From Picocystis sp. L7 (taxonomy: Eukaryota > Chlorophyta > Picocystophyceae > Picocystales > Picocystaceae): DNA of 64,000 nt. How positions within the stretch are numbered: the stretch's first letter is position 1; the number at the start of each line of letters is the position of its first letter. Below are positions 1 through 64,000 of the stretch, piece after piece. The notes under the pieces were generated by a model that was given only the letters and a program-made list of their open reading frames with translations, was not told where the DNA came from and did no database searches. A program made the translations under genes and the position numbers. The stretch is from positions 1,116,001 through 1,180,000 of the forward strand of contig QXJR01000026.1 of NCBI GenBank assembly GCA_020975725.1, given 5' to 3'.

Positions 1-429
1 TGCATCCATGACATCCTGCTGGCTGTGCGGCATGACTTTGAGTCCTTCTGTCATCGCTTGCATCACCGCATCCCATCGACCCAGGCCAAAATGCAGCAGA
101 GCACGACGCAAGCATTCCCGATCGGCTTTTTTCCACGGCAATCGATGGCGCACGGCTTCCACTTGGTTCTTCGGACGACGCAGCAGTGACCTCAGCGCGG
201 CTTGCGACTTGTTCTGCCACCTCAGCAGCGATTGGCAGCTTCTCTGCAGTTCCTTTCGATACCTCTTCTTCACGTGCGCATATCGATCCACCTTTTCGTT
301 CTCTTTTCCGCGTGATTGCGTGCCTTCGATTTCGTTTGGACGCACCGTTCCTTCCTCCGGCGTCGGACGAGGTGTTTTTTCGTCCACTTCCATTTTACCT
401 TCTTCTACTTCTTCCCGTTCGCGTTTCAT
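1..429 (-). CDS. SANT/Myb-like domain protein, N-terminal part (runs off left edge)
   Basis: The minus-strand frame is open from the ATG at 429-427 to the window edge, giving 143 residues. The first ~60 residues are charged and low-complexity. A basic stretch follows, then a SANT/Myb-like helix set containing PWKKADRECLRRALLHFG and LGRWDAVMQAM, with tryptophans spaced as in DNA- or histone-tail-binding SANT domains of chromatin remodellers and Myb-like factors. It is therefore probably a nuclear chromatin or DNA-binding protein, but the domain is cut off and no family can be named. The frame stays open further upstream through the GA-rich minisatellite, so the start is a choice: 429 is the ATG that precedes the compositionally protein-like part. 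A CACGTG box lies about 85 bp upstream (513). Confidence 0.55.
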   Translation of the reverse strand, partial: MKREREEVEEGKMEVDEKTPRPTPEEGTVRPNEIEGTQSRGKENEKVDRYAHVKKRYRKELQRSCQSLLRWQNKSQAALRSLLRRPKNQVEAVRHRLPWKKADRECLRRALLHFGLGRWDAVMQAMTEGLKVMPHSQQDVMDA

Positions 430-2270
430 CGTTCCGATCTGCAGGTTCCTACGGTGTCCCGTGTCTGCTTCTTTCCACGTTCCTGATCGCCGTCCGATCG
501 CCTCGCGGCACGTGACCAAGCACGTTTCTTCCTGTCTTTTTTTCCCTCTGCTTCGCTGGAGGGGTTGGTTCGTCTTTCTTCGTTCCTTCGTACTTCCGTG
601 GTATCCTTCCTTTCGTGTTCCACCGTGATCCCACCTTCCACCGCCTTCGATCGACGATCGGATGCGACGATGAGAGCCGCAAGACGTGCGCGGACGCGAC
701 GAGAGATGGCCGAAATGGAAGCACGAAATGGAACCACGAAAACACCGTGCTTTGGTCCGTCCAAGAAACCATCCCGATGGCGGGAGTTTCTTCTCCACGA
801 CCCCAAGGGGAGGAGAGGGGAGGAGAGGGGAGTTTCTTCTCCACGACCCCAAGGGGAGGAGAGGGGAGGAGAGGGGAGTTTCTTCTCCACGACCCCAAGG
901 GGAGGAGAGGGGAGGAGAGGGGAGTTTCTTCTCCACGACCCCAAGGGGAGGAGAGGGGAGGAGAGGGGAGGAGAGGGGAGGAGAGGGGATGGTTGGGAGT
1001 TTCTTCTCCACGACCCCAAGGGGAGGAGGGGATGGACACGTCGGACAATGGACAGGTAACAAGACCACGCGTCTCCACACCACAGTGCCAAGCGGACGTG
1101 AGGGATGCCGAAGGGAGCATGGAGGGCCTCGTTTCTCGGAAAACGGGCGAAGTTCATGATGGATCGTGGCGTGGGGAAAGGCCGTCGTTGGAGAACTTGC
1201 AATGCCATCGACTTGTGTCGCTAAACCGACTCACCAAACTTCTACTGGGAACTAGCGTTCGTAAGCCAAGCGTCATACTCCATAAACTGCTTAGAACGTA
1301 TACTTTCGGGCTTATTGGATGGAAGCGAGGGAGAAACCTTGCATTCCGACTCCTGTGCATTTCGTTAGAGCGCCGACGAAAATATGCCATAGATGGAAGG
1401 GGGGCTCGAAGATGGGGCACGTAAGTGGTGCTCCACAATGTGCATGTAGCGTCATGATTGGAACCGCTTCTGTTTTGGATCTTCTATGGCAAGCCATCTT
1501 CCACAACAAAAACACGCATTCAAAGAACAAGCCGTTGCCACTGCAAAGTCGTAGTTGGATGGGTCGATTCCTATAGAGTTGAAGAAGCATGCACGACCCA
1601 TTCGTTGTGCAAGTACATGTTTCGAGGCATGCTTGTCGCTACGGAAATTTGGTATTCTTTCGATAGCATCAATTTTCGACTTGCCTTGGCTTTTGTCTTG
1701 TCGTACCTTGGCATCATGGAGAGGCTTGCGTGTGCAATTTCAGTGGGAACCTCGGGGTCCCACGGTTCAACGGTAGTCAGAGTCTCCATATTGGCTTTAG
1801 GACATACATCTCTTCGAAAACAGGAACATCGTGTGGATCGTGTCAATGAATTCGGCGTGCATACGATTCCACATGCGGTGCACACCACCGCCTTTTCTCT
1901 CTCCGATTCGTTCGCCGTCCTTTGCATGGTCTTTGAACGTCCAAGGTCGAGGTACAACGCCATGTGGACGATCCTCGAGGTCCTTTTTTGGATCCCTTCT
2001 TTGCTCTTCGTGTCGCTCTTGGGATCGATCCCACCACGTGCCACGTCTACCCCCATCACCGACGTTCCTTCTCCCCCTTTCGACCCCATCGATCTTTCCG
2101 ATCGATCCATCCGACCTTCCAATCGGGATTCCCCGACGATCTCCCAACGGACTGTTCCCATGGAAGGTAGCCCAGTGTCCCCATCAGACCTTTCCGATTC
2201 CCCCAATCAAGGGTTCCCAATCGACTCGGTCGACATCGCCATCACCGCCAAGATCCGCATCGCGACGTCG
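430..2270. other. Intergenic region between SANT-like gene and leucyl aminopeptidase
   Basis: Apart from the minisatellite, no convincing gene is seen. An open frame in phase with the aminopeptidase extends up to 1458, but its translation lacks domain-like composition and is read here as leader/promoter DNA. A CACGTG box lies at 2035-2040, 231 bp before the chosen aminopeptidase start. Confidence 0.5.
784..1030. repeat. 46-bp GA-rich minisatellite, five units
   Basis: Five units each begin GAGTTTCTTCTCCACGACCC and continue into a GGGGAGGAGA-rich tail. Units start at 784, 830, 876, 922 and 997; the first four are exactly 46 bp apart and the last spacing is 75 bp because of extra GGGGAGGAGA blocks. 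The unit head is the 12-mer found singly upstream of other genes in this window. Overlapping open frames on both strands are by-products of the repeat. Confidence 0.9.
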
Positions 2271-3962
2271 ATGGCGGCGCGCGCAGCGCGTTGCAGCGGC
2301 CTGTTTTCCACTCCTGCTTCGTACAGGACCTCCAGACATCGCTCTGGAATGCAAGGACGCGCCATGACGGCTTCGGCGCGTGACATGCCGTCCATGCCGG
2401 ACCTTCCCGACGTGAAAGTCGTGTCGCAGCCGACGGTCATGGAAGCTTCAGGCGCGTCCAGCCGTCTCCTGGCCATCGCCACGGCCGCCAAGGCTTGGGA
2501 ACAGAACGAGAAAGACGTGTTCGAGTCTTCCCTGCTGCTGTCCGATGCGCAGCAACGGGCCTTCGCCCAGGACGTGGCGATGGAGCAACGATTCCGAGGC
2601 AAAGCGGGAAGCCAAGCGAGCGCACGCGCCTCCTGGGCGAGCAAAACGCACGTGATGATGGTAGGTGTCGATGAGAAGGGAGGAGAAGCTGAACTGAAGA
2701 AGATGGGATCCACCGTCGCCAACCAAGCCAAGGCTTGTCGTGCACATCAGGTGCAGGTGGAGATGCTGCCCAGTGGAGAGGAAGAACTGCTCTGGGACGA
2801 TGCCAAAGTGAAGGGATTCGTGCTTGGTGCAACCACTGGGTGCTTTCAAGACGAGAGGTTCAAAACCAAAAAAGGAAAGGAAGATGAACCAGAAGATGAT
2901 TGGAAATTGGAACTGGTCGAACTGGTGGTGCCAGAGGGTGCGGAGAATGAGAAGGTCCAACGGGCAGTGTCGGAAGCCACCGCCATTGCACACGGAATGC
3001 AGCTTGCACGCGGTCTTGTGTCTGCACCGGCCAATTACGTGACCCCTGCTCAGTTGGCAGAGACCGCCAGAGAGATTGCCCAGTCACATCCCGAAACCAT
3101 GTCCCTCAAGGTGCTGGAACGGGAAGAGTGCGAGCAGTTGGGTATGGGATCCTATTTGGCGGTCGCTGAAGCTTCAGATGAACCTCCCAAATTCATTCAT
3201 CTTACTTACAAACCTCGTGCAGGAGGGGGTGCGGTGCAACGCAAGCTTGGTTTGGTGGGAAAAGGCCTCACCTTCGACAGCGGCGGCTACAACATCAAAG
3301 CCGGTCCTGGATCCATGATTGAGCTGATGAAGTTTGATATGGGAGGGGCAGCAGCCACCCTTGGGGCTGCAAAGACCGTGGCCGAGCTGGAGCCTCCCAA
3401 TGTGGAGGTGCACTTCATTGTGGCGGCCTGCGAGAACATGGTGGCAGGGAGAGGGATGCGCCCAGGCGATATCATTACTGCTTCCAATGGTAAAACCATA
3501 GAGGTCAACAATACTGATGCAGAAGGTCGACTGACCCTCGCAGATGCCCTGATTTATGCTGAAAATCAGGGCGTTGAGCGCTGCTTGGACATCGCCACCC
3601 TCACTGGCGCCTGCATCGTGGCCCTGGGAGACAAGATGGGTGGTCTATTCACCCAGGATGATGAGGTTGCAGACCTGGTGGCCCAGGCATGCAAGCAGGT
3701 GGGAGAGAAATTCTGGCGCATGCCAATGGAACCTGCGTACAAGGAACAGCTGAAGAGCCTTGTTGCTGATATGAAAAACACTGGAACGAGAGCTGGTGGG
3801 AGCATCACCGCCGCACTCTTCCTCAGTGAGTATGTTAAAGAGATGAAATGGGGACACCTTGACATTGCTGGTCCTGTATGGGACGAAAAGCAAGGTGGTG
3901 CCACAGGGTTTGGAGCTGCCACCCTGTCCCAATGGGTCCTCGATGCTTCCAAGGAGAGTTAG
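2271..3962 (+). CDS. LAP: Leucyl aminopeptidase, M17 family (probably plastid-targeted)
   Basis: This 563-residue metallo-aminopeptidase removes N-terminal residues from peptides and works as a hexamer with two metals per subunit. The M17 signature NTDAEGRL is at about residue 413, the metal/active-site segment [10 protein letters not shown] at about 330-340, and the conserved [10 protein letters not shown] follows. Length matches plant and bacterial M17 enzymes with a leader (about 500-580). The start at 2271 gives a basic, Ser/Ala/Arg-rich presequence ([13 protein letters not shown]) of the kind that sends proteins to plastids or mitochondria; the frame upstream is open but not protein-like. 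No introns are visible. It converges with the TCP11-like gene, whose stop is about 650 bp downstream. Confidence 0.9.
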
Positions 3963-4609
3963 GAGGCCCAGAGTGCCCCTCCACAGATCTGGTGTACTCG
4001 CTACGACCGTCAAGAAAGCATTCCATACCTCCTGTTTTGGCATTCCATAGTAAACAACTTGCTTGGGTGTCGGAGGTGGTCTGTCCTTCCTTCCTGTACC
4101 AGAGCGTGGAGAATTTTGGATTGTCTCTCATTTTTTGTGGCTTTTGATGGACGACCGTGTTTGCATTCGTTTGGTCAAAGGGCAACAGTGCTTGGTTTTA
4201 TACAAGGCTTTCGGCGGAAGTCTATCGCCTAAGGTATTCCAAGGTATTGGATGATGGGGCTGGAATTTCAATGGAATGAAGCTTCGCTCAATGTCTGACA
4301 ATGAATGAGGCGAGACATCTTACTTCTGCGCTTTGAGATAATTTCTCTTGGGTATGCAGCTTGTGGGTGGAATTTTGACCACTTGTTGGTGCTTGCGCAT
4401 GGCAGGGAGGCGGAACATTCCCCTGGCACTGCCCAGGAACGCTTCGAGATCGAAGCAGTAGAGATTCTATACGTGAAGGGCATTAGGGTAGTAATACATT
4501 TTTTTACATCTACAGAAAAAGCAACTCCAGACTCACATTACAGAAGTAGAATATCTCAAGGGAGGCATCCATGCACTTATCTCGAAGCCTTCCAAAGCTG
4601 ACTGCTACT
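3963..4609. other. Intergenic, convergent 3' ends
   Basis: This spacer lies between two converging genes and presumably holds both 3' UTRs. No conserved frame, RNA gene or repeat is seen. Confidence 0.5.
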
Positions 4610-7600
4610 TTACTCTCGCGGAGGTGGAGTAATGCACTCAAATATGCTTGTGAAGGTGAGTCGTTGCACCTCGGCAACAATGGCCATGTTCAGTGCCATC
4701 TGCTTGCAATCTTCCAGGAGATGGACTGCACCACAACGTGTCAGGCTTTGAGAGGCAGCCTTACAACCTGCGGGTGTGTCTCCCAATAGTAGCAATGCTT
4801 CTAGGGTCTGAAACAGACCCTTCTGCAGGGCCAGTCGAGCATTGCCATCCCTCTTGGTCATTGAAATCAAGGTCTTGGCAATGATGTCCTCACTGGATTT
4901 GTTCTCGAGTTCAGATTCCGCTCCCACAGCGCTGTTTGTAACCATTGCAAGTTCTACTGCAATATCAATCATTCCAACACTGCCGTGATTCAACAGTGCA
5001 TCAACCCGTTTCACACTTTTTTCGATATGTGTTCCAAGGTCTTCGACCCTCCCACGAAGCCTTTGCTGCACGACAATGGAAGTGGCAGCAAGGAACATGA
5101 GTCGTTGAAAGGAGTCTTGCATGGTGAGCAGTCGCTTGTGATCGTACACGATAGTCTCTGGTATAGCGGCTGGATTGAGTGCGTCTTGTTGGCTGATTAA
5201 ATCCAAAATGCCTAAACGAATGCACAATGTTTCTTGCTTGCTTCCCTGTGTAGCCGGGCGTAGAGACTGCAACGGCGTTATCTTCCTGGATGCATCTTTC
5301 TCTGCGCTGCCACTTTTCACATGGGGTGCCAACAGGCCACTCCTGACTACCGACGGAGCTCCGGGGTTTACATCCATCAATTCATCACTGAAGTCATCCA
5401 CAAAGGAGCTAAGCCGTTCCTTTGCATTGCTCACTCGACTGGAAAGGGCCATAGCATACCAATTGTAAGTTGTGGGGATTTGTGCTTTGATGACCTCAAC
5501 ATCAATGCACGATGTTGGTAGCTTGAATTTTTCGCAAAACTTTGTCTTCATGTATGCGTATGCAGACTTCCCTCTCAGCAGCCCTTGGGCCATAAGCTGG
5601 AGGCGCGCGTTGGCACATTCCAGTTTCAATTTTTTCGTCTCCTGTAAAACAAAACGGAAGGCATCAACAATGCATGGTACAAGGAGCGCAAAGTTCTCAG
5701 CTGTGGGCTTTTCTGACACCGGGGTATCCTCAATGGTTCTCAGCAATGACTGATGGCGTTGCAGGCTTTCTTCTTCGCGGGCTGGAGCTCCAAGTTGGCG
5801 AATGAGTGCAAGAGTACTTTTCAGTAGCTCATGCAAGTACTCAACGCCAGTATCAATCTGATGAAATGCTGTTCTAATTGCCTTTGGGTTGAGGACCTCA
5901 CGTATATCCGAGACCAGCTGACGAGGTATGATGGCAGATATGTCATCATAGATCTCGACTGCAAGCCTTTCCAAGGCATCCGTGGAAAGTGGGATTTGCA
6001 CCAATTCTTCCTTTATACCATCCCAAAACATGCACTCCATTGTGCTCTGAACCTGTTCTCGTAGGCTTTTCAAAGGCGATTCCTCCATCTGTGGAGTTGT
6101 CAAAGCAGAAGAGGACCCCAGATGCCATTCGTTGTTGTACACAAGCTCAAGGATGATCTGCTCATTCGTGAGCCTGTTGTGGAACGATCCATCCCAGGCT
6201 AGATCCTCAGGACTACCGCCTGGGACTTGGCCGGCCAGTTCAGATTCATCCACACTTGCCTGCTGGGGAGAAAGCGGCGGGTTTCCACTTTTGGCCATTT
6301 CTTCAAGCCTGCTCTGCTTGACTTCTTCATAGCGCCTAGCTGCTACCTTCTTTGTCTCGGCAAGGGCCTGATCGAAGCGATCACAACCTTCCTGGCCTTT
6401 CAGCTTGAACATCCTTTCACGTATGAGGCCGACATCTTTGGTCACCTGTTCAAATACTGCTTGCAGATCTGGACTGAGGGCCAGATGCTCTTCATCCAAT
6501 GCACCCTTCAGCACCATGGAAGACATCATCTTGCACGCCATTTCCAGGAGATCTGCTTCCAGGACTTCAGAATCGGATACTTTCCACTTGGTAAAGTGTT
6601 TCAAGTATGTTTGCCAGGCTTCGTCAAACTTGTGTAGAAGGCTGGCAAATGTGGACAGCTTGCGATCCACGACAAGGTGATGGTTGCTCCCACCGAGCAT
6701 TCGGGCAGTCTTCTCTGGGGAGGATGGTGGTGAAAGCAGTCCATCCGTTGCATTCTGGAATGCAGGTGGGCGTTGTAGATATTCATGCAAGCATTCGAAG
6801 GCGGAGAGCATCTCCGCTGCAGCAACTTGCAACATGTTTTCCTGTTCTGGCATCACTCCACCCAACACAATCTCTGGATGGCCCAAAATCATGTATGCAC
6901 ACAAAAACACGCGTACAGGATACCTTGGCGTGTTCTCCTTATCCACAGTGTTTGACTTGGTACTGAAGAGCTTGTCAAGGAGCACAAGGCATGGGTCCTC
7001 TGGTCCTAGCTCGTTCGCTTTTTGCGTCAAGAGGTATTTGCTCTGCAACCTTCTCAAAAACGAGGCAGTGTGATTGATAGCACGTGGTTTCTGCAGAGCG
7101 CTGGAGAGGGAGTCAAAGTCTAGTTCAGCAGCAATCTCAGCACAGATACCCAAGTCTGCAAACTCCTGTGATAGACATGCGGTAGTACGCCTCTCTTGGC
7201 AGAAATTCTTCCAAGTCTTCTGCAGCTTCCTGCAGGAGGAGCTCCTCAGCAGCATGGTCCTTTCCCTGGACTTGTGCAACGGCGATGCAGCGGCTTGTGC
7301 AACTGAACAGAGTTGTTCGTGCCTCCTTGCCGAGGCTCGTTCCAGCCGCTGTTGGAGTTGCATCAGCACGTCTTCCCTTTCCTTTTTCTGCTGCTTTTCC
7401 ATGTTTGTCCTTGCTTGATAGACACGTTCAATGTCTTTCTTGGCGTATTCTTTGGTGACCTCGAGGTTGTCCAGTCGCAACTTCTCGGCCGCACGGAGCG
7501 AATCGGCGAACCGTTCGAGGAGCTCTTCGGTGCTCTTCTTCTGCTTCGTGAGCACTTGGTCCACGCGTGCGGATCTCTTGGCCAGTTTTTCCATCTTCTC

Positions 7601-7999
7601 GTCTCGCAGCTGCTCTCTGTTTTGGCTGGCCGTTTCCATGGCCCTCTCGAACTGCTTCTGCATCTCCGACCTTCTCTCCTCTCGTGTTCGTCGCACGCGT
7701 TCCGAGCGGGACGTCTGCACGCCGGCTTTCTTCCGCACGTCTTCCAGGACTCTGTTTCGGTTCTTTTCTGCGCTCGCCAGCCTCTCTTCGAGCTTCTTCT
7801 CCTTGTCTCCTGCATCTTGGTCCACGTCCACGTCCACGTCCTGTCCGGACGCTTGACGTCCCAGGGCCCACGTTCGGAAGGCCTTGCCCCTCGCCTGTCG
7901 CTTCCTTGCCCATCCAGATCCTTCTTCCTGGCCTTCCACGGTCTCCTGGTCCCCTTTCGACCCTTCTTTGTCCCGCAGGAGCGCCTCCATCGCGCGCAT
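4610..7999 (-). CDS. TCP11-like protein
   Basis: This long intronless frame encodes about 1129 residues from the ATG at 7999. The C-terminal two thirds matches the T-complex protein 11 family: FHNRLTNEQIILELVYN followed by a helical region, and a C-terminal block with RLGILDLISQQ and HKRLLTMQDSFQRL. Residues ~50-250 are strongly charged and predicted coiled coil, as in plant TCP11-like proteins. The family's molecular role is poorly known; animal TCP11 is linked to sperm function, and plant homologues are tied to organ and signalling phenotypes. The frame is open further to 8308, but that part overlaps G+C-rich promoter-like DNA shared with the divergent ammonium transporter, so 7999 is preferred. 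Start uncertain, family assignment firm. Confidence 0.85.
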   Translation of the reverse strand: MRAMEALLRDKEGSKGDQETVEGQEEGSGWARKRQARGKAFRTWALGRQASGQDVDVDVDQDAGDKEKKLEERLASAEKNRNRVLEDVRKKAGVQTSRSERVRRTREERRSEMQKQFERAMETASQNREQLRDEKMEKLAKRSARVDQVLTKQKKSTEELLERFADSLRAAEKLRLDNLEVTKEYAKKDIERVYQARTNMEKQQKKEREDVLMQLQQRLERASARRHEQLCSVAQAAASPLHKSRERTMLLRSSSCRKLQKTWKNFCQERRTTACLSQEFADLGICAEIAAELDFDSLSSALQKPRAINHTASFLRRLQSKYLLTQKANELGPEDPCLVLLDKLFSTKSNTVDKENTPRYPVRVFLCAYMILGHPEIVLGGVMPEQENMLQVAAAEMLSAFECLHEYLQRPPAFQNATDGLLSPPSSPEKTARMLGGSNHHLVVDRKLSTFASLLHKFDEAWQTYLKHFTKWKVSDSEVLEADLLEMACKMMSSMVLKGALDEEHLALSPDLQAVFEQVTKDVGLIRERMFKLKGQEGCDRFDQALAETKKVAARRYEEVKQSRLEEMAKSGNPPLSPQQASVDESELAGQVPGGSPEDLAWDGSFHNRLTNEQIILELVYNNEWHLGSSSALTTPQMEESPLKSLREQVQSTMECMFWDGIKEELVQIPLSTDALERLAVEIYDDISAIIPRQLVSDIREVLNPKAIRTAFHQIDTGVEYLHELLKSTLALIRQLGAPAREEESLQRHQSLLRTIEDTPVSEKPTAENFALLVPCIVDAFRFVLQETKKLKLECANARLQLMAQGLLRGKSAYAYMKTKFCEKFKLPTSCIDVEVIKAQIPTTYNWYAMALSSRVSNAKERLSSFVDDFSDELMDVNPGAPSVVRSGLLAPHVKSGSAEKDASRKITPLQSLRPATQGSKQETLCIRLGILDLISQQDALNPAAIPETIVYDHKRLLTMQDSFQRLMFLAATSIVVQQRLRGRVEDLGTHIEKSVKRVDALLNHGSVGMIDIAVELAMVTNSAVGAESELENKSSEDIIAKTLISMTKRDGNARLALQKGLFQTLEALLLLGDTPAGCKAASQSLTRCGAVHLLEDCKQMALNMAIVAEVQRLTFTSIFECITPPPRE

Positions 8000-9315
8000 G
8001 GTGGCGTCGGTTGGACGACGTTTCGTTGTGGTGCGCACCCCCCCCCAGAGGGGAACGAAGGAACCTCCCCGAGCCACGGCCTTATCCGAACCGAAAGGAC
8101 AGGCGGGGAGGGGGAGAAGGGAGGGCACGAGAACGAGGAGCGACGAGGAGGGGGATCGGAGGAGGGCCGTGGCCAGCCGGACCGAAGGGGGTCGAGGGAT
8201 TCGAGGCCATCCCCGCAGAGGAATCATAGGGGATGGAGACCGGGTCCTCGTCGGCGCGAACGAACACCGCGGAAACGGCATCCCCGGTGGCACGGGCGGG
8301 GTTCTCAAAGTCTCCTTGCATCGCTGAGGACGACCTGGTCCGATGGTGGGAATTGAGACGCGCGGGTGGGTCCGGATCTGGCACGGTTGTCGCCTCGGGT
8401 CACTACGGGTCCGACCTGGGGTTCTCCACCACCCTCACGTGCTGCAGAACCAACCAGGAGAAGAACACATGGCTGCGAACCGAAAGGAACACGTACCAGA
8501 AGTCCGCGGTGGCGCTCCCCACGCGAGGGGATGGGATCCGTGAAAGGTTGTGGAAGGTGGATGGCCGACGCATCGAAGGAAAAGTAGCCGCCGCGAGCGC
8601 CACGATCGAAAAGCGGAGCGGAGGAGCGGACGGGAATCCGATGTTCGACGGGACACGGATCACTCGAACCATCGCTTCCACGGGCGCGGAACGGGTGGGA
8701 TCGAATCCGTGAAGGTCGCACGGTCGACCAAAGAGATGCACGCGGACGAACTCGCCACGCTTTCCTGCAGCAGGAGGATGCACCGGTTCGTAAAATCGCA
8801 CCGCATCCCACGACGGTGAGAGGCGTCCGAACCATCGCCCCTGGGCCAGTTGTCGACCTATGATTGGTCGATGGCGAGAGCGGAGTGCACGAGGACCTCA
8901 CGTGCGTCCTCCGAAGCCACCCTGCGGATGGCCGTCCTCGCCGGGTCACGTCCGATAGGCTCCGAGATCTAGGGACTCTCGACCGACGTCAGAGGCACGG
9001 GTCTTCAGGGTCGTCCGAGGCCCTTGCCCTCGTTCTCCACCAATCAGATCCCATTCCCGCCCTTTCGCCCCCACCCACGCGGGTCCCCGTTTTCCCCTTC
9101 CATTCGCTCCGGCCCCCGCATCTCCCGTCGAGGACCGCCCCTCCCCGTGCCTCCCATTCCTCGAACGAACATTTAATCATGTGGGCGAGGTCCCTTCCAT
9201 CACGTGCGCATCCATCCATCCACACGCGAGTACGGATTGCTTCCATCGCCATCGCACGTGCACGCCTCAGTGCGCCAGCCGCGCCTGCGTCTCTCTTCCC
9301 TGCCGATCGTACGAG
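8000..9315. promoter_or_regulatory. Divergent promoter region of TCP11-like and ammonium transporter genes, CACGTG cluster
   Basis: This spacer separates two divergently transcribed genes. It and the following transporter intron contain five CACGTG boxes, at 8436, 8899, 9201, 9255 and 9505. With the local base composition about 0.3-0.4 would be expected in that length. CACGTG is the G-box bound by plant bHLH and bZIP factors, often in light and nutrient control. Open frames here lack domain character. Confidence 0.5.
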
Positions 9316-10985
9316 ATGCGTGCCAGGTGTGCCGTGCACAACGTCGCCGTTCCGAGACCGACACTGCGGACGCGAAAGGCGAGGAACCTCGCGGTCAAGG
9401 CACAGGTGCGGGAGACGCGATGGACGATCGTGCGCGCGCGAACCAGGGTCGAAACACGCCGCGATAGGCGACTGACCAGCTGCCTCGTGCGAACGAACGA
9501 TAGCCACGTGGTGGGTTCGAGGAAGCCGTGATCCGCACCGAAGCGGTGGAGAGGAAGCCGCTGCAGAAGCTGAGGGATGCCGCGTCCAAGCTCGGTGCGA
9601 CCTGCCTCACCGCAGCCGCTCTGAGCGGAGTGTCCTGGTTGGGAACGCCCAAGCCATGTCACGCCGCTGTGGAAGGACAGGCCGCCACCACCAGCACTGC
9701 CTCCAACGCCAAGGCCACCAGCAGAGCGGAGGTTTTCACCCTCGCTCAGGAAGACGAACTGGACAAGGCGGACACAGCCTGGGTCTTGACCTCTACCGCC
9801 CTCGTCCTGTTTATGACCATCCCGGGGCTCTCCCTCTTCTACGCCGGCCTGGTGAAGAAGGCCAACGTCCTGTCGGTGCTCATGCACTGCTTTGTCATTA
9901 CCGCCATGATGACCCTGATGTGGGTCACCTTTGGGTACTCCATGTCTTTCTCCACGGTCGGTATGGAGGAGGGGACCGTGAACCTCGCCTCCATGGTGGG
10001 GGGGCTGGATAAGGCCATGTTGACCGGCGTGACGGATGCTTCCCTGGTCGGCACCATTCCCGAAGCTCTGTGGGTGATGTTTCAAATGACCTTCGCGATC
10101 ATCACTCCTGCCCTCATGGTGGGAGCCTTCGTAGAAAGAATGAAGTTCCCGGCCATGCTTGCCTTTGTGGCGCTCTTTGCCACTTTTATTTACTTCCCCG
10201 TGTGCCACATGGTGTGGTCTGGACCCGGAGCGCTGATGGCCGATTTGGGCGTGCTCGACTTTGCTGGGGGCATCGTGGTGCACATTACCGCAGGATTCGC
10301 GGCATTGCTATCGTGCATCATGGTCGGACCCCGTAAGGAGAACAAAATGGCACCCCACAGCCTTCCATTGACGGTGACCGGAGCAGGGATGCTGTGGGTG
10401 GGCTGGTTCGGTTTCAACGCAGGTTCGGCGGCAGCATCGGGCGCGCTGGCCGCCTCTGCGATGCTCGTGACGCAGGTCTCTGCAGCCACCGCTACCTTGG
10501 TGTGGATGATCCAGGATTGGATACAGGACGGAAAGCCCACCATGCTCGGTGCAGCAACGGGATCGATTGCAGGATTGGCCTCCATCACTCCCGCAGCGGG
10601 CTTTGTCGGTGTTCCTGGAGCGCTCTTCATCGGGCTTGCCGGGGGCATCATCTGCCGGTGGTTCGCGCTCACCGTGAAGACCAAGTATGCCTACGACGAC
10701 TCTCTGGACGTGTTCGGCGTGCACGGCATGGGTGGCTTCTTGGGCACCATCCTGTGCGGTGTGTTTTGCTCGGAAGTGTTCGGTGGGAACCAAGGTGCGG
10801 TGTCCATCGTCAACCAGGTGGGCGTTCAGACCCTTTGTTCCGTGGCCACGGTCGTGTACACATTGGCCGCGACGTGGTTGATCCTCAAAGGCATCGAGAA
10901 GACCATTGGCTTGCGCGTCACCGACGGGGACGAGCTGGTCGGCCTAGACGCAGCCGAGCACGGCGAAGTGTCTTACATCGAGTGA
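9316..10985 (+). CDS. AMT: Ammonium transporter, bacterial AmtB type, with bipartite plastid-type leader
   Basis: Predicted exons are 9316-9405 and 9522-10985, with a 116-nt intron (GTGCGG start, ACTGAC near the 3' end, AG end) that joins in phase. The product is about 517 residues. The body is a full AmtB/Amt channel with 11 expected membrane helices: GLSLFYAGLV, LDFAGGIVVHITAG (pore His and structural Asp), GWFGFN and DDSLDVFGVHGMGG (second pore His). It conducts ammonium or ammonia across a membrane. The downstream frame has no ATG of its own, which supports the upstream exon. Exon 1 encodes a basic, Arg-rich presequence; exon 2 then adds a hydrophobic signal-like stretch ending in PCHAAVEG. 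This order looks like a transit peptide followed by a bacterial-style signal peptide, hinting at a plastid membrane. Location is inference. Confidence 0.88.
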
Positions 10986-11625
10986 AGGTACCACTGCACG
11001 TCCCCTTGAGGACCTTTCCATCGTGTAATCTAGCACCAGGCCAGAGCCTCGGCGTTCGCACGTGTCGGTTCCTTCTCGAAGCATGACGAAGCTTCCAACA
11101 CGTGACGGTTTCGACGTCACGTTTCGTAACGAAGGCGGCGCCCGAGACCGGTAGGATCTCAGACGGACCCTCTCGAAATGCGGGCCGTGCGGACCCGGTC
11201 TTCACCGGGGGGTGGAGGGAAGGGAGGGGAAAATCAGGGTGTGGGTGCTCGGTTGGCGGAAAGATCCGACCTGGACGAGATTGAGACGACTCGCACTCCC
11301 CACCCCACCCCTCGGTCCTTCGGATCCTCGGACCCGGTCTCAGGAAGGGCAGAGATTCAGCCTGTCCGACGAATCGGTGGGTTTCAGACGACCCTCCCTC
11401 CAACAGGCACCCTCAGCACCGCCCCGATCGTCCCCTTCTGTGCCCTGCGGGGAGGATTTGAGGCGGTGCGTGCTGACGGGGTCCCCAGTACTTAACGCCA
11501 GGTGGCGGCTTGACCGTGTCAGAAGTTGGATTCGACACACGAGAGACACACGCGCATTCGGTCGTCGCCGAAGCTCGCCTCGAATCACCCACACAAGTCG
11601 ACAGAGACACAGAGAGACAGGAAAG
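10986..11625. other. Intergenic region
   Basis: No gene is seen. The DNA is G+C-rich, with one CACGTG at 11099, and ends in a purine-rich leader (repeated GAGACAC-like units) just before the small basic protein. Confidence 0.4.
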
Positions 11626-11910
11626 ATGCGCGCAGGAACCATCGCACCGATGAGCCGCGGGATCTCCCGCGCGGCCAAGGGATTGGCCAAGCGATTCGCA
11701 GTCATGGGAAGTGCTGCGGCCATGGGAAGGTCCGTTGCGACGCAAGCCATCCGACGCCAAGGGGGCGCGTCTCTGGGCAAGAAGATCGTGACCCAGCACG
11801 GTACCAAACAAGCACTGCCGAGCCTTGCACGCAAGGTCTCCGAGCCTGCAGGTTACGTGGCTCGCACCGTCCAAGGAGGAGCCTCCCTGGGACGCAAGGC
11901 AGCTGCCTAA
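11626..11910 (+). CDS. Small basic Ala/Gly-rich protein, unknown
   Basis: The frame encodes 94 residues from ATG 11626, strongly basic, with almost no acidic residues. It holds two GGASLG(K/R)K repeats about 45 residues apart. The N-terminus is Arg/Ser/Ala-rich and could be an organelle presequence, but the whole protein has this composition. The start follows a purine-rich leader, and a poly(A)-signal-like AATAAA lies about 45 bp after the stop. I do not recognise the family; a small nucleic-acid-binding or mitochondrial protein are alternatives. A larger frame continues upstream but is less protein-like. Confidence 0.45.
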   Translation: MRAGTIAPMSRGISRAAKGLAKRFAVMGSAAAMGRSVATQAIRRQGGASLGKKIVTQHGTKQALPSLARKVSEPAGYVARTVQGGASLGRKAAA

Positions 11911-12612
11911 GTCGAAGCACCGTGTGCTTCTTTAGTAGGGTATGGGAGTTGGGAATAAAAGTCAGCTAGGAGGATACACATACCCCATGCTGCACTTTCA
12001 AAGTCCAGGAGCGTCCATTGCGCACCCAGGCACGGGGACGAAGGACAACGCTGGTGTCCACCGATGGCAGACATCATGGAACGAGCCTGTTTGCAGGACG
12101 ATGACTTTGATTGCTATCAAATCTGTTGAACCAAGTAATGCAATTTTTGCCATTTAAATAACAATACGCGTACTGCGATCCGGACTCCTCGTAGAGAAAC
12201 GGCGGACGCGAGCGGTAGCGGGTGATGAGGGATCGGTTGCATGCCTTTCGATCGTTGCTGATGCATCGTGCGAGGCAGATGTCTCGGGCATTCCTGTGGT
12301 GCTGATCTTCGGCGGATGGAGTTGGACGGTGGGTCCATCCCTACTTCTCTGTGTTCCAATTCAGCTCCTTTTCCTTGCACTCCATTTTCGCATGGATTTT
12401 TCATGTTTTCGGGTTGTGGTTCCTTTCCTCCATCCGTGCTCGACCGAGATTCTTTCGTGTTTCTTTCACGCCTTTGGGGATTCCCCTGCACCCCTGTGGA
12501 CGGTGCTTGCATTGCACCGATCTTTCTTCCTTGCTGGTTCCACCCGCACCCCCCTCGCAACGGAAACGGATGGACCGTTTGTGTTTTCCAGGTCCAGGGG
12601 GACTGGGGATGC
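11911..12612. other. Intergenic region
   Basis: The region probably contains the 3' UTR of the small basic protein. No convincing coding frame, RNA gene or repeat is seen before the purine tract. Confidence 0.4.
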
Positions 12613-13156
12613 GGGAGACTCCCCATCCGAGAGAGGGAGAGAGGGAGTGAGGGAGAGGGAGAGAAGGAGAGGGAGAGGGAGGAGAGAGGTAGAGAAGGAG
12701 GGGGACAGAGGGATTGACGGAGAGGGAGAGAGGGTAGGAGAGGGAGAGGGAGAGGGAGGAGAGAGGGAGAGGGAGAGGGAGGAGAGAGGGAGAGAGAGAA
12801 GGAGGGGGAAAGAGAGGAGGGAGAGAGAGAAGGGGGAGATGCTGGGGAGAGAAGGAGAGGGAGAGGGAAAGGGGGACTGATGGATGAGAGGGAGGAGAGA
12901 GAGAGAGAAGGAGGGGGAAAGAGAGGAGAAGAAGGAGAGAGGGAGAGGAGAGCGAGAGAGAGAAGGAGGAGGGAGAGGGAGAGGGAGGGAGAGGGAGAAG
13001 AGAGGGAGAGAGGAGGGGAAAGAGAGGAGGGAGAGAGAGAAGGGGGAGATGCTGGGGAGAGAAGGAGAGGGAGAGGGAAAGGGGGACTGATGGATGAGAG
13101 GGAGGAGAGAGAGAGAGAAGGAGGGGGAAAGAGAGGGAGAAGAGAGGGAGAGGAAG
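12613..13156 (+). repeat. Half-kilobase polypurine (GA/GGGAGA) tract with 210-bp duplication
   Basis: The + strand is almost entirely purine, built from GAGAGGGAGA-type units with very few pyrimidines. Within it a block is tandemly duplicated at a 210-bp offset: the marker GATGCTGGGG occurs around 12838 and again around 13048, each followed by the same purine stretch and GGGGGACTGATGGATGAG. It ends about 30 bp before the PEX6 start codon, so it must form the 5' UTR or core promoter of that gene. Long frames on both strands here are repeat artefacts. Confidence 0.9.
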
Positions 13157-13184
13157 GGTGTGGTGTGAAGACGCAACTTTCGCG

Positions 13185-15998
13185 ATGACGATGGCGGCGC
13201 GTGCTCCGCTGTTGCTACCTCCACTGCGCCTGTCCGACGACCATCTGCCGCGTGGGAAGGACGGATCGACGTCCGATCCATGCGTCCTACGCGTCTGCAA
13301 GGACCAAGACAGGATCGCACGCCTCCTCGTGGAACACGAGTGGCGGTGCGAACGCGCACGTTGTGCGCCAGAAGACGCCATCGCCGTCCATCCAGAGCGC
13401 ATGCGACAGATGCAGGTGGCGTCCGGAGACTGCGTGGCCCTGCAGATCCATCCAGCGGGTGCAGCACGGCCCAAGCTCGCCTTCTGCGTGCCCAACGAAG
13501 CACTTCCCAGCACCGAACAGGCCTGGATGCCGCACGCCATGGCCTTCCAGTTCGGAATGCGACTCGATCTGGACGCGTTCGCCAAAGCAGAAGACGTGCA
13601 CGTGCGCCTGAAGCGCGTCTCCAAGCCCAGGAGAGCCGCCAGGGCCACCTTGGCGCGCGTGGCCACGCCTTCCCAGCCGCGACTGGCCGCCGCCATGCCG
13701 AGGTCGCCACCAGATCCGCTCGTGGAAGAGCCGCCAGAAGCAGCGCTTCGTAGAGCGGCGCTGGACGCTGCAGAACGCGGAGAATCCGCACATGCCGCCA
13801 GGCACGCCGAAAGGACGCTCCTGGAAGACGTACAAGGCAGGCGGAGGACGTGGAGGAGCGGTGACGTCGTGCGCGTGGGACAGAAACCCAAAGACGCAGC
13901 AGAAAGGATGGCGGTGCCGTGCATAAGAGACGTCAACGGTACAGCCGGACCCTTTGGGATGCACTTCGTGGTGCGCACCGTCGAAGCCAAGCCGGACGTG
14001 GAAGGAGACGATGGCGTGGATGGCGTGCTGGTGGACGAATCCACCGTCCTCCTCGTACGTGGACAGACCAGGAGCGCCGTGCCAGGATACGTTCAAGCGC
14101 AGAGCTGGCAGACCGCATCCGCCAAACAGCGACCCTGGGAATGGCAGAGGCGACAACGGCTATTGCTGGGAGAAGAAGAGGGAGAGGCATGTGAAGCGGT
14201 GGAACCGACCGTGCAGGAGCTCACACCGTGCGCCAGGATCCTGGCCTCGCTGTGGGCCCCGTGCTTGGGACCGTCCACCGCTTCCAAGCGTCGAGCCCCG
14301 GCCACCCTGGTGTCCGGAGGACTGGGATCGATGCAAAGCAACCACGCCCGAGTGGCGGCGAGGCGGGTGGGAGCCAGGTTCGTCGCCCTAGATGCGAGGG
14401 AGCTGGCAGCCGCACCTGGTGCAGAGGATGCCACGGCCGCGGCCGCCGATCGGTTGGCCGCGGCCTTCGAATCGGCTAATGCATTTGCCCCGGCCGTGCT
14501 GTGCTTGACCCACGTGGATGCACTGGCGCCCTCCGCGGCCGCGGCCGCGGCCACCGGAGGAGGCGGGGGTGGACATGCCGGAGGCGGACCCACCAAGGCC
14601 AGGGCAGGAGCCTGGCTCGCCCGCAGCCTGGCCTCCCTGGCCAGGGGACACGCGGACGTCTTCCTGGTGGGGACCTGCAAGGATCCTGCCGCTCTGCCAC
14701 CGCCGCTCCGCCGGGTGTTCTCCCACGAAGTGCGCGCGGGCGGCAGCCACGGCGGCGGGGACAAGCTTGCCGAAGCACGACTGCAATCCATCAAGAGGGC
14801 ACTGCCCTGGATGACCGACGAGGAAACGCGGAAGGTTGCGGATGGAGCTGCCGGTCTGGACGATGCGTCCATGCTCTCTGTGGCCGCCAAGATCGATGCT
14901 TACCTGGCGGTGGCGGAGCGTGCAAGGGGCGTGGGCTCCTGGAACGACGAAGATCTGGCCAAGTGGGACGAGCAAGCAGTGCAGCAGGTGCGCACCAGAG
15001 TGGGTGCAGGTGCGGCTGCGGTACGTGTGCCTCGGGTGGAGTGGAGCGACATCGGTGGTCTGGAGAAGGCCAAGGCTTCGTTGAGGGAGACCTTTGAACT
15101 TCCGCGCCAGGCTCCCATGCTCTTCATGGGCAGCAACGGAACGGGCGGACGGGCGCTACGAAGGAGACGTGGAGTGCTCCTCTGGGGACCGCCGGGGACG
15201 GGAAAGACCATGCTCGCGAAAGCCATCGCACACGAAGGTGGCATGAGCTTCTTGGCCGTCAAGGGCCCCGAGCTCTTGGATGCGTACATTGGCGAAAGCG
15301 AACGGAAGGTCAGGGAAGTGTTTGCCAAGGCAAGAGATGCCGCACCGGCCGTGATATTTTTCGATGAGCTGGACGCCCTGGCTCCCGCTAGGGGTGGCGC
15401 AGGGGGTGCAGGGGGTGGCGCAACGGATCGCGTGGTGGCACAGCTGTTGGCAGAGCTGGACGGGGTCGCCGACAGCAGCGCGTCCCGAGGGGGATCTGCT
15501 CCGCCTCAGGTGTTTGTGGTCGGTGCTACCAACCGTCCGGATCTGATCGATGCAGCTCTTTTGCGACCAGGGCGGTTTGATAAGATGGTGTTCGTTAGCA
15601 TCGCCGAGCAAGCAGAGGGTAGGGCCAAGGTTCTTCATGCGCTCACGCGCAAGTTTGCATTGGCAGACGACGTGGATATTTTGGAGGTGGCCCAGAAGTG
15701 CCCAGAGAGATTCACCGGTGCGGATCTTTACGGTGTTGCTGCAGATGCTTGGCTCCGTGCCATGAAGAGAACGGCTGCAGCCCAAGCCAAGGGGTTAGAC
15801 AAGGTGCGTGGGTTGGGTGGTCTGGGTCTCCATCCGGACGGCAGCAAGCATCCAGCTGGTTCAGTGGTCGTTAAGCAGCAAGATCTTGTCGGCGCCCTTC
15901 ACGGTCGATCTCCATCGGTCTCTGCAGCAGAGTACCATCGATACATCACACTGGCTAAGCAATACGAACCTGATGCACCAGCGGAGAATGAGGAATGA
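13185..15998 (+). CDS. PEX6: Peroxisome biogenesis AAA ATPase PEX6
   Basis: The protein has 937 residues, matching plant PEX6 (about 940). PEX6 forms a hexamer with PEX1 that pulls the import receptor PEX5 from the peroxisome membrane. The second AAA domain is complete: Walker A GPPGTGKT (~668-675), pore-loop region KGPELLDAYIGESERKVREVF, Walker B VIFFDELDAL (~722), ATNRPDLIDAALLRPGRFD (~785-798) and a PEX6-like C-terminus with GADLYGV and PSVSAAEYHRY. The first AAA domain (~376 on) has no Walker A (SGGLGSMQSNH in its place) and an Ala/Gly-rich insert, in keeping with the weak first domain of PEX6 proteins. MTMAARAP at 13185 is chosen as start because the frame upstream runs into the purine tract. 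PEX1 is the main alternative, but D2 and C-terminal motifs favour PEX6. Confidence 0.87.
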   Translation: MTMAARAPLLLPPLRLSDDHLPRGKDGSTSDPCVLRVCKDQDRIARLLVEHEWRCERARCAPEDAIAVHPERMRQMQVASGDCVALQIHPAGAARPKLAFCVPNEALPSTEQAWMPHAMAFQFGMRLDLDAFAKAEDVHVRLKRVSKPRRAARATLARVATPSQPRLAAAMPRSPPDPLVEEPPEAALRRAALDAAERGESAHAARHAERTLLEDVQGRRRTWRSGDVVRVGQKPKDAAERMAVPCIRDVNGTAGPFGMHFVVRTVEAKPDVEGDDGVDGVLVDESTVLLVRGQTRSAVPGYVQAQSWQTASAKQRPWEWQRRQRLLLGEEEGEACEAVEPTVQELTPCARILASLWAPCLGPSTASKRRAPATLVSGGLGSMQSNHARVAARRVGARFVALDARELAAAPGAEDATAAAADRLAAAFESANAFAPAVLCLTHVDALAPSAAAAAATGGGGGGHAGGGPTKARAGAWLARSLASLARGHADVFLVGTCKDPAALPPPLRRVFSHEVRAGGSHGGGDKLAEARLQSIKRALPWMTDEETRKVADGAAGLDDASMLSVAAKIDAYLAVAERARGVGSWNDEDLAKWDEQAVQQVRTRVGAGAAAVRVPRVEWSDIGGLEKAKASLRETFELPRQAPMLFMGSNGTGGRALRRRRGVLLWGPPGTGKTMLAKAIAHEGGMSFLAVKGPELLDAYIGESERKVREVFAKARDAAPAVIFFDELDALAPARGGAGGAGGGATDRVVAQLLAELDGVADSSASRGGSAPPQVFVVGATNRPDLIDAALLRPGRFDKMVFVSIAEQAEGRAKVLHALTRKFALADDVDILEVAQKCPERFTGADLYGVAADAWLRAMKRTAAAQAKGLDKVRGLGGLGLHPDGSKHPAGSVVVKQQDLVGALHGRSPSVSAAEYHRYITLAKQYEPDAPAENEE

Positions 15999-17889
15999 GT
16001 TTGCAGCCGTGTCACTACAGGGAGGATTGATTTGGTTGTAAATGCGAAATGTCTTTTTCAAACCTGTCCCACCATGCTTTTGCCGGTTCTGGTATCCTTG
16101 CGATGATTCGGGAGAGTTGGACGGAATCTGGCAGGTAGAAGTGGTAGGCGTGTGTGAATCTGCTCCATGCTGTCCTGAAAGGAGGCTTCTGCTATGTACA
16201 ATCCCCGGTGTGATCTATTTACGGATTGACTCGTTTGGAGCCGGACCAACGACCCTTCTTGCATTGCAATTGTGCTTACGTTTTGATACAAGCCCCACAA
16301 GCCCTTGAAGAGCAATTTGGAGTGCGTAATGTTCATAGACCCATGGTCGTCATCATGTTGAATGTAGCTTGGCCCCCTACATTGTGGTGTGCGTGAAGGG
16401 TGGAACAGATGGGTTGCCACGGCAAAGAGCACCGGTCTACAAGTGGACGGGAAGCTAGAAACAAGCTGGTGTTTTGGATCTCTTCGCTCACCATTGACCT
16501 TCAAACTTGATCGTGCTCCAAGCACCTACTCTTTCATCATACGATCATGGCCTCGTATTTCGTTCCTTTAGTTGAGAACAACGAAAGACCTGATTAAAGC
16601 ATGTCATCCGAACCATGTTTGTCTATGAAGGTTTTCGTGCAGGATGAGGGGTTTGGGCGCTTGCCATGTCTGCATCGAGGGGCCTTCCTTTGTAACGTTA
16701 GGTTACTTCTTGAAGCCTACCCTTTTATGGACAAACGCAAGTTTTTCAAGGGCGGTTTCACGGGGTCACCCGTGAAAGGGACCTTGTTCTTCCTCTAAGA
16801 AATCACGATCGACAAATTGTACGTTGGACCAACGTAGCCTTTGTTGATATTCTCCAAAGGAGGCGCGCACGCTTGTATGTACGTCGTATCATGAGAACCG
16901 AGCCAATCGTTCTTGTCCACATTGACATCGCTACCAAACACGTTCCTCGCGGATGGATTCCCTTTCCTGTGTGTACAGTGCCTCTTGAACAACGCAATGC
17001 TCGTTCCTACGTGCACTTTTCAGCTAGCCCTCCCTTTTCCACGGCAGAAAAGTCACGTGAGTGGGATTGTTTGGTGTGTGTGGTTTGGTCGGCGACCCAA
17101 GTTGACTTGCAATCCATGCCCTTTCTCGAGCGCCCCATGCGAAATTCCTCCTTCCCGCTTCGTTTTCACCCCCTTTCCACTGGTCTTGCATCATTTGCGG
17201 CTTTTCCGTCGCCATCTGCATCCATGTCTTGCCTTCATGATGGTCGTTGTCTTCGTTGTGTCGCCTGGGTTGCGTTCCCAATCGGGAGGTTTCGGGTCCA
17301 CCCCGTTCGATTGGGTTTACACCCGAAGGACCGTAACCTCGTGGGAGGATGGAAGGGGAATCTCGATCCCCAAGAGGGACGGAGGGGCACGTGATCCCTG
17401 ACATCCCCGTCGGCTCCCTCCCGTGCTCGAACGAGGGGATCCTTTTTCCCCGGTTCCCACCGGCGGCCCGCGTCACGCCCCCCCGGTCCTCCCGTCTCCC
17501 GTCGAGGCACCTCTGTCCCTTCCTTTCCTTTCCTCTGCGGCGATCGACGTTTCTTCGCACCAGGGGGGGGGGCGCCACCGCCGACCCTGTTGGGCGCACG
17601 GTCGGGTCCTCGTCGGTTCTGGTGGTGGACAACGACCACGTGAGGACGTGTTGTGTTGGGGCCATACTCGCCCCCTCTTGGAACGACACAAGCGTGGTGG
17701 TGCCCCCCCACCCGCACACACACAACCACAAGGGACACACGTGCTTCCCGGTGGCGTCCGCGTGGCGCAGGTGCGACCGACGTGGACGCGCCCAACGAGA
17801 CACGAGGGGTTCGTGCTCGACCAGGACGGGAGAAGGAACCACGCACGTGGCGCCGAAAAGGAAAGACCAGGAACCAAGAGAAAGACGAC
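15999..17889. promoter_or_regulatory. Intergenic region with CACGTG cluster upstream of the phosphodiesterase
   Basis: About 1.9 kb without a recognisable gene. The right half carries five CACGTG boxes at 17054, 17388, 17637, 17738 and 17844, all within 840 bp of the phosphodiesterase start. Open frames on both strands in 17.0-17.9 kb look like G+C-rich non-coding DNA. Confidence 0.45.
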
Positions 17890-19095
17890 ATGAACTTGAC
17901 CGAAGCCGTGGCCTCCGCCACGAGGGTGGATCCAGGACGACCGGGGAAGATGTCCCTCGAAGGAGCGTACATGAGCGAAAGGATGGACGAACTCGAGCAC
18001 CTGAGCTTGGACGAGGGCGCGGTCGGAGAGCAAGAGAACCAGCCGGAAGCGGATGCAGAAGTGGTGTCCATGGACGACTACTTCCACGGGAAAACGGAAC
18101 ACGGGAACAACCTGCAGATGCTCGGCGCCTGGGACTTTCCGGTGTGGGATTTTTCCAAGGCGAAGCTGGTGCGCTTCGCTGCGTCCATGTACCACTCCCT
18201 CGGACTCATGGAACACTTCCAGATACCCATCCGACGGTTCGAAAACTTCTACAACGCGGTGTTCGACACGTCCCACGACGTGCCGTACCACAACTACTAT
18301 CACTACTTCTCCGTGCTGCACACCAGCTGGTTGTTTGCATGGACGAGCGGATGTTACAAACACCTCAAGCCGACCGAGCTGCTGGGTATGCTGACCGGTG
18401 CGATCGGCCACGATGCGGATCACCCGGGACTCACCAATGCGTTTCTCTCCAACACGAAGCACCCCTTGGCAATGCTGTACAATGACATTTCCGTGCTGGA
18501 GAATCACCACTGTGCGACCACCTTCAAGCTGCTGATGAAGGAGGAAAACAACATACTCTGCAATCTGACCGAGCAGCAGTGGAAGGAGACCAGAAGAGTC
18601 ATGGTCGCTGCCATCCTCAACACCGACATGGCCCGACATTTTGGGCTCCTCTCCAAGTTCAACAACATGTTCGCAAACCGTCCGTCCAAGGAACATTTCA
18701 ACACGGAAGACAAGAGACAACAAGTGGTCAGTATGATCGTGCATTGCGCGGACATCTCCACACCCATCAAGCCTTGGGCGGTTTCCAAACGGTTCGCAGA
18801 TGCCGTGGCCAAGGAGTTTACCCTCCAAGTCCAGAAGGAAGAGAGCATGGGCATGGCCCCGACGCCACACATGCTTGGGCTGGAGGAAATCGACGCCCAA
18901 GCAAAGATGGAGATTGGTTTCATCAATGTATTTACATGGGCGGCGATCGAGACCCTGTCTCTGGTCCTCTCGAACCTGCAGGTCTGTTTCGAAACCATGG
19001 ATAGAAACAAGCGGCTGTGGCAGGACATGTTGGATAGTGTAGAATGTTGCAAGCCCAAGAAGACAGTGGGAAGAACTGGTAGCGGAAAGTCCTAG
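17890..19095 (+). CDS. Class I 3',5'-cyclic-nucleotide phosphodiesterase
   Basis: This 401-residue protein hydrolyses cAMP and/or cGMP. The PDEase_I metal-site motifs are all present: HNYYHYFSVLHTS (~132), HDADHPGLTNAF (~173), LENHH, and HCADIS in the C-terminal half. Only a short acidic N-terminus precedes the catalytic domain, and there is no GAF, PAS or membrane segment, so it should be a soluble single-domain enzyme. The start at 17890 opens the protein-like part of a longer frame; MSLEGAYMSERM shortly downstream is an alternative. No introns are seen. It converges with LIL3 (178 bp between stops). Substrate preference cannot be read from sequence alone. Confidence 0.9.
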   Translation: MNLTEAVASATRVDPGRPGKMSLEGAYMSERMDELEHLSLDEGAVGEQENQPEADAEVVSMDDYFHGKTEHGNNLQMLGAWDFPVWDFSKAKLVRFAASMYHSLGLMEHFQIPIRRFENFYNAVFDTSHDVPYHNYYHYFSVLHTSWLFAWTSGCYKHLKPTELLGMLTGAIGHDADHPGLTNAFLSNTKHPLAMLYNDISVLENHHCATTFKLLMKEENNILCNLTEQQWKETRRVMVAAILNTDMARHFGLLSKFNNMFANRPSKEHFNTEDKRQQVVSMIVHCADISTPIKPWAVSKRFADAVAKEFTLQVQKEESMGMAPTPHMLGLEEIDAQAKMEIGFINVFTWAAIETLSLVLSNLQVCFETMDRNKRLWQDMLDSVECCKPKKTVGRTGSGKS

Positions 19096-19273
19096 GCTGA
19101 ACGGGTCTCCAGCACGCACTCTTGATCTCATCCTTAGCACTGTTTTGTTATTTCTAAATAAGATTGTTTTGAGTCTGTCGGTTTCGATTTCAAAAAACGA
19201 GGCGAGCTCGGAGGGCAGAGGGAAGGGACGCTTGCACGTTAAAGACGAGTTTACATACAGTGCGCAGGTGCTC

Positions 19274-20145
19274 CTACTCCTCCGTCTCGGAAGGGCGTTC
19301 CACACCTTCCCACGTCGAGTTCCATTGCTTGTCGTAGAAAGTCGCCTCGTTGAAAAGTGCCTTGAATTTGTCGACGTCCGAGACCTGACGGATGGCCAGC
19401 ACTCCGATCAGCGTCATGCCCAAGAACAGTTTCCCCAGGAAGCTGTCGTGCAGCTGGACCATCCCAGCCCCAGTGGCCTTGTCGATCAAGTAACAGCCGA
19501 CGTAACCGACCATTGCGGCTCTTCCGTTGAGGCGCTCCGCTTCAGGCAGGTGGAAGCGTTTCACCCAGGCCCACCATGGGATCATGCCGGTGTCGAAGTT
19601 GACGGGTTCTTCGTTGGAGCACGCAGCCGGGTACTTTTCCAGGATGGCACGTCGGTTCACCTCGGCATCGATGACGGCGTCCCAATTGGTCTTGCCATTT
19701 TCGCCCACGAACTGGTTCAAGTCCCAGTTGCCGTCCACCCATCTGGGATCGGAGAAGACGACGGCTTCGGCTTCCGCGGTCTCGTTCGCCATCGGCACCG
19801 TGCCTTGTGCGGCCACGGTTCCAGGAGACTTTCCCATGGCTGCAGCACCTTCCAACGTGCCTCCTTTCTTCAGCGGAGAAGGTTTTCGTTGCTTCTCCGA
19901 TTCGGCTGCGACGTCTTGGGCCACCGCCACGACCCTGGTGGCCCTGTTCCACGTCCACACACGCGCGTCCAACCTCTCGCGTCAGCCGAGAACGCCATCG
20001 AAGCAGATCCGCGTCCTTCGCCGCCTCGTTTCGGCTGGCTGCTCCTCCCTTCCCTCGGGCCTGCGCACCTCGTCGCGTTCCGGCGAGCTCTCCTGGCATC
20101 GCATCGGACGTTGCCCAGCGGTTTCGCAAACGCATGTGCCGCCAT
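19274..20145 (-). CDS. LIL3: LIL3, light-harvesting-like protein 3
   Basis: Predicted exons are 20145-20069 and 19943-19274, with a 125-nt intron (GTGCGC start, CTGAC near the end, AG end) that joins in phase to give 248 residues. The body matches plant LIL3 closely: DPRWVDGNWDLNQF, then WDAVIDAEVNRR, then IPWWAWVKRFHLPEAE, the chlorophyll-binding helix ERLNGRAAMVGY and a second membrane helix FLGKLFLGMTLIGVLAI, ending KQWNSTW. In plants LIL3 sits in thylakoids and anchors geranylgeranyl reductase and protochlorophyllide oxidoreductase for chlorophyll synthesis. Exon 1 supplies a basic transit peptide (MAAHAFAKPLG...), ending near VVAVA. The exon-2 frame has no ATG upstream of the conserved part, which supports the intron. 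Confidence 0.9.
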
Positions 20146-22494
20146 GATGCTCCAATAGGTCGAGTTCGAGACGCGAGCAGACGCGAAGTGCGCGCTCGTG
20201 GACGTGAATGCGCCCACCACACCGGATGGCTGGGACGGACGTCCGTACGGCACCCGTACGGGATCTCCTCCGTCAGAAACGCTGGGAAACGTATCCGGAC
20301 GGGCGGATCCGGGCCTTATCGGGATCCTCTGCGGGATGCGGAGGACGAAGGAAGGACGAAGGGTAGAGAAGGGGATCGATGAGGAATCTGAAGGTGCGTC
20401 GCTGAGGATCCAGGGGAGGAGGGGGACCGATCCGGGGGGGGACCACGAGGCTCGACCCGGAACCACCCGAGATCCACATCCATGGGAAAGAAAGGCATCG
20501 AAACCGGATGGGGTCCCTTTCGAAAGGAAGCCCGACCGGAAATAAGTTCCTTTCGAACCGTCGGTCGGATCGGGGAAGAATCAGGGTGCGAAGAAGGATC
20601 GACGATCCGAACGGATCGAATCTCTCATGCGCTCCCCACCTCCCCATGTTCCCATCCGGAGGTGAACGGACTGATCTGGAACACAAGGTGGACGCGCGTG
20701 ATGGTGGAAAAAGGAAGGGGAGGAGGGAGAATCAGGAACGGAAACCGACGGAGACGAAACCTTCGTAGCTCCCCTCCGAACGCAGGTGCGAGATTGGACG
20801 TGCTCCGTTTCGCATGGCCGAGATCGAAGTTTCCGTCGCACCGGACCTTCCTTTTGTGGGATGGGGTCCGAATTCGGAGCTTGGTGATCGATGCGACGCC
20901 CATGGCCTTGGGACGAGCTCCTGTACTGTCGCCCACCATCCGCACGTGATCGACAACGGTTCCCATTCCGCTCCTCGTGCCTCCACAGGCGACGGTCCCT
21001 TTCCAGCCCCTCGCCAGGTCACCTGACCCTCCCTTCCTAAACCCTAATGGATCCCCCCCTCCTCGCCCCCCTCCCCCTGTGTGTGGTGGGGGAGGGGAGA
21101 CCCCCAAACCCGGTGCCACCCTCCACCCCACCCGAGTTAAGTTCGAGGGTTTAGGGAAAGGGGAACGAAGGGGACCGACGGCATGGCCACGTCGGACGTG
21201 TCCGCCATGGCTTCGGGAAAGGCTCTCCACGAGGATGGATGGCGCGGGAATGGAGATGGATGCGTGGGAGAAGGCGAGGGTCCAGGACATGGACGGAGAA
21301 CGATGGCGAAGGTGAGGTCGGGATCCAACGGGACAACAAACCGCGGGAAAGGGTGGACCTTCGATGGGGAATCACGTGGATGGAACGATGGACGCACGCG
21401 TCGATCGCGTGGTAGAAAACCAACGCGAGGACCCCCGTGGATCGATGCACGTTCGAACGTGCCGTGAATGGAGCGGATCCGATGCCTATCCGAAGGGAAG
21501 GAATTGAGCGCACGCGTACAAGGTGCATGATGCCCTTCCCCGCCACAAGGGTAGGAACAAGCATCAACCTACGTGGGCTCTCGAGAGGCGATTCAGCGAC
21601 CGCCGAAAGAATACGCGAGTGGGGAAGAGTGCTTTCCTGGACGTGTGAAAAGACGACAACCTTTCATCCCCGACACACCTAAGATCTCATCACGCTTGGT
21701 TGCCCCCATCCATATGAAGAAACGAGAGGAGGGATGCCACGGCCGCAACGCGACTTAAACCCAACACAACTAAGATGCAATCAAACAAAACGAAATCAGG
21801 CACACAAATGAAACGAACACCGTGAGAGAGCTACCTTCGGTGGGTGCCTTCCACCCAAATCCCATGGGCTCCGGGTGAACCTTGTTCCGCACATCTCGTC
21901 CATTTGGACCCAACCGCTACACCAACCGGGCACGGGAAAGGGAGGCAAGCAACAAAGCGCCATGTGCTTACAGGGATGAGGCCCTTGCACAAGCCTCGCG
22001 TCTTCACGAGCTCTCCGTGTAACCCCATCAAAGCCGTTCCGTCCAAAATGACCGTAGCCCGACGTTCACACTAGAGGAGGATTGTCTCATCGCTTCCACA
22101 AGTCAAGAGGAATAAACAACCTTTCGACATGGATGCACTTTCGGGTTGAGGGGAGCCAGGTTTCAGCCCTGAATTTGAGTGGACGCCCACTCTTGTAGTG
22201 CAAACTTGCTATAAGACAGCACTACGCTATGTACTTAAGCCCAAGTGTGCTTATGGGCAGTGAAAGAGACTCCGCTGGGGTCGAGAAGCTGAAATGGTAC
22301 CATCGAGTCCACCACATCCTTTGCACATGGACGCACCGATCACTCACCAACGCATCCAATGCTTCTGTTTCAAGCAACCAAAGAAAGGGTTTGAGTTCGA
22401 CGTACAGTCTTGGGCTGCCTCACAGCACCAGAAAAAATCTCAAACCTCACAAACCACTCGACCATGCACGGTCAAAGCGTGTGCTTGTTGGATG
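20146..22494. other. Intergenic region
   Basis: About 2.3 kb without a supported gene. It is G+C-rich and repetitive in style (GATCCG, GGGGTCC and similar), with one isolated CCTAAACCCTAA at about 21038. The right part probably contains the 3' UTR of the SRA-SET gene. Confidence 0.4.
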
Positions 22495-25383
22495 CTACCA
22501 AACGCCGTCCTTGAATTTAATGGAGACGTAATCATGCCCATAATCATAGCAAAGTTCAGTCATGGGGGGGATATTGTCCGATGCAAAGAAGCATATGCGT
22601 GGAATGTTCAGATCATGATGCTTTTCCAAAACACATTGCACGAACAAATTTGGTTCCGGAGAATGGTTGATGAATCTGCCTACGTTCCCTGCTCGATAAC
22701 CATCCAACGCATACTCAGGCACTTCCACATGGAGGTTAGGGTTAAGGGTCATTTTGGTTCCGCGATGATTGCGCCCACCAATCCCGACAGCTGTCTGAAT
22801 GCAGTCCAAATCGAAAATGTAGTCATCGTTCCCTCGAGATTCTGCCTCATCCTGCGTCATGATTTCACCGGTGAAATCGCACACGTATGCCCCAGCAGGA
22901 ATTGTGTCCCACGAACGGACACCCCACCCCTTCTTCTCCGTACGAAATACCTCGAGCCTGTAATGAATCCCATTCTGGGTGACGGAGAGCTGCCTCCTCA
23001 TGTCCTCTTCGATGCGTGCGTTTGGCGCAGCCTCAAAAACAACATGCTTCGGTTCTGCAATGCGGTAATTGTCGACATAGGGCAACGTTCCGTCGTTCAG
23101 TTTAAGGAGCTCTGTCATTGTCAGAGGTTCAACGGGCTTGGGTTCCGGCACAGACGGAAGATGAGCGCATGATGTGATGTACTGGAAAACCTCAGATGCA
23201 TCGTCAGGCCACTTGTCACCGTATCGAATGCTCACCGGCGCAGGTGTTTCGTCAACCGTGTTCACTACGGGAATCTTGTGCTTCTCCATACCCATTGCAA
23301 TATCTTCCACCAAGAATCCTGCACGCTGAGAGGGCAGAAGCTTACGTGGAAGGGAGCTGATGTACTCTCTCCAGTGAACTTCATTTGAAGTTATATCTGG
23401 CTGTCCTGGAAGCCTCCTGAGACGAAATCGATAGACTAAGAAGCCCGATATCCCTTTTTCTCCCCAGTAGCCTTCCACTTGATAGAGCCCATCATAGATA
23501 AATACGTTCCCGGTGTAGCTGCTAGCATCTGCATTCTTCCTTATTACTCTTACTGGAATCCCCATCATCATATTGCCCACCAAGGCTTCGTTGCCTCTCT
23601 CCAGTAGCTGATCAGCGATCTGTCTACGAGATCCAAGCAGATCGTTCCCACCTTGCCCTGTGTATAGCAACGTATCTCCTCCGTCTGCGTCATCTTCGTA
23701 GAACCCGCCAACTACAATGGACGTCGAGTACGACTTCACATCCCCTGAGCCTTTCAACTTTACGTAGGAAATACCCTGAAGCCAATGTCCATGCAGCCCC
23801 ACTACCACTGTTTCTACGCGGGAGTAAAACTTTCGACCCACGGGAATGCCAGGAAGACAACCAGGCGTTTTCTGGTAGTCCTTGATGGAGAGGTTAAGCG
23901 CATTCATTTTGGTAAGGGCTACTAGATCCGGCCTTCGCGACGTGCGCTTTCCATCCTCACGTGCAGCATTCATGACCCTCTCGTTTTCTTCTCTAATTGC
24001 TGCCATGTGTTGACGGTGAAAGTGCCTAAGAGTCTGCTTGACTGCAATGCGCCCTTTCACCTGCTCTTCACAGTCTTCCGGATACTCGAACACCCATGCA
24101 GGAACCTCTACCTTCTTCAAGGCATCGGCTCCCAGCTTCACCTCCAACAGATCAGGCCGATACACTGGAGTGCTTGAAGGATTGATCGACCCTTCCTGGA
24201 TCTCGTCGGCATAGTACGGTCTCGTGAGGAGGTCCCCTTCCTCTACTGCTACTCTAGCTGATTTAAGGGCATGTTTCTTCGCATGATCCTGGCCCTTCTG
24301 TGGGTGCTCGGTATCTGTGGAGGGTGTATTGTTTGTATCCTTGTCTGCAATCTTGGCGGCCACTTCACTAGCATCTACGGTCTGAAAGGGGGGCGGGATT
24401 TCCTTCTGTCCTTCTTCTTTCTCACAATCGGGCGTTCTAGGAATGGAAGGTGGTTCCACAAGCTTGACCTCCCCGTTTCCATCCTGCTCTTGCAATCCCG
24501 CAACATCTGGGTCCACGCTGTTGCATGCGCTGACAGTAGCAACGCCCGGCAATTCCTGCACAGAGTGCTCGTTCAGAGAGGAGGTGGTCACATTAAACAC
24601 TCTACAAGGTGCCGTTTCATCCGCAGGTTTGCTTATATCTACAGTTGGAGGCGAGCTTTTCGCAAACAGGGCTTGAGAACTCTTCCTTGCCGTGAAAGTG
24701 AGTGATTCGGGCTGGTCTTTCGGAGCTGAATCTGAATGGTCACTATCTTCCGGTTCGGACTGCACACTCTTCAGCACAGGGCTAAACCCGAACGCTCCAC
24801 CTGCACTTTTCCTGGCAGTTCTCAATCCTGTCGGCATCTCTCTTTCGTACTTCTGTGTTTTTTCGTTCGCTGTGAGAGCCACCAAATCTACCATTGTGCT
24901 CTCCTTTTCCTCCCTTTCCTCTGGCTCTTGCGCATTCTCGAGGCTCTTCCTGCTCCATCGGGTGGCATTCCTTGCCTGTAGCGGCAGAGCAGCATCCGCT
25001 GATGCATCGTTGCCGTGCACTGGTGGATGATTATCATGTTCCGTGGATGAGTTCCGCCTGCTTCTCTTCCTAGAGGGAGCGTGTTTGCTCTTATCCGTTG
25101 CGTGTGCTTTGGTGTTCTTCTCTCCCTTGGCGTTGAGCACCTCCTCCACCTCTTGCAAGGTGAGCTCTTCTTCGTCGCCGTCTTCATAGGAGACGTGATA
25201 CCACCCAACGGCTTCGTCGTATCCATCCACTACTCCGTGGAAGTATGCATCACCAAACCGTTTGCGCACGGCCTTTCCAACCACTTCATACGCCCTTCCT
25301 CCATCCCCTTCCTTGGTTCGTTTCTTCCTCCCGCGAGGCATGGACCTCCCTCCCACTTCCAGGTCGACGACCACGTCTTCCAC
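22495..25383 (-). CDS. SUVH: SUVH-like SRA-SET protein with N-terminal Tudor-like domain
   Basis: The protein has 962 residues and no introns. In order: a Tudor-like fold like that of plant PTM/DIR17 proteins (~34-85, DAYFHGVVDGYD, VSYEDGDEEELTLQEVEEVL), a long disordered region with KR-rich nuclear signals, an SRA (YDG) domain (~515-660, FYSRVETVVVGLHG, QVEGYWGEKGISGF) that in SUVH proteins binds methylated cytosine, and a SET domain (~815-962, KKGWGVRSWDTIPAG, NVGRFINHS, ELCYDYGHDY). The pre-SET region keeps its position and the LEVFRTEKKGWGVR junction but has lost nearly all zinc-binding cysteines, NHSC reads NHSPEPN, and no post-SET CxC tail follows. This resembles Arabidopsis SUVH2/9, which bind methylated DNA without methyltransferase activity. 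The role is probably a methyl-DNA reader in silencing; loss of catalysis is inference. Confidence 0.88.
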   Translation of the reverse strand: MEDVVVDLEVGGRSMPRGRKKRTKEGDGGRAYEVVGKAVRKRFGDAYFHGVVDGYDEAVGWYHVSYEDGDEEELTLQEVEEVLNAKGEKNTKAHATDKSKHAPSRKRSRRNSSTEHDNHPPVHGNDASADAALPLQARNATRWSRKSLENAQEPEEREEKESTMVDLVALTANEKTQKYEREMPTGLRTARKSAGGAFGFSPVLKSVQSEPEDSDHSDSAPKDQPESLTFTARKSSQALFAKSSPPTVDISKPADETAPCRVFNVTTSSLNEHSVQELPGVATVSACNSVDPDVAGLQEQDGNGEVKLVEPPSIPRTPDCEKEEGQKEIPPPFQTVDASEVAAKIADKDTNNTPSTDTEHPQKGQDHAKKHALKSARVAVEEGDLLTRPYYADEIQEGSINPSSTPVYRPDLLEVKLGADALKKVEVPAWVFEYPEDCEEQVKGRIAVKQTLRHFHRQHMAAIREENERVMNAAREDGKRTSRRPDLVALTKMNALNLSIKDYQKTPGCLPGIPVGRKFYSRVETVVVGLHGHWLQGISYVKLKGSGDVKSYSTSIVVGGFYEDDADGGDTLLYTGQGGNDLLGSRRQIADQLLERGNEALVGNMMMGIPVRVIRKNADASSYTGNVFIYDGLYQVEGYWGEKGISGFLVYRFRLRRLPGQPDITSNEVHWREYISSLPRKLLPSQRAGFLVEDIAMGMEKHKIPVVNTVDETPAPVSIRYGDKWPDDASEVFQYITSCAHLPSVPEPKPVEPLTMTELLKLNDGTLPYVDNYRIAEPKHVVFEAAPNARIEEDMRRQLSVTQNGIHYRLEVFRTEKKGWGVRSWDTIPAGAYVCDFTGEIMTQDEAESRGNDDYIFDLDCIQTAVGIGGRNHRGTKMTLNPNLHVEVPEYALDGYRAGNVGRFINHSPEPNLFVQCVLEKHHDLNIPRICFFASDNIPPMTELCYDYGHDYVSIKFKDGVW

Positions 25384-26762
25384 CTCCCTCCTGCCCTCCC
25401 AAAACTGCGTTTCAAGTCGCGATGCGACGCCGAGATGCGCCGTCGCGACGCCACGCGATGCCGACGCGCCACTTCGTTCTGAAGTTAACTCGAGATTAAC
25501 CGCTCCTGGCTGTGGGGCCCGGAGGGGAAGAAGTTAAGCCCTTCGGTTCGTAAACCGAGGGGGGTGGAGGTTTGGGTGGCGGGAAACCCTGGTTGGCATG
25601 TTGCATGGTGGTGGCTTCCATGTCCACCATCCATGGACATGTGGCGTGCTAGTTGCACAGGAACGGCAGGATGGAGTGGGCCTACGTGGGTGGTGGAGTG
25701 GTGGAAGAGAACACCACGTGTGAGTGGAATGGAAGAAGGCACCGTGGTTGGGTGGATGGAACGAATCAAACATGGGAGGGTGGGCATGTCCACCTCCCAA
25801 ACCACACCCAAACCTAGGAAGATGCATCGGTGGGGGTCGGACGGATGTGTGCCAAGGCAAGGATCTAGGAAAAACGGGATGGATGCGTTCCACAACGCAT
25901 GGTTCGAGAGGCGTGGGGGCTGGATGGATGAGCCAAGAAGTTGCATCGCCAAGATCCATCGAAACCAAGCACCACATGGCGGTGGATGGCATCTTCCAAA
26001 CCCTCGCATCCGTACCATCCCCAGGACCCACCCCAGGCGAGAGTTTTTTCTCCTGGGGGGTTCCTTCCCAAGCACGTGGTGTTCCGATGAGGATCCCTTG
26101 CCAACAAGCCCAAGTCGTAGATCCTCGAGGACCTTTGTGGTGCGAGGTCGCAATGCACCGCACGCAGCTCTTCTCCCATGCATCGTGAATCCGAGTTCCG
26201 TCGCTGCAACGTTCACTTGACGTGAGCACACGCCACCACCGACCCCTCATTCGGTGGTGGACCCCCTTCTCGTGAGAGTTTCTTCTCGAGAAGGGTCTCA
26301 TGGATCCACCTCCCAGGTGTGTCGGACGGTTTTTTCCGGGACAGGATGAATGGTACACACCTAGGACGTCGATCTTCCCACGTACAGGGAGAGTTCCAGG
26401 CCGCCAGGCATGGCCCACGTGCCGGTGTTTTACCTTCCATCGCGGTGCACGTCCCGGATCGTGCCTTTCCGTCCCACCGATCCGGTTTCGTCCGTCCATC
26501 CCAGAAAGGAAACCCGTTCCCTTTCGATCCGATCGGGGATCCCATGTGGCGAAAGGGAACCCCTTCCGATCGAACCGAAACGTTGGATGCGAAGTCGGGT
26601 CGTGTCCCAGACCCACCTCGACCTTGGACGTCAAGCGCAATCATTGCCGAGGTGGGATCGCCATCACGTCGGCGAACATGGAGGTGCGCACGCGAAGGGA
26701 AGGACGGGAGAGAGGGAGACGGAGGGTGTGAAAGAGGGAGAACGTGCGAGAAGGACGTGGAA
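25384..26762. promoter_or_regulatory. Divergent promoter region with paired hairpins and 12-mer motif
   Basis: This spacer lies between the divergent SRA-SET and peptidoglycan-binding genes. It holds two adjacent perfect hairpins: CCACCACCGA/TCGGTGGTGG at 26233-26260 (10-bp stem, 8-nt loop) and CCCTTCTCG/CGAGAAGGG at 26264-26295 (9-bp stem). The loop of the second contains the 12-mer GAGTTTCTTCTC (26276). A one-mismatch version is at 26041. Long minus-strand frames here do not resemble protein. Confidence 0.55.
26276..26287 (+). promoter_or_regulatory. 12-mer GAGTTTCTTCTC inside a promoter hairpin
   Basis: Exact copy overlapping the loop and right arm of the 9-bp hairpin at 26264-26295, between two divergent genes and about 490 bp from the nearer start. 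Confidence 0.5.
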
Positions 26763-27774
26763 ATGGGCGCTGACCTAGAGGCATCGATGCCGGTGTCGGA
26801 CCCTCAGAACAAGGATGGCGTGTGTTACTTTCCGAGAGACTTGAGCCGTGGAAAGTATGGTGGAGACGTGTTCTGCCTGCAAAAATTCCTGAAGAAGAAG
26901 GTGAGACGAAGGCGCAACGAACAACAGCCGAACGAATGGAGATGTGTGAACGAACCCCAACTGAACGGCGATGCCTCGTCTCGCGAACGGTTCCCGCGCA
27001 AATGCATCCTGGCGAGCAGGGATTCCTGGCGGAAAAACCCTCCGGTTACTACGCCGCAAAAACCGAAGAAGCCGTCGCAAAGTGGCAGGTAAGCGCTGTC
27101 GAAGCGCGGAATGGGACCGCGCGAAACCTGCGAACCCGCTGGACGTCTGCTGAACCGAGTTTTCGTCCTCGTGTGCAGGCATCGCAAGCCATTTCTCCAG
27201 CCAAAGGATACTTCGGGTACTCTTCCCGGCAAAAGTACGCCAAGGTAAGGACGCGGAAAATCGCGTTCCCTGCGCAGCATGAACCGCGCAGGATGCGTTG
27301 GTTGTCCAGGGCTGACCGAAGACGAGGCACGGCGTGGGGTTGAATCGATAGAGAAACGGTTTGCCTTCGCCGGAGAAGCAGGAGGAGTTAGAACGAGAGC
27401 TCGACGCCCAAGGGGTGAAGAAGATGTGCCTTGATGTCTGCTCGGAGTTCAAGGGTGTCTACATATGTGAGACCCGGTGTGTCATGTCCGAGAGCGACAA
27501 GATCCATGCTTGTAGGGATGCGTGTCAGGCCTCGTTTAGCGCCACCTGTGATCGGGTAAGTTTCGTCGGAGGCATCTCGTCTGCTCCATCACTTGTCCCC
27601 GGGGGCTCCCAAACGCTGGTTTCGTTCTCGTCCGCTGGCTGACGCGATCACTCTGTTCGCACTGGCCGTGCATAGGCGTACCCTCCTTCCGAACCTGGGG
27701 CAGTAGAAGAGTACGAATCTTGCATGGAGTACATGGAACGCACTTGCATGGACACGTGCAAGCCATACTCTTGA
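26763..27774 (+). CDS. Peptidoglycan-binding-domain protein with CX3C-rich tail, five exons
   Basis: Exons 26763-26900, 27020-27088, 27179-27244, 27352-27555 and 27676-27774 join at four GT-AG introns, all phase 0, giving 191 residues. Residues ~22-90 form a PG_binding_1-type domain rebuilt only by splicing: GGDVFCLQKFLKKK, then GFLAEKPSGYYAAKTEEAVAKWQ, then SPAKGYFGYSSRQKYAK. Such three-helix domains bind peptidoglycan in bacteria and occur in some algal plastid proteins. The tail has four CX3C pairs (CLDVC, CETRC, CRDAC, CMDTC) and further cysteines, suggesting a disulfide-bonded helical hairpin. No clear signal or transit peptide is seen from this ATG, so the true N-terminus may lie in another exon. 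In-frame continuity across all four introns makes the model strong; function is open. Confidence 0.82.
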
Positions 27775-28000
27775 TATCTCCCGTTCGTTCTACGTCGATC
27801 CATTCGCCTCCCGTTTCCATGGACGGTAATAAAGCACTTGTTTGGACTCATCCACTGGTTCCCCGGGTTGGCTCGAAACCCAACGTCCGCTCCCCTCGCC
27901 TCGACCATGGAGAATATTCTCTGAACGGCGAAGCTGCACGCGTCCGACGCCGGCGGCGGCGTCTAGTTCGCGCGTTCGCAAGACGACGTAGACGGACGCG

Positions 28001-28455
28001 ATGGTGGTGGAAGATCCGTTCTCAGAAGAAGGGCTGGACGAAGAAGAGGAAGAAGAAGAACTGGCGGCGCCGCAGGAAGGACTGGTGTACGCCTACAAGT
28101 AGTACGTGTGCCACCAGGACGTCGGAACGGAACGTGCTTCAACGTTCCGACGAAACGAACCGATGACCTGGATGGCGACTGACATCGAGCTCGATTGACG
28201 TGGGAATGAAGCGATGGAAAGTACGAGGTGCTCTCCGAAAAATACGCTGAAGTGGTGGCCAACAGCTTGCTTGCCGACAAAGAGCTCTCGGCCAGGGTCC
28301 AGAAGACCATCCACGTCGAAGGCAACGCGGTCTGCGTATCCTTGAAAGCGACAGAGCTGAAGCTTCTCAAGAGCTCCCTCAACGCGTTTCAAGAACACTT
28401 CTTCCTGTCGTGTAAATTGGTGGAGACGTTCGGAGGGCAAGAACCAGGACGGTAA
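28001..28455 (+). CDS. PCC1: KEOPS/EKC complex subunit PCC1
   Basis: Exons 28001-28098 and 28212-28455 join across a 113-nt intron containing ACTGAC, giving 113 residues. After an acidic N-terminus (EEEEEEE) the protein matches the Pcc1/LAGE3 fold: YAEVVANSLLADKEL, TIHVEGNAVCVSLKATE, LKLLKSSLNAFQEHF and LVETFG. Pcc1 is the small dimerising subunit of KEOPS, the complex that makes the universal t6A modification at position 37 of ANN-decoding tRNAs. The downstream frame lacks an ATG, which supports the upstream exon. It lies 226 bp after the peptidoglycan-binding gene on the same strand. The intron model rests on phase and splice signals; the family assignment rests on the pattern of conserved hydrophobics. 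Confidence 0.78.
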
Positions 28456-29653
28456 ACCCATCTCACTGCACGACGTATTACCTGGACGGTGCAGGTGCAC
28501 CACGTACGCAGGAAACACTAGCACAGCATCACCATCCCTTATGGATCCAATGGAAGGCATCGTCTGCCCATGTAAATGAGACGCCCACGCCATACCTCTC
28601 CACGCACCTGCGGGGGTTCCGTGCCTCCGTTTCCTTGGCCGTTGCGTGTAGCGAGCTCGTTCTCGGGGGCGGGGTCCACCCTGCGTTTTCTCCCACGTCC
28701 AAGTGACCGGTTTTTTTCGAATTGACCTGTGCTTGAGACAAGAACTATAGGATAGCTTCTGCTAGACACGTGTAGGCTTCCTGGGCGGACAATTTCTGGA
28801 GACAGTTGCTTGGATTTCCTGCCTCGAAAGGAACTATCCCGCCTGCTTTCACCATGCAAGCTTGGCAAGGCGTGCAATCGCGCACACCGTGTCAACTTGC
28901 GGACGCTGGTGGCGGTTCGGACGGCACGCAAGACGGGTTCAAAGTTCTAAATGTCCATTTTCATGCCAATTCGACGCGCGCGTTTGTTGACGCAGGGCAT
29001 GGCCTTTGTGCGAACGTTTGTGGATGTCGGGCGAGGGAAGCGACCACGAGGCCCTTCGCCTACGGGTTTTGCGTGGGAATGACGTCCCATTCTCCTCCAA
29101 GTGGTCAACAATCGTTTCCCTGTCTTGTCAAAGATTTGGGAACGTGTTGTGGGGCCTCCTTCCTTGCCACATTTGCATGCATTCCCTCATCGCCTGCGAC
29201 AGGACTGGAGGTGGTGTGTTTCCTCCGTTGGATGCCTCACTAGAGTGGGGGGAGGCTTTGACATGCGCTCCACGTTCACCCACACGCATGTCTCGTATTC
29301 TGGTTCTTTTGCACGGGTTTGGTTCGATCCTTCGTTCCATCCATGGTGGATTGCACGGGTAGGATGAGGACGTGCTTCATCTGCATTCGTCCGAACCGTC
29401 GGGTTCGGACCCGCACGTCCGATCCCAATGGAGAGAAGAAACTCCTTCCTCTTCGGCACACGTCCGATTTCGTCGTTTTTTTCCCGGACGACGGGAAGGG
29501 AGACGGTTCGGGTCGTGTCCGATCCACGTCCGGTTGAAACCGAGATCGAGAAGGGGAGAAGGGGCTGGGAAGAAGGGAAGGTGGACGTGTCCCGGGTACA
29601 ACCACCCCGTCAAGCATACGGTGGTGTGTGGCATTGGGTGGGCGAACAACGCC
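28456..29653. promoter_or_regulatory. Intergenic region with 12-mer motif upstream of membrane-protein gene
   Basis: No gene is seen in 1.2 kb. The exact 12-mer GAGAAGAAACTC (reverse complement of GAGTTTCTTCTC) lies at 29433-29444, about 210 bp before the next start codon. One CACGTG is at 28767. Confidence 0.4.
29433..29444 (-). promoter_or_regulatory. 12-mer GAGTTTCTTCTC, upstream of membrane-protein gene
   Basis: Exact copy in reverse orientation, about 210 bp before the start codon at 29654. The same 12-mer is at 784, 830, 876, 922, 997, 26276 and 33224. Confidence 0.5.
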
Positions 29654-30976
29654 ATGGTGGCGGAACAGAAACCCATCGGATTCGAACTGCCGAAGAGGTC
29701 CTCGTACCTGTCCAGAAGCCAAAGCTTCGAAAGCAAACCCGAAGATGAGCTGCCGAGCGCACCGAAACGAGCACCGCCGGAACGGGAAAGACCCATGCCC
29801 AGGAACCTCTTCCCCGTGTATCCCCGAAGCGGCATGGGAAACGGTTTCGAAGATGAAGAGGTGTCCGTCTGGGAAGGGATCGTGCTCGTGTACGAAAAGT
29901 TCGTGAGTGCAGTGCTGGACATCGCGGCCTCGGGATTCGTCTTCTGCGCGGTGCAGACCATGGAAAGCATCATCGTGCTCTGCATCGCCGCGGGTGCCAC
30001 CTCGTTCTTCTACTTCTATCAAGACGGGGACATATCGGTGAGGCTGGACTGGTTCTTCGTCTCCTTTGCCGTCGTCTTTCCGCTGGTCTTCTTCATCGGA
30101 GAAGGACATCGAAGGAGAGAATTCGCGCTGGAAAACCTCGGACAGCTCAAATCCTCCACCCTGAACTACTACCTGGCCCATCGAGACTGGGTGACAGATG
30201 CGGAACTGCCGCAGGGACACGTGGCATTGGTGACCAGCTTGTTGGGAAGCCTCCTCTCCGATATGATCGCCTACTTCCTCACCCCCAGGATCTACACCAG
30301 AAACTACTTCTATTGGGGATGGAGGGGGAAGAAAATGATCGCCTGGATCGAAGCGAACAGGAAGTTCCACCTGGGAAGGATCTCCGCCTCGGTGAAAAAG
30401 ATGTCCACCTGCAATAAACGTTTGAAAGCCGCAGGGCTGGAAGCGGGCGAAAAGTCGCGCCTGGAACAGTACCAATCCTTGATCACGACCTCGTTCTACA
30501 AAATGAGCAACGTGAAAGAGTACAGGTGGGTATCCACCATGCACGGAGCACGAAACGCGAGGGATCCTCCTGGAAACAGGTACTGACATTGAGCTGCTGA
30601 TTCCCATGCCAGGACGCCCCAAGGCGTGCGATCGCTGGCCAGGTTCTATGTGGTCATCATGCCCCTCTTCTTTGGCCCCTACTACGCCTGGGTAGCGGAG
30701 GAGACCGGCTCCTTCGTCTTTGCCCTGTTCCTGTCCCTCTTTGGTAGCCTCGCGCTGGTTGCGCTGTTGAACGTGGCCACGGATTTGGAAGACCCTTTCA
30801 CGGAGTTTGGTCGGGATTCCATACGTATCATGGTCGAGCTGGAGGAGCTGATCAAGTCCTTGGACTTCAACTACTACAATCAAAAATATCATCCGATGGC
30901 CCCAAGCCAGACGTACGGGCTGCGTAAGTCTCCGAGCACATCTAACCAAGCACGCAGGAAGGGGTCTGCGACCTGA
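29654..30976 (+). CDS. Multi-pass membrane protein, weakly bestrophin-like
   Basis: Exons 29654-30525 and 30613-30976 join in phase across an 87-nt intron (ACTGAC near its end, GCCAG acceptor) to give 411 residues. A Ser/Pro-rich cytosolic N-terminus of about 80 residues precedes hydrophobic segments: VLDIAASGFVFCAV with the following stretch, WFFVSFAVVFPLVFFIG, and, after a charged amphipathic middle, FYVVIMPLFFGPYYAWVA and FVFALFLSLFGSLALVALL. The last is followed by LEDPFTEFGRD, which resembles the PFG/acidic motif after the last helix of bestrophin chloride channels. Spacing of the helices is not typical, so bestrophin kinship is tentative. The ATG at 29654 starts the protein-like part; a longer open frame upstream is promoter DNA. 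Confidence 0.7.
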
Positions 30977-33364
30977 AGAACAGGAAGTGTATGGAGCACC
31001 TCTGTGAAGAGACAGGTCGACTGACCCTCTTCCACTCCTGCACTGCTTTTTGCCACCCTCCTGAACGATCTAGGCAGAAGTGACTGTCAAGCAACACAAA
31101 GCCTGCTTCATATATGCAAAGCTGTGTTGGCTGGCCTAACGCTCAGCGCTTGTTGGGTACTATCTCCTCACCAGATTGCATGACATTATGGTTCCAGTGA
31201 AAGGCCACCTTATCGACATCGCCGGTATCAATGCGGCTCTACTCGTTAGCTTTCCAACTCTCATCGGTGGCTTCATGAAACACTTTTTCACCAGCATCTT
31301 CCAGGCAGGTGCTGAAAGGACAATTCATGGACAAGATTAGGAACGAGAGAAGAGGCTCGCGTTTGCGTGGTAGGCGTGTTTTGTCTGCATCCAACAGGAA
31401 TGTTTTTCATCAAGCCCTAAAAGGCCCAGGCACTACCTCGTAGATTGCATGAATGGCATCAGGCTGACCTTGAAGATGGAATCACTGTGGAATACCCTGC
31501 TTTACATGCTGCAGAGCTGTTTGAAGTAGGCACATTTTATAATAAAGATCTCCTTCTAGGAGTAGGCATGAATTTGGTGTCTCGCAGCATAGGGATTCGT
31601 GCCCACTTGTTGCAAGTCCTCCGGACGAGCTCTCGGTCTATGGAGAGAGGGTGTATGATCTCCCCGGCTGCGAACTCCGTTCTATACCATCATTTTGCAC
31701 CTAGTGCCACATCTTATGCAGCTAGTGAGCACGTTGTGCCATGTGTATCGGTATTGTGTTGATCCTTTCCCACATGTGGATTTCCCACCATCCGTACGTT
31801 CGCAAATCTTGGATCATATACGATTATCCTTTGTGGAAAGGCGAGCTAGTCTTTGTGTATCGTTGCCCTTCGACACGAAAGAACTCGCTCTTGTGTTTTT
31901 CCGGCCTTCGTCCCACATTGCATGTGGCATGTTGGCTAGTAGTCTTGTGGCGAGAGAACTTGCAATCTTTCTCTCCATAGCATGAAAAATAGCGATCAAT
32001 CGAAGGGAGTAGTGAAACCTTTGGAATAAAACATTCCATTGACGCCCCGCCTGCAACCATAGGACGATCGTGTGGTGGAGCATTTTTTCTTTTACAAGTA
32101 GTATTTGCAACGGTTGGCAAAACAAGTGGATGTCAACTAGAATTGGTATGGATGGGGTTTGGTAAAACCCTTCGCTTGTTTGTCTTCGGAGTATCAACGA
32201 TTAGGAGCAGTTTATAATTGTACCATTGAGGGTTACATGAACGAGATCCTTGGTTTACCCGTGCCGTTGACCGTGGAGCATCCCATTTGTGGAATCTTGG
32301 AGTATCTATGAGAACACTACGTACAAGCGGCTCGGTTAGCAAGGGGATTATTGACGAGAAGTATCATGCTATCGCACGTGCAAAGAGTGCCAAATTGTAT
32401 AACGTCGCTTTTGGTGTGCTCCCTGATCTTACTTCGTCCGATTTATGGGAAGGAGGCGTCGTGCATCCTCCCTCCTAGCACAGAATGGCTTACTTAACCG
32501 TTGTAAAAAGTGGGCTTGAACAGTTCAGATGAGTGAGCATGAACGAGCAAGCCTAGCCCACGCGTAGATCCCTCGTACAATTTATCCACTCCCATATCGT
32601 TGATTCCATATTGCGGAGTGTTGACGGGCACGTACATGTAGGGTTGCTTTGGTACGACTTGGATTCATCTAAGACATCCATTCTATCCTACAACACCTAG
32701 AAAGCGCTACCACAATAACAAACCATAAACGTGTAGATTTGCAATGGGTGACAACAACCCGAAATCCCAAGGCAATCAACAGCTCTATGTGTAAAGTGTC
32801 GGATCTTGCTTCGGGAAAATCGTGGTTTGCGCATCACCTTTGCCGTGTAAAGAGTCCACTCCGATTCCGAAGAACAGAAACCAATAGTGGTATGGCAACC
32901 AAAACTACAAGACATGACCATGCGTAATGCCGGTAGCATTGCCGCCGCTGTGCCGTTGCACATCAAGGAGTTTTGTCGCTCGACTCCGTCAAGACCATGA
33001 GCTCGAGATGAGAAGGATTGTGCGGTCCATCCCTTTTCCCTCCCATTTCACGTACTCGACACCGTCTAAGCGAAGCTAGGGAAGGCACGTCGGTCACACG
33101 ATCGTCCTCTCCCTCCGCCGATCCTCGTTCTTTGTGCTTCGATACGCGTAGGAGCGTCGAACTTGGTTGCATGGCTTGGGATGGTCCATCCATCGAAGGA
33201 CATCCCCCCTCCAACGGGTTCGTGAGAAGAAACTCTCCCCTCCTTGCCGTCTCGGACGTGTTGCACGTGTCGACCGTTTTTGGTGCGGAAAGAAAAGGAA
33301 CAGCAGGCTGTCACATCTCGTCCGCAGGCGTGCGTCGAACCGGAGATAAATCGCAATCGTTCGC
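30977..33364. other. Intergenic region, possibly with a small frame
   Basis: About 2.4 kb with no recognised gene. One 50-codon + strand frame at 31188-31340 (MVPVKGHLIDIAGINAALL, then a hydrophobic stretch) has protein-like composition and could be an exon or a relic, but I cannot connect it to others. The exact 12-mer GAGAAGAAACTC is at 33224-33235, about 130 bp before the next gene. Confidence 0.35.
33224..33235 (-). promoter_or_regulatory. 12-mer GAGTTTCTTCTC, upstream of unknown helical protein
   Basis: Exact copy in reverse orientation, about 130 bp before the start codon at 33365, in a context (CGTGAGAAGAAACTCTCCCC) that also resembles the copy at 26276. Confidence 0.5.
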
Positions 33365-34033
33365 ATGCGTGGAGAGGTGCTACGCACCATCCACGGAGCA
33401 CGAAGGGAGTGGGAAGCAGGACACGTGGAAGGAGGAAATGCACTGCAAGAACTGGCGCTTGCCACTTCACAGCTGAAGGAACAGGCGTGGGAAAGGGACT
33501 TGAACGGAATCGGATTGAAAGGTGCGGTGAAGGAAGCGTGGCAGGAGAAGGCGAAACAATCTGGGCTGCGGTTGTTGAGCGCCGTCGAGGTCATGTGCGT
33601 CGCCACCGCAACCCTGAACCGTACTCAAGAGTCGCTCCTAAATGATGCTGTCCACGACCACGTCCGCATGCTTGCCGCTCGCTACGCAGCGGAGACACGA
33701 CTGAAAATGCACACTGCTGGGTTGGCCATGGAAACGTTGAAGCGTGTAAGTCCAACATGTCTGCCCAGCGACGAAGCAAACGCAGTTTTGAGTCGGGTGC
33801 GAAAGACGGGTCTTTCTGCATCAAATGAAGGGTACGGTGCTGCTGACCCGGTTGCATCCTTGAACCATTCTTTATCCCTTGCTCAAACGAACGATCATTC
33901 TAGCACAAGTGGCGAAGAGTTGGCGATCCGCAGTGAGATGACGCTCTACCAAACCGTTTGGAGACTTTATCTCGAGATGGATCCCTCAGCCGTTGAGAAG
34001 CTTCTTTATGGCCTTCTTGGTCCACGAACGTAG
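33365..34033 (+). CDS. Unknown helical protein, 222 residues
   Basis: This single frame starts at ATG 33365. The translation is rich in Ala, Glu, Leu and Arg with few Gly/Pro and is probably mostly alpha-helical (LQELALATSQLKEQAWERDL, and MTLYQTVWRLYLEMDPSAVE near the C-terminus). It has no signal peptide, membrane helix or familiar motif. Composition and lack of low-complexity bias support a real gene. It converges with the dCMP deaminase gene (188 bp between stops). I do not recognise the family; a subunit of a helical complex is possible but only a guess. Confidence 0.6.
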   Translation: MRGEVLRTIHGARREWEAGHVEGGNALQELALATSQLKEQAWERDLNGIGLKGAVKEAWQEKAKQSGLRLLSAVEVMCVATATLNRTQESLLNDAVHDHVRMLAARYAAETRLKMHTAGLAMETLKRVSPTCLPSDEANAVLSRVRKTGLSASNEGYGAADPVASLNHSLSLAQTNDHSSTSGEELAIRSEMTLYQTVWRLYLEMDPSAVEKLLYGLLGPRT

Positions 34034-34221
34034 GCACAGAGTTCGATGCCAGGTACCAGGGGTGGACACTTCATTGGCATTCTAGCTGCTACATTGGTGG
34101 AAGCCGTTTGATGAAATGAAATCCATCTTGAAAGAGCAGAAGCTGGAAATGTACAGGGATGCAACGGAGGACTGCATCAAACTGTGCTTGGCAAAAACGG
34201 CAGCACTACAAGGCCACATCA

Positions 34222-35183
34222 TCACAGGAGGCTCACTTTTATGTCCAACACATGTTTATGCTGAGAAACTCTCACGCCCGCACGTTTCAGCATGTTATTT
34301 GACGCTTCGTATATGTGCCGCTTTTGCCCCTGCGCAAGCTTGCTCGTCCTACTGGTCTCGTGCACAACCACCTCCTTGATTCCCGCCTGGATTATGATCT
34401 TTGCACATTCATTGCATGGAAACATGGTCACGTAGAGCTTCGATCCCTCGACTGTCGCTGAATTCTTATTCAGTATTGCGTTGACTTCTGCGTGCACAAC
34501 ATATGGATATTTGGTTTTCAGAACATCGCCATCATTCGACAGTTTGGCCCAGGGAAACTGCTGGTCACTGCAGCCCCGTGGGAATCCATTGTATCCAATG
34601 CCCTGAATCACGTTGTCCTGGCTTACAATCACTGCACCTACCTAGAGAAGGTCGCCATTTCATAGCATAGAAACACAAACAAACGTCAGAATCCACGATC
34701 TATAGTAGGGTGAAGCTCATCCGGCCAGACCAGCGCACTCCCGGCCTGCTTCATCCTACTCTCACTCTTCATCAGATTGTCTTGCAGCATGTCCGTTTGG
34801 GGGACGTGCTAAGTTCCACAAGAGGTCGTCGCTGCCGAGGAAGCAGAAGCGTTGGAGCGAAGCGGCGTGCGATTTATCAATGCATGTATTGGAGAGCGCA
34901 CCTGTCTATTAGGATCCTTCGACCTCATTGCGCTGAGGACCGCTAGAGCCATGAAATAATCTTCCCAGGACAAGTAGTCCGATCTCGGATGAGGAGCGTA
35001 AGGATCCACCACAATGCTCGCCACGTTGTCAAGCGACGACGAGGAACGTTTCAAGCTGCTAGGAATGGAGTCGTCAACCTGAAGCTTCCTGGCTGCGATG
35101 GCCGCCGCTGCTGCTCCCAACGCCATTCCTACCCCAGCAGCGACTGACAGGGACAACCAACCTTCCGCAGATCTCGTGGACAT
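34222..35183 (-). CDS. dCMP (deoxycytidylate) deaminase with N-terminal hydrophobic anchor
   Basis: Exons 35183-34902 and 34641-34222 join in phase 0 across a 260-nt intron, giving 233 residues. The enzyme converts dCMP to dUMP, feeding dTMP synthesis. The match is strong: [30 protein letters not shown] across the junction, [13 protein letters not shown], zinc motif HAEVNAIL with the catalytic Glu, and PCNECAK with the two zinc cysteines. Unlike typical DCTD, about 85 extra residues precede the core: a Ser-rich start, a long hydrophobic helix ([20 protein letters not shown]) and a Ser-rich linker. This could be a membrane anchor or part of an organelle signal. Start chosen as the first ATG of the only open frame that reaches the core. 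Confidence 0.9.
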
Positions 35184-35516
35184 GTGCGCTTGGGCATCCG
35201 TCTACCGTTTCGGCTTGTTCTCTCGACCGTCCGTCGGTGCTGGGGAAGTCGTCCACCGAAAGAGAATTGGACTTGGAGAGGTTCGGGGAAGATCCTCGTC
35301 GGATACGTACCTCTGTACTTATGCCTCGGTGCAGTACACCGCGATCCCCCCGCACAGAGGGGGTTCTACCTGCTCTGCTCGCGGGGCGGAAGATTCTCGA
35401 GGACTTGGGGGCATGGAAATGGAAGCTCAAACTCCGAAGGGCCCTGCGTTGCCGGATTGGAGCTCCTTTATTGAAATTATCGATATCTCTGAGTTTAAAC
35501 TTTGTGTTCCACGCAC
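35184..35516. promoter_or_regulatory. dCMP deaminase upstream region
   Basis: About 330 bp between the deaminase start and the left edge of the copia fossil. No motif beyond ordinary G+C-rich promoter DNA is seen. Confidence 0.3.
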
Positions 35517-35950
35517 TGTTGTGGCGTGGTTGTGAACCGCTATACAGTATGTCCTTCGCTACTGCGCGGGGTAATTGATCCCCTTTCCTGCTTCTTCAAC
35601 GTGTTCTTTGTCCTTCGACAACGAGTTCCAATGTGCTTGCTCGATGAGAGGAGAATTCTGGTATGGAGGTGGTGACTTCGTCAAAGTTCTGTATTACAAG
35701 GCATGCACTGCGCTCTTAAATAGTCGCAGGTGTTCGATTCCGTCCAATGTATTCTCATTGGTATACTTGAGTGAATTCTACAGTCGTATGTTGAATTCTA
35801 TGGTTCGTTCTTGCACGACGTTTGGTCGTCGCTGGTCATGTCGTCGGCGATCTACATGTTGAGCTGTCGATCGACCCTTTCCCTTGGTCGGAGGACTCGG
35901 TCTTGGAGGGAGAGCTGTAAACCCTAGGCGAATTAACATTCGTTTCAACA
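35517..35950 (-). repeat. Probable 3' LTR of the copia element
   Basis: On the minus strand the sequence just after RNase H has a purine-rich GAGTGGGAG immediately followed by TGTTGAAACG, the usual polypurine-tract/LTR boundary of copia elements. The other end is placed at ...CCACAACA (35517) because it gives a short TGTTG/CAACA inverted repeat. No second LTR is available for comparison, so the left end is uncertain. Confidence 0.4.
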
Positions 35951-36749
35951 CTCCCACTCAGCTCTATTACCGAGGGTTCTTTCATACCGATGACGTGGAT
36001 GCAGGTCTTGAACTTCTGCAGTGGCACTTGCTTGGTAAGATAGTCGGCGAACATCCGGTCAGTGGGGCAGTATTCGAACTGCACTTCATCACGCACTGCA
36101 CGTTCACGTAGAAAGTGATGTTGCACGTCAATGTGCTTTGCGCGCGTAACGGATTGTGGATTCAGTATCAACCGTAACGCTGACTGATTGTCCATCTTTA
36201 CCGTCGCCGAAATCTCCTCTGGTCCCAGCAGTAACTTCAGATAGTTCTTGATCCATAGTACTTCTTTGACTGTGGCTGTGGTTGCCTGGTATTCTGCTTC
36301 TGTAGTGGAGATTGCAATGATAGGTTGCATCTTGCTTTGCCAGGCCACCAGTGATCCCATTGCATGGATCACATATCCAGTTCTTGACCTTCTACTGCTC
36401 TTTTCTCCAGCATAATTTGCATCGCTGTAAGCTTCAACACTGATGTGCTTCAAAATGTTTTCATCTGTGGCTTGATCGACTAACATTTTGTTTTGTGTTC
36501 CATGTAGGTACTTCAATGTTCCACAGAGTGCGTTCCAGTGTGATTTCTTTGGATTTGAGTTGTACCTTGCCAATGCTGATGTTGCGTAGCAAATATCCGG
36601 TCTGGTGGTTCCACTGAGATATTGAAGCTGACCACATATTTTTTGATATTGCAGGTGTTCTACTGAATCTTCAAGTGGATCATCCAGCAGAGGTACGTTC
36701 AACGGTATTGATTGTGTTTTGCTTGTTTAGATACCATGCTGCTATATAT

Positions 36750-37515
36750 TGTGGCGCGTGGGCGCCCACCTCCTTTTCCCGTGGCGAGCCGGCGCCGCCG
36801 GTGGTGGCATCGGCGTGCGTTCGCGCTCGTTCGCTCGTGCGTTCGTGTCGCCGCGGTGCTCGAGACCGTGGGGCGGAACGTTGAGGAACGTTGTTGTTGT
36901 GTTCTCGTTCCCCTCCGCCGCAATTAATATTACATCTTAACTCCATTGGGGAATCCGCCCGTGGCTAAGCCACGTATTTATCCGGTTCATCGGCCACAGA
37001 GCCCTTATTAGAAAGGGGGACAAACCGGTCCCTATTCGGGTTAGTCCTGGCCCTGCATCCGCCTAGGGACATGGCTGAGGAGGACGTCCCAGTGAGGGGA
37101 AGGCAAGGGCCTTCCTTGGGCATCCGAGAATATTCCCTCATGCCTCCCTAGTACCTCCTGGTAGGTAGCGAGATGCTGCAAGCGAGGGAACCAGGGAGCC
37201 TTTGGCCAATGCGGAGGGATCATGGTCACAAGGGCTGTAGGTTCGGCCTCCAGCTTGCCTTTCGCGGAGTCAATGAGGCAACAGGGTGGGTGTGCCCATA
37301 GGTTGCCAAGACTAGCCCATTCTTGGGCGAGAGCATGAGTCTCCCGTGTAAAGAAGGCCGGACATTGGGCATGGTTTGGCGAGGCAAACAAGTCCCAAGT
37401 AAACGGCCCGAATATAATTGAGAACCTCTCAATAGCCTCACGATGGAGTGCATATTCCTCATCGTCAAAGGACAACCTCGGCAAGACAGGTGTCTCGAGA
37501 GGGCTGGGCGCAACA
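36750..37515 (-). mobile_element. 766-bp insertion with a DIRS/Ngaro-like gene fragment
   Basis: The block interrupts the copia reverse transcriptase. Its ends are TGTGGCGCG and GGGCGCAACA, an imperfect inverted repeat, flanked by ATAT on both sides (probable 4-bp target duplication). The minus strand encodes a fragment with WDLFASPNHAQCPAFFTRE and MIPPHWPKAPWFPRL, a pattern known from the RNase H/methylase-like region of tyrosine-recombinase (DIRS, Ngaro) retroelements. It is a short non-autonomous fossil. Confidence 0.6.
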
Positions 37516-38257
37516 ATATAGTCACTGACCTTGTTAGCTTGATGCAATATCATGGTTCCTGCTTTACGATCTCTGATGATCGTCATTCCGAGAAAATGCT
37601 ATGCCTCTCCCATGTCAGTGATTTTATATTTGGAATGTATCAGATCTTTCATGGTCTGTACACACTGCAGATCTCGGCCGGCAATCAGTATGTCATCTAC
37701 ATAGAAACACATGTAGATTATGGCATCTGTGGATGTGCACTTCATCGCGTTTTGGTCCAGTCGATTGCATGTGAATCCGAGTGCAGTCAGTGTTTTGGTC
37801 AATTCTTGGTTCCATGCACGGGGAGCCTGTTAGAGTCCATATAGACTTCTGTTGAGCTTCAGAACTTGAGCCGACTCTTTGTTGTTTGTTAAACCACTCG
37901 GAATGCGCAGGTATACTTCTTCTCCGAGTTCTGCATTTAGAAGTGCAGTTTCCACATCCAGTTGATGTAAGTTTAAGTCCAGCTGATTTACTGCTGCGAG
38001 AAAAAGTCTGAGTGCATTTTTGCTGACTACTGATGCATAGATCTCATCGTAATCTTCTCCAGGACGCTGATGACAGTCCAAGGCCACTAGTCTGGCCTTA
38101 TACTTTACGATATTGTTCAAGCCATCTCTCTTTAAGTTGAAAATCCATTTGGTACCCAGTGGCTTTCTACCTTTGGGTAATTCAGCAAATGTCTAGGTAC
38201 GCATTCGGCTCAGTGAAGTCAGTTCAGTTTGTATGGCTTCCTGCCATTGTTCACTAT

Positions 38258-38839
38258 TGTAGCGTCCAAGTAGGGTCGCGGACAGGGGACACTTGTGCAA
38301 CGAGCGAGTTGCGGCTCTCAGCAGTCGTTGAGATCCTGGAAGAGGCTGATGGGGCGAGGAGGTCGTCTCGGAGGACAAGTAGAAAAGTGAATTGCAAGGC
38401 AAAGAGAGGGACTGGAGGTCCGTCTCTCAAAACCACTCAGTGGCGGTTGAGATGAGGGCAAGTGGGGCACAAGGAGGGTCCACGTGCTGCTGACGGTCAA
38501 ATCTGACCGTCCGTGCAGCCAGCCGTGGGGCGTCCGCCAGCTGTCCGAGTCATCGACACCGTCCAGCCTCCCCAGCCCTACCTTCTAGAAGTACACGGGG
38601 AAAGGGAATCCTTTCGACTCAACTCTACCGGTCAAGGGTTCCCTTCATCCCTTACTGAAACATGTCCATTGACCCGGGGCGTTCTGCATCTATTCCCGGG
38701 CTCTGTTGACCCACATTCAATCCAGACCCGGATCTATGGTATAACGGTAGTAGGGAGCAGTAAGGCAATGACTGCCCTTTTACTCCCCAAAGTCTCGGGG
38801 TCTTCACGCAGGGTCTCGTAGGGTCCCTGCTAGGCTACA
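38258..38839 (-). repeat. 3' LTR of gypsy element 1
   Basis: 582 bp, TGTAG...CTACA, preceded on + by the target duplication CTAT. It contains a CACGTG (38481-38486) and a perfect hairpin GACGGTCA/TGACCGTC (38492-38511). Confidence 0.95.
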
Positions 38840-40835
38840 TTCTCTTGGCTCCTGTCAGGTCACTGACACATCAGACGTGAAGAAAGTCATACACATAACT
38901 GATGGGGTCATATAGCATCGCACGTATCTCAGCAGCTGTATAACTTTGCTTGATCCCATCAGTCCAGCGCACGCAATAGTTTTCACCCGATGTGCCAATC
39001 ACAATGCCTTGAAAGTATGCTTGTGTGCCATCGGAGGCATGAAACAACTGTTGCACCACTGCCTGTTGCAGGTTATGGGGTGACTTGTAAGTCGGTCTTC
39101 GTCGGGTCTGGAATGGTAGCTTTGAAGAAGTCCAGGTGTTCACTAATATAGGTGCTGGATACTGTAAATATACTTGGTGTTTATGCTGTTCCACTTTCTC
39201 AAGGTTAGAGGCAGTAATGCCCTGTTCGGGAATGCAGCCATTGTTTTCCTCCAGCACCAAAAACTCATCTAGTAGTTCACTAGTTTCATTGACCCACATG
39301 TAGGGTTCTGTAGTTGAAGTTGTCTTGACCCAATAACGAACATGCTGTTGGGGGAAGAGTTGATAGTCTCTCAATAGATAGCGCTGTATGATTACGGCGG
39401 GTTCCACGTTGGCATCCACGGGAAGGGAGGTGGATGCACCAGTAGGTTCTTGTGAAGGGAAGAGCGTTAAATCTGAATCGAACCACGGTGCCAAACGGTC
39501 AGCATTGAAGCGGTCAGAATAGGGCGAATCAGGGGGCAGTTGTAGCCTGTAAGCCCCTTTTCCCAAGTCTTCAGTAACGGTGAATGGACCGACGTAGTAT
39601 GGGTCCAGTTTGTGTTTATCAGTTGGCCCCTTCAGGCCATACTGGACTTTCACTTGATCACCAACCTTGAAAGAGCGAGTCGGTAATTGTGAACGCAGGG
39701 CCTGGAATTTCTCAGCTTGTTTATGCAAATGCTCCAGCATGGTTTTGTACAATTGTCGCTGTTTGTCTAGTAGGACAGTAACCCGTTGGTCTACTGTGGA
39801 TATCATATCTGTGAGACTCTCTGTATTGTCCTGTAAGGTTAGGAACTGCAAGTGCCAGGGCAACCTTGAAGGGCATCCGAACAAAGCGACAAACGGCGCA
39901 ACTTTTGTAACAGCATGTACACTGTCATTATAAGCATGGGCAGCTGCCTGTAAATAGTCATCCCAGTTTAAACGGTCATCGCACGTTAAGCGCAGCTGTT
40001 GTAAAAGAGTGCGGTGCTGTCGCTCTGCACCTCCTTGGGATTGTGAATGATACGGTGTTCCAGTGGAATGCTGAACTCCCATTGCAGCGCAGAATACCTG
40101 GAAAAGGTCGCGATACGCTGGCCCATTGTCAGTGTGAATGCGCTGCGGCGTATGGAAGCGGTACACGAGCGCATCTAGCAAGCATTGCGCTTGTCGGAAA
40201 GAACTCCAGGAAGTGTGTATAGCAATGTAGATCGCATACTTCGTAAAACGATCGACAACAGTAAGCACCCCATTATGCCCCTTGGCTGTAAGGGGCAATC
40301 CTTCGACCACATCCATTACCACTGTGTGAAATGGATAGGGATAAAACTTAGTCTCGGCAAAGAGGGGCTGGTGCCTAGATGTTGTTCCTGGTTTTTGCAT
40401 CTGACAAGTTGGACAGCGCGCGACAAAGTGATTTATATGCTGTTTCATTCCTTTCCAAGTGAAGTGGCGCTTGGCGTTTGCGAAGGTACGCTCTGCACCG
40501 AAGTGCGCCTGGTCATGTACTAGGTGTAATAAGTCCTGACGTAAGGCGTCATCTGCGGGAACCAGTACCACAGCAGGGCCGTCGAAGACATCGATCTGAT
40601 TTGGAGGGCTGACTTCAAAAAGCAGTCCATTGGTGGCACGCAAATGTGGGGGCGGCGATCGCAGCCATGCCTCATACTGAGGGTCAGATAGAGCGGCGGA
40701 CCGTAGGCGCTGCACAAAAGAGGGACTGCCCGGATCGGCTAACGCGGACAGGATTCTGGACTGTTTGCCTTGAACACACACAGCCTCGGTAAGACTGCGG
40801 CTAGCTAGCGGTCGAAGCGTCCCTGTGGGTGTTTT

Positions 40836-41713
40836 AAAGTAAAGGTCCAGAAGGTTGGCTATCCACGCTACGGGGAATGCATTGCCGCACAACCGATGTC
40901 GCATGCTTGGTGAGACATTCTCGGCAGCTGTGTCTCCAATTTCCATCCCAACCAAGCGCTCTTTTTCTGTAACTGTCAGCGCTCTTTCAGTTCCATCTGA
41001 GTTACGTACCCATGTTGTCCGATTGCGGTCACTATGCGAGTTACTCGTTGCCATCAAAGTGGGGCATTTAAGAACGGGCTGGTTCATTGCCCCAGTAGGA
41101 ACCGTAGCTCCATCGGTCAAACAATCTTGCCAGGTAAGAGGCAGACCGGGTACATGCCATATACGTGAATTGGACGGAAGCGAAGTCCAGCAGTACCTGC
41201 TCCTTTTCTGGGGGCAGTACTGGGACATGTCGTGTAAGGCGGGCTCTCCAAACATTTCCGCAACCTGCTGAAAATCTTTGTAAAGGTGGCCTGCAAAAGG
41301 GGTACATTCGATGATATAATCTGGTCGACCAAGTCGGTTGTAAAGGGTATGTACCGTTGTAAAAAGTTCTCTTTCATCCCGCAGCCCATAACTGGGGTAG
41401 TCTGGCGAGGTATTGGCTTTGGAGAACGGCTGGCATGGTACCCCCGCGATAAGCAGGTGGACAGGTGGTAGCTTTCTTCGATGCGCCAATACTCGTACAT
41501 CATTGCCATAACGGAAGATATCTGTGCGGTGAAAGAGTCCAGGTCGATCGAGGTTCACCTCAGCAAACACCCTCTGTATTACCTTTCGGGCATGCTCTTC
41601 TATTTCGACTGCTATGTAATCAACTTGTATTGGATAGCCAGTTGGTATGAGATGCCACAGAGCTCGAAGGACTGTGCCCATACCTGCACATAAGTCTAAA
41701 ATCCGGATGATGG
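40836..41713 (-). other. C5 cytosine-DNA methyltransferase domain inside gypsy-1 pol
   Basis: About 290 residues between RNase H and integrase carry the ordered motifs of C5 methyltransferases. Motif I is LDLCAGMGTVLRAL (SAM binding), motif IV is GVPCQPFSKA (catalytic Cys), motif VI is IIECTP, and motif VIII is QKRSRYCW. Motifs IX-X are RLVGMEIGDT and RLCGNAFPVAW. The short target-recognition region and PCQPFS favour a DNMT3-like or bacterial-like enzyme over a maintenance DNMT1. It is in frame with the polyprotein. Retroelement-borne methyltransferases are known from dinoflagellates and charophyte algae, where CG methylation activity has been reported. Confidence 0.92.
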
Positions 41714-44700
41714 GAGGACCTGTGCTAGGGGGGTTGCGCGATAAGTAATCTGCAGTGATATTTTGAGATCCTGGGCGGTACTCGACAGCGAAAGGTGCAA
41801 AGTATGCCAACTTCGCCGTCCAGCGCTGATCCCGGGGACTGAGTTGTTCTGCGGACTTGCTTTGCAAGTACATGCTGGCTTTGTTGTCTGTAAGGACAGT
41901 GAATCTCTGTCCAAAGAGAAGGTGCCGCCAATGCTGCAGAGCGTAGACGATAGCACAAGTCTCCTTCTCTGCTGGATGATAGTTCCTTTGTGCTGAATTG
42001 AACTTTTTAGAGTAATACTCAACTGGTTCCCAGGTGTTGGGGGAGGTTTCTTGTAGTAGTACAGCCCCCATACCCAAATCCGAAGCGTCAGTCTCAACGC
42101 GTATAGGCCGGTCTTCATCAAATAACTGTAAAATAGGTCCAGTAGTGAGCATACGCACAAGGTGTTCAAAGGCCTGGTCATGTTGAGCCTTCCAGAAACG
42201 ACAGAAGTCGTGGCGGTACTGTTTGCGAGTGAGCTCTGTAAGAGGTGAAGCAATCTCTGCATAATTGCGTACAAAACGCATGTAGAATTGACAAAGTCCC
42301 AGGAATGCTAAGTTTTGTTTGTGTGTGACAGGTTTAGGGAACTTTTGTATGCGCTCCACCAAATGGTCTGCACAACTGAGCTGGCCAGCATGTATGCGAA
42401 AACCAACCCATTCCAGCGTTCGGTGGAAGAAGTGACATTTTGACTCTTTCAGTCGTATGTCGTTACGCTGGCATACCTCGAGGAAGTCTTCCAAATGTTC
42501 AAAGTGTTTCTCTTGATCTACAGAGTGTATCAATATGTCATCCATATAGACCTTTAAAAAGGGCAATGCCCCAAAAATTCGATTCATCATTCTCTGGAAC
42601 ATTGCAGGGGCATTGGCCAGACCCATTGGCATAACCCTCCATACATAGCTGCCGAAAGGAGTAACAACTGCTGTCTTGTCAACATCTTCTCCATTCATGG
42701 GGAGTTGGTGAAAGCCGTCTAGGGCGTCTACTGATGAGAAGATACTTGACCCTCTCAAGTTCTGCAGGTGGTCATCTATTCGCGGCAACGGGTAGCGGTC
42801 CTTAATTGTGGCTGCATTTAGCATTCGATAGTCGAACACGACCCTCCACCCCCCATCCTTCTTTGGGATGAGGAGGACAGGTGCCCCCCAACTCGATCCC
42901 GCACAGACATCCATTTTCCCAGCGTCCACGTATTCGGTCAGCAGTTCGCGTAGAGCATCCTGCTGTTGTGGGGACAACCGATAATAGTTGCGATGCACCG
43001 GCTGAGTACCAGGTTCCAGCTGAATCTTGAATGACTCACCGGGTACGCGTTCGCAAGGTAAGGTGGTACGCTTTTCAAAGCAGAGCGCGTACTTGCTGAG
43101 CAGCTTCTGCAGTCTCTCTTGTTCGTTGGGTGACAGCGTGCAGGCATCACTGAGCTTACTGCGGAAGGTCGAAGTTTCTAGTTCTTCAGATGTTAGCTCA
43201 CAGGTGACATCAAGAGGTTGCACCATTAGTAATAAACATCCTTCTGTTTGCATGGCCTCTTTGATTTCAGAGGGGGGCACTATAAGGTCAAGTTTACGGG
43301 CTTTTAAAAATGCTGTGTCGCCCTGTACTTTATGAACTGTCCCATCAGGATGTTTAAGTTCCATGTACTGATGCTGCCAGTTTATGTGCAGCAAGAAGAG
43401 GTGGCAGAAGTCGACACCTAGTATGCATTCAAAGGTCTCAATGGGGGCCACACCGAAATAATGACTCACCTGGAAGGTATCGATTGTAATCTGTGCTTGA
43501 ATAACTTGGGCCTGGTGCACTTCTGTCCCTACTGCTAGGCTGAAATCAAAGTATTGGCCAGTAGGCCTCCAATTCTGCTGTGTTGGGTCATGCTTCTTCA
43601 GTTTTTCAAAGTAATGAATGCTTAAGAAGGAGTTGCTGGCAAGCGTGTCCACGTACGCCTGTGTGGACAGGTCAGTAGGACCTGTAGGTCCAACAGTACT
43701 GCTGGCTGTGAGGAACTCACAACGGGGGCGAGGGTTTGGCGACGCTCGTAAGGCTACCACCTGATCTGGGTATAAGTTGTTGAGAGTCAACGGATCAGAC
43801 CTCGCGCTTGCGGGTGGCACCTCTCCTGGCTCCATCCCGACGGCCTCTTCCGTCGGGAGGAGCCTGTTCAGTTTTTTGGCATCATTGGCTGGGTGTGACG
43901 GCAATGTTTTGCGTCATGCCCGTAGCGTCTACACTTGATGCACAAGGAATTACTCTGACAGAGTTGAAGTTGGTCTTGAGAAAGACTGGCTCCCAAAGGC
44001 AGACTTTTCATCTGTGTCTGCGCAGCCACTATCCTTTTTTGAAGTTCCTCCGATAAATCTCTGAATCGCTTGGCGGCCCGTCCTTCGATCGATCGTACGT
44101 TGGGGCGGTAGCTCCCTTCCTTCTGAGGTAAGGCATGGACAGTGGCCACAGATTTGGCTCCATGACCATTCTGATTGAGCGGCCTGACCGTGCGTGAAAC
44201 ACGCCGAGCTTTCTCTCTGTCCTGGGCTTCCACTTTCAATGCGATGGCTGCTATGCCCCATGGGGACACATCTGGCTTGCGTTCCAAATCAACCATCAGT
44301 TGCATGTGTTGCTCCACCTTATTGCCACTGTCATATGGCAGGCCGATGCGTAACCTGGTGGCGATGTCATCCTCATCAACCCTTGGACAGGTGGGGTCAT
44401 CGCTCATATTTATCACAAAACTCAGAAGAAGGAGGCGGTTCAAGTAAGTGATCACATTCTCCTTGTTTTGACGTAAACGAGCCCGCTGAAATTCTTTCCA
44501 AGCATCAGGCCCTGGGTCTCTTCTTTGAAAGGTCTCCTTGAGTAGACTGAAGAGAGACGGTAAGTTTGGAACGCGCTCCCGATCAGCCATGATAATATTA
44601 TCGACCATGATGCGGGCTGTGCCTGTCAAGGTCTGGAGTGCTAGTACTACCTGCTGAGTTGGATCGCTCGCGTAACCTTCAACCCAACAAGCAACCTCCC

Positions 44701-45163
44701 TATACCAGTGGGTGAGTGCATATGGGTCATCTATCACTTCCGTTCCATAGAAGCTTTTTGGCTTGGACAATGCCACTCCTTGCAACCGGTGGGAGCCTTC
44801 CATAGATTGGTACATCTTGGTGAGTGAATGAAGTCCTTGTTGGCTCAATGGTTGCATAGCCAGGTGGGAAGCATTCCCAGCTGCCTTCTCATTGGGTTCA
44901 ACTGATGGTGGAGTAGGTCCCTTGTCCTCGCGAGGGAAATCCTCCTCCCCAAGCGGTTCTTCTTCTTGCACTTGCGGGTCTTGAGCGGGGGTGTCGTTAC
45001 GCAAACGACGTAGTTGACTTTCCAACTCCTCCACTTGCTGAGCAAGGGCGGATCGAGCTTGTTGCTCACGTTCCAACTCACCTCTCAACCGTTGCATTCG
45101 TGTGGCGGTTCCGGAGAGGAATTCTTCCTCCGAGTCGCTCATCGCCAAGCGAGGCTTCGACAA

Positions 45164-45745
45164 TGTAGCGTCCAAGTAGGGTCGCGGACAGGGGACACTT
45201 GTGCAACGAGCGAGTTGCGGCTCTCAGCAGTCGTTGAGATCCTGGAAGAGGCTGATGAGGCGAGGAGGTCGTCTCGGAGGACAAGTAGAAAAGTGAATTG
45301 CAAGGCAAAGAGAGGGACTGGAGGTCCGTCTCTCAAAACCACTCAGTGGCGGTTGAGATGAGGGCAAGTGGGGCACAAGGAGGGTCCACGTGCTGCTGAC
45401 GGTCAAATCTGACCGTCCGTGCAGCCAGCCGTGGGGCGTCCGCCAGCTGTCCGAGTCATCGACACCGTCCAGCCTCCCCAGCCCTACCTTCTAGAAGTAC
45501 ACGGGGAAAGGGAATCCTTTCGACTCAACTCTACCGGTCAAGGGTTCCCTTCATCCCTTACTGAAACATGTCCATTGACCCGGGGCGTTCTGCATCTATT
45601 CCCGGGCTCTGTTGACCCACATTCAATCCAGACCCGGATCTATGGTATAACGGTAGTAGGGAGCAGTAAGGCAATGACTGCCCTTTTACTCCCCAAAGTC
45701 TCGGGGTCTTCACGCAGGGTCTCGTAGGGTCCCTGCTAGGCTACA
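45164..45745 (-). repeat. 5' LTR of gypsy element 1
   Basis: 582 bp, identical to the other LTR except for one base. It is followed on + by CTAT, matching the duplication at the other end. Confidence 0.95.
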
Positions 45746-47816
45746 CTATCTGGTCTGCTCATTGCTTGGTTATACCCATCAAATTTATCAGGTAAGTCTT
45801 TGGTAAGGAATGCGGTGTAGTCCGTTCTTCTGTTTGGCCGCAGATTATATCGCTAACCATTGTTTGGTTCTGTTTCCATGATCTGGTTGCTGATGCCAGT
45901 TTCTGGAGTTGGTTCTGCGGGTTATTCACTTGGGTCTTCACTTGAAGCTAAATGGGTATCATTGGCACCCATATCAGCCAATTCAGTGGGGGTATTCTCT
46001 CACTGGATTGGCTGGTGTTGGTAGCTTACCAATTCACCAAAGGTACGTTTTTCGTGAATCGTGGGGACGTATTCGCCCATCTTCTGTTCATTGAATCTGA
46101 CGTTTCTGCTTATGACCAGGTTGCTACCAGCAAGAACTCTGTAAGTGGTGGAGTTCTCGTAACCAAGGAGTATCCCTATGGTACTTCTTGGTTCGAACTT
46201 GCCAATAACTTTGTGTTTGGGGCGTAATACCCAACACTCGCAACCGAATACGCGCAGGTTTTTCAGGATTGCTTTTTGTCCAATGAATTTTTCATAGGGT
46301 GTCTGTTTATCAGCACCATTTGATTCAGGGAGTTTGTTCCTGGTGTAGCAGTAGTTTCTGACTGCTTCTCCCCAATACTTGGAAGGTAAGTTGCTGTTGG
46401 CTAACATGGTGCTTGCATGATCGCGCAAATCCCTGTTGAACCGTTCAACGTCATTCTGTTCAGGGGCATAACCAGCAGTCAGTTCATGACTGATTCCATG
46501 GTCATCTAGGTATGCCTTCAGGTCTGATCCGAGGATTTCTTGTCCTCGATCTGTTCTGATGGCTTTGACTTTTGAGTCACCAGAAAGTCTTTCCAGACTT
46601 GTGAGAGCTTGCTTGGTGAATTTGCCAGCTTCACCCTTGCTGGTCATCAGGTATGTCATCCCAAACTTTGTTGAGTGATCCAGTACTGACAATATGTGTG
46701 TGAATCCAACAGGTGTCTCGGGTTTTATTGGTCCCATCACATCCAGGTAAACCAGATCCAACGGTTTATACTGGTAATCCTTTGGCTGATGTTTTGTTGC
46801 TGTGCGCTTGCAGGTGATACAAGCTTCACAAGGTTCATCAATCTTGTATGGTAAGTTCAGCTTACGAATACGGATTGCGTTGACATGGCCAAGGTGTTGA
46901 TGCCAGATTTTTGCAGTTGCTTGTAGGCAGTAATAGTTGCCGTGTTTTGTACTGACTGAAAGTTATATCTTTCCTTTTTGTATTTTGCAGCCATTAGGAC
47001 CAAAAGTGACAGTCATTCCTCTACGGCACAGGTCCTTCACTGAGATTAGATTGGCTGATGCTTGTGGGATGTACAAAACATTCTGCAGAATTAGTTTTGT
47101 ATTTGGGCTATTGGTCAGTGTAAGCTCTGCGGTACCCATCAGTTGGGAGGTAAGTATGGATCCATCAGTGATCTCAACTTGCACTTCCTTTTTCTTGATT
47201 GAACTGACCTCTAATATGTCTTTGTTTCCAGTTATGTGCCATGATGCTCCAGAATCAATGATCCAGCCACCGTTAGTTTCGGTGGCCTGGTGACTGGTCA
47301 AAGCAGCCATCAGTTTTTGCATACCTTGGTTCTTTGGTTTACTTTTGGTCTTGGTTTTGTATTTGCTTGGTACAACTGGACCCTCAATGCCGTAATCTCG
47401 CAGTATGTTCCTTCAGGTATCGACTTCATGCCCGATTTTCTGGCAGTACTGACACTTCATTTTTTGTTTTTGCGCAGGTGCTGCAAGTGGATTTTGAGCA
47501 GTTGCTTGGAGATTTCTAGCAAAGTAGCTCATATTTACACTGAGCTTGGCTTCCTCTTGCACAAGAATCCTTCTGATGTCAGCAAAAGACTTCACCTCTC
47601 CCACCAAATCCAGCATGGTGGTGAGAGTGTTGTACTCTGCAGGTAAGGGGTTGAGTACGATTGTGACTTTCTCTTTTTCAGAGATGGTCACCCCGATGTT
47701 TCTCAGTCCATTTGCAATTTGTACTAACCTATTCAAGTATTGCTCGATGCTCTCTTCTGGTACTTTCTTGAACTTGCTTAATTCAGATTTCAATGCCCTT
47801 CCACGGACAAATCCAG

Positions 47817-48373
47817 TGTAGCACAGCCGTGCTTGGACAGGGCCCCTTCGAGCCCCTGACCCTGCCTCAGTAGGGTCGCGATCTTCCAGCGTACTTGCCC
47901 AAAAGGAATGGGGATAAAGACCCCCTTTCAACGGGAGACGCCCCGGTACAGCCTGATACCACAGTAAGGGACTATCGGACAGGCTACCCGGGGCCACCCG
48001 ACTGGGAACCCGGGACTTTCGATAGCAGATCCTCACCATATCTACCACCCCGGGGCGAGGTCTCGAGAAGGGACTATCGAGACTGCCTGGACGACCGAAC
48101 TAGCTCGTACAACCGTCGGATCCGCACGTGGGACCCACGTGCGCGCCCCTGAGCGTGTCTACCCGTCGAGGGCGGGGCGTGACAGGCTGTTAGCCGCCTT
48201 TCCAAACCCGAAGGCTGAGGGCGAAAGGGGTATTCCTAAGCGAGACCCCAACATGTAAAATCACTTTCCACTTGCGCCGACTTGGTGTGCGCCACCAGCC
48301 TCGACGCCTCCCAACCCTCTCCTCGAAGTCGCCTCCGTCTTCTCGTAAGTCCTGAGCATCGCGTAACGCAACA
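47817..48373 (+). repeat. 5' LTR of gypsy element 2
   Basis: 557 bp, TGTAGCACAG...GCAACA. It contains the near-perfect palindrome GCACGTGGGACCCACGTGC at 48124-48142. Confidence 0.92.
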
Positions 48374-51300
48374 GTGTCTAAGCTTTACGAAAGCATGAGT
48401 GACGGCGAAGAAGAGAACCCGTTGGGAACTGCCACTCGCATGCAACGATTGCGAGAAGAACTCATACGTGAGCAACAGGCTCGTGCCACGCTTGCAGAGC
48501 AAGTGCACCAGCTGGAAAGTCAGCTACAACGCCGACAAACTCAAACTACTACTTTTGAGGACGTGCCTCAAGATACCAAGGAGGACTGGACGGAAGACGC
48601 CCTCTCCTCCCAAGAAGATCAGCCTTCCCCGGAAGAAGAAGACGCTCTCCCGCCGGTCGTCGTTCATGCGCTAAATGAAAAAGGTCTTCAGAGCCTTACA
48701 AAGCTCTACAAGTCAATGGGCGAATCGCAGCGCTTGCAAGGAGTCTCGTTGGCGCGACCTTCCAACTTCTCTGGCTTGGAGGTTGTTGAAGACCCGTACG
48801 CCCTCACCCATTGGTACCGCGAGGTATCTTGCTGGGTACAGGGCTACGCGAAAGACCCCATTCAGCAAGTGGTTTTAGGCTTGTTGACTTTGAAAGGCAC
48901 AGCCTGAATCATGGTAGACAACATCATTATGTCAGACCCCAAGAGAGTGAGTGATTTGATATCACTCTTCCAGATCCTCAAGGAAACCTTCCAGCGCCGA
49001 GACCCAGGTCCTGACGCGTGGAAAGAGTTTCAGAGAGCGCGACTCCGCACAAACAGAGAGAATGTTATCGGCTTCTTGAATCGCTTGTTGTTGCTGAGTT
49101 TCGTAATCAACATGAGCGAGGATCCTACATGCCCGACGGTCAGTGAGAGCGACATCGCGACTAAACTGCGGATGGGACTGCCTTACAACATCAGCATCCA
49201 GCTAGAACAGCACATGCAACTGATGGTTGATGTGGGCAGCGTTCCGGACATCTCTCCCTGGGGCATCGCTGCCACCGCCCTCAAGGTTGAGGCACAGGAA
49301 CGCGAAAAGTCACGGATGACCAACCGTCAACCCCGGCCCGCTGAAAATAAGGTCAACCGGACCCTAATTACAACTGCTGTCCATGCCTTACCGGAGCGCT
49401 CGCCTACGGAGGACCGTCCAAAGTGGAGCACCAGCGGCAGCGCGGCAAAAAGGTTCCGAGACCTACCAGAATCTCTCCAGAAAAGGACCGTGGAGCTCCA
49501 AAAGGAACCCCAGGACTTGCCGTTGGGAGCTACACTGACCCCGGACCAGCAGCAGCGATGCGCCAGCAATTCCTTGTGTATCAGGTGCCGACGTTACGGT
49601 CACGATGCACGGAACTGCCAGCAAACCAAGCCTATGATACCAAAAAACTGAATTGGCTCCTCCTGACAGAAGAGGCTGTCAGGATGGAGCCAGGAGAGGC
49701 ATCATCAATAGACGCATGGTCAGACCTTTCTTGCCTTAGCAACCTTTATCCTGACCAGGTGGTGCCACTACGAGCGTCGCCGAATCCTCGACCCCGCTGT
49801 GAGTTTCTTATTGCGGACGGCTACATAGGACCTGCAGGGTCCAATGAACTTGCAACCGAGGCGTACGTAGATACCCTGGCCGGTAACTCCTTTCTCAGCA
49901 GAGAATACTTTAAGGAATTACAACGCAGTGATCCCCTACGCGTCACATGGAGACCTACAAGACAATACTTCAATTTCAGCTTGGCCGTGGGAACGGTAGT
50001 GCATCGAGCCCATGTCATTGAAGCCCAGTTGACCATTGGAACCTTCCAGGTGCAACACCAATTCGGGGTAGCCCCCATTGAATCCTTTGATTGCATTCTT
50101 GGTGTAGACTTTTGCCACAAGTTCTTAGTGCAGCTAAATTGGCAGGAACAGATCATGGAGTTGAGGGACGAGCAAGGAAAAACTCACCAAGTTCAGGGCG
50201 ACACTGCCTTTATCAAGTCTCGCAAGCTTACTCTGATTGTCCTTGCTTCAGACGTCCCTGACGCTGTTACGTTAGAAGGATGCCTCTTGCTGATGGTCCA
50301 ACCGCTGGACACCACATACGAGCTCAACGCTGAAGAACTGGATACTGCTGCGTTCCGCGGCCGCCTCAGCAATGCTTGCGACCTCACTTCTAATGAGGAA
50401 CAGCGCTTACAGAAATTACTGGAGAAACACCAGAGGTGTTTCCAGAAACGCACGAATATACCGGTAGAACGAACTCCGGGCAAATCCTTTAAAATTCACG
50501 TGGAACCTGGTACACAGCCGGTGCATTGCAACTACTATCGGCTCTCGCCCCACCAGTAGGATGCCCTGCGAGAACTACTTATAGAATATAAGGATGCGGG
50601 GAAGATGGATATATGCGCCGGGTCCAGTTGGGGTGCCCCGGTACTCCTCATCCCCAAGAAGGATGGGGGCTGGAGAGTCGTTTTCGACTACCGCATCCTT
50701 AATGCAGCAACCATTAAGGACCGCTATCCTCTTCCCAGAATTGACGATCATCTGCAGAATTTAGGACAGTCCTACATATTCTCCTCCGTAGATGCGCTCG
50801 GTGGATTTCACCAGATTCCTATGGACCGCAACGACATAGACAAGACAGCTGTGGTAACGCCTTTTGGGAGCTACGTTTGGAAGGTCATGCCTATGGGACT
50901 GGCCAACGCACCGGCCATGTTCCAGCGAATGATGAATCGCATCTTTGGTAACTTGCCCTTCCTGAAAGTATATATGGATGACATATTGATCCATTCTGCT
51001 GATAAACAGGAGCACTTCCAACATTTGGCACAGTTCCTACGAGTGTGCCAGGATAACGATATACGACTTAAGGAGTCCAAAGCCACTTTTTCCAGCAGAT
51101 CTTGGAATGGGTCGGATTTAGGATCCAGAGCGGACAGCTCAGCTGTGCTGACCACCTGGTAGAGCGCATCCGTAAATTCCCCTGACCAGTTACGCACAAA
51201 CAGAACCTGGCTTTCCTGGGACTATGTCAGTTCTATATGCGCTTCGTGCAAAATTATGCGGAGCTCGCAGCGCCCCTCACCGAGCTTACGCGCAAACAGT

Positions 51301-51804
51301 ACAAGCATGACTTTCAACACTATTGGAAGGATCAGCATGAGAGGTCCTTTAAGGATTTAGTACAGCATCTTACCTCAGGACCTGTTCTGCAGTTGTTTGA
51401 TGAAGATCGATCCATACGGGTGGAAACCGATGCTTCAGACCAGGGCATGGGTGCTGTCCTGCTACAAGAATCCACTCCTAACAATTGGCTACCAGTGGAG
51501 TATTGGTCCAAGAAATTCAACTCCGCACAGCGTAACTACCATCCTGCTAAAAAGGAAACCTGTGCGATAGTATATGCACTCCACCATTGGCGCCACCTGC
51601 TGTTTGGACAACCTTTCACCGTATTGACAGACAACAAAGCCAGCATGTATCTACAAACCAAGTCTGCGGAACAGCTGAGCCCGCGCGATCAACGATGGGT
51701 TGCGAAGTTGGCTTACTTTGCTCCCTTTGCAGTAGAATACAGGCCTGGACCTGAAAACATAGCAGCAGATTACCTATCGCGACAAGGCTTAGGGACTGGT
51801 TACC

Positions 51805-52690
51805 CGATCATCAGAATATTGGACCTTTGCGCAGGCATGGGGACTGTTCTGCGCGCTTTGTGGCATCTGCTTCCCGCAGGGTCCCCGATACAGATCGATT
51901 ACATCGCTGTGGAACTAGAACAGGATGCCCGCCAGGTCATTCAACGGGTATTCGCAGATATACACCTGGACCGACCAGGGCTGTTCACCCGTACCGATAT
52001 TTTTCGATATGGGAACGATGTCCGATCTCTGGCTCACCGACGCAAACTGCCAAAAATCGATGTGCTAACAGCAGGAGTGCCCTGCCAACCCTTCTCAAAA
52101 GCAAACACATCAAAACAGCACCCTAGTTACGGATTACGAGATGAAAGAGAGCTGTTTACCACAGTATACAACATACATTGCCGCTTGGGTTCACCTGACT
52201 ACATTATTGAGTGCACCCCTTTTGCTGGTCATTTACAAGAAGACTTCCTACAAATTGCAGAAATGTTTGGGGAACCGACACTACATGACCTGTCCTTGTT
52301 TTGCCCTCAGAAACGCATGAGGTACTATTGGACTTCCCTTCCAACCATTTCACAGGTCCATCATATTCCTGGGTTACCTATGACCTGGTCTGAATGCCTC
52401 GAGGACGGCGCTTCACCGCCCACAGATTCCCTCAAGCAGCCAATACAGAAGTGTCCCACTTTGATGGCATCCGTTAATTCACACAGCGATCGCAGTAAGG
52501 CAACCTGGGTGTACGACTGCCAGGGGACTGCCCGTCCATTGAATATATCAGAAAAGGAAAGACTTACAGGCATGGAGGTAGGGGACACCGCTGCCTTGAA
52601 GGTAACGGAGGCCGCTCGACACCGGATGTGCGGTAATGCTTTCCCCGTAGCCTGGATAGCCCATCCGCTGGATTTGCTTATCATGAAGCA
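51805..52690 (+). other. C5 cytosine-DNA methyltransferase domain inside gypsy-2 pol
   Basis: Homologous to the domain of element 1 and in the same place between RNase H and integrase. Motifs seen are LDLCAGMGTVLRAL, GVPCQPFSKANTS, IIECTPFAGHL, QKRMRYYW, GMEVGDTAA and RMCGNAFPVAW. The methyltransferase stretch reads open although the element as a whole is broken. The two copies are similar but clearly diverged, so the domain was already part of their common ancestor. Confidence 0.9.
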
Positions 52691-54676
52691 CGCAGGAACG
52701 CTTAGACCGCTAGCTAGCCGGAGTCTCGCAGAGACTGTGTGTGTTCAAAGCAAGCCAACTGCTGTGCTGTCCGCGCTTACGGAGCCGCAACCCGCATCAT
52801 ACATACAGCGCTTGCGTTCAGCGGCCCAAAAGGACTCAGAATATACTTCGAAACTGGAAGCCCCCCCTCCGTACCTTCGGGCCGTCGATGGATTGTTGTT
52901 TCATAAACCAGTACCAAACCAGCAGGGATCCTATGAAGGACCCGCTGTTGTACTGGTACGAGAGGACCGTGCACTGCGACAAGACCTGCTCCACCTGGTA
53001 CACGATCAATCACACTTTGGAGCTCAGCGCGCTTATATGACTGTCAAGAGACATTTTGCATGGAAGGGGATGAAGGGACACGTGTAGACCTTTGTCTCCC
53101 AATGCCCAACCTGTCAACTCCAGAAACCAGGCAATACCACATCGCGACAGCCTCTGTTCCCAGAAACAAGGTTCTACCCATATGCATTTCACACAGTGGT
53201 TTTGGATGTGGTGGAGGGACTGCCCCTCACCTCTAAAGGGCACAATGGAGTCCTAACCATAGTGGACGGATTCACAAAATATGCTATTTACCTTCCCATA
53301 CACACTTCATGGAGCGCGTTCCGCCAAGCCCAGTGCATATTGGATGCACTTGTGTACAAGTTTCATACTCCACAGCGCATACACACAGATAACGGGCCAG
53401 CATACCGGCAGCTGTTTCGGGCCTTTTGCGCGGCACTCGGAACCCAGCATGTCACAGGTACTCCTTACCACTCACAGTCGCAAGGTGGAGGAGAGCGACA
53501 GCATCGCACTTTGCTCCAACAGTTGCGCGTAACTTGTGATGACCGTAGAAATTGGGATGACTACTTACAGGCTGCAGCACACGCGTACAACGACAGCGCG
53601 CACACGGTCACCAAAGTAGCCCCGTTTGTCGCCTTGTACGGATGCCATTCCTGACTTCCTTGGCACCTGCAACTCTTGACCCTACCAGAACCTAATGTTT
53701 CTCAGCTGGTCTCCACTCATGACGAGAGGATCCATTCCTTCCTGGAAAAACAACGAGCAGTGTACAAGCAGATCCTTAAACACCTATGCGCACAGGCCGA
53801 AAAGATGCAAGCCCAACTTGCCAACCTGCCTGCCCGAACATTCAAAGTAGGAGATCAGGTCAAGGTACAGTATGGTCTGAAAGGAGCAACGGGAAAACAC
53901 AAACTGGATCCTTACTATGTGGGGCCATTTACGATTGCGGAGGATCTGAGCAATGGGGCATACAAATTACATATCCCCCCAAACTCTCCCTACTCGGACA
54001 GATTCAATGCAGACAGACTAGCCTTGTGGAGTGATTCAGACTTGACGCTGTTTCATGCTCCACACGATATTGGAAACTCACCAGCCCGCTTGCCACCCGA
54101 CTGCAGGGTGGAACCAACCATCGCCATCCGTCGATATCTGCTGAGAGACTATCGCTACTTCCCGCATAAACCGGTCCGTTACTGGGTACCGACAGACTCT
54201 GCAGAAACGCCGTATGTATGGGTGGATGAGTCCAGCTATGTTGGATGAATTCCTCAGTCTAGAGGAAAATAATGGTTGTATCCCAGAAAGGGGTATCATT
54301 GATGAAAACAAAGAGGCAGTGAAAACACACAAACAACAAATCTACTTACAATATCCGAGCCCAATACTTGTTAATACCTGGACCTCCGCCCGATTACCAC
54401 TGCAAACCCGAAAACGGCCAGCGTTCAAGCCGCCGCATATACTACTGAATGCTATTGTGCAAGAGCTTTTCCACATATCCGAGACTAATCAAGCATACTA
54501 CCAGGGCCTAGTTATCAAGGTGAAGAAGCAGACCTGCACCATACAGTGGACGGATGGGCATAAAAGCCAACATACACAAGCAGAAGTTCGTTCGATGCTT
54601 TATGACCCAGTGAGTCAGGCCTATGATTTCCTCAGCTAGTAATGTGTGTCAATGGATACGACAGAAGCCAGGAGAG

Positions 54677-55687
54677 TGTAGCACAGCCGTGCTTGGACAA
54701 GGCCCCTTCGAGCCCCTGACCCTGCCTCGGTAGGGTCGCGACCTTCCAGCATACTTGCTCCAAGGGAATGGGGATAAATACCCCCTTTCAACGGGAGACG
54801 TATTTGAAGATTGGGTCTGTATCCTCCCTCTCAGTGGATGCTGGGCAGTTCGATGGGCTTGGACCTAGGGCTTTTCTTGCCGTAGGGTTGGAACGCTTCT
54901 CCGAAATGACGGATCGATCGCGTCTCACGTTGCTCACGTGGTGATGGGTTGAGAGCAGATGCAGGTAGGTAGGCGTTGCCGTTGATGGTAATGCAAAAAA
55001 CTGGTTACAGGTACAGTCGCGAGTGCTTTATAAAGTGCGCTCTAGCGAGTTGAACGAGGTCACGTGTCTTTGGAGTATCCGCTGACCAGCGTTGTTTTCG
55101 TCTTGTTCAGAGATCCACTGTGAGGGCGTTGGTCTCGTCGTCGTTGTCGGACTTTCCGTCTCGACTGCTTGGGAGCCCTTCGGTTGGCGGGTCCCCGGTC
55201 TGTCTTGGACCATGCTGTATACCCACGGAAGGGGTATTACTTCCAACAAGACGCCCCGGTACAGCCTGATACCACAGTAAGGGACTATCGGACCGGGTAC
55301 CCGGGGCTACCCGACTGGGAACCCGGGACTTTCGACAGCAGATCCTCACCATATCTACCACCCCGGGGCGAGGTCTCGAGAAGGGACTATCGAGACTGCC
55401 TGGACGGCCGAACTGGCTCGTACAACCGTCGGATCGGCACATGGGACCCATGTGCGCGCCCCAGAGCGTGTCTATCTGTCGAGGGCGGGGCGTGATAGGG
55501 TGTTAGCCGCCTTTCCAAACCCGAGGGCTGGGGGGCGAAAGGGGTACTCCTAAGCAAGACCCCATCATGTTAAATCACTTTCCACTTGCGCCGACTTGGT
55601 GTGCGCCACCAGCCTTGACGCCTCCCAACCCTCTCCTCGAAGCCGCCTCCGTCTTCTCGTAAGTCCTGAGCATCGCGTAACGCAACA
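54677..55687 (+). repeat. 3' LTR of gypsy element 2, split by an insertion
   Basis: Same sequence family as the 5' LTR once the 448-bp insert at 54801-55248 and its 5-bp duplication are set aside (558 versus 557 bp). It is preceded by a purine-rich CCAGGAGAG tract. Confidence 0.92.
54801..55248 (-). mobile_element. Solo LTR (448 bp) inserted in the gypsy-2 3' LTR
   Basis: A 448-bp block absent from the 5' LTR is flanked by AGACG on both sides (54796-54800 and 55249-55253), a 5-bp target duplication. On the minus strand it begins TGTTGGAAG and ends CTTCAAATA, a short inverted repeat of LTR type, and has a TTTATAAAG box about midway. No internal region remains, so it is read as a solo LTR, probably of a copia-like family. 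It contains CACGTG at 54935 and 55061. Confidence 0.7.
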
Positions 55688-56599
55688 ACGAAATCGGGGA
55701 TTTTGACCAAAACCGTGGTGACCGAATATTCTTTCTCAGTGGGTTTTGGGTGAGAGAGATCGATAATTATTACCAATAATACAGTACCTAGTATAACAGT
55801 TCAACTCACGAGCGTGCGAGTCACAAACTAGGTTCCAAGTTTGACTCTACGTGTGTTCCAACGGTTCCACTTGCCGTGCTCTTTAGGTCTTCTCATAGGC
55901 TCACGAGTCCAACACAGCAGCAAGCGTCCACACTTCTCTCTATCGGTCCCTCCTGACACTCCACTGGAGTATATCAGGTGGGGCTCAGTGCTACAATCCC
56001 ATGCACTACAGGCTACATACCTCTACTTTATGTGGGTTGTGACCCACTTCCTTCGGTCCCTTCAAGAGACTCGAAACCACCAGGAGTGGAAGTATCTTCT
56101 CCGAACTAGGGTGACTCGAGTGAACCATCATAATTGTACCGAGGTACAGCCAATTGACTAACACCTAAACCTGGTGATCCTAGACAAGGACCAAGGTATC
56201 AAGGGATTACCCAACTACTTGTTACAGGTACAACCTGGGCGCGCTCTCAAGACACGCGTCTCCACCCTAACTGTCCCGTCCTTTGGTGTCATGTTCGAAG
56301 CTGGTCACATTTTGCAACATTTGCTTGCTTATGGTCTCCCAGCAGGTGTTCCAATATTCGATGGGTTGTTCTATAATGCCAGCATATGCAAACTCGGAGC
56401 CCGTAATGGTTGCATTGGTCATGAAGTAGTTCCTTATCTGATTGTAGGAGACCCAATGCTATTCTCTTTGAGGGGGGTTGCATTCAACACAAAATGAAGA
56501 TAACACTATTACACTTGGAACTTCAACATGGTCGGGCAAAAGCTAAGCAATGGAGGGATGACAGGCCTGTGGAAAACGAGGGAAGTGAAGCACATGTCA
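55688..56599. other. Region right of the retroelement block
   Basis: No host gene is recognised. The first ~100 bp read on the minus strand as a possible copia gag N-terminus (TTVLVKIPDFV). Frames on both strands in 56.17-56.50 kb look like degraded element coding sequence, but I cannot assign a family. Confidence 0.35.
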
Positions 56600-57349
56600 C
56601 TAGAATCCTGCTGTCCCTGCACATTGATCAAGGTGTGGGGCAAGTGCCCCACACGGGCTGTTTTGCTGAGTCGCTGGCAAACAGGCATTTGAGTTGAAAA
56701 AGGCTGGTTCGTCAGCAATCTTGTTTACACACCAACCGGAAAGGTCTTGGTCGAAGCTGCTGGCCCCATTGAACATACTACCCATGGCGGTCACATTGCT
56801 GGTGTGTCAGCTCCCAATGGCCTGGTTGATGCTGCTGGCAGGTAAGAACACCCCCCTCATGTCGGTTACCACGCTGGTCTTCCAGCTCCGAATGTCTTGG
56901 TTGAAGTCGCTGGCAAAATAGAACATCCAAAACATGGTTTTCACCTGACTGGTGTCCCAACTATTGATGTCTTGGTTGAAGCTGCTGGCGGACCTGAACA
57001 TGTTATCCATGTTGGTCACACTGCTGGTGTCCCAATTGTCGATATCTTGGTTGAAGCTGCTGGCCCCAAAGAACAACCCGCTCATGTCGGTGATCCTGCT
57101 CGTGCAGGTCAAACGGATCTGTTCGTCCGCTTGATCATCGTTGATAAGAGTCTCGAGCTGGGCCCGGGTTCGTGTGGTGTACATTTCCCCGTCCACCACG
57201 CCGGTGTCGCCCAGGGCCGCATCGGGAAACCGCATGGTCACGCCGTTGTCGGCCAGAAAAAACCGTTCCGGCTCATCTCCTGCGAAGGCTTGTTAGAGGC
57301 CCGTTCCACAGAACAATTAGAGGACCAGGAAGAAGGACGAGAGGGTCAT
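56600..57349 (-). pseudogene. BspA-like (DUF285) surface-protein pseudogene
   Basis: One continuous minus-strand frame from ATG 57349 to a stop at 56600 encodes a signal-peptide-like start (MTLSSFFLVL), a linker ([19 protein letters not shown]) and about five 25-residue DUF285 repeats of the form [18 protein letters not shown]. Three in-frame stops interrupt it: TAA at 57319-57317 and TAA at 57295-57293 in the signal region (the intact neighbour has TTC and CAA there), and TGA at 56809-56807 where a repeat should have TGG. Otherwise the frame is undamaged, so inactivation is recent. DUF285 repeats form secreted or surface proteins with leucine-rich-repeat-like solenoids in bacteria and many protists. 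It lies head-to-head with a longer copy at 58449. Confidence 0.8.
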
Positions 57350-58448
57350 GTTGGCTGCCAACTGCTCACTCGCGTGCACCTGGGCCAGCCGTCCATTCTG
57401 GTTCGATGCCTCACGCACGCGTGTGGTAAATTGACCGAAGGAATCCATGGTCGAGAGAGAAAGAGAGGCGAAGAACGAAGGGGAGGACAGCAGGGTCTCC
57501 GGGGCGGGGCGCCCCGATCCGAGGGAGGGTGGCGGCGGACTGGATCCTCTCCACGAGGAGACCTTGTGGGGAAGGAAACAGAGGAAGGGGTCGTATTCGT
57601 GGTCCACGAGAAGGGAGCCAGGTGGTTGGGCCCCCGCGGCTCCTTCTCCGACCGTACGAAGGCGGGGCGGGTGGGGACAGGTGCACAGGGAGGAGAGGAC
57701 GCGCAGATCTTCTCGAACCAACGGTCTTGCCTGGGGCGCCCCGATTCTATGATGAGGGGGCGGGGACGTCACCCTCCCACCTTCGCACCCTTTCACTCCC
57801 TTCCTCGTTGGTACGGATGGTGAAGCAGGAAAGATACAGGCCTTGGAAAGAGAATACACGGACTGTGGAACGGAATCCGTTCCAGGGACCCGACAGAATC
57901 GGGATCCGTCGAAAAGGTTGTGGTGCGTGGATCGGAGGGGAAACAGAAGCGACCCCTTTCCTGAACCGACCGAGGGGGTGAAGCAGAACGCAGAACGGGA
58001 TCTTTTCCGATCCCACCGTCTGACAAACCCACCACAGCCGCAGGTGCTTCCCCCGCCCGCCCCGAAGGCAATGGCGACTGCACCCTCACCTCGGACCCAT
58101 CCACCCTTCTGGTCGGACGGACCGCGAGTAGTCCCTCTCCTTCCTCTCGTTCCCAAGTACGGTCCATCCCTGTCCTTCGGGGGGAGGTGGGGAGGACAGC
58201 GCATACCTATCCTTGAAGTGGGGCGCCCCACCCCCGACCCCTCCTGGGAGCCATCGGGGTCTTTCTCCACGTCACCTTCCCTCTCCCTCCCTCCCAGCCG
58301 GTACGGTTGTGGAGGAATGTGGAAATCTTCTTCCCCCTACTGGCGACGAATCCATCCGCCTGTCTCCTCACTTCCACCTTCTCCCTGCCGCCCACGCGTT
58401 GCCTCGTCGAAGAAGCGCAGGTAGGTTCGGTGGGCACACGCGACAACC
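57350..58448. promoter_or_regulatory. Bidirectional spacer of the BspA-like gene pair
   Basis: This G+C-rich spacer lies between two divergent paralogues. The perfect 10-bp palindrome GGGGCGCCCC occurs three times (57506-57515, 57733-57742, 58220-58229). Long frames on both strands have no domain character. Confidence 0.5.
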
Positions 58449-59461
58449 ATGGCCACGTCTTCCTCATTCCTGGCCCTCTTCTTGCTCTGTGGAACGGGCC
58501 TCCAACAAGCCTTCGCAGGAGATAGCCCGGACCCTTTTTTTTGGACCCGAACGGGGTGACTGTGCGGTGTCCCGAAGCGGCCGTGGGCGACACCGGGGTG
58601 GTGGACGGGATAACCTACACCAAACGCGACAGAGCCGGTCTGGATGCCTTGATCAACCTTGATGAGAACAATCCCGAACTCGCTCGTACGTGCACGACCG
58701 GGATCACGGACATGAGTTCTGTGTTCGAGGAAGCCAGCACCTTCAATCAGGACATCTCCACCTGGGACACCAGCCAGGTGACCACCATGCGCCTAATGTT
58801 CGATTCTGCCACCAACTTCAACCAAGACATCGGCGATTGGGACACCAGTAGCGTGACCGACATGTCTCGAATGCTCCAGAGAGCCCCCAGCTTTGACAAA
58901 AACATTGGCAATTGGGACACCAGCCAGGTGACCAGCATGAAATCAATGTTTTGGCAGAGTAACTTCAACCAAAACATTGGCGGCTGGAACACGAGCAAGG
59001 TGACAAACATGCAATGGATGTTCGATAGTGCCAGTAACTTTGATCAAGATATCGGCGGTTGGAACACCAGCAGTGTGACCAACATGATTGCCACGTTCTT
59101 CGAAGCCAGCAGCTTCAACCAGGACATCGGAGGTTGGGATACTAGCCAAGTGACAAGCCTCGACTCTACTTTTACTGGAGCCACCAGGTTCAACCAGGAC
59201 ATCGGAGATTGGGATACTAGCCAAGTGACAAGCATGCGGTCCCTGTTTTCGAATGCCCCTGCTTTTAACCAAGACATTGGCCGCTGGATTACAAGCCAAG
59301 TGACAAACATGGTTGAAATGTTTCAAGAGGCCTCTGCCTTCGACCAGAATCTGACCAATTGGGATGTGGCTGCTGTGACCGATTGTGGTGGTTTTGCTTT
59401 CAACGCGGGATTCACAGATGCGGCTAATCAGCTTCCAGGCTTTTCTCAATGTACAGCGTAG
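58449..59461 (+). CDS. BspA-like (DUF285) repeat surface protein, frameshift at a T8 run
   Basis: The ATG at 58449 gives a good signal peptide ([20 protein letters not shown], then [11 protein letters not shown]). The repeat frame (58541-59461) then carries [19 protein letters not shown] and eight full 25-residue DUF285 repeats ([16 protein letters not shown] type) plus a partial ninth ending [17 protein letters not shown] and a Cys-containing tail. Leader and repeats are in different frames, and the shift maps to a run of eight T at 58535-58542; nine T would keep the frame, as the homologous linker of the pseudogene shows. This may be a sequencing error, a slippage site or early decay. No membrane anchor or GPI signal is seen, so secretion or surface association is inferred. 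The function of the family in algae is unknown; adhesion is often proposed. Confidence 0.78.
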
Positions 59462-60658
59462 TCGACACCACATGCAGAAAATTCAGTTGCCGCGTGGTAG
59501 AGGAGCATGTGGCCTGCTTACTCTTTGTGGAATGCATGGCCCATGGAGCTCGTAACCACCGGTTCGGTTGCTTAGAATCTCTGTGTAATAGAGGTGGTCT
59601 CTCTTTGTTTTATATCATTATCAGAAGATTTACGCTAGTATCAACATCAGTTTTCGACGTGGGCAGAAGTAGCTCCCAAAGCATACAGAAGATGATTGTG
59701 TTGATCATGCCCAAACCTGGCTGGAGCTATCAAGGAGACAATAGGAACAAAGACACCAGCCCATTGTAGAGCGTTTTTGCGCATGAGCGAGGAAACAGAC
59801 AGATCCTCCCCCGTTTCCTCCGAACCCCCAAAGTAGAGGGTGTGAGCACAGCTCAGGGTCCCGATCCACGGACCATGGAGATGCCCAACTAGGCTTGGTC
59901 CTTTCTTTCGTGCTGTGTGGAAGCATTTGGGCTTGAGGGATTGTTCGGCGAACCATTCCCCTGCTAGGGGTAAAGGATACATCGATCCCGTTGCTCCCGG
60001 TCCCACTTCGGATGGGCAAGTGGACCCCCTCTTTCTCTCCGTGTCTCTCCCCTCTCAAACCCACACTTTCGTACAGCCCGGACCCCACGCAATTGGACGA
60101 CGTGTAGGACGAACGTCGGTGGCAGCACGTGTCCATGCGCACCAGGGACGGAGCCAAAGAAGGTCCTAACGCGACATCCGAAGCGTCGAAATAGATGCAA
60201 AGGGAATGGAAGGAGAAAAGTGGAGAAGAAAAGAGGATGGGAGCTGCGACGCCGCGACGTGGTCGAATCTTGCCAGGAGGACACTGCGAGGAGGACGAGG
60301 GGCTGGCAAAGCAAACAAGGGTGCGTAACAAGTCTTCTTGACACGTAAAATAATCAGGTTGAATGGTCACGTAGACTAGGGGGGACTCGCGCGAAACGTG
60401 TTGACGTGATGGAAGGATGGGAGGGGAAAGCCCATCCTGGGACTGCAGATGAAAAAAAAAACTGGTAGGTTACATGATGCATCTTCCACTTAAATCTACA
60501 CTGCCGGTGACAAAGCTTGAGGAGGATATGACCATGTGTTACCAGGAGGTATGTTACTTCCTCCAATGCTCTTGCATAAAAAGTGACACATGGTCATTTC
60601 CTTCTCCCACGGAAAGTGCAAGAGCGAATTGGTAGTGTGCCTCGTTCATGTTGGCCAT
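59462..60658. other. Intergenic region
   Basis: No convincing gene, RNA or repeat is seen in about 1.2 kb. The open frames on the minus strand lack protein-like composition. Confidence 0.35.
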
Positions 60659-61647
60659 TCACAGCCTCAAGACCTCAGCAGCCTCCCTTTGCATATTTGC
60701 ATTTGGCTTGGTGAAGGAGTACCACCCAACTTTTTCATATGGCCACCATGGTGCTTCCTTGCTCAACAAATCCCGTTGGCGTGCGGAGAGTAAGGTTGGA
60801 CGAGTCCCGCCGTGCTCAAGGGGCAGTGCCTTTGATTTTCTCGGAATGTTCGATACAATTGCTTTTTGCACATATTTAATAGCAACACAATTCTGCTGTA
60901 AGCTGAGGGTCCTCTGTGTGCCATTTCGAGACCGCCTAGCATCGATCTCGACTTGCATGGCGAGGTGTGTGCGGATCATGTCCGGTGCTTCTCTCATCCA
61001 ATACCCTAAGATCGGCAAATGCTCTAGGCTTTCAGAGTGAACTGTACAAGAATGATTGTCCTTGCAAAGCAACAAAACATAATGTAACCTTTCTTCTTTC
61101 TTCTTTGCCTTTTCAAGATACTTCAAAGCATTGACCAAGTGAGAGAAGGTAGTGGCCCTCAATGGGAGGCCCAACGATGTGTTGTGCACCGGTTCAACGT
61201 AGCCTTCCATACTCCTTTTCGTTTGCACTGTTCTCAAGTAAAGTGCTGATGCTTTTCGAACGCTGGAGTTGCTTGCAATGCCGTCGAAGTCCGATGACCG
61301 CACCACGAAACCGAAGAAGCCTTTTACCTCGTAGGGGGCCAATCGAGATCTGTTTCGTCTAATTACGGAGAAGATAGATGGGCAATAGAAGGAAGTCTGG
61401 CCCTTTCTATGCATACTTTTTAGTTGGAAGACCCCTTGCGGTGACCAACACCTCTCCCTCGTCTTACCATCCATCGAGGATGGATTTTCACGATCTCCTT
61501 ACACATGTAGTGGTGCATTGAAGCAAGAGCATATTGATATCCTATTGACCCTTCGACGCGGTCCACATTCAATCCAAATCCTTCATCACAGTTTACACAT
61601 GCATTTCGCGCGATTTCTACAACAATCTCCAAGCTTACATTGCACAA
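60659..61647 (-). CDS. Unknown protein, at least two exons
   Basis: Frames 61647-61468 and 61396-60659 join in phase 0 across a 71-nt intron (GGTAAGA donor, GGCCAG acceptor), giving about 305 residues. The joined protein has natural composition: VEGSIGYQYALASMHHYMCK upstream, APYEVKGFFGFVVRSSDFDG after the junction, a Lys/Glu-rich helix, and a striking aromatic C-terminal block EAPWWPYEKVGWYSF. No signal peptide or membrane helix is seen. The first exon may begin elsewhere, since an acceptor-like TTGTAG lies near its start. I do not recognise the family. The clean splice signals and preserved frame argue for a real, perhaps still expressed, gene; a transposon-derived origin is possible given the neighbourhood. 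Confidence 0.5.
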
Positions 61648-62218
61648 TAGAATGCCAATAAAGGCTATTCAAAAGACACAAAAAGAAATGGCTTTTGAAG
61701 TCCTCGACTTATAGATTCGATCCCTTTTTCTTCCAATCTATCAGAATGGATGAAATTGCTTGCAACGATGTGGAGCCAATCGATGGCAACCTCCTACGTC
61801 TCATGAAGAATGACTTTCCTTTGGCACATGTGGTTGAAGGGATAGTTTCTTTTGATACGAATGAAAATATTAGCAATGGCGTGCTGTAAAAGATTCGTAC
61901 CTTGGAGCTAATTTTGTACCATGCACTAAGCCACGAGCTTTATGCTTGACTATTGGTCGTGAGTCGAAGCTGCACCGGGGTTTGGTAGTTCCAATGTGTA
62001 TAAGCAACTGTGGCAAGCATCGACCCTTGATGTGCCACTATCACATTTTCTTCTATTCGTACCAAGTTTATGATTCACTTGATCGGGCAAGGTATATGGG
62101 TCGAATGACACCAAACGAGTCTCATCCTGTCCGACTCAAGGCTAAGGAGCCCCAATGGGTCCCCCCACCCTTGTGCCAGTTTTGTGGGCGGAGGAGTCCC
62201 AAGTGCTCCCGTGCCACC
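61648..62218. other. Intergenic region left of gypsy element 3
   Basis: No supported gene. A 47-codon + strand frame at 61746-61889 (MDEIACNDVEPIDGN...) has plausible composition but no match I recognise. Confidence 0.3.
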
Positions 62219-62943
62219 TGTTACGCAAGGTCACGCTACCCCCATAGAGGGTAGCTCCCATTCAAAGGATAGACAGTAACAATTGCAGTGAATAGTGGGG
62301 AGAGTCCTACCCTTAGTAAGGACTTACCCGGCTCTGAGCCCAATACTCTCGGCGAGACGGGAAGTCCCCCCAATCAAGACTGGGACTGACGGGACCAGCT
62401 TCAGGAACCCGGGTTCACCCCCCTTACTAATTGGGAAACAGACCCGGGCTCAGTCGGGGCGAATCTCCCCCAAGTGGATCGAACGGTGGAATACCCTGGT
62501 GACCGGATAGGGTCGGCAACGACACAGCCCGAGGACCGTCCGATGGGGACGCGGGGGCCCACGTGGGCCCCCAACTACCTGTTGAGCGGATAAGGAGGGC
62601 AGTTTCCACCACTCGTTCTCCACGAGAGATCGAAAGAAGAAGGGGAGCAACCCACTTGCTAGAATAGAACTTTGCTTGAGCCAACAACCGGCTGTCCCTT
62701 TCCCTCGTGAGCTTGTTGCGCCATTCTCTTCGGTCGCCAACTGCTCCGGACGACCAGCAAGAAGCTCTCCTACGACCCCAACCGAGAGGAACTCCTCACT
62801 TGAAAAAGAAAGCGAGAGAAGACCGGAAACTAGGGACCTCCCAAGGCGCTCTACGACCCTTTTTCCTCCAACAACCGGACAAGGACAAGGTGCACAGGGA
62901 GAAAACGTGTGTGAAAAGTGTCCCTCACGGACGCTTGGTAACA
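62219..62943 (+). repeat. 5' LTR of gypsy element 3
   Basis: TGTTAC and GTAACA form the terminal inverted repeat. The LTR contains the perfect 20-bp palindrome GGGGGCCCACGTGGGCCCCC at 62553-62572. No second copy is in the window, so the boundaries rest on the inverted repeat and on the gag leader that follows. Confidence 0.7.
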
Positions 62944-64000
62944 CTGTCGAAGCTTAAGCTCCAGGTGTACTCTTTGAACGACCCGTAACATGGAGGAAGG
63001 TGACCCTGCCACCCGTATGGATACACTTCGGAGGGAGCTTGAACAAGAAAAAGACCGAAGAAACGCTCTTGAAGTCCAGGTGGCTGAGCTCCAGCAACTC
63101 CTTGAAGAACTTCAAGCAACTAAGGCCAATGAGGCTGAGGATGGTGACGAAGAACCTCTTGGCGAGGAGGCACCCCAAGAAGACACAAGCATGGAAGAAG
63201 AGGGTGTTGTCATCCCATCAGAGAGAGAGGGCTTGCCACACCTCATTAGTGTATATGGCACAGCCTTACAAGACTCAAAAAATATATCCAAGGTGTCGTT
63301 GGAGAAGCCCGACAAGTTTACGGGCCTAGAGCTAGAGGACAGCCCCTACGCCCTCATGTATTGGTACCGAGACGTTCTTTGCTAGTGAAAAGCCTACGCC
63401 TTTAATAGGCCAATGGAACAACTGGTTCTTGCTATTAATCAAGCCTTGGCAGGTACCGCAAAAGCAATGGTGCAGAATCTGATAATGCGAGACCCAAGCG
63501 CGCTCTCGTCAGTGGAAGACCTGTATCAGTACTTGCGTCGAACCTTTCAAAACCAAGACCCCGGGCCGGAAGCGTGGCGGGAATTCCATACCACCCGAAT
63601 GAAGCGAACAGAAAATGTCTTGCAATTTCTCAACAGATTGGTGCAGTTGAGCTTTGTCGTTAACGCGAGCAGCTCACCTGTGCGTCGAACGCTTACAGAA
63701 AATGACATATCCGCTCGTCTTCAGCATGGTCTTCCAGGACATTTGCAAAGCGCTCTCTACAAACACCTGGACCATATGATTGAAGTGGACAAAGCTCCTG
63801 ACATGGAGCCTGGAAGTCTCGCCGCAATCATTTTCAAGCTGGAGCGTGAGAGAAACGAGCATGCGAAGAAGGACACTCGGCAACCAGTGAACAATTGGAA
63901 ACCGCGTTCTACAGGTGGGCCCTTCAACCGAACATCGCGCTACCCAGCCTCGCAGTCGCCAGCAGCAATGGCAACTGCTCTACCTACAGCAAGGCCCAGC
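62219..64000 (+). mobile_element. Ty3/gypsy element 3, 5' part (runs off right edge)
   Basis: A 5' LTR (62219-62943, TGTTAC...GTAACA, 725 bp) is followed by a leader and a gag gene from ATG 62990. The gag has an N-terminal coiled coil (MDTLRRELEQEKDRRNALEV) and a body homologous to the gags of elements 1 and 2 (DPGPEAWREF, LQFLNRLVQLSFVVN). It is a third, more distant LTR family of the same clade. The visible part is broken at least once. Pol and any methyltransferase lie outside the window, and age cannot be judged without the second LTR. Confidence 0.85.

Follow-up and report, generated by a model that had tools for sequence, protein, structure and literature searches.

A Ty3/Gypsy retrotransposon with a predicted DNMT3-type cytosine methyltransferase domain in its Pol polyprotein

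Introduction

That retroelements may carry DNA methyltransferases has been known as a general phenomenon since a 2018 publication. In dinoflagellates, SymbioDIRS-Dnmt3 has a DNMT3-class domain inside its Pol, and the SymbioDIRS enzymes are the only ones for which CG methylation was shown (de novo, in yeast), while those of KnitGypsy and SymbioLINE gave no methylation of yeast DNA, a negative result that the authors call inconclusive (PMC5890265). The original prediction for the locus studied here had credited both dinoflagellate and charophyte enzymes with CG activity, which is right for SymbioDIRS but not for the charophyte Gypsy enzyme (PMC5890265). The latter, KnitGypsy-Dnmt3 of Klebsormidium nitens, belongs to a Ty3/Gypsy element with a DNMT3-related Pol domain whose key residues are kept, and SymbioLINE-Dnmt is a selection-kept C5-methyltransferase, one of an orphan lineage (PMC5890265), which is encoded in ORF1 of a LINE devoid of LTRs and integrase.

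Here, we describe a complete Ty3/Gypsy retrotransposon, element A (38258-45745, minus strand), whose Pol likewise contains a DNMT3-class domain. In the same window (the whole 64,000-nucleotide stretch of DNA analyzed) lie a second element, B (47817-55687, plus strand), with a methyltransferase domain at the same place in pol, and part of a third (Table 1).

Results

Table 1. Positions of the annotated and predicted features in the window.
Feature	Element	Position	Strand	Remarks
5' LTR	A	45164..45745	-	582 bp; 99.8% identity with 3' LTR
3' LTR	A	38258..38839	-	582 bp
Target-site duplication CTAT, low side	A	38254..38257		joined flanks keep copia frame
Target-site duplication CTAT, high side	A	45746..45749		joined flanks keep copia frame
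Gap from 5' LTR to first gag ATG (expected place of primer-binding site)	A	45143..45163	-	21 nt
gag ORF	A	43868..45175	-	435 aa from TTG; first ATG 45142
Slippery heptamer A AAA AAC	A	43871..43877	-	immediately 5' of gag stop
Stem-loop, predicted -1 frameshift stimulator	A	43828..43864	-	15-bp stem, 6 nt past heptamer
pol ORF	A	38871..43904	-	1,677 aa; shifted by -1 from the gag frame
Retropepsin-like protease region	A	43290..43673	-	gag-asp_proteas, E 0.013
Reverse transcriptase	A	42393..42869	-	RVT_1, 7.5e-35
RNase H	A	41799..42194	-	RT_RNaseH_2, 3.6e-34; RT_RNaseH, 1.4e-33
Predicted DNMT3-type C5-methyltransferase domain	A	40827..41720	-	pol residues 729-1026
Catalytic motif IV AGVPCQPFSKAN	A	41412..41447	-	same in element B; aligns to PC motif of DNMT3B and HhaI
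Integrase zinc-binding H2C2	A	40389..40553	-	Integrase_H2C2, 6.1e-18
Integrase core	A	40044..40334	-	rve, 7.4e-15
Tf2-1-like SH3, integrase C-terminus	A	39489..39629	-	SH3_Tf2-1, 5.9e-9
Weak Tudor/Agenet-like C-terminal segment	A	38910..39047	-	best E 0.035, under cut-off
5' LTR	B	47817..48373	+	557 bp
3' LTR	B	54677..55687	+	interrupted by 448-bp insert with 5-bp duplication AGACG
gag	B	48365..49651	+	one stop
pol	B	49615..54633	+	broken: three frame pieces, four stops among codons aligned with A
Methyltransferase domain	B	51801..52685	+	open frame; 72% identity to A
gag	third, more distant relative	63008..63892	+	39% identity; continues toward window end

Element A is a recent insertion. Its flanks, joined with a single CTAT, give an uninterrupted copia pol reading frame, showing that the insertion is precise and nested in an older copia gene. 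As originally predicted, the LTRs differ at one base (38352 G / 45258 A, outside CpG) and a target duplication is present on both sides. The LTR termini are TG...CA. A search of positions 36000-48000 for repeats of at least 30 nt found the LTRs as the sole direct repeat family and no inverted repeats. No primer-binding site could be recognised in the 21 nt preceding the gag ATG, no self-priming match rose above chance level, and Rfam and tRNA searches returned no match.

The gag ORF contains a CX2CX4HX4C knuckle (43901-43942) and gave no Pfam gag match over cut-off. The slippery heptamer upstream of its stop is identical in element B (49642-49648). The 78 nt past the element A stop have a folding z of -4.9, with equal stability in none of 200 shuffles, and 2 of the 15 stem pairs show a compensatory change in element B. 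Heptamer, gag stop and hairpin make up a -1 frameshift signal kept in both elements.

According to Pfam, the pol of element A encodes protease, reverse transcriptase, RNase H, methyltransferase and integrase in this order and in one frame. The protease match is weak, as gag-asp_proteas stays under its curated cut-off both here and in element B (8.8e-5). At the integrase C-terminus, neither Pfam nor the PDB gave a match to a chromodomain, a feature of chromoviruses, and an SH3_Tf2-1 domain is present instead. The LTRs with TG..CA ends, the short target duplication and the protease-RT-RNase H-DDE integrase order are those of Ty3/Gypsy elements, and element A is probably an autonomous, recently mobile member of this group with a C5-methyltransferase in Pol. 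It differs from SymbioDIRS-Dnmt3, which has a tyrosine recombinase and DIRS repeats, in having LTRs and a DDE integrase of the rve type.

Charophyte genomes are intron-rich. In the window, seven of ten scanned proteins are of host type and consist of single ORFs with near-complete domains, which seems unlike such a genome. It is unlikely that element A belongs to the KnitGypsy-Dnmt3 family or to a close charophyte relative. The architecture class is the same, both being LTR Gypsy elements whose Pol includes a DNMT3-related domain, but the KnitGypsy-Dnmt3 repeats are DIRS-like by description (PMC5890265), whereas element A has plain 582-bp LTRs and a 4-bp target duplication, with no other repeat found in the search above. 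The hosts also appear to differ, the two systems being compared by description only.

Concerning the methyltransferase, the Pfam methylase family matched the whole element A pol at 6.7e-7, with no individual stretch below 0.001. The excised domains scored 5e-9 (A) and 8e-11 (B) against PF00145, which argues that the match is not due to chance, and a chance ORF is ruled out by the existence of two homologous copies under selection. In agreement with the original prediction, motifs I, IV (PC), VI (E), VIII (RxR), IX and X all lie between RNase H and integrase in a single frame and in canonical, unpermuted order. The catalytic C, E and R-x-R are in alignment, and the PCQ, singled out beforehand as a possible misalignment, is correctly placed. 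By its motifs, the domain is a complete C5-methyltransferase with predicted enzyme activity.

Comparison of the two elements indicates that the capture is old. Synonymous sites between A and B are saturated (pS 0.85), while pN is 0.185 in the methyltransferase, 0.092 in RT, 0.119 in integrase, 0.211 in protease and 0.262 in gag. The methyltransferase is therefore constrained, although RT, RNase H and the integrase core are more so. Changes affect 4 of 77 residues in its motifs, which were picked after viewing the alignment, and 81 of 220 elsewhere in the domain. Saturated synonymous and unsaturated replacement change point to long purifying selection on the domain and to a capture preceding the split of two deeply diverged subfamilies. 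Purifying selection is shared with KnitGypsy-Dnmt3, where Ka/Ks is below 0.2 (PMC5890265). The description of the element as very young consequently suits copy A, with its single LTR mismatch, but not the family. The LTRs of element B differ at 30 of 557 positions. Its intact methyltransferase frame is no evidence of selection after insertion, since we estimate that six randomly placed pol lesions would spare the domain about one third of the time. Retention of the same enzyme by this older, diverged relative nearby suggests that the element probably benefits from it.

In both profile and predicted fold, the domain is closest to DNMT3. A PDB search with a profile built from the A and B domains gave 40 rows at E<=10, of which 29 are DNMT3A/B/C; the best 26 rows (E 2.6e-8 to 1.4e-5) span approximately residues 60-290 of 309, excluding motif I. 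HhaI reached at best 0.44, over residues 80-179 only, and DRM 0.5. Membership in DNMT1, DNMT2 or DRM was rejected, these being absent or weak in the profile search and the motif order being unpermuted. A fold model of the domain (pLDDT 86, pTM 0.87) matched only DNMT3 among the best 50 of 142 PDB rows at E<=0.001 (best E 3e-18, TM 0.76), a result biased toward DNMT3 because 50 of the 52 rows in the model's alignment are phage DNMT3-like (61 of 80 viral loci checked, 59 stop-free in frame, 50 used). A model based on just the two window rows reached a pLDDT of 40. The likeness to the DNMT3A/3B catalytic domain extends to canonical motif order and a short recognition region, but identity is only about 25% (A) and 22% (B), and the element domain has no PWWP/ADD.

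Instead of a host DNMT3, the source of the enzyme might also have been an 'orphan' methyltransferase resembling those of phages, bacteria or giant viruses, a serious possibility at somewhat less than even odds, which would leave its mechanism in the element unchanged. A tblastn search of phages with the B domain found Synechococcus phage S-CBS2 (E 8e-7, 26% over 97%), and PHROG 116 matched at 1e-17, best over residues 4-117. In a uniform panel, the B domain scored 60 bits with its best phage row against 39 with DNMT3B, and the A domain scored nearly equally with both (52 and 54 bits, respectively). Phage DNMT3-like Dcm proteins share PC(Q/K)xxS with the element domain, and RxRxxWT occurs in five of six phage rows; they are, however, stand-alone proteins, mostly with about 25-30% identity across long stretches. 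Moreover, the enzymes of S-CBS2 and FPSV are themselves DNMT3-like (1e-30 against DNMT3B, best 60 of 85 PDB rows, and 1e-25, best 60 of 95 PDB rows, respectively). The spacing from motif VIII to X is 105 in the element and 99 in DNMT3B; 18 of 21 phage rows lie farther off, and three (104, 107, 107) nearer. Finally, an NDVR that HMMER aligned with DNMT3 is missing in six phage rows, but MAFFT left it unaligned.

Phylogeny does not separate DNMT3, phage-type and orphan origins, with an element branch 4.49 long and one eukaryotic DNMT3 row. In topology tests, p-AU was 0.088 for the elements with DNMT3B alone, 0.29 for the elements with phages apart from DNMT3B, which is thus unrejected, and 0.505 for the elements on the HhaI/HaeIII side. 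The tree drew on methyltransferase ORFs from 26 of 80 viral loci, 15 of which were used; the HhaI, HaeIII and 3g7u rows are two-segment pieces, and one viral match, L003, was compared with the PDB and left out. Among viral contigs, a pattern search for pol/methyltransferase relatives gave no match, and two scans yielded 77 and 57 candidates, of which none could be confirmed. A further scan confirmed 3 of 77 candidates, all phage-type Dcm matches (L002-L004). One of 14 candidates was confirmed in a GTDB genome scan; we interpret it as an RsmB-like RNA methyltransferase and did not use it. A blastn search of phage DNA with 701 bases found no match, and a plasmid search found two weak ones.

CpG observed/expected ratios are 0.71 in element A and 0.75 in element B, against 0.73-1.03 in eight host regions and 0.44 in the enzyme-free copia fragment that flanks A on its right. 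As both elements lie at the low end of the host range and the copia piece far below them, we see no CpG-depletion footprint of self-methylation in A or B relative to these regions. CpG transitions make up 7 of the 30 differences between the element B LTRs, and neither these nor the ratios support CpG deamination as a sign of self-methylation.

Discussion

Self-methylation by retroelement enzymes is a published hypothesis (PMC5890265, discussion). Being encoded in Pol, the methyltransferase of element A would share the low production level of RT and integrase and be packed alongside them. It may then modify new element cDNA in the particle or in the pre-integration complex, so that the copy would already be methylated on nuclear entry or integration. 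The element could benefit, for example, from cDNA resembling host DNA or from placement in tolerated silent chromatin. We give a probability of roughly 60% to this explanation as a whole, from the anatomy to cDNA self-methylation aiding the element, of which we infer the self-methylation part.

The position of the methyltransferase directly before integrase in one polyprotein could also mean that the substrate of the fused domain is the target site or host chromatin, and not the element's own cDNA, so that it would mark the surroundings or silence competitors. A host SRA-SET gene in the window is a potential reader of such marks, and the Tudor-like segment at the Pol C-terminus might fit the same role. 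We nonetheless consider it unlikely, as the Tudor match is under cut-off and no chromodomain was found. Methylation of the element RNA seems less probable still: DNMT2 is absent among the PDB profile matches at E<=10, despite its presence in the set searched, although some DNMT families do work on RNA and an RNA role has been proposed for the SymbioLINE enzymes, inactive on yeast DNA (PMC5890265).

Besides dinoflagellates and charophytes, we would tentatively see here, short of an even chance, a third eukaryotic lineage, independent of these two, whose Ty3/Gypsy elements long ago captured a deep-branching DNMT3-like enzyme, possibly from a phage or virus, and are still transposing with it and methylating their own cDNA. 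In that case, the two subfamilies and the copy with near-identical LTRs would offer a living system for testing self-methylation by retroelements. Cytosine methylation normally silences transposons, and an element that encodes and long conserves a methyltransferase of its own would invert this usual relation. The published cases left the benefit of the enzyme to the element open. An intact Gypsy copy that inserted very recently, has ordinary LTRs and sits in an intron-poor genome next to a host SRA-SET reader gene may provide a practical system for addressing the question of cDNA methylation before integration.

Anatomy and insertion of element A

Element A, the intact Ty3/Gypsy LTR retrotransposon, is real and recently mobile. 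Comparison of its two 582-bp LTRs bore out the original observation of a single mismatch, and the target duplication is present as CTAT on both flanks. When these flanks are joined with a single CTAT, they give an uninterrupted frame of a copia-type pol, indicating a precise insertion into an older decayed copia element, which element A now cuts in two. The order of Pfam domains (RT, RNase H, C5 methylase, H2C2, rve, SH3) places the methyltransferase between RNase H and integrase, as had been proposed, and all the motifs named for it were found in canonical order.

Features of the window
Feature	Position	Strand	Remarks
Tandem repeat block	12629-13171		diverged, low complexity
SRA-SET-Tudor gene	22495-25383	minus	Tudor (PTM/DIR17), SRA and SET in one ORF
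Decayed copia element	35836-38257, 45746-47816	minus	split by element A
Element A	38258-45745	minus	
Element A LTRs	38258-38839, 45164-45745		582 bp each, one differing position
Element A pol	38871-43904	minus	overlaps gag
Element A methyltransferase	40827-41720	minus	pol residues 729-1026
Element A gag	43868-45175	minus	overlaps pol
Element B	47817-55687	plus	LTRs 557 bp
Insert in element B 3' LTR	54801-55248		448 bp, 5-bp duplication AGACG
DUF285 gene	58541-59461		diverged inverted copy at ~56744-57340 (repeat region 56744-59233)
Third gag, from a more distant relative	63008-63892	plus	39% identity, in-frame stops, runs toward window end

An older relative with the same enzyme

Element B, a broken relative, has LTRs differing at 30 of 557 aligned positions (LTR distance 0.056, against 0.0017 in element A; these are distances only, without a clock). 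Its gag has a single stop, the aligned codons of its pol have four, the frame shifts twice, and its 3' LTR holds an insert of which there is no further copy within the window. Its two ends (47817 and 55687) lack a target duplication, which may reflect rearrangement or recombination. The methyltransferase of element B nevertheless has an open frame and shares 72% identity with that of element A. The domain borders are alike in both elements, which points to a single capture that would precede the A/B split.

Between the two methyltransferases, synonymous differences are saturated (proportion 0.85), while the proportion of replacement differences is 0.185. The corresponding replacement values are 0.092 for RT, 0.103 for RNase H and 0.119 for the integrase core, and 0.211, 0.262 and 0.285 for the looser protease, gag and C-terminus. 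Constraint on the methyltransferase is thus similar to that on the protease and weaker than that on RT, RNase H and the integrase core. Changes affect 4 of 77 motif residues versus 81 of 220 others (Fisher p 1e-8, with motifs picked with the alignment in view). Saturation at synonymous but not replacement sites indicates that the family is old; the description "very young" therefore holds for copy A, with its one LTR mismatch, and not for the family.

A conserved predicted frameshift signal

The pol frame is -1 relative to gag. In both elements the heptamer A AAA AAC lies immediately 5' of the gag stop, and a 15-bp stem starts six nucleotides after it. The 78 nt following the gag stop fold with z-scores of -4.9 (A) and -4.1 (B), none of 200 shuffles being as stable for either copy. 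Heptamer and stem (57 nt) are identical between A and B at 51 positions, and in two of the 15 stem pairs both sides have changed with pairing preserved. The sequence argues strongly for -1 frameshifting, and with such frameshifting the methyltransferase should be produced in Pol rather than Gag quantity.

A probable DNMT3-type enzyme

Searching PDB with the single sequence gave 34 rows at E<=1, of which the best 26 are DNMT3B/3A/3C (E 3e-7 to 4e-5). With a two-row profile of A and B, 29 of 40 rows at E<=10 are DNMT3, the others being two bacterial 'cytosine-specific methyltransferases' (3lx6, 3me5; E 0.001), six HhaI, one unrelated, and 4onj and 4onq, which we take to be plant DRM entries. Neither DNMT1 nor DNMT2 was matched by the profile at E<=10, though both are in the library searched. 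The best DNMT3 matches span about residues 60-290 of 309, leaving motif I uncovered, and the HhaI match spans residues 80-179.

When 50 phage relatives were added to the alignment, the AlphaFold2 model reached a pLDDT of 86; the two window rows alone gave 40. The best 50 of 142 Foldseek rows against PDB (E<=0.001) are all DNMT3 entries; among viral models, a phage enzyme matches best (TM 0.67). By pairwise score, phage DNMT3-like enzymes are about as close to element A as DNMT3B is, and closer to element B. The two phage enzymes compared with PDB (S-CBS2, FPSV) are themselves DNMT3-like. We conclude from profile and predicted fold that the methyltransferase is probably of DNMT3 type. At the position aligned with the lysine in DNMT3B TTKSNS, the counterpart of Arg836 of DNMT3A, element A has T and element B has S, which permits no prediction of CpG recognition. 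Dcm enzymes of the DNMT3-like kind abound in IMG/VR, where a viral-contig scan confirmed at least 552 of 600 candidate stretches.

In a 29-row tree, a split with 99/99 support sets the phage, DNMT3B and element rows apart from HhaI, HaeIII, 3g7u and two phage Dcm rows. The branch to the element has a length of 4.5 changes, and AU tests on this tree rejected none of the four placements tried: with DNMT3B (0.088), with the phages (0.29), outside a group of the phages and DNMT3B (0.504), or with the HhaI/HaeIII side (0.505).

Methylation footprint and host genes

The CpG observed/expected ratio is 0.71 in element A, 0.75 in element B and 0.85 in the whole window; it is 0.44 and 0.78 in the split copia right and left of element A, and 0.73-1.03 across eight host regions. 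The 30 LTR differences of element B include 7 CpG transitions and 6 counted as CHG-context transitions. The evidence for CpG deamination in this genome is at most weak, and neither these ratios nor the LTR differences give a sign of enhanced methylation of the elements. The SRA-SET-Tudor gene likely encodes a methyl-cytosine reader fused to a histone methyltransferase, suggesting that cytosine methylation is in use in the host. Of ten proteins scanned, seven are host-type (M17 peptidase, Tcp11, ammonium transporter, AAA, PDE, SRA-SET-Tudor and DUF285), each a single ORF with near-complete domains, so the genome looks intron-poor.

Relation to published elements

Methyltransferase-bearing retroelements as a kind are already published. 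The available part of PMC5890265 describes SymbioLINE-Dnmt, SymbioDIRS-Dnmt3 and KnitGypsy-Dnmt3, and reports methylation activity for SymbioDIRS only; the activity originally attributed to such retroelement enzymes has thus been shown for SymbioDIRS alone. Stramenopiles, red algae, green algae and charophytes, among others, are named in a collective statement on Gypsy/DIRS retrotransposons with adenine or cytosine methylases (PMC6338049, in part), and eukaryotic DNMTs were surveyed in 2025 (PMC12344493, in part). Titles and abstract openings of the open-licence papers listed revealed no further Gypsy-DNMT lineage, which is not proof of absence. As far as the descriptions available from PMC5890265 go, elements A and B are set apart by what is new here: an ordinary-LTR form, an enzyme long conserved in two subfamilies, and a conserved frameshift signal.
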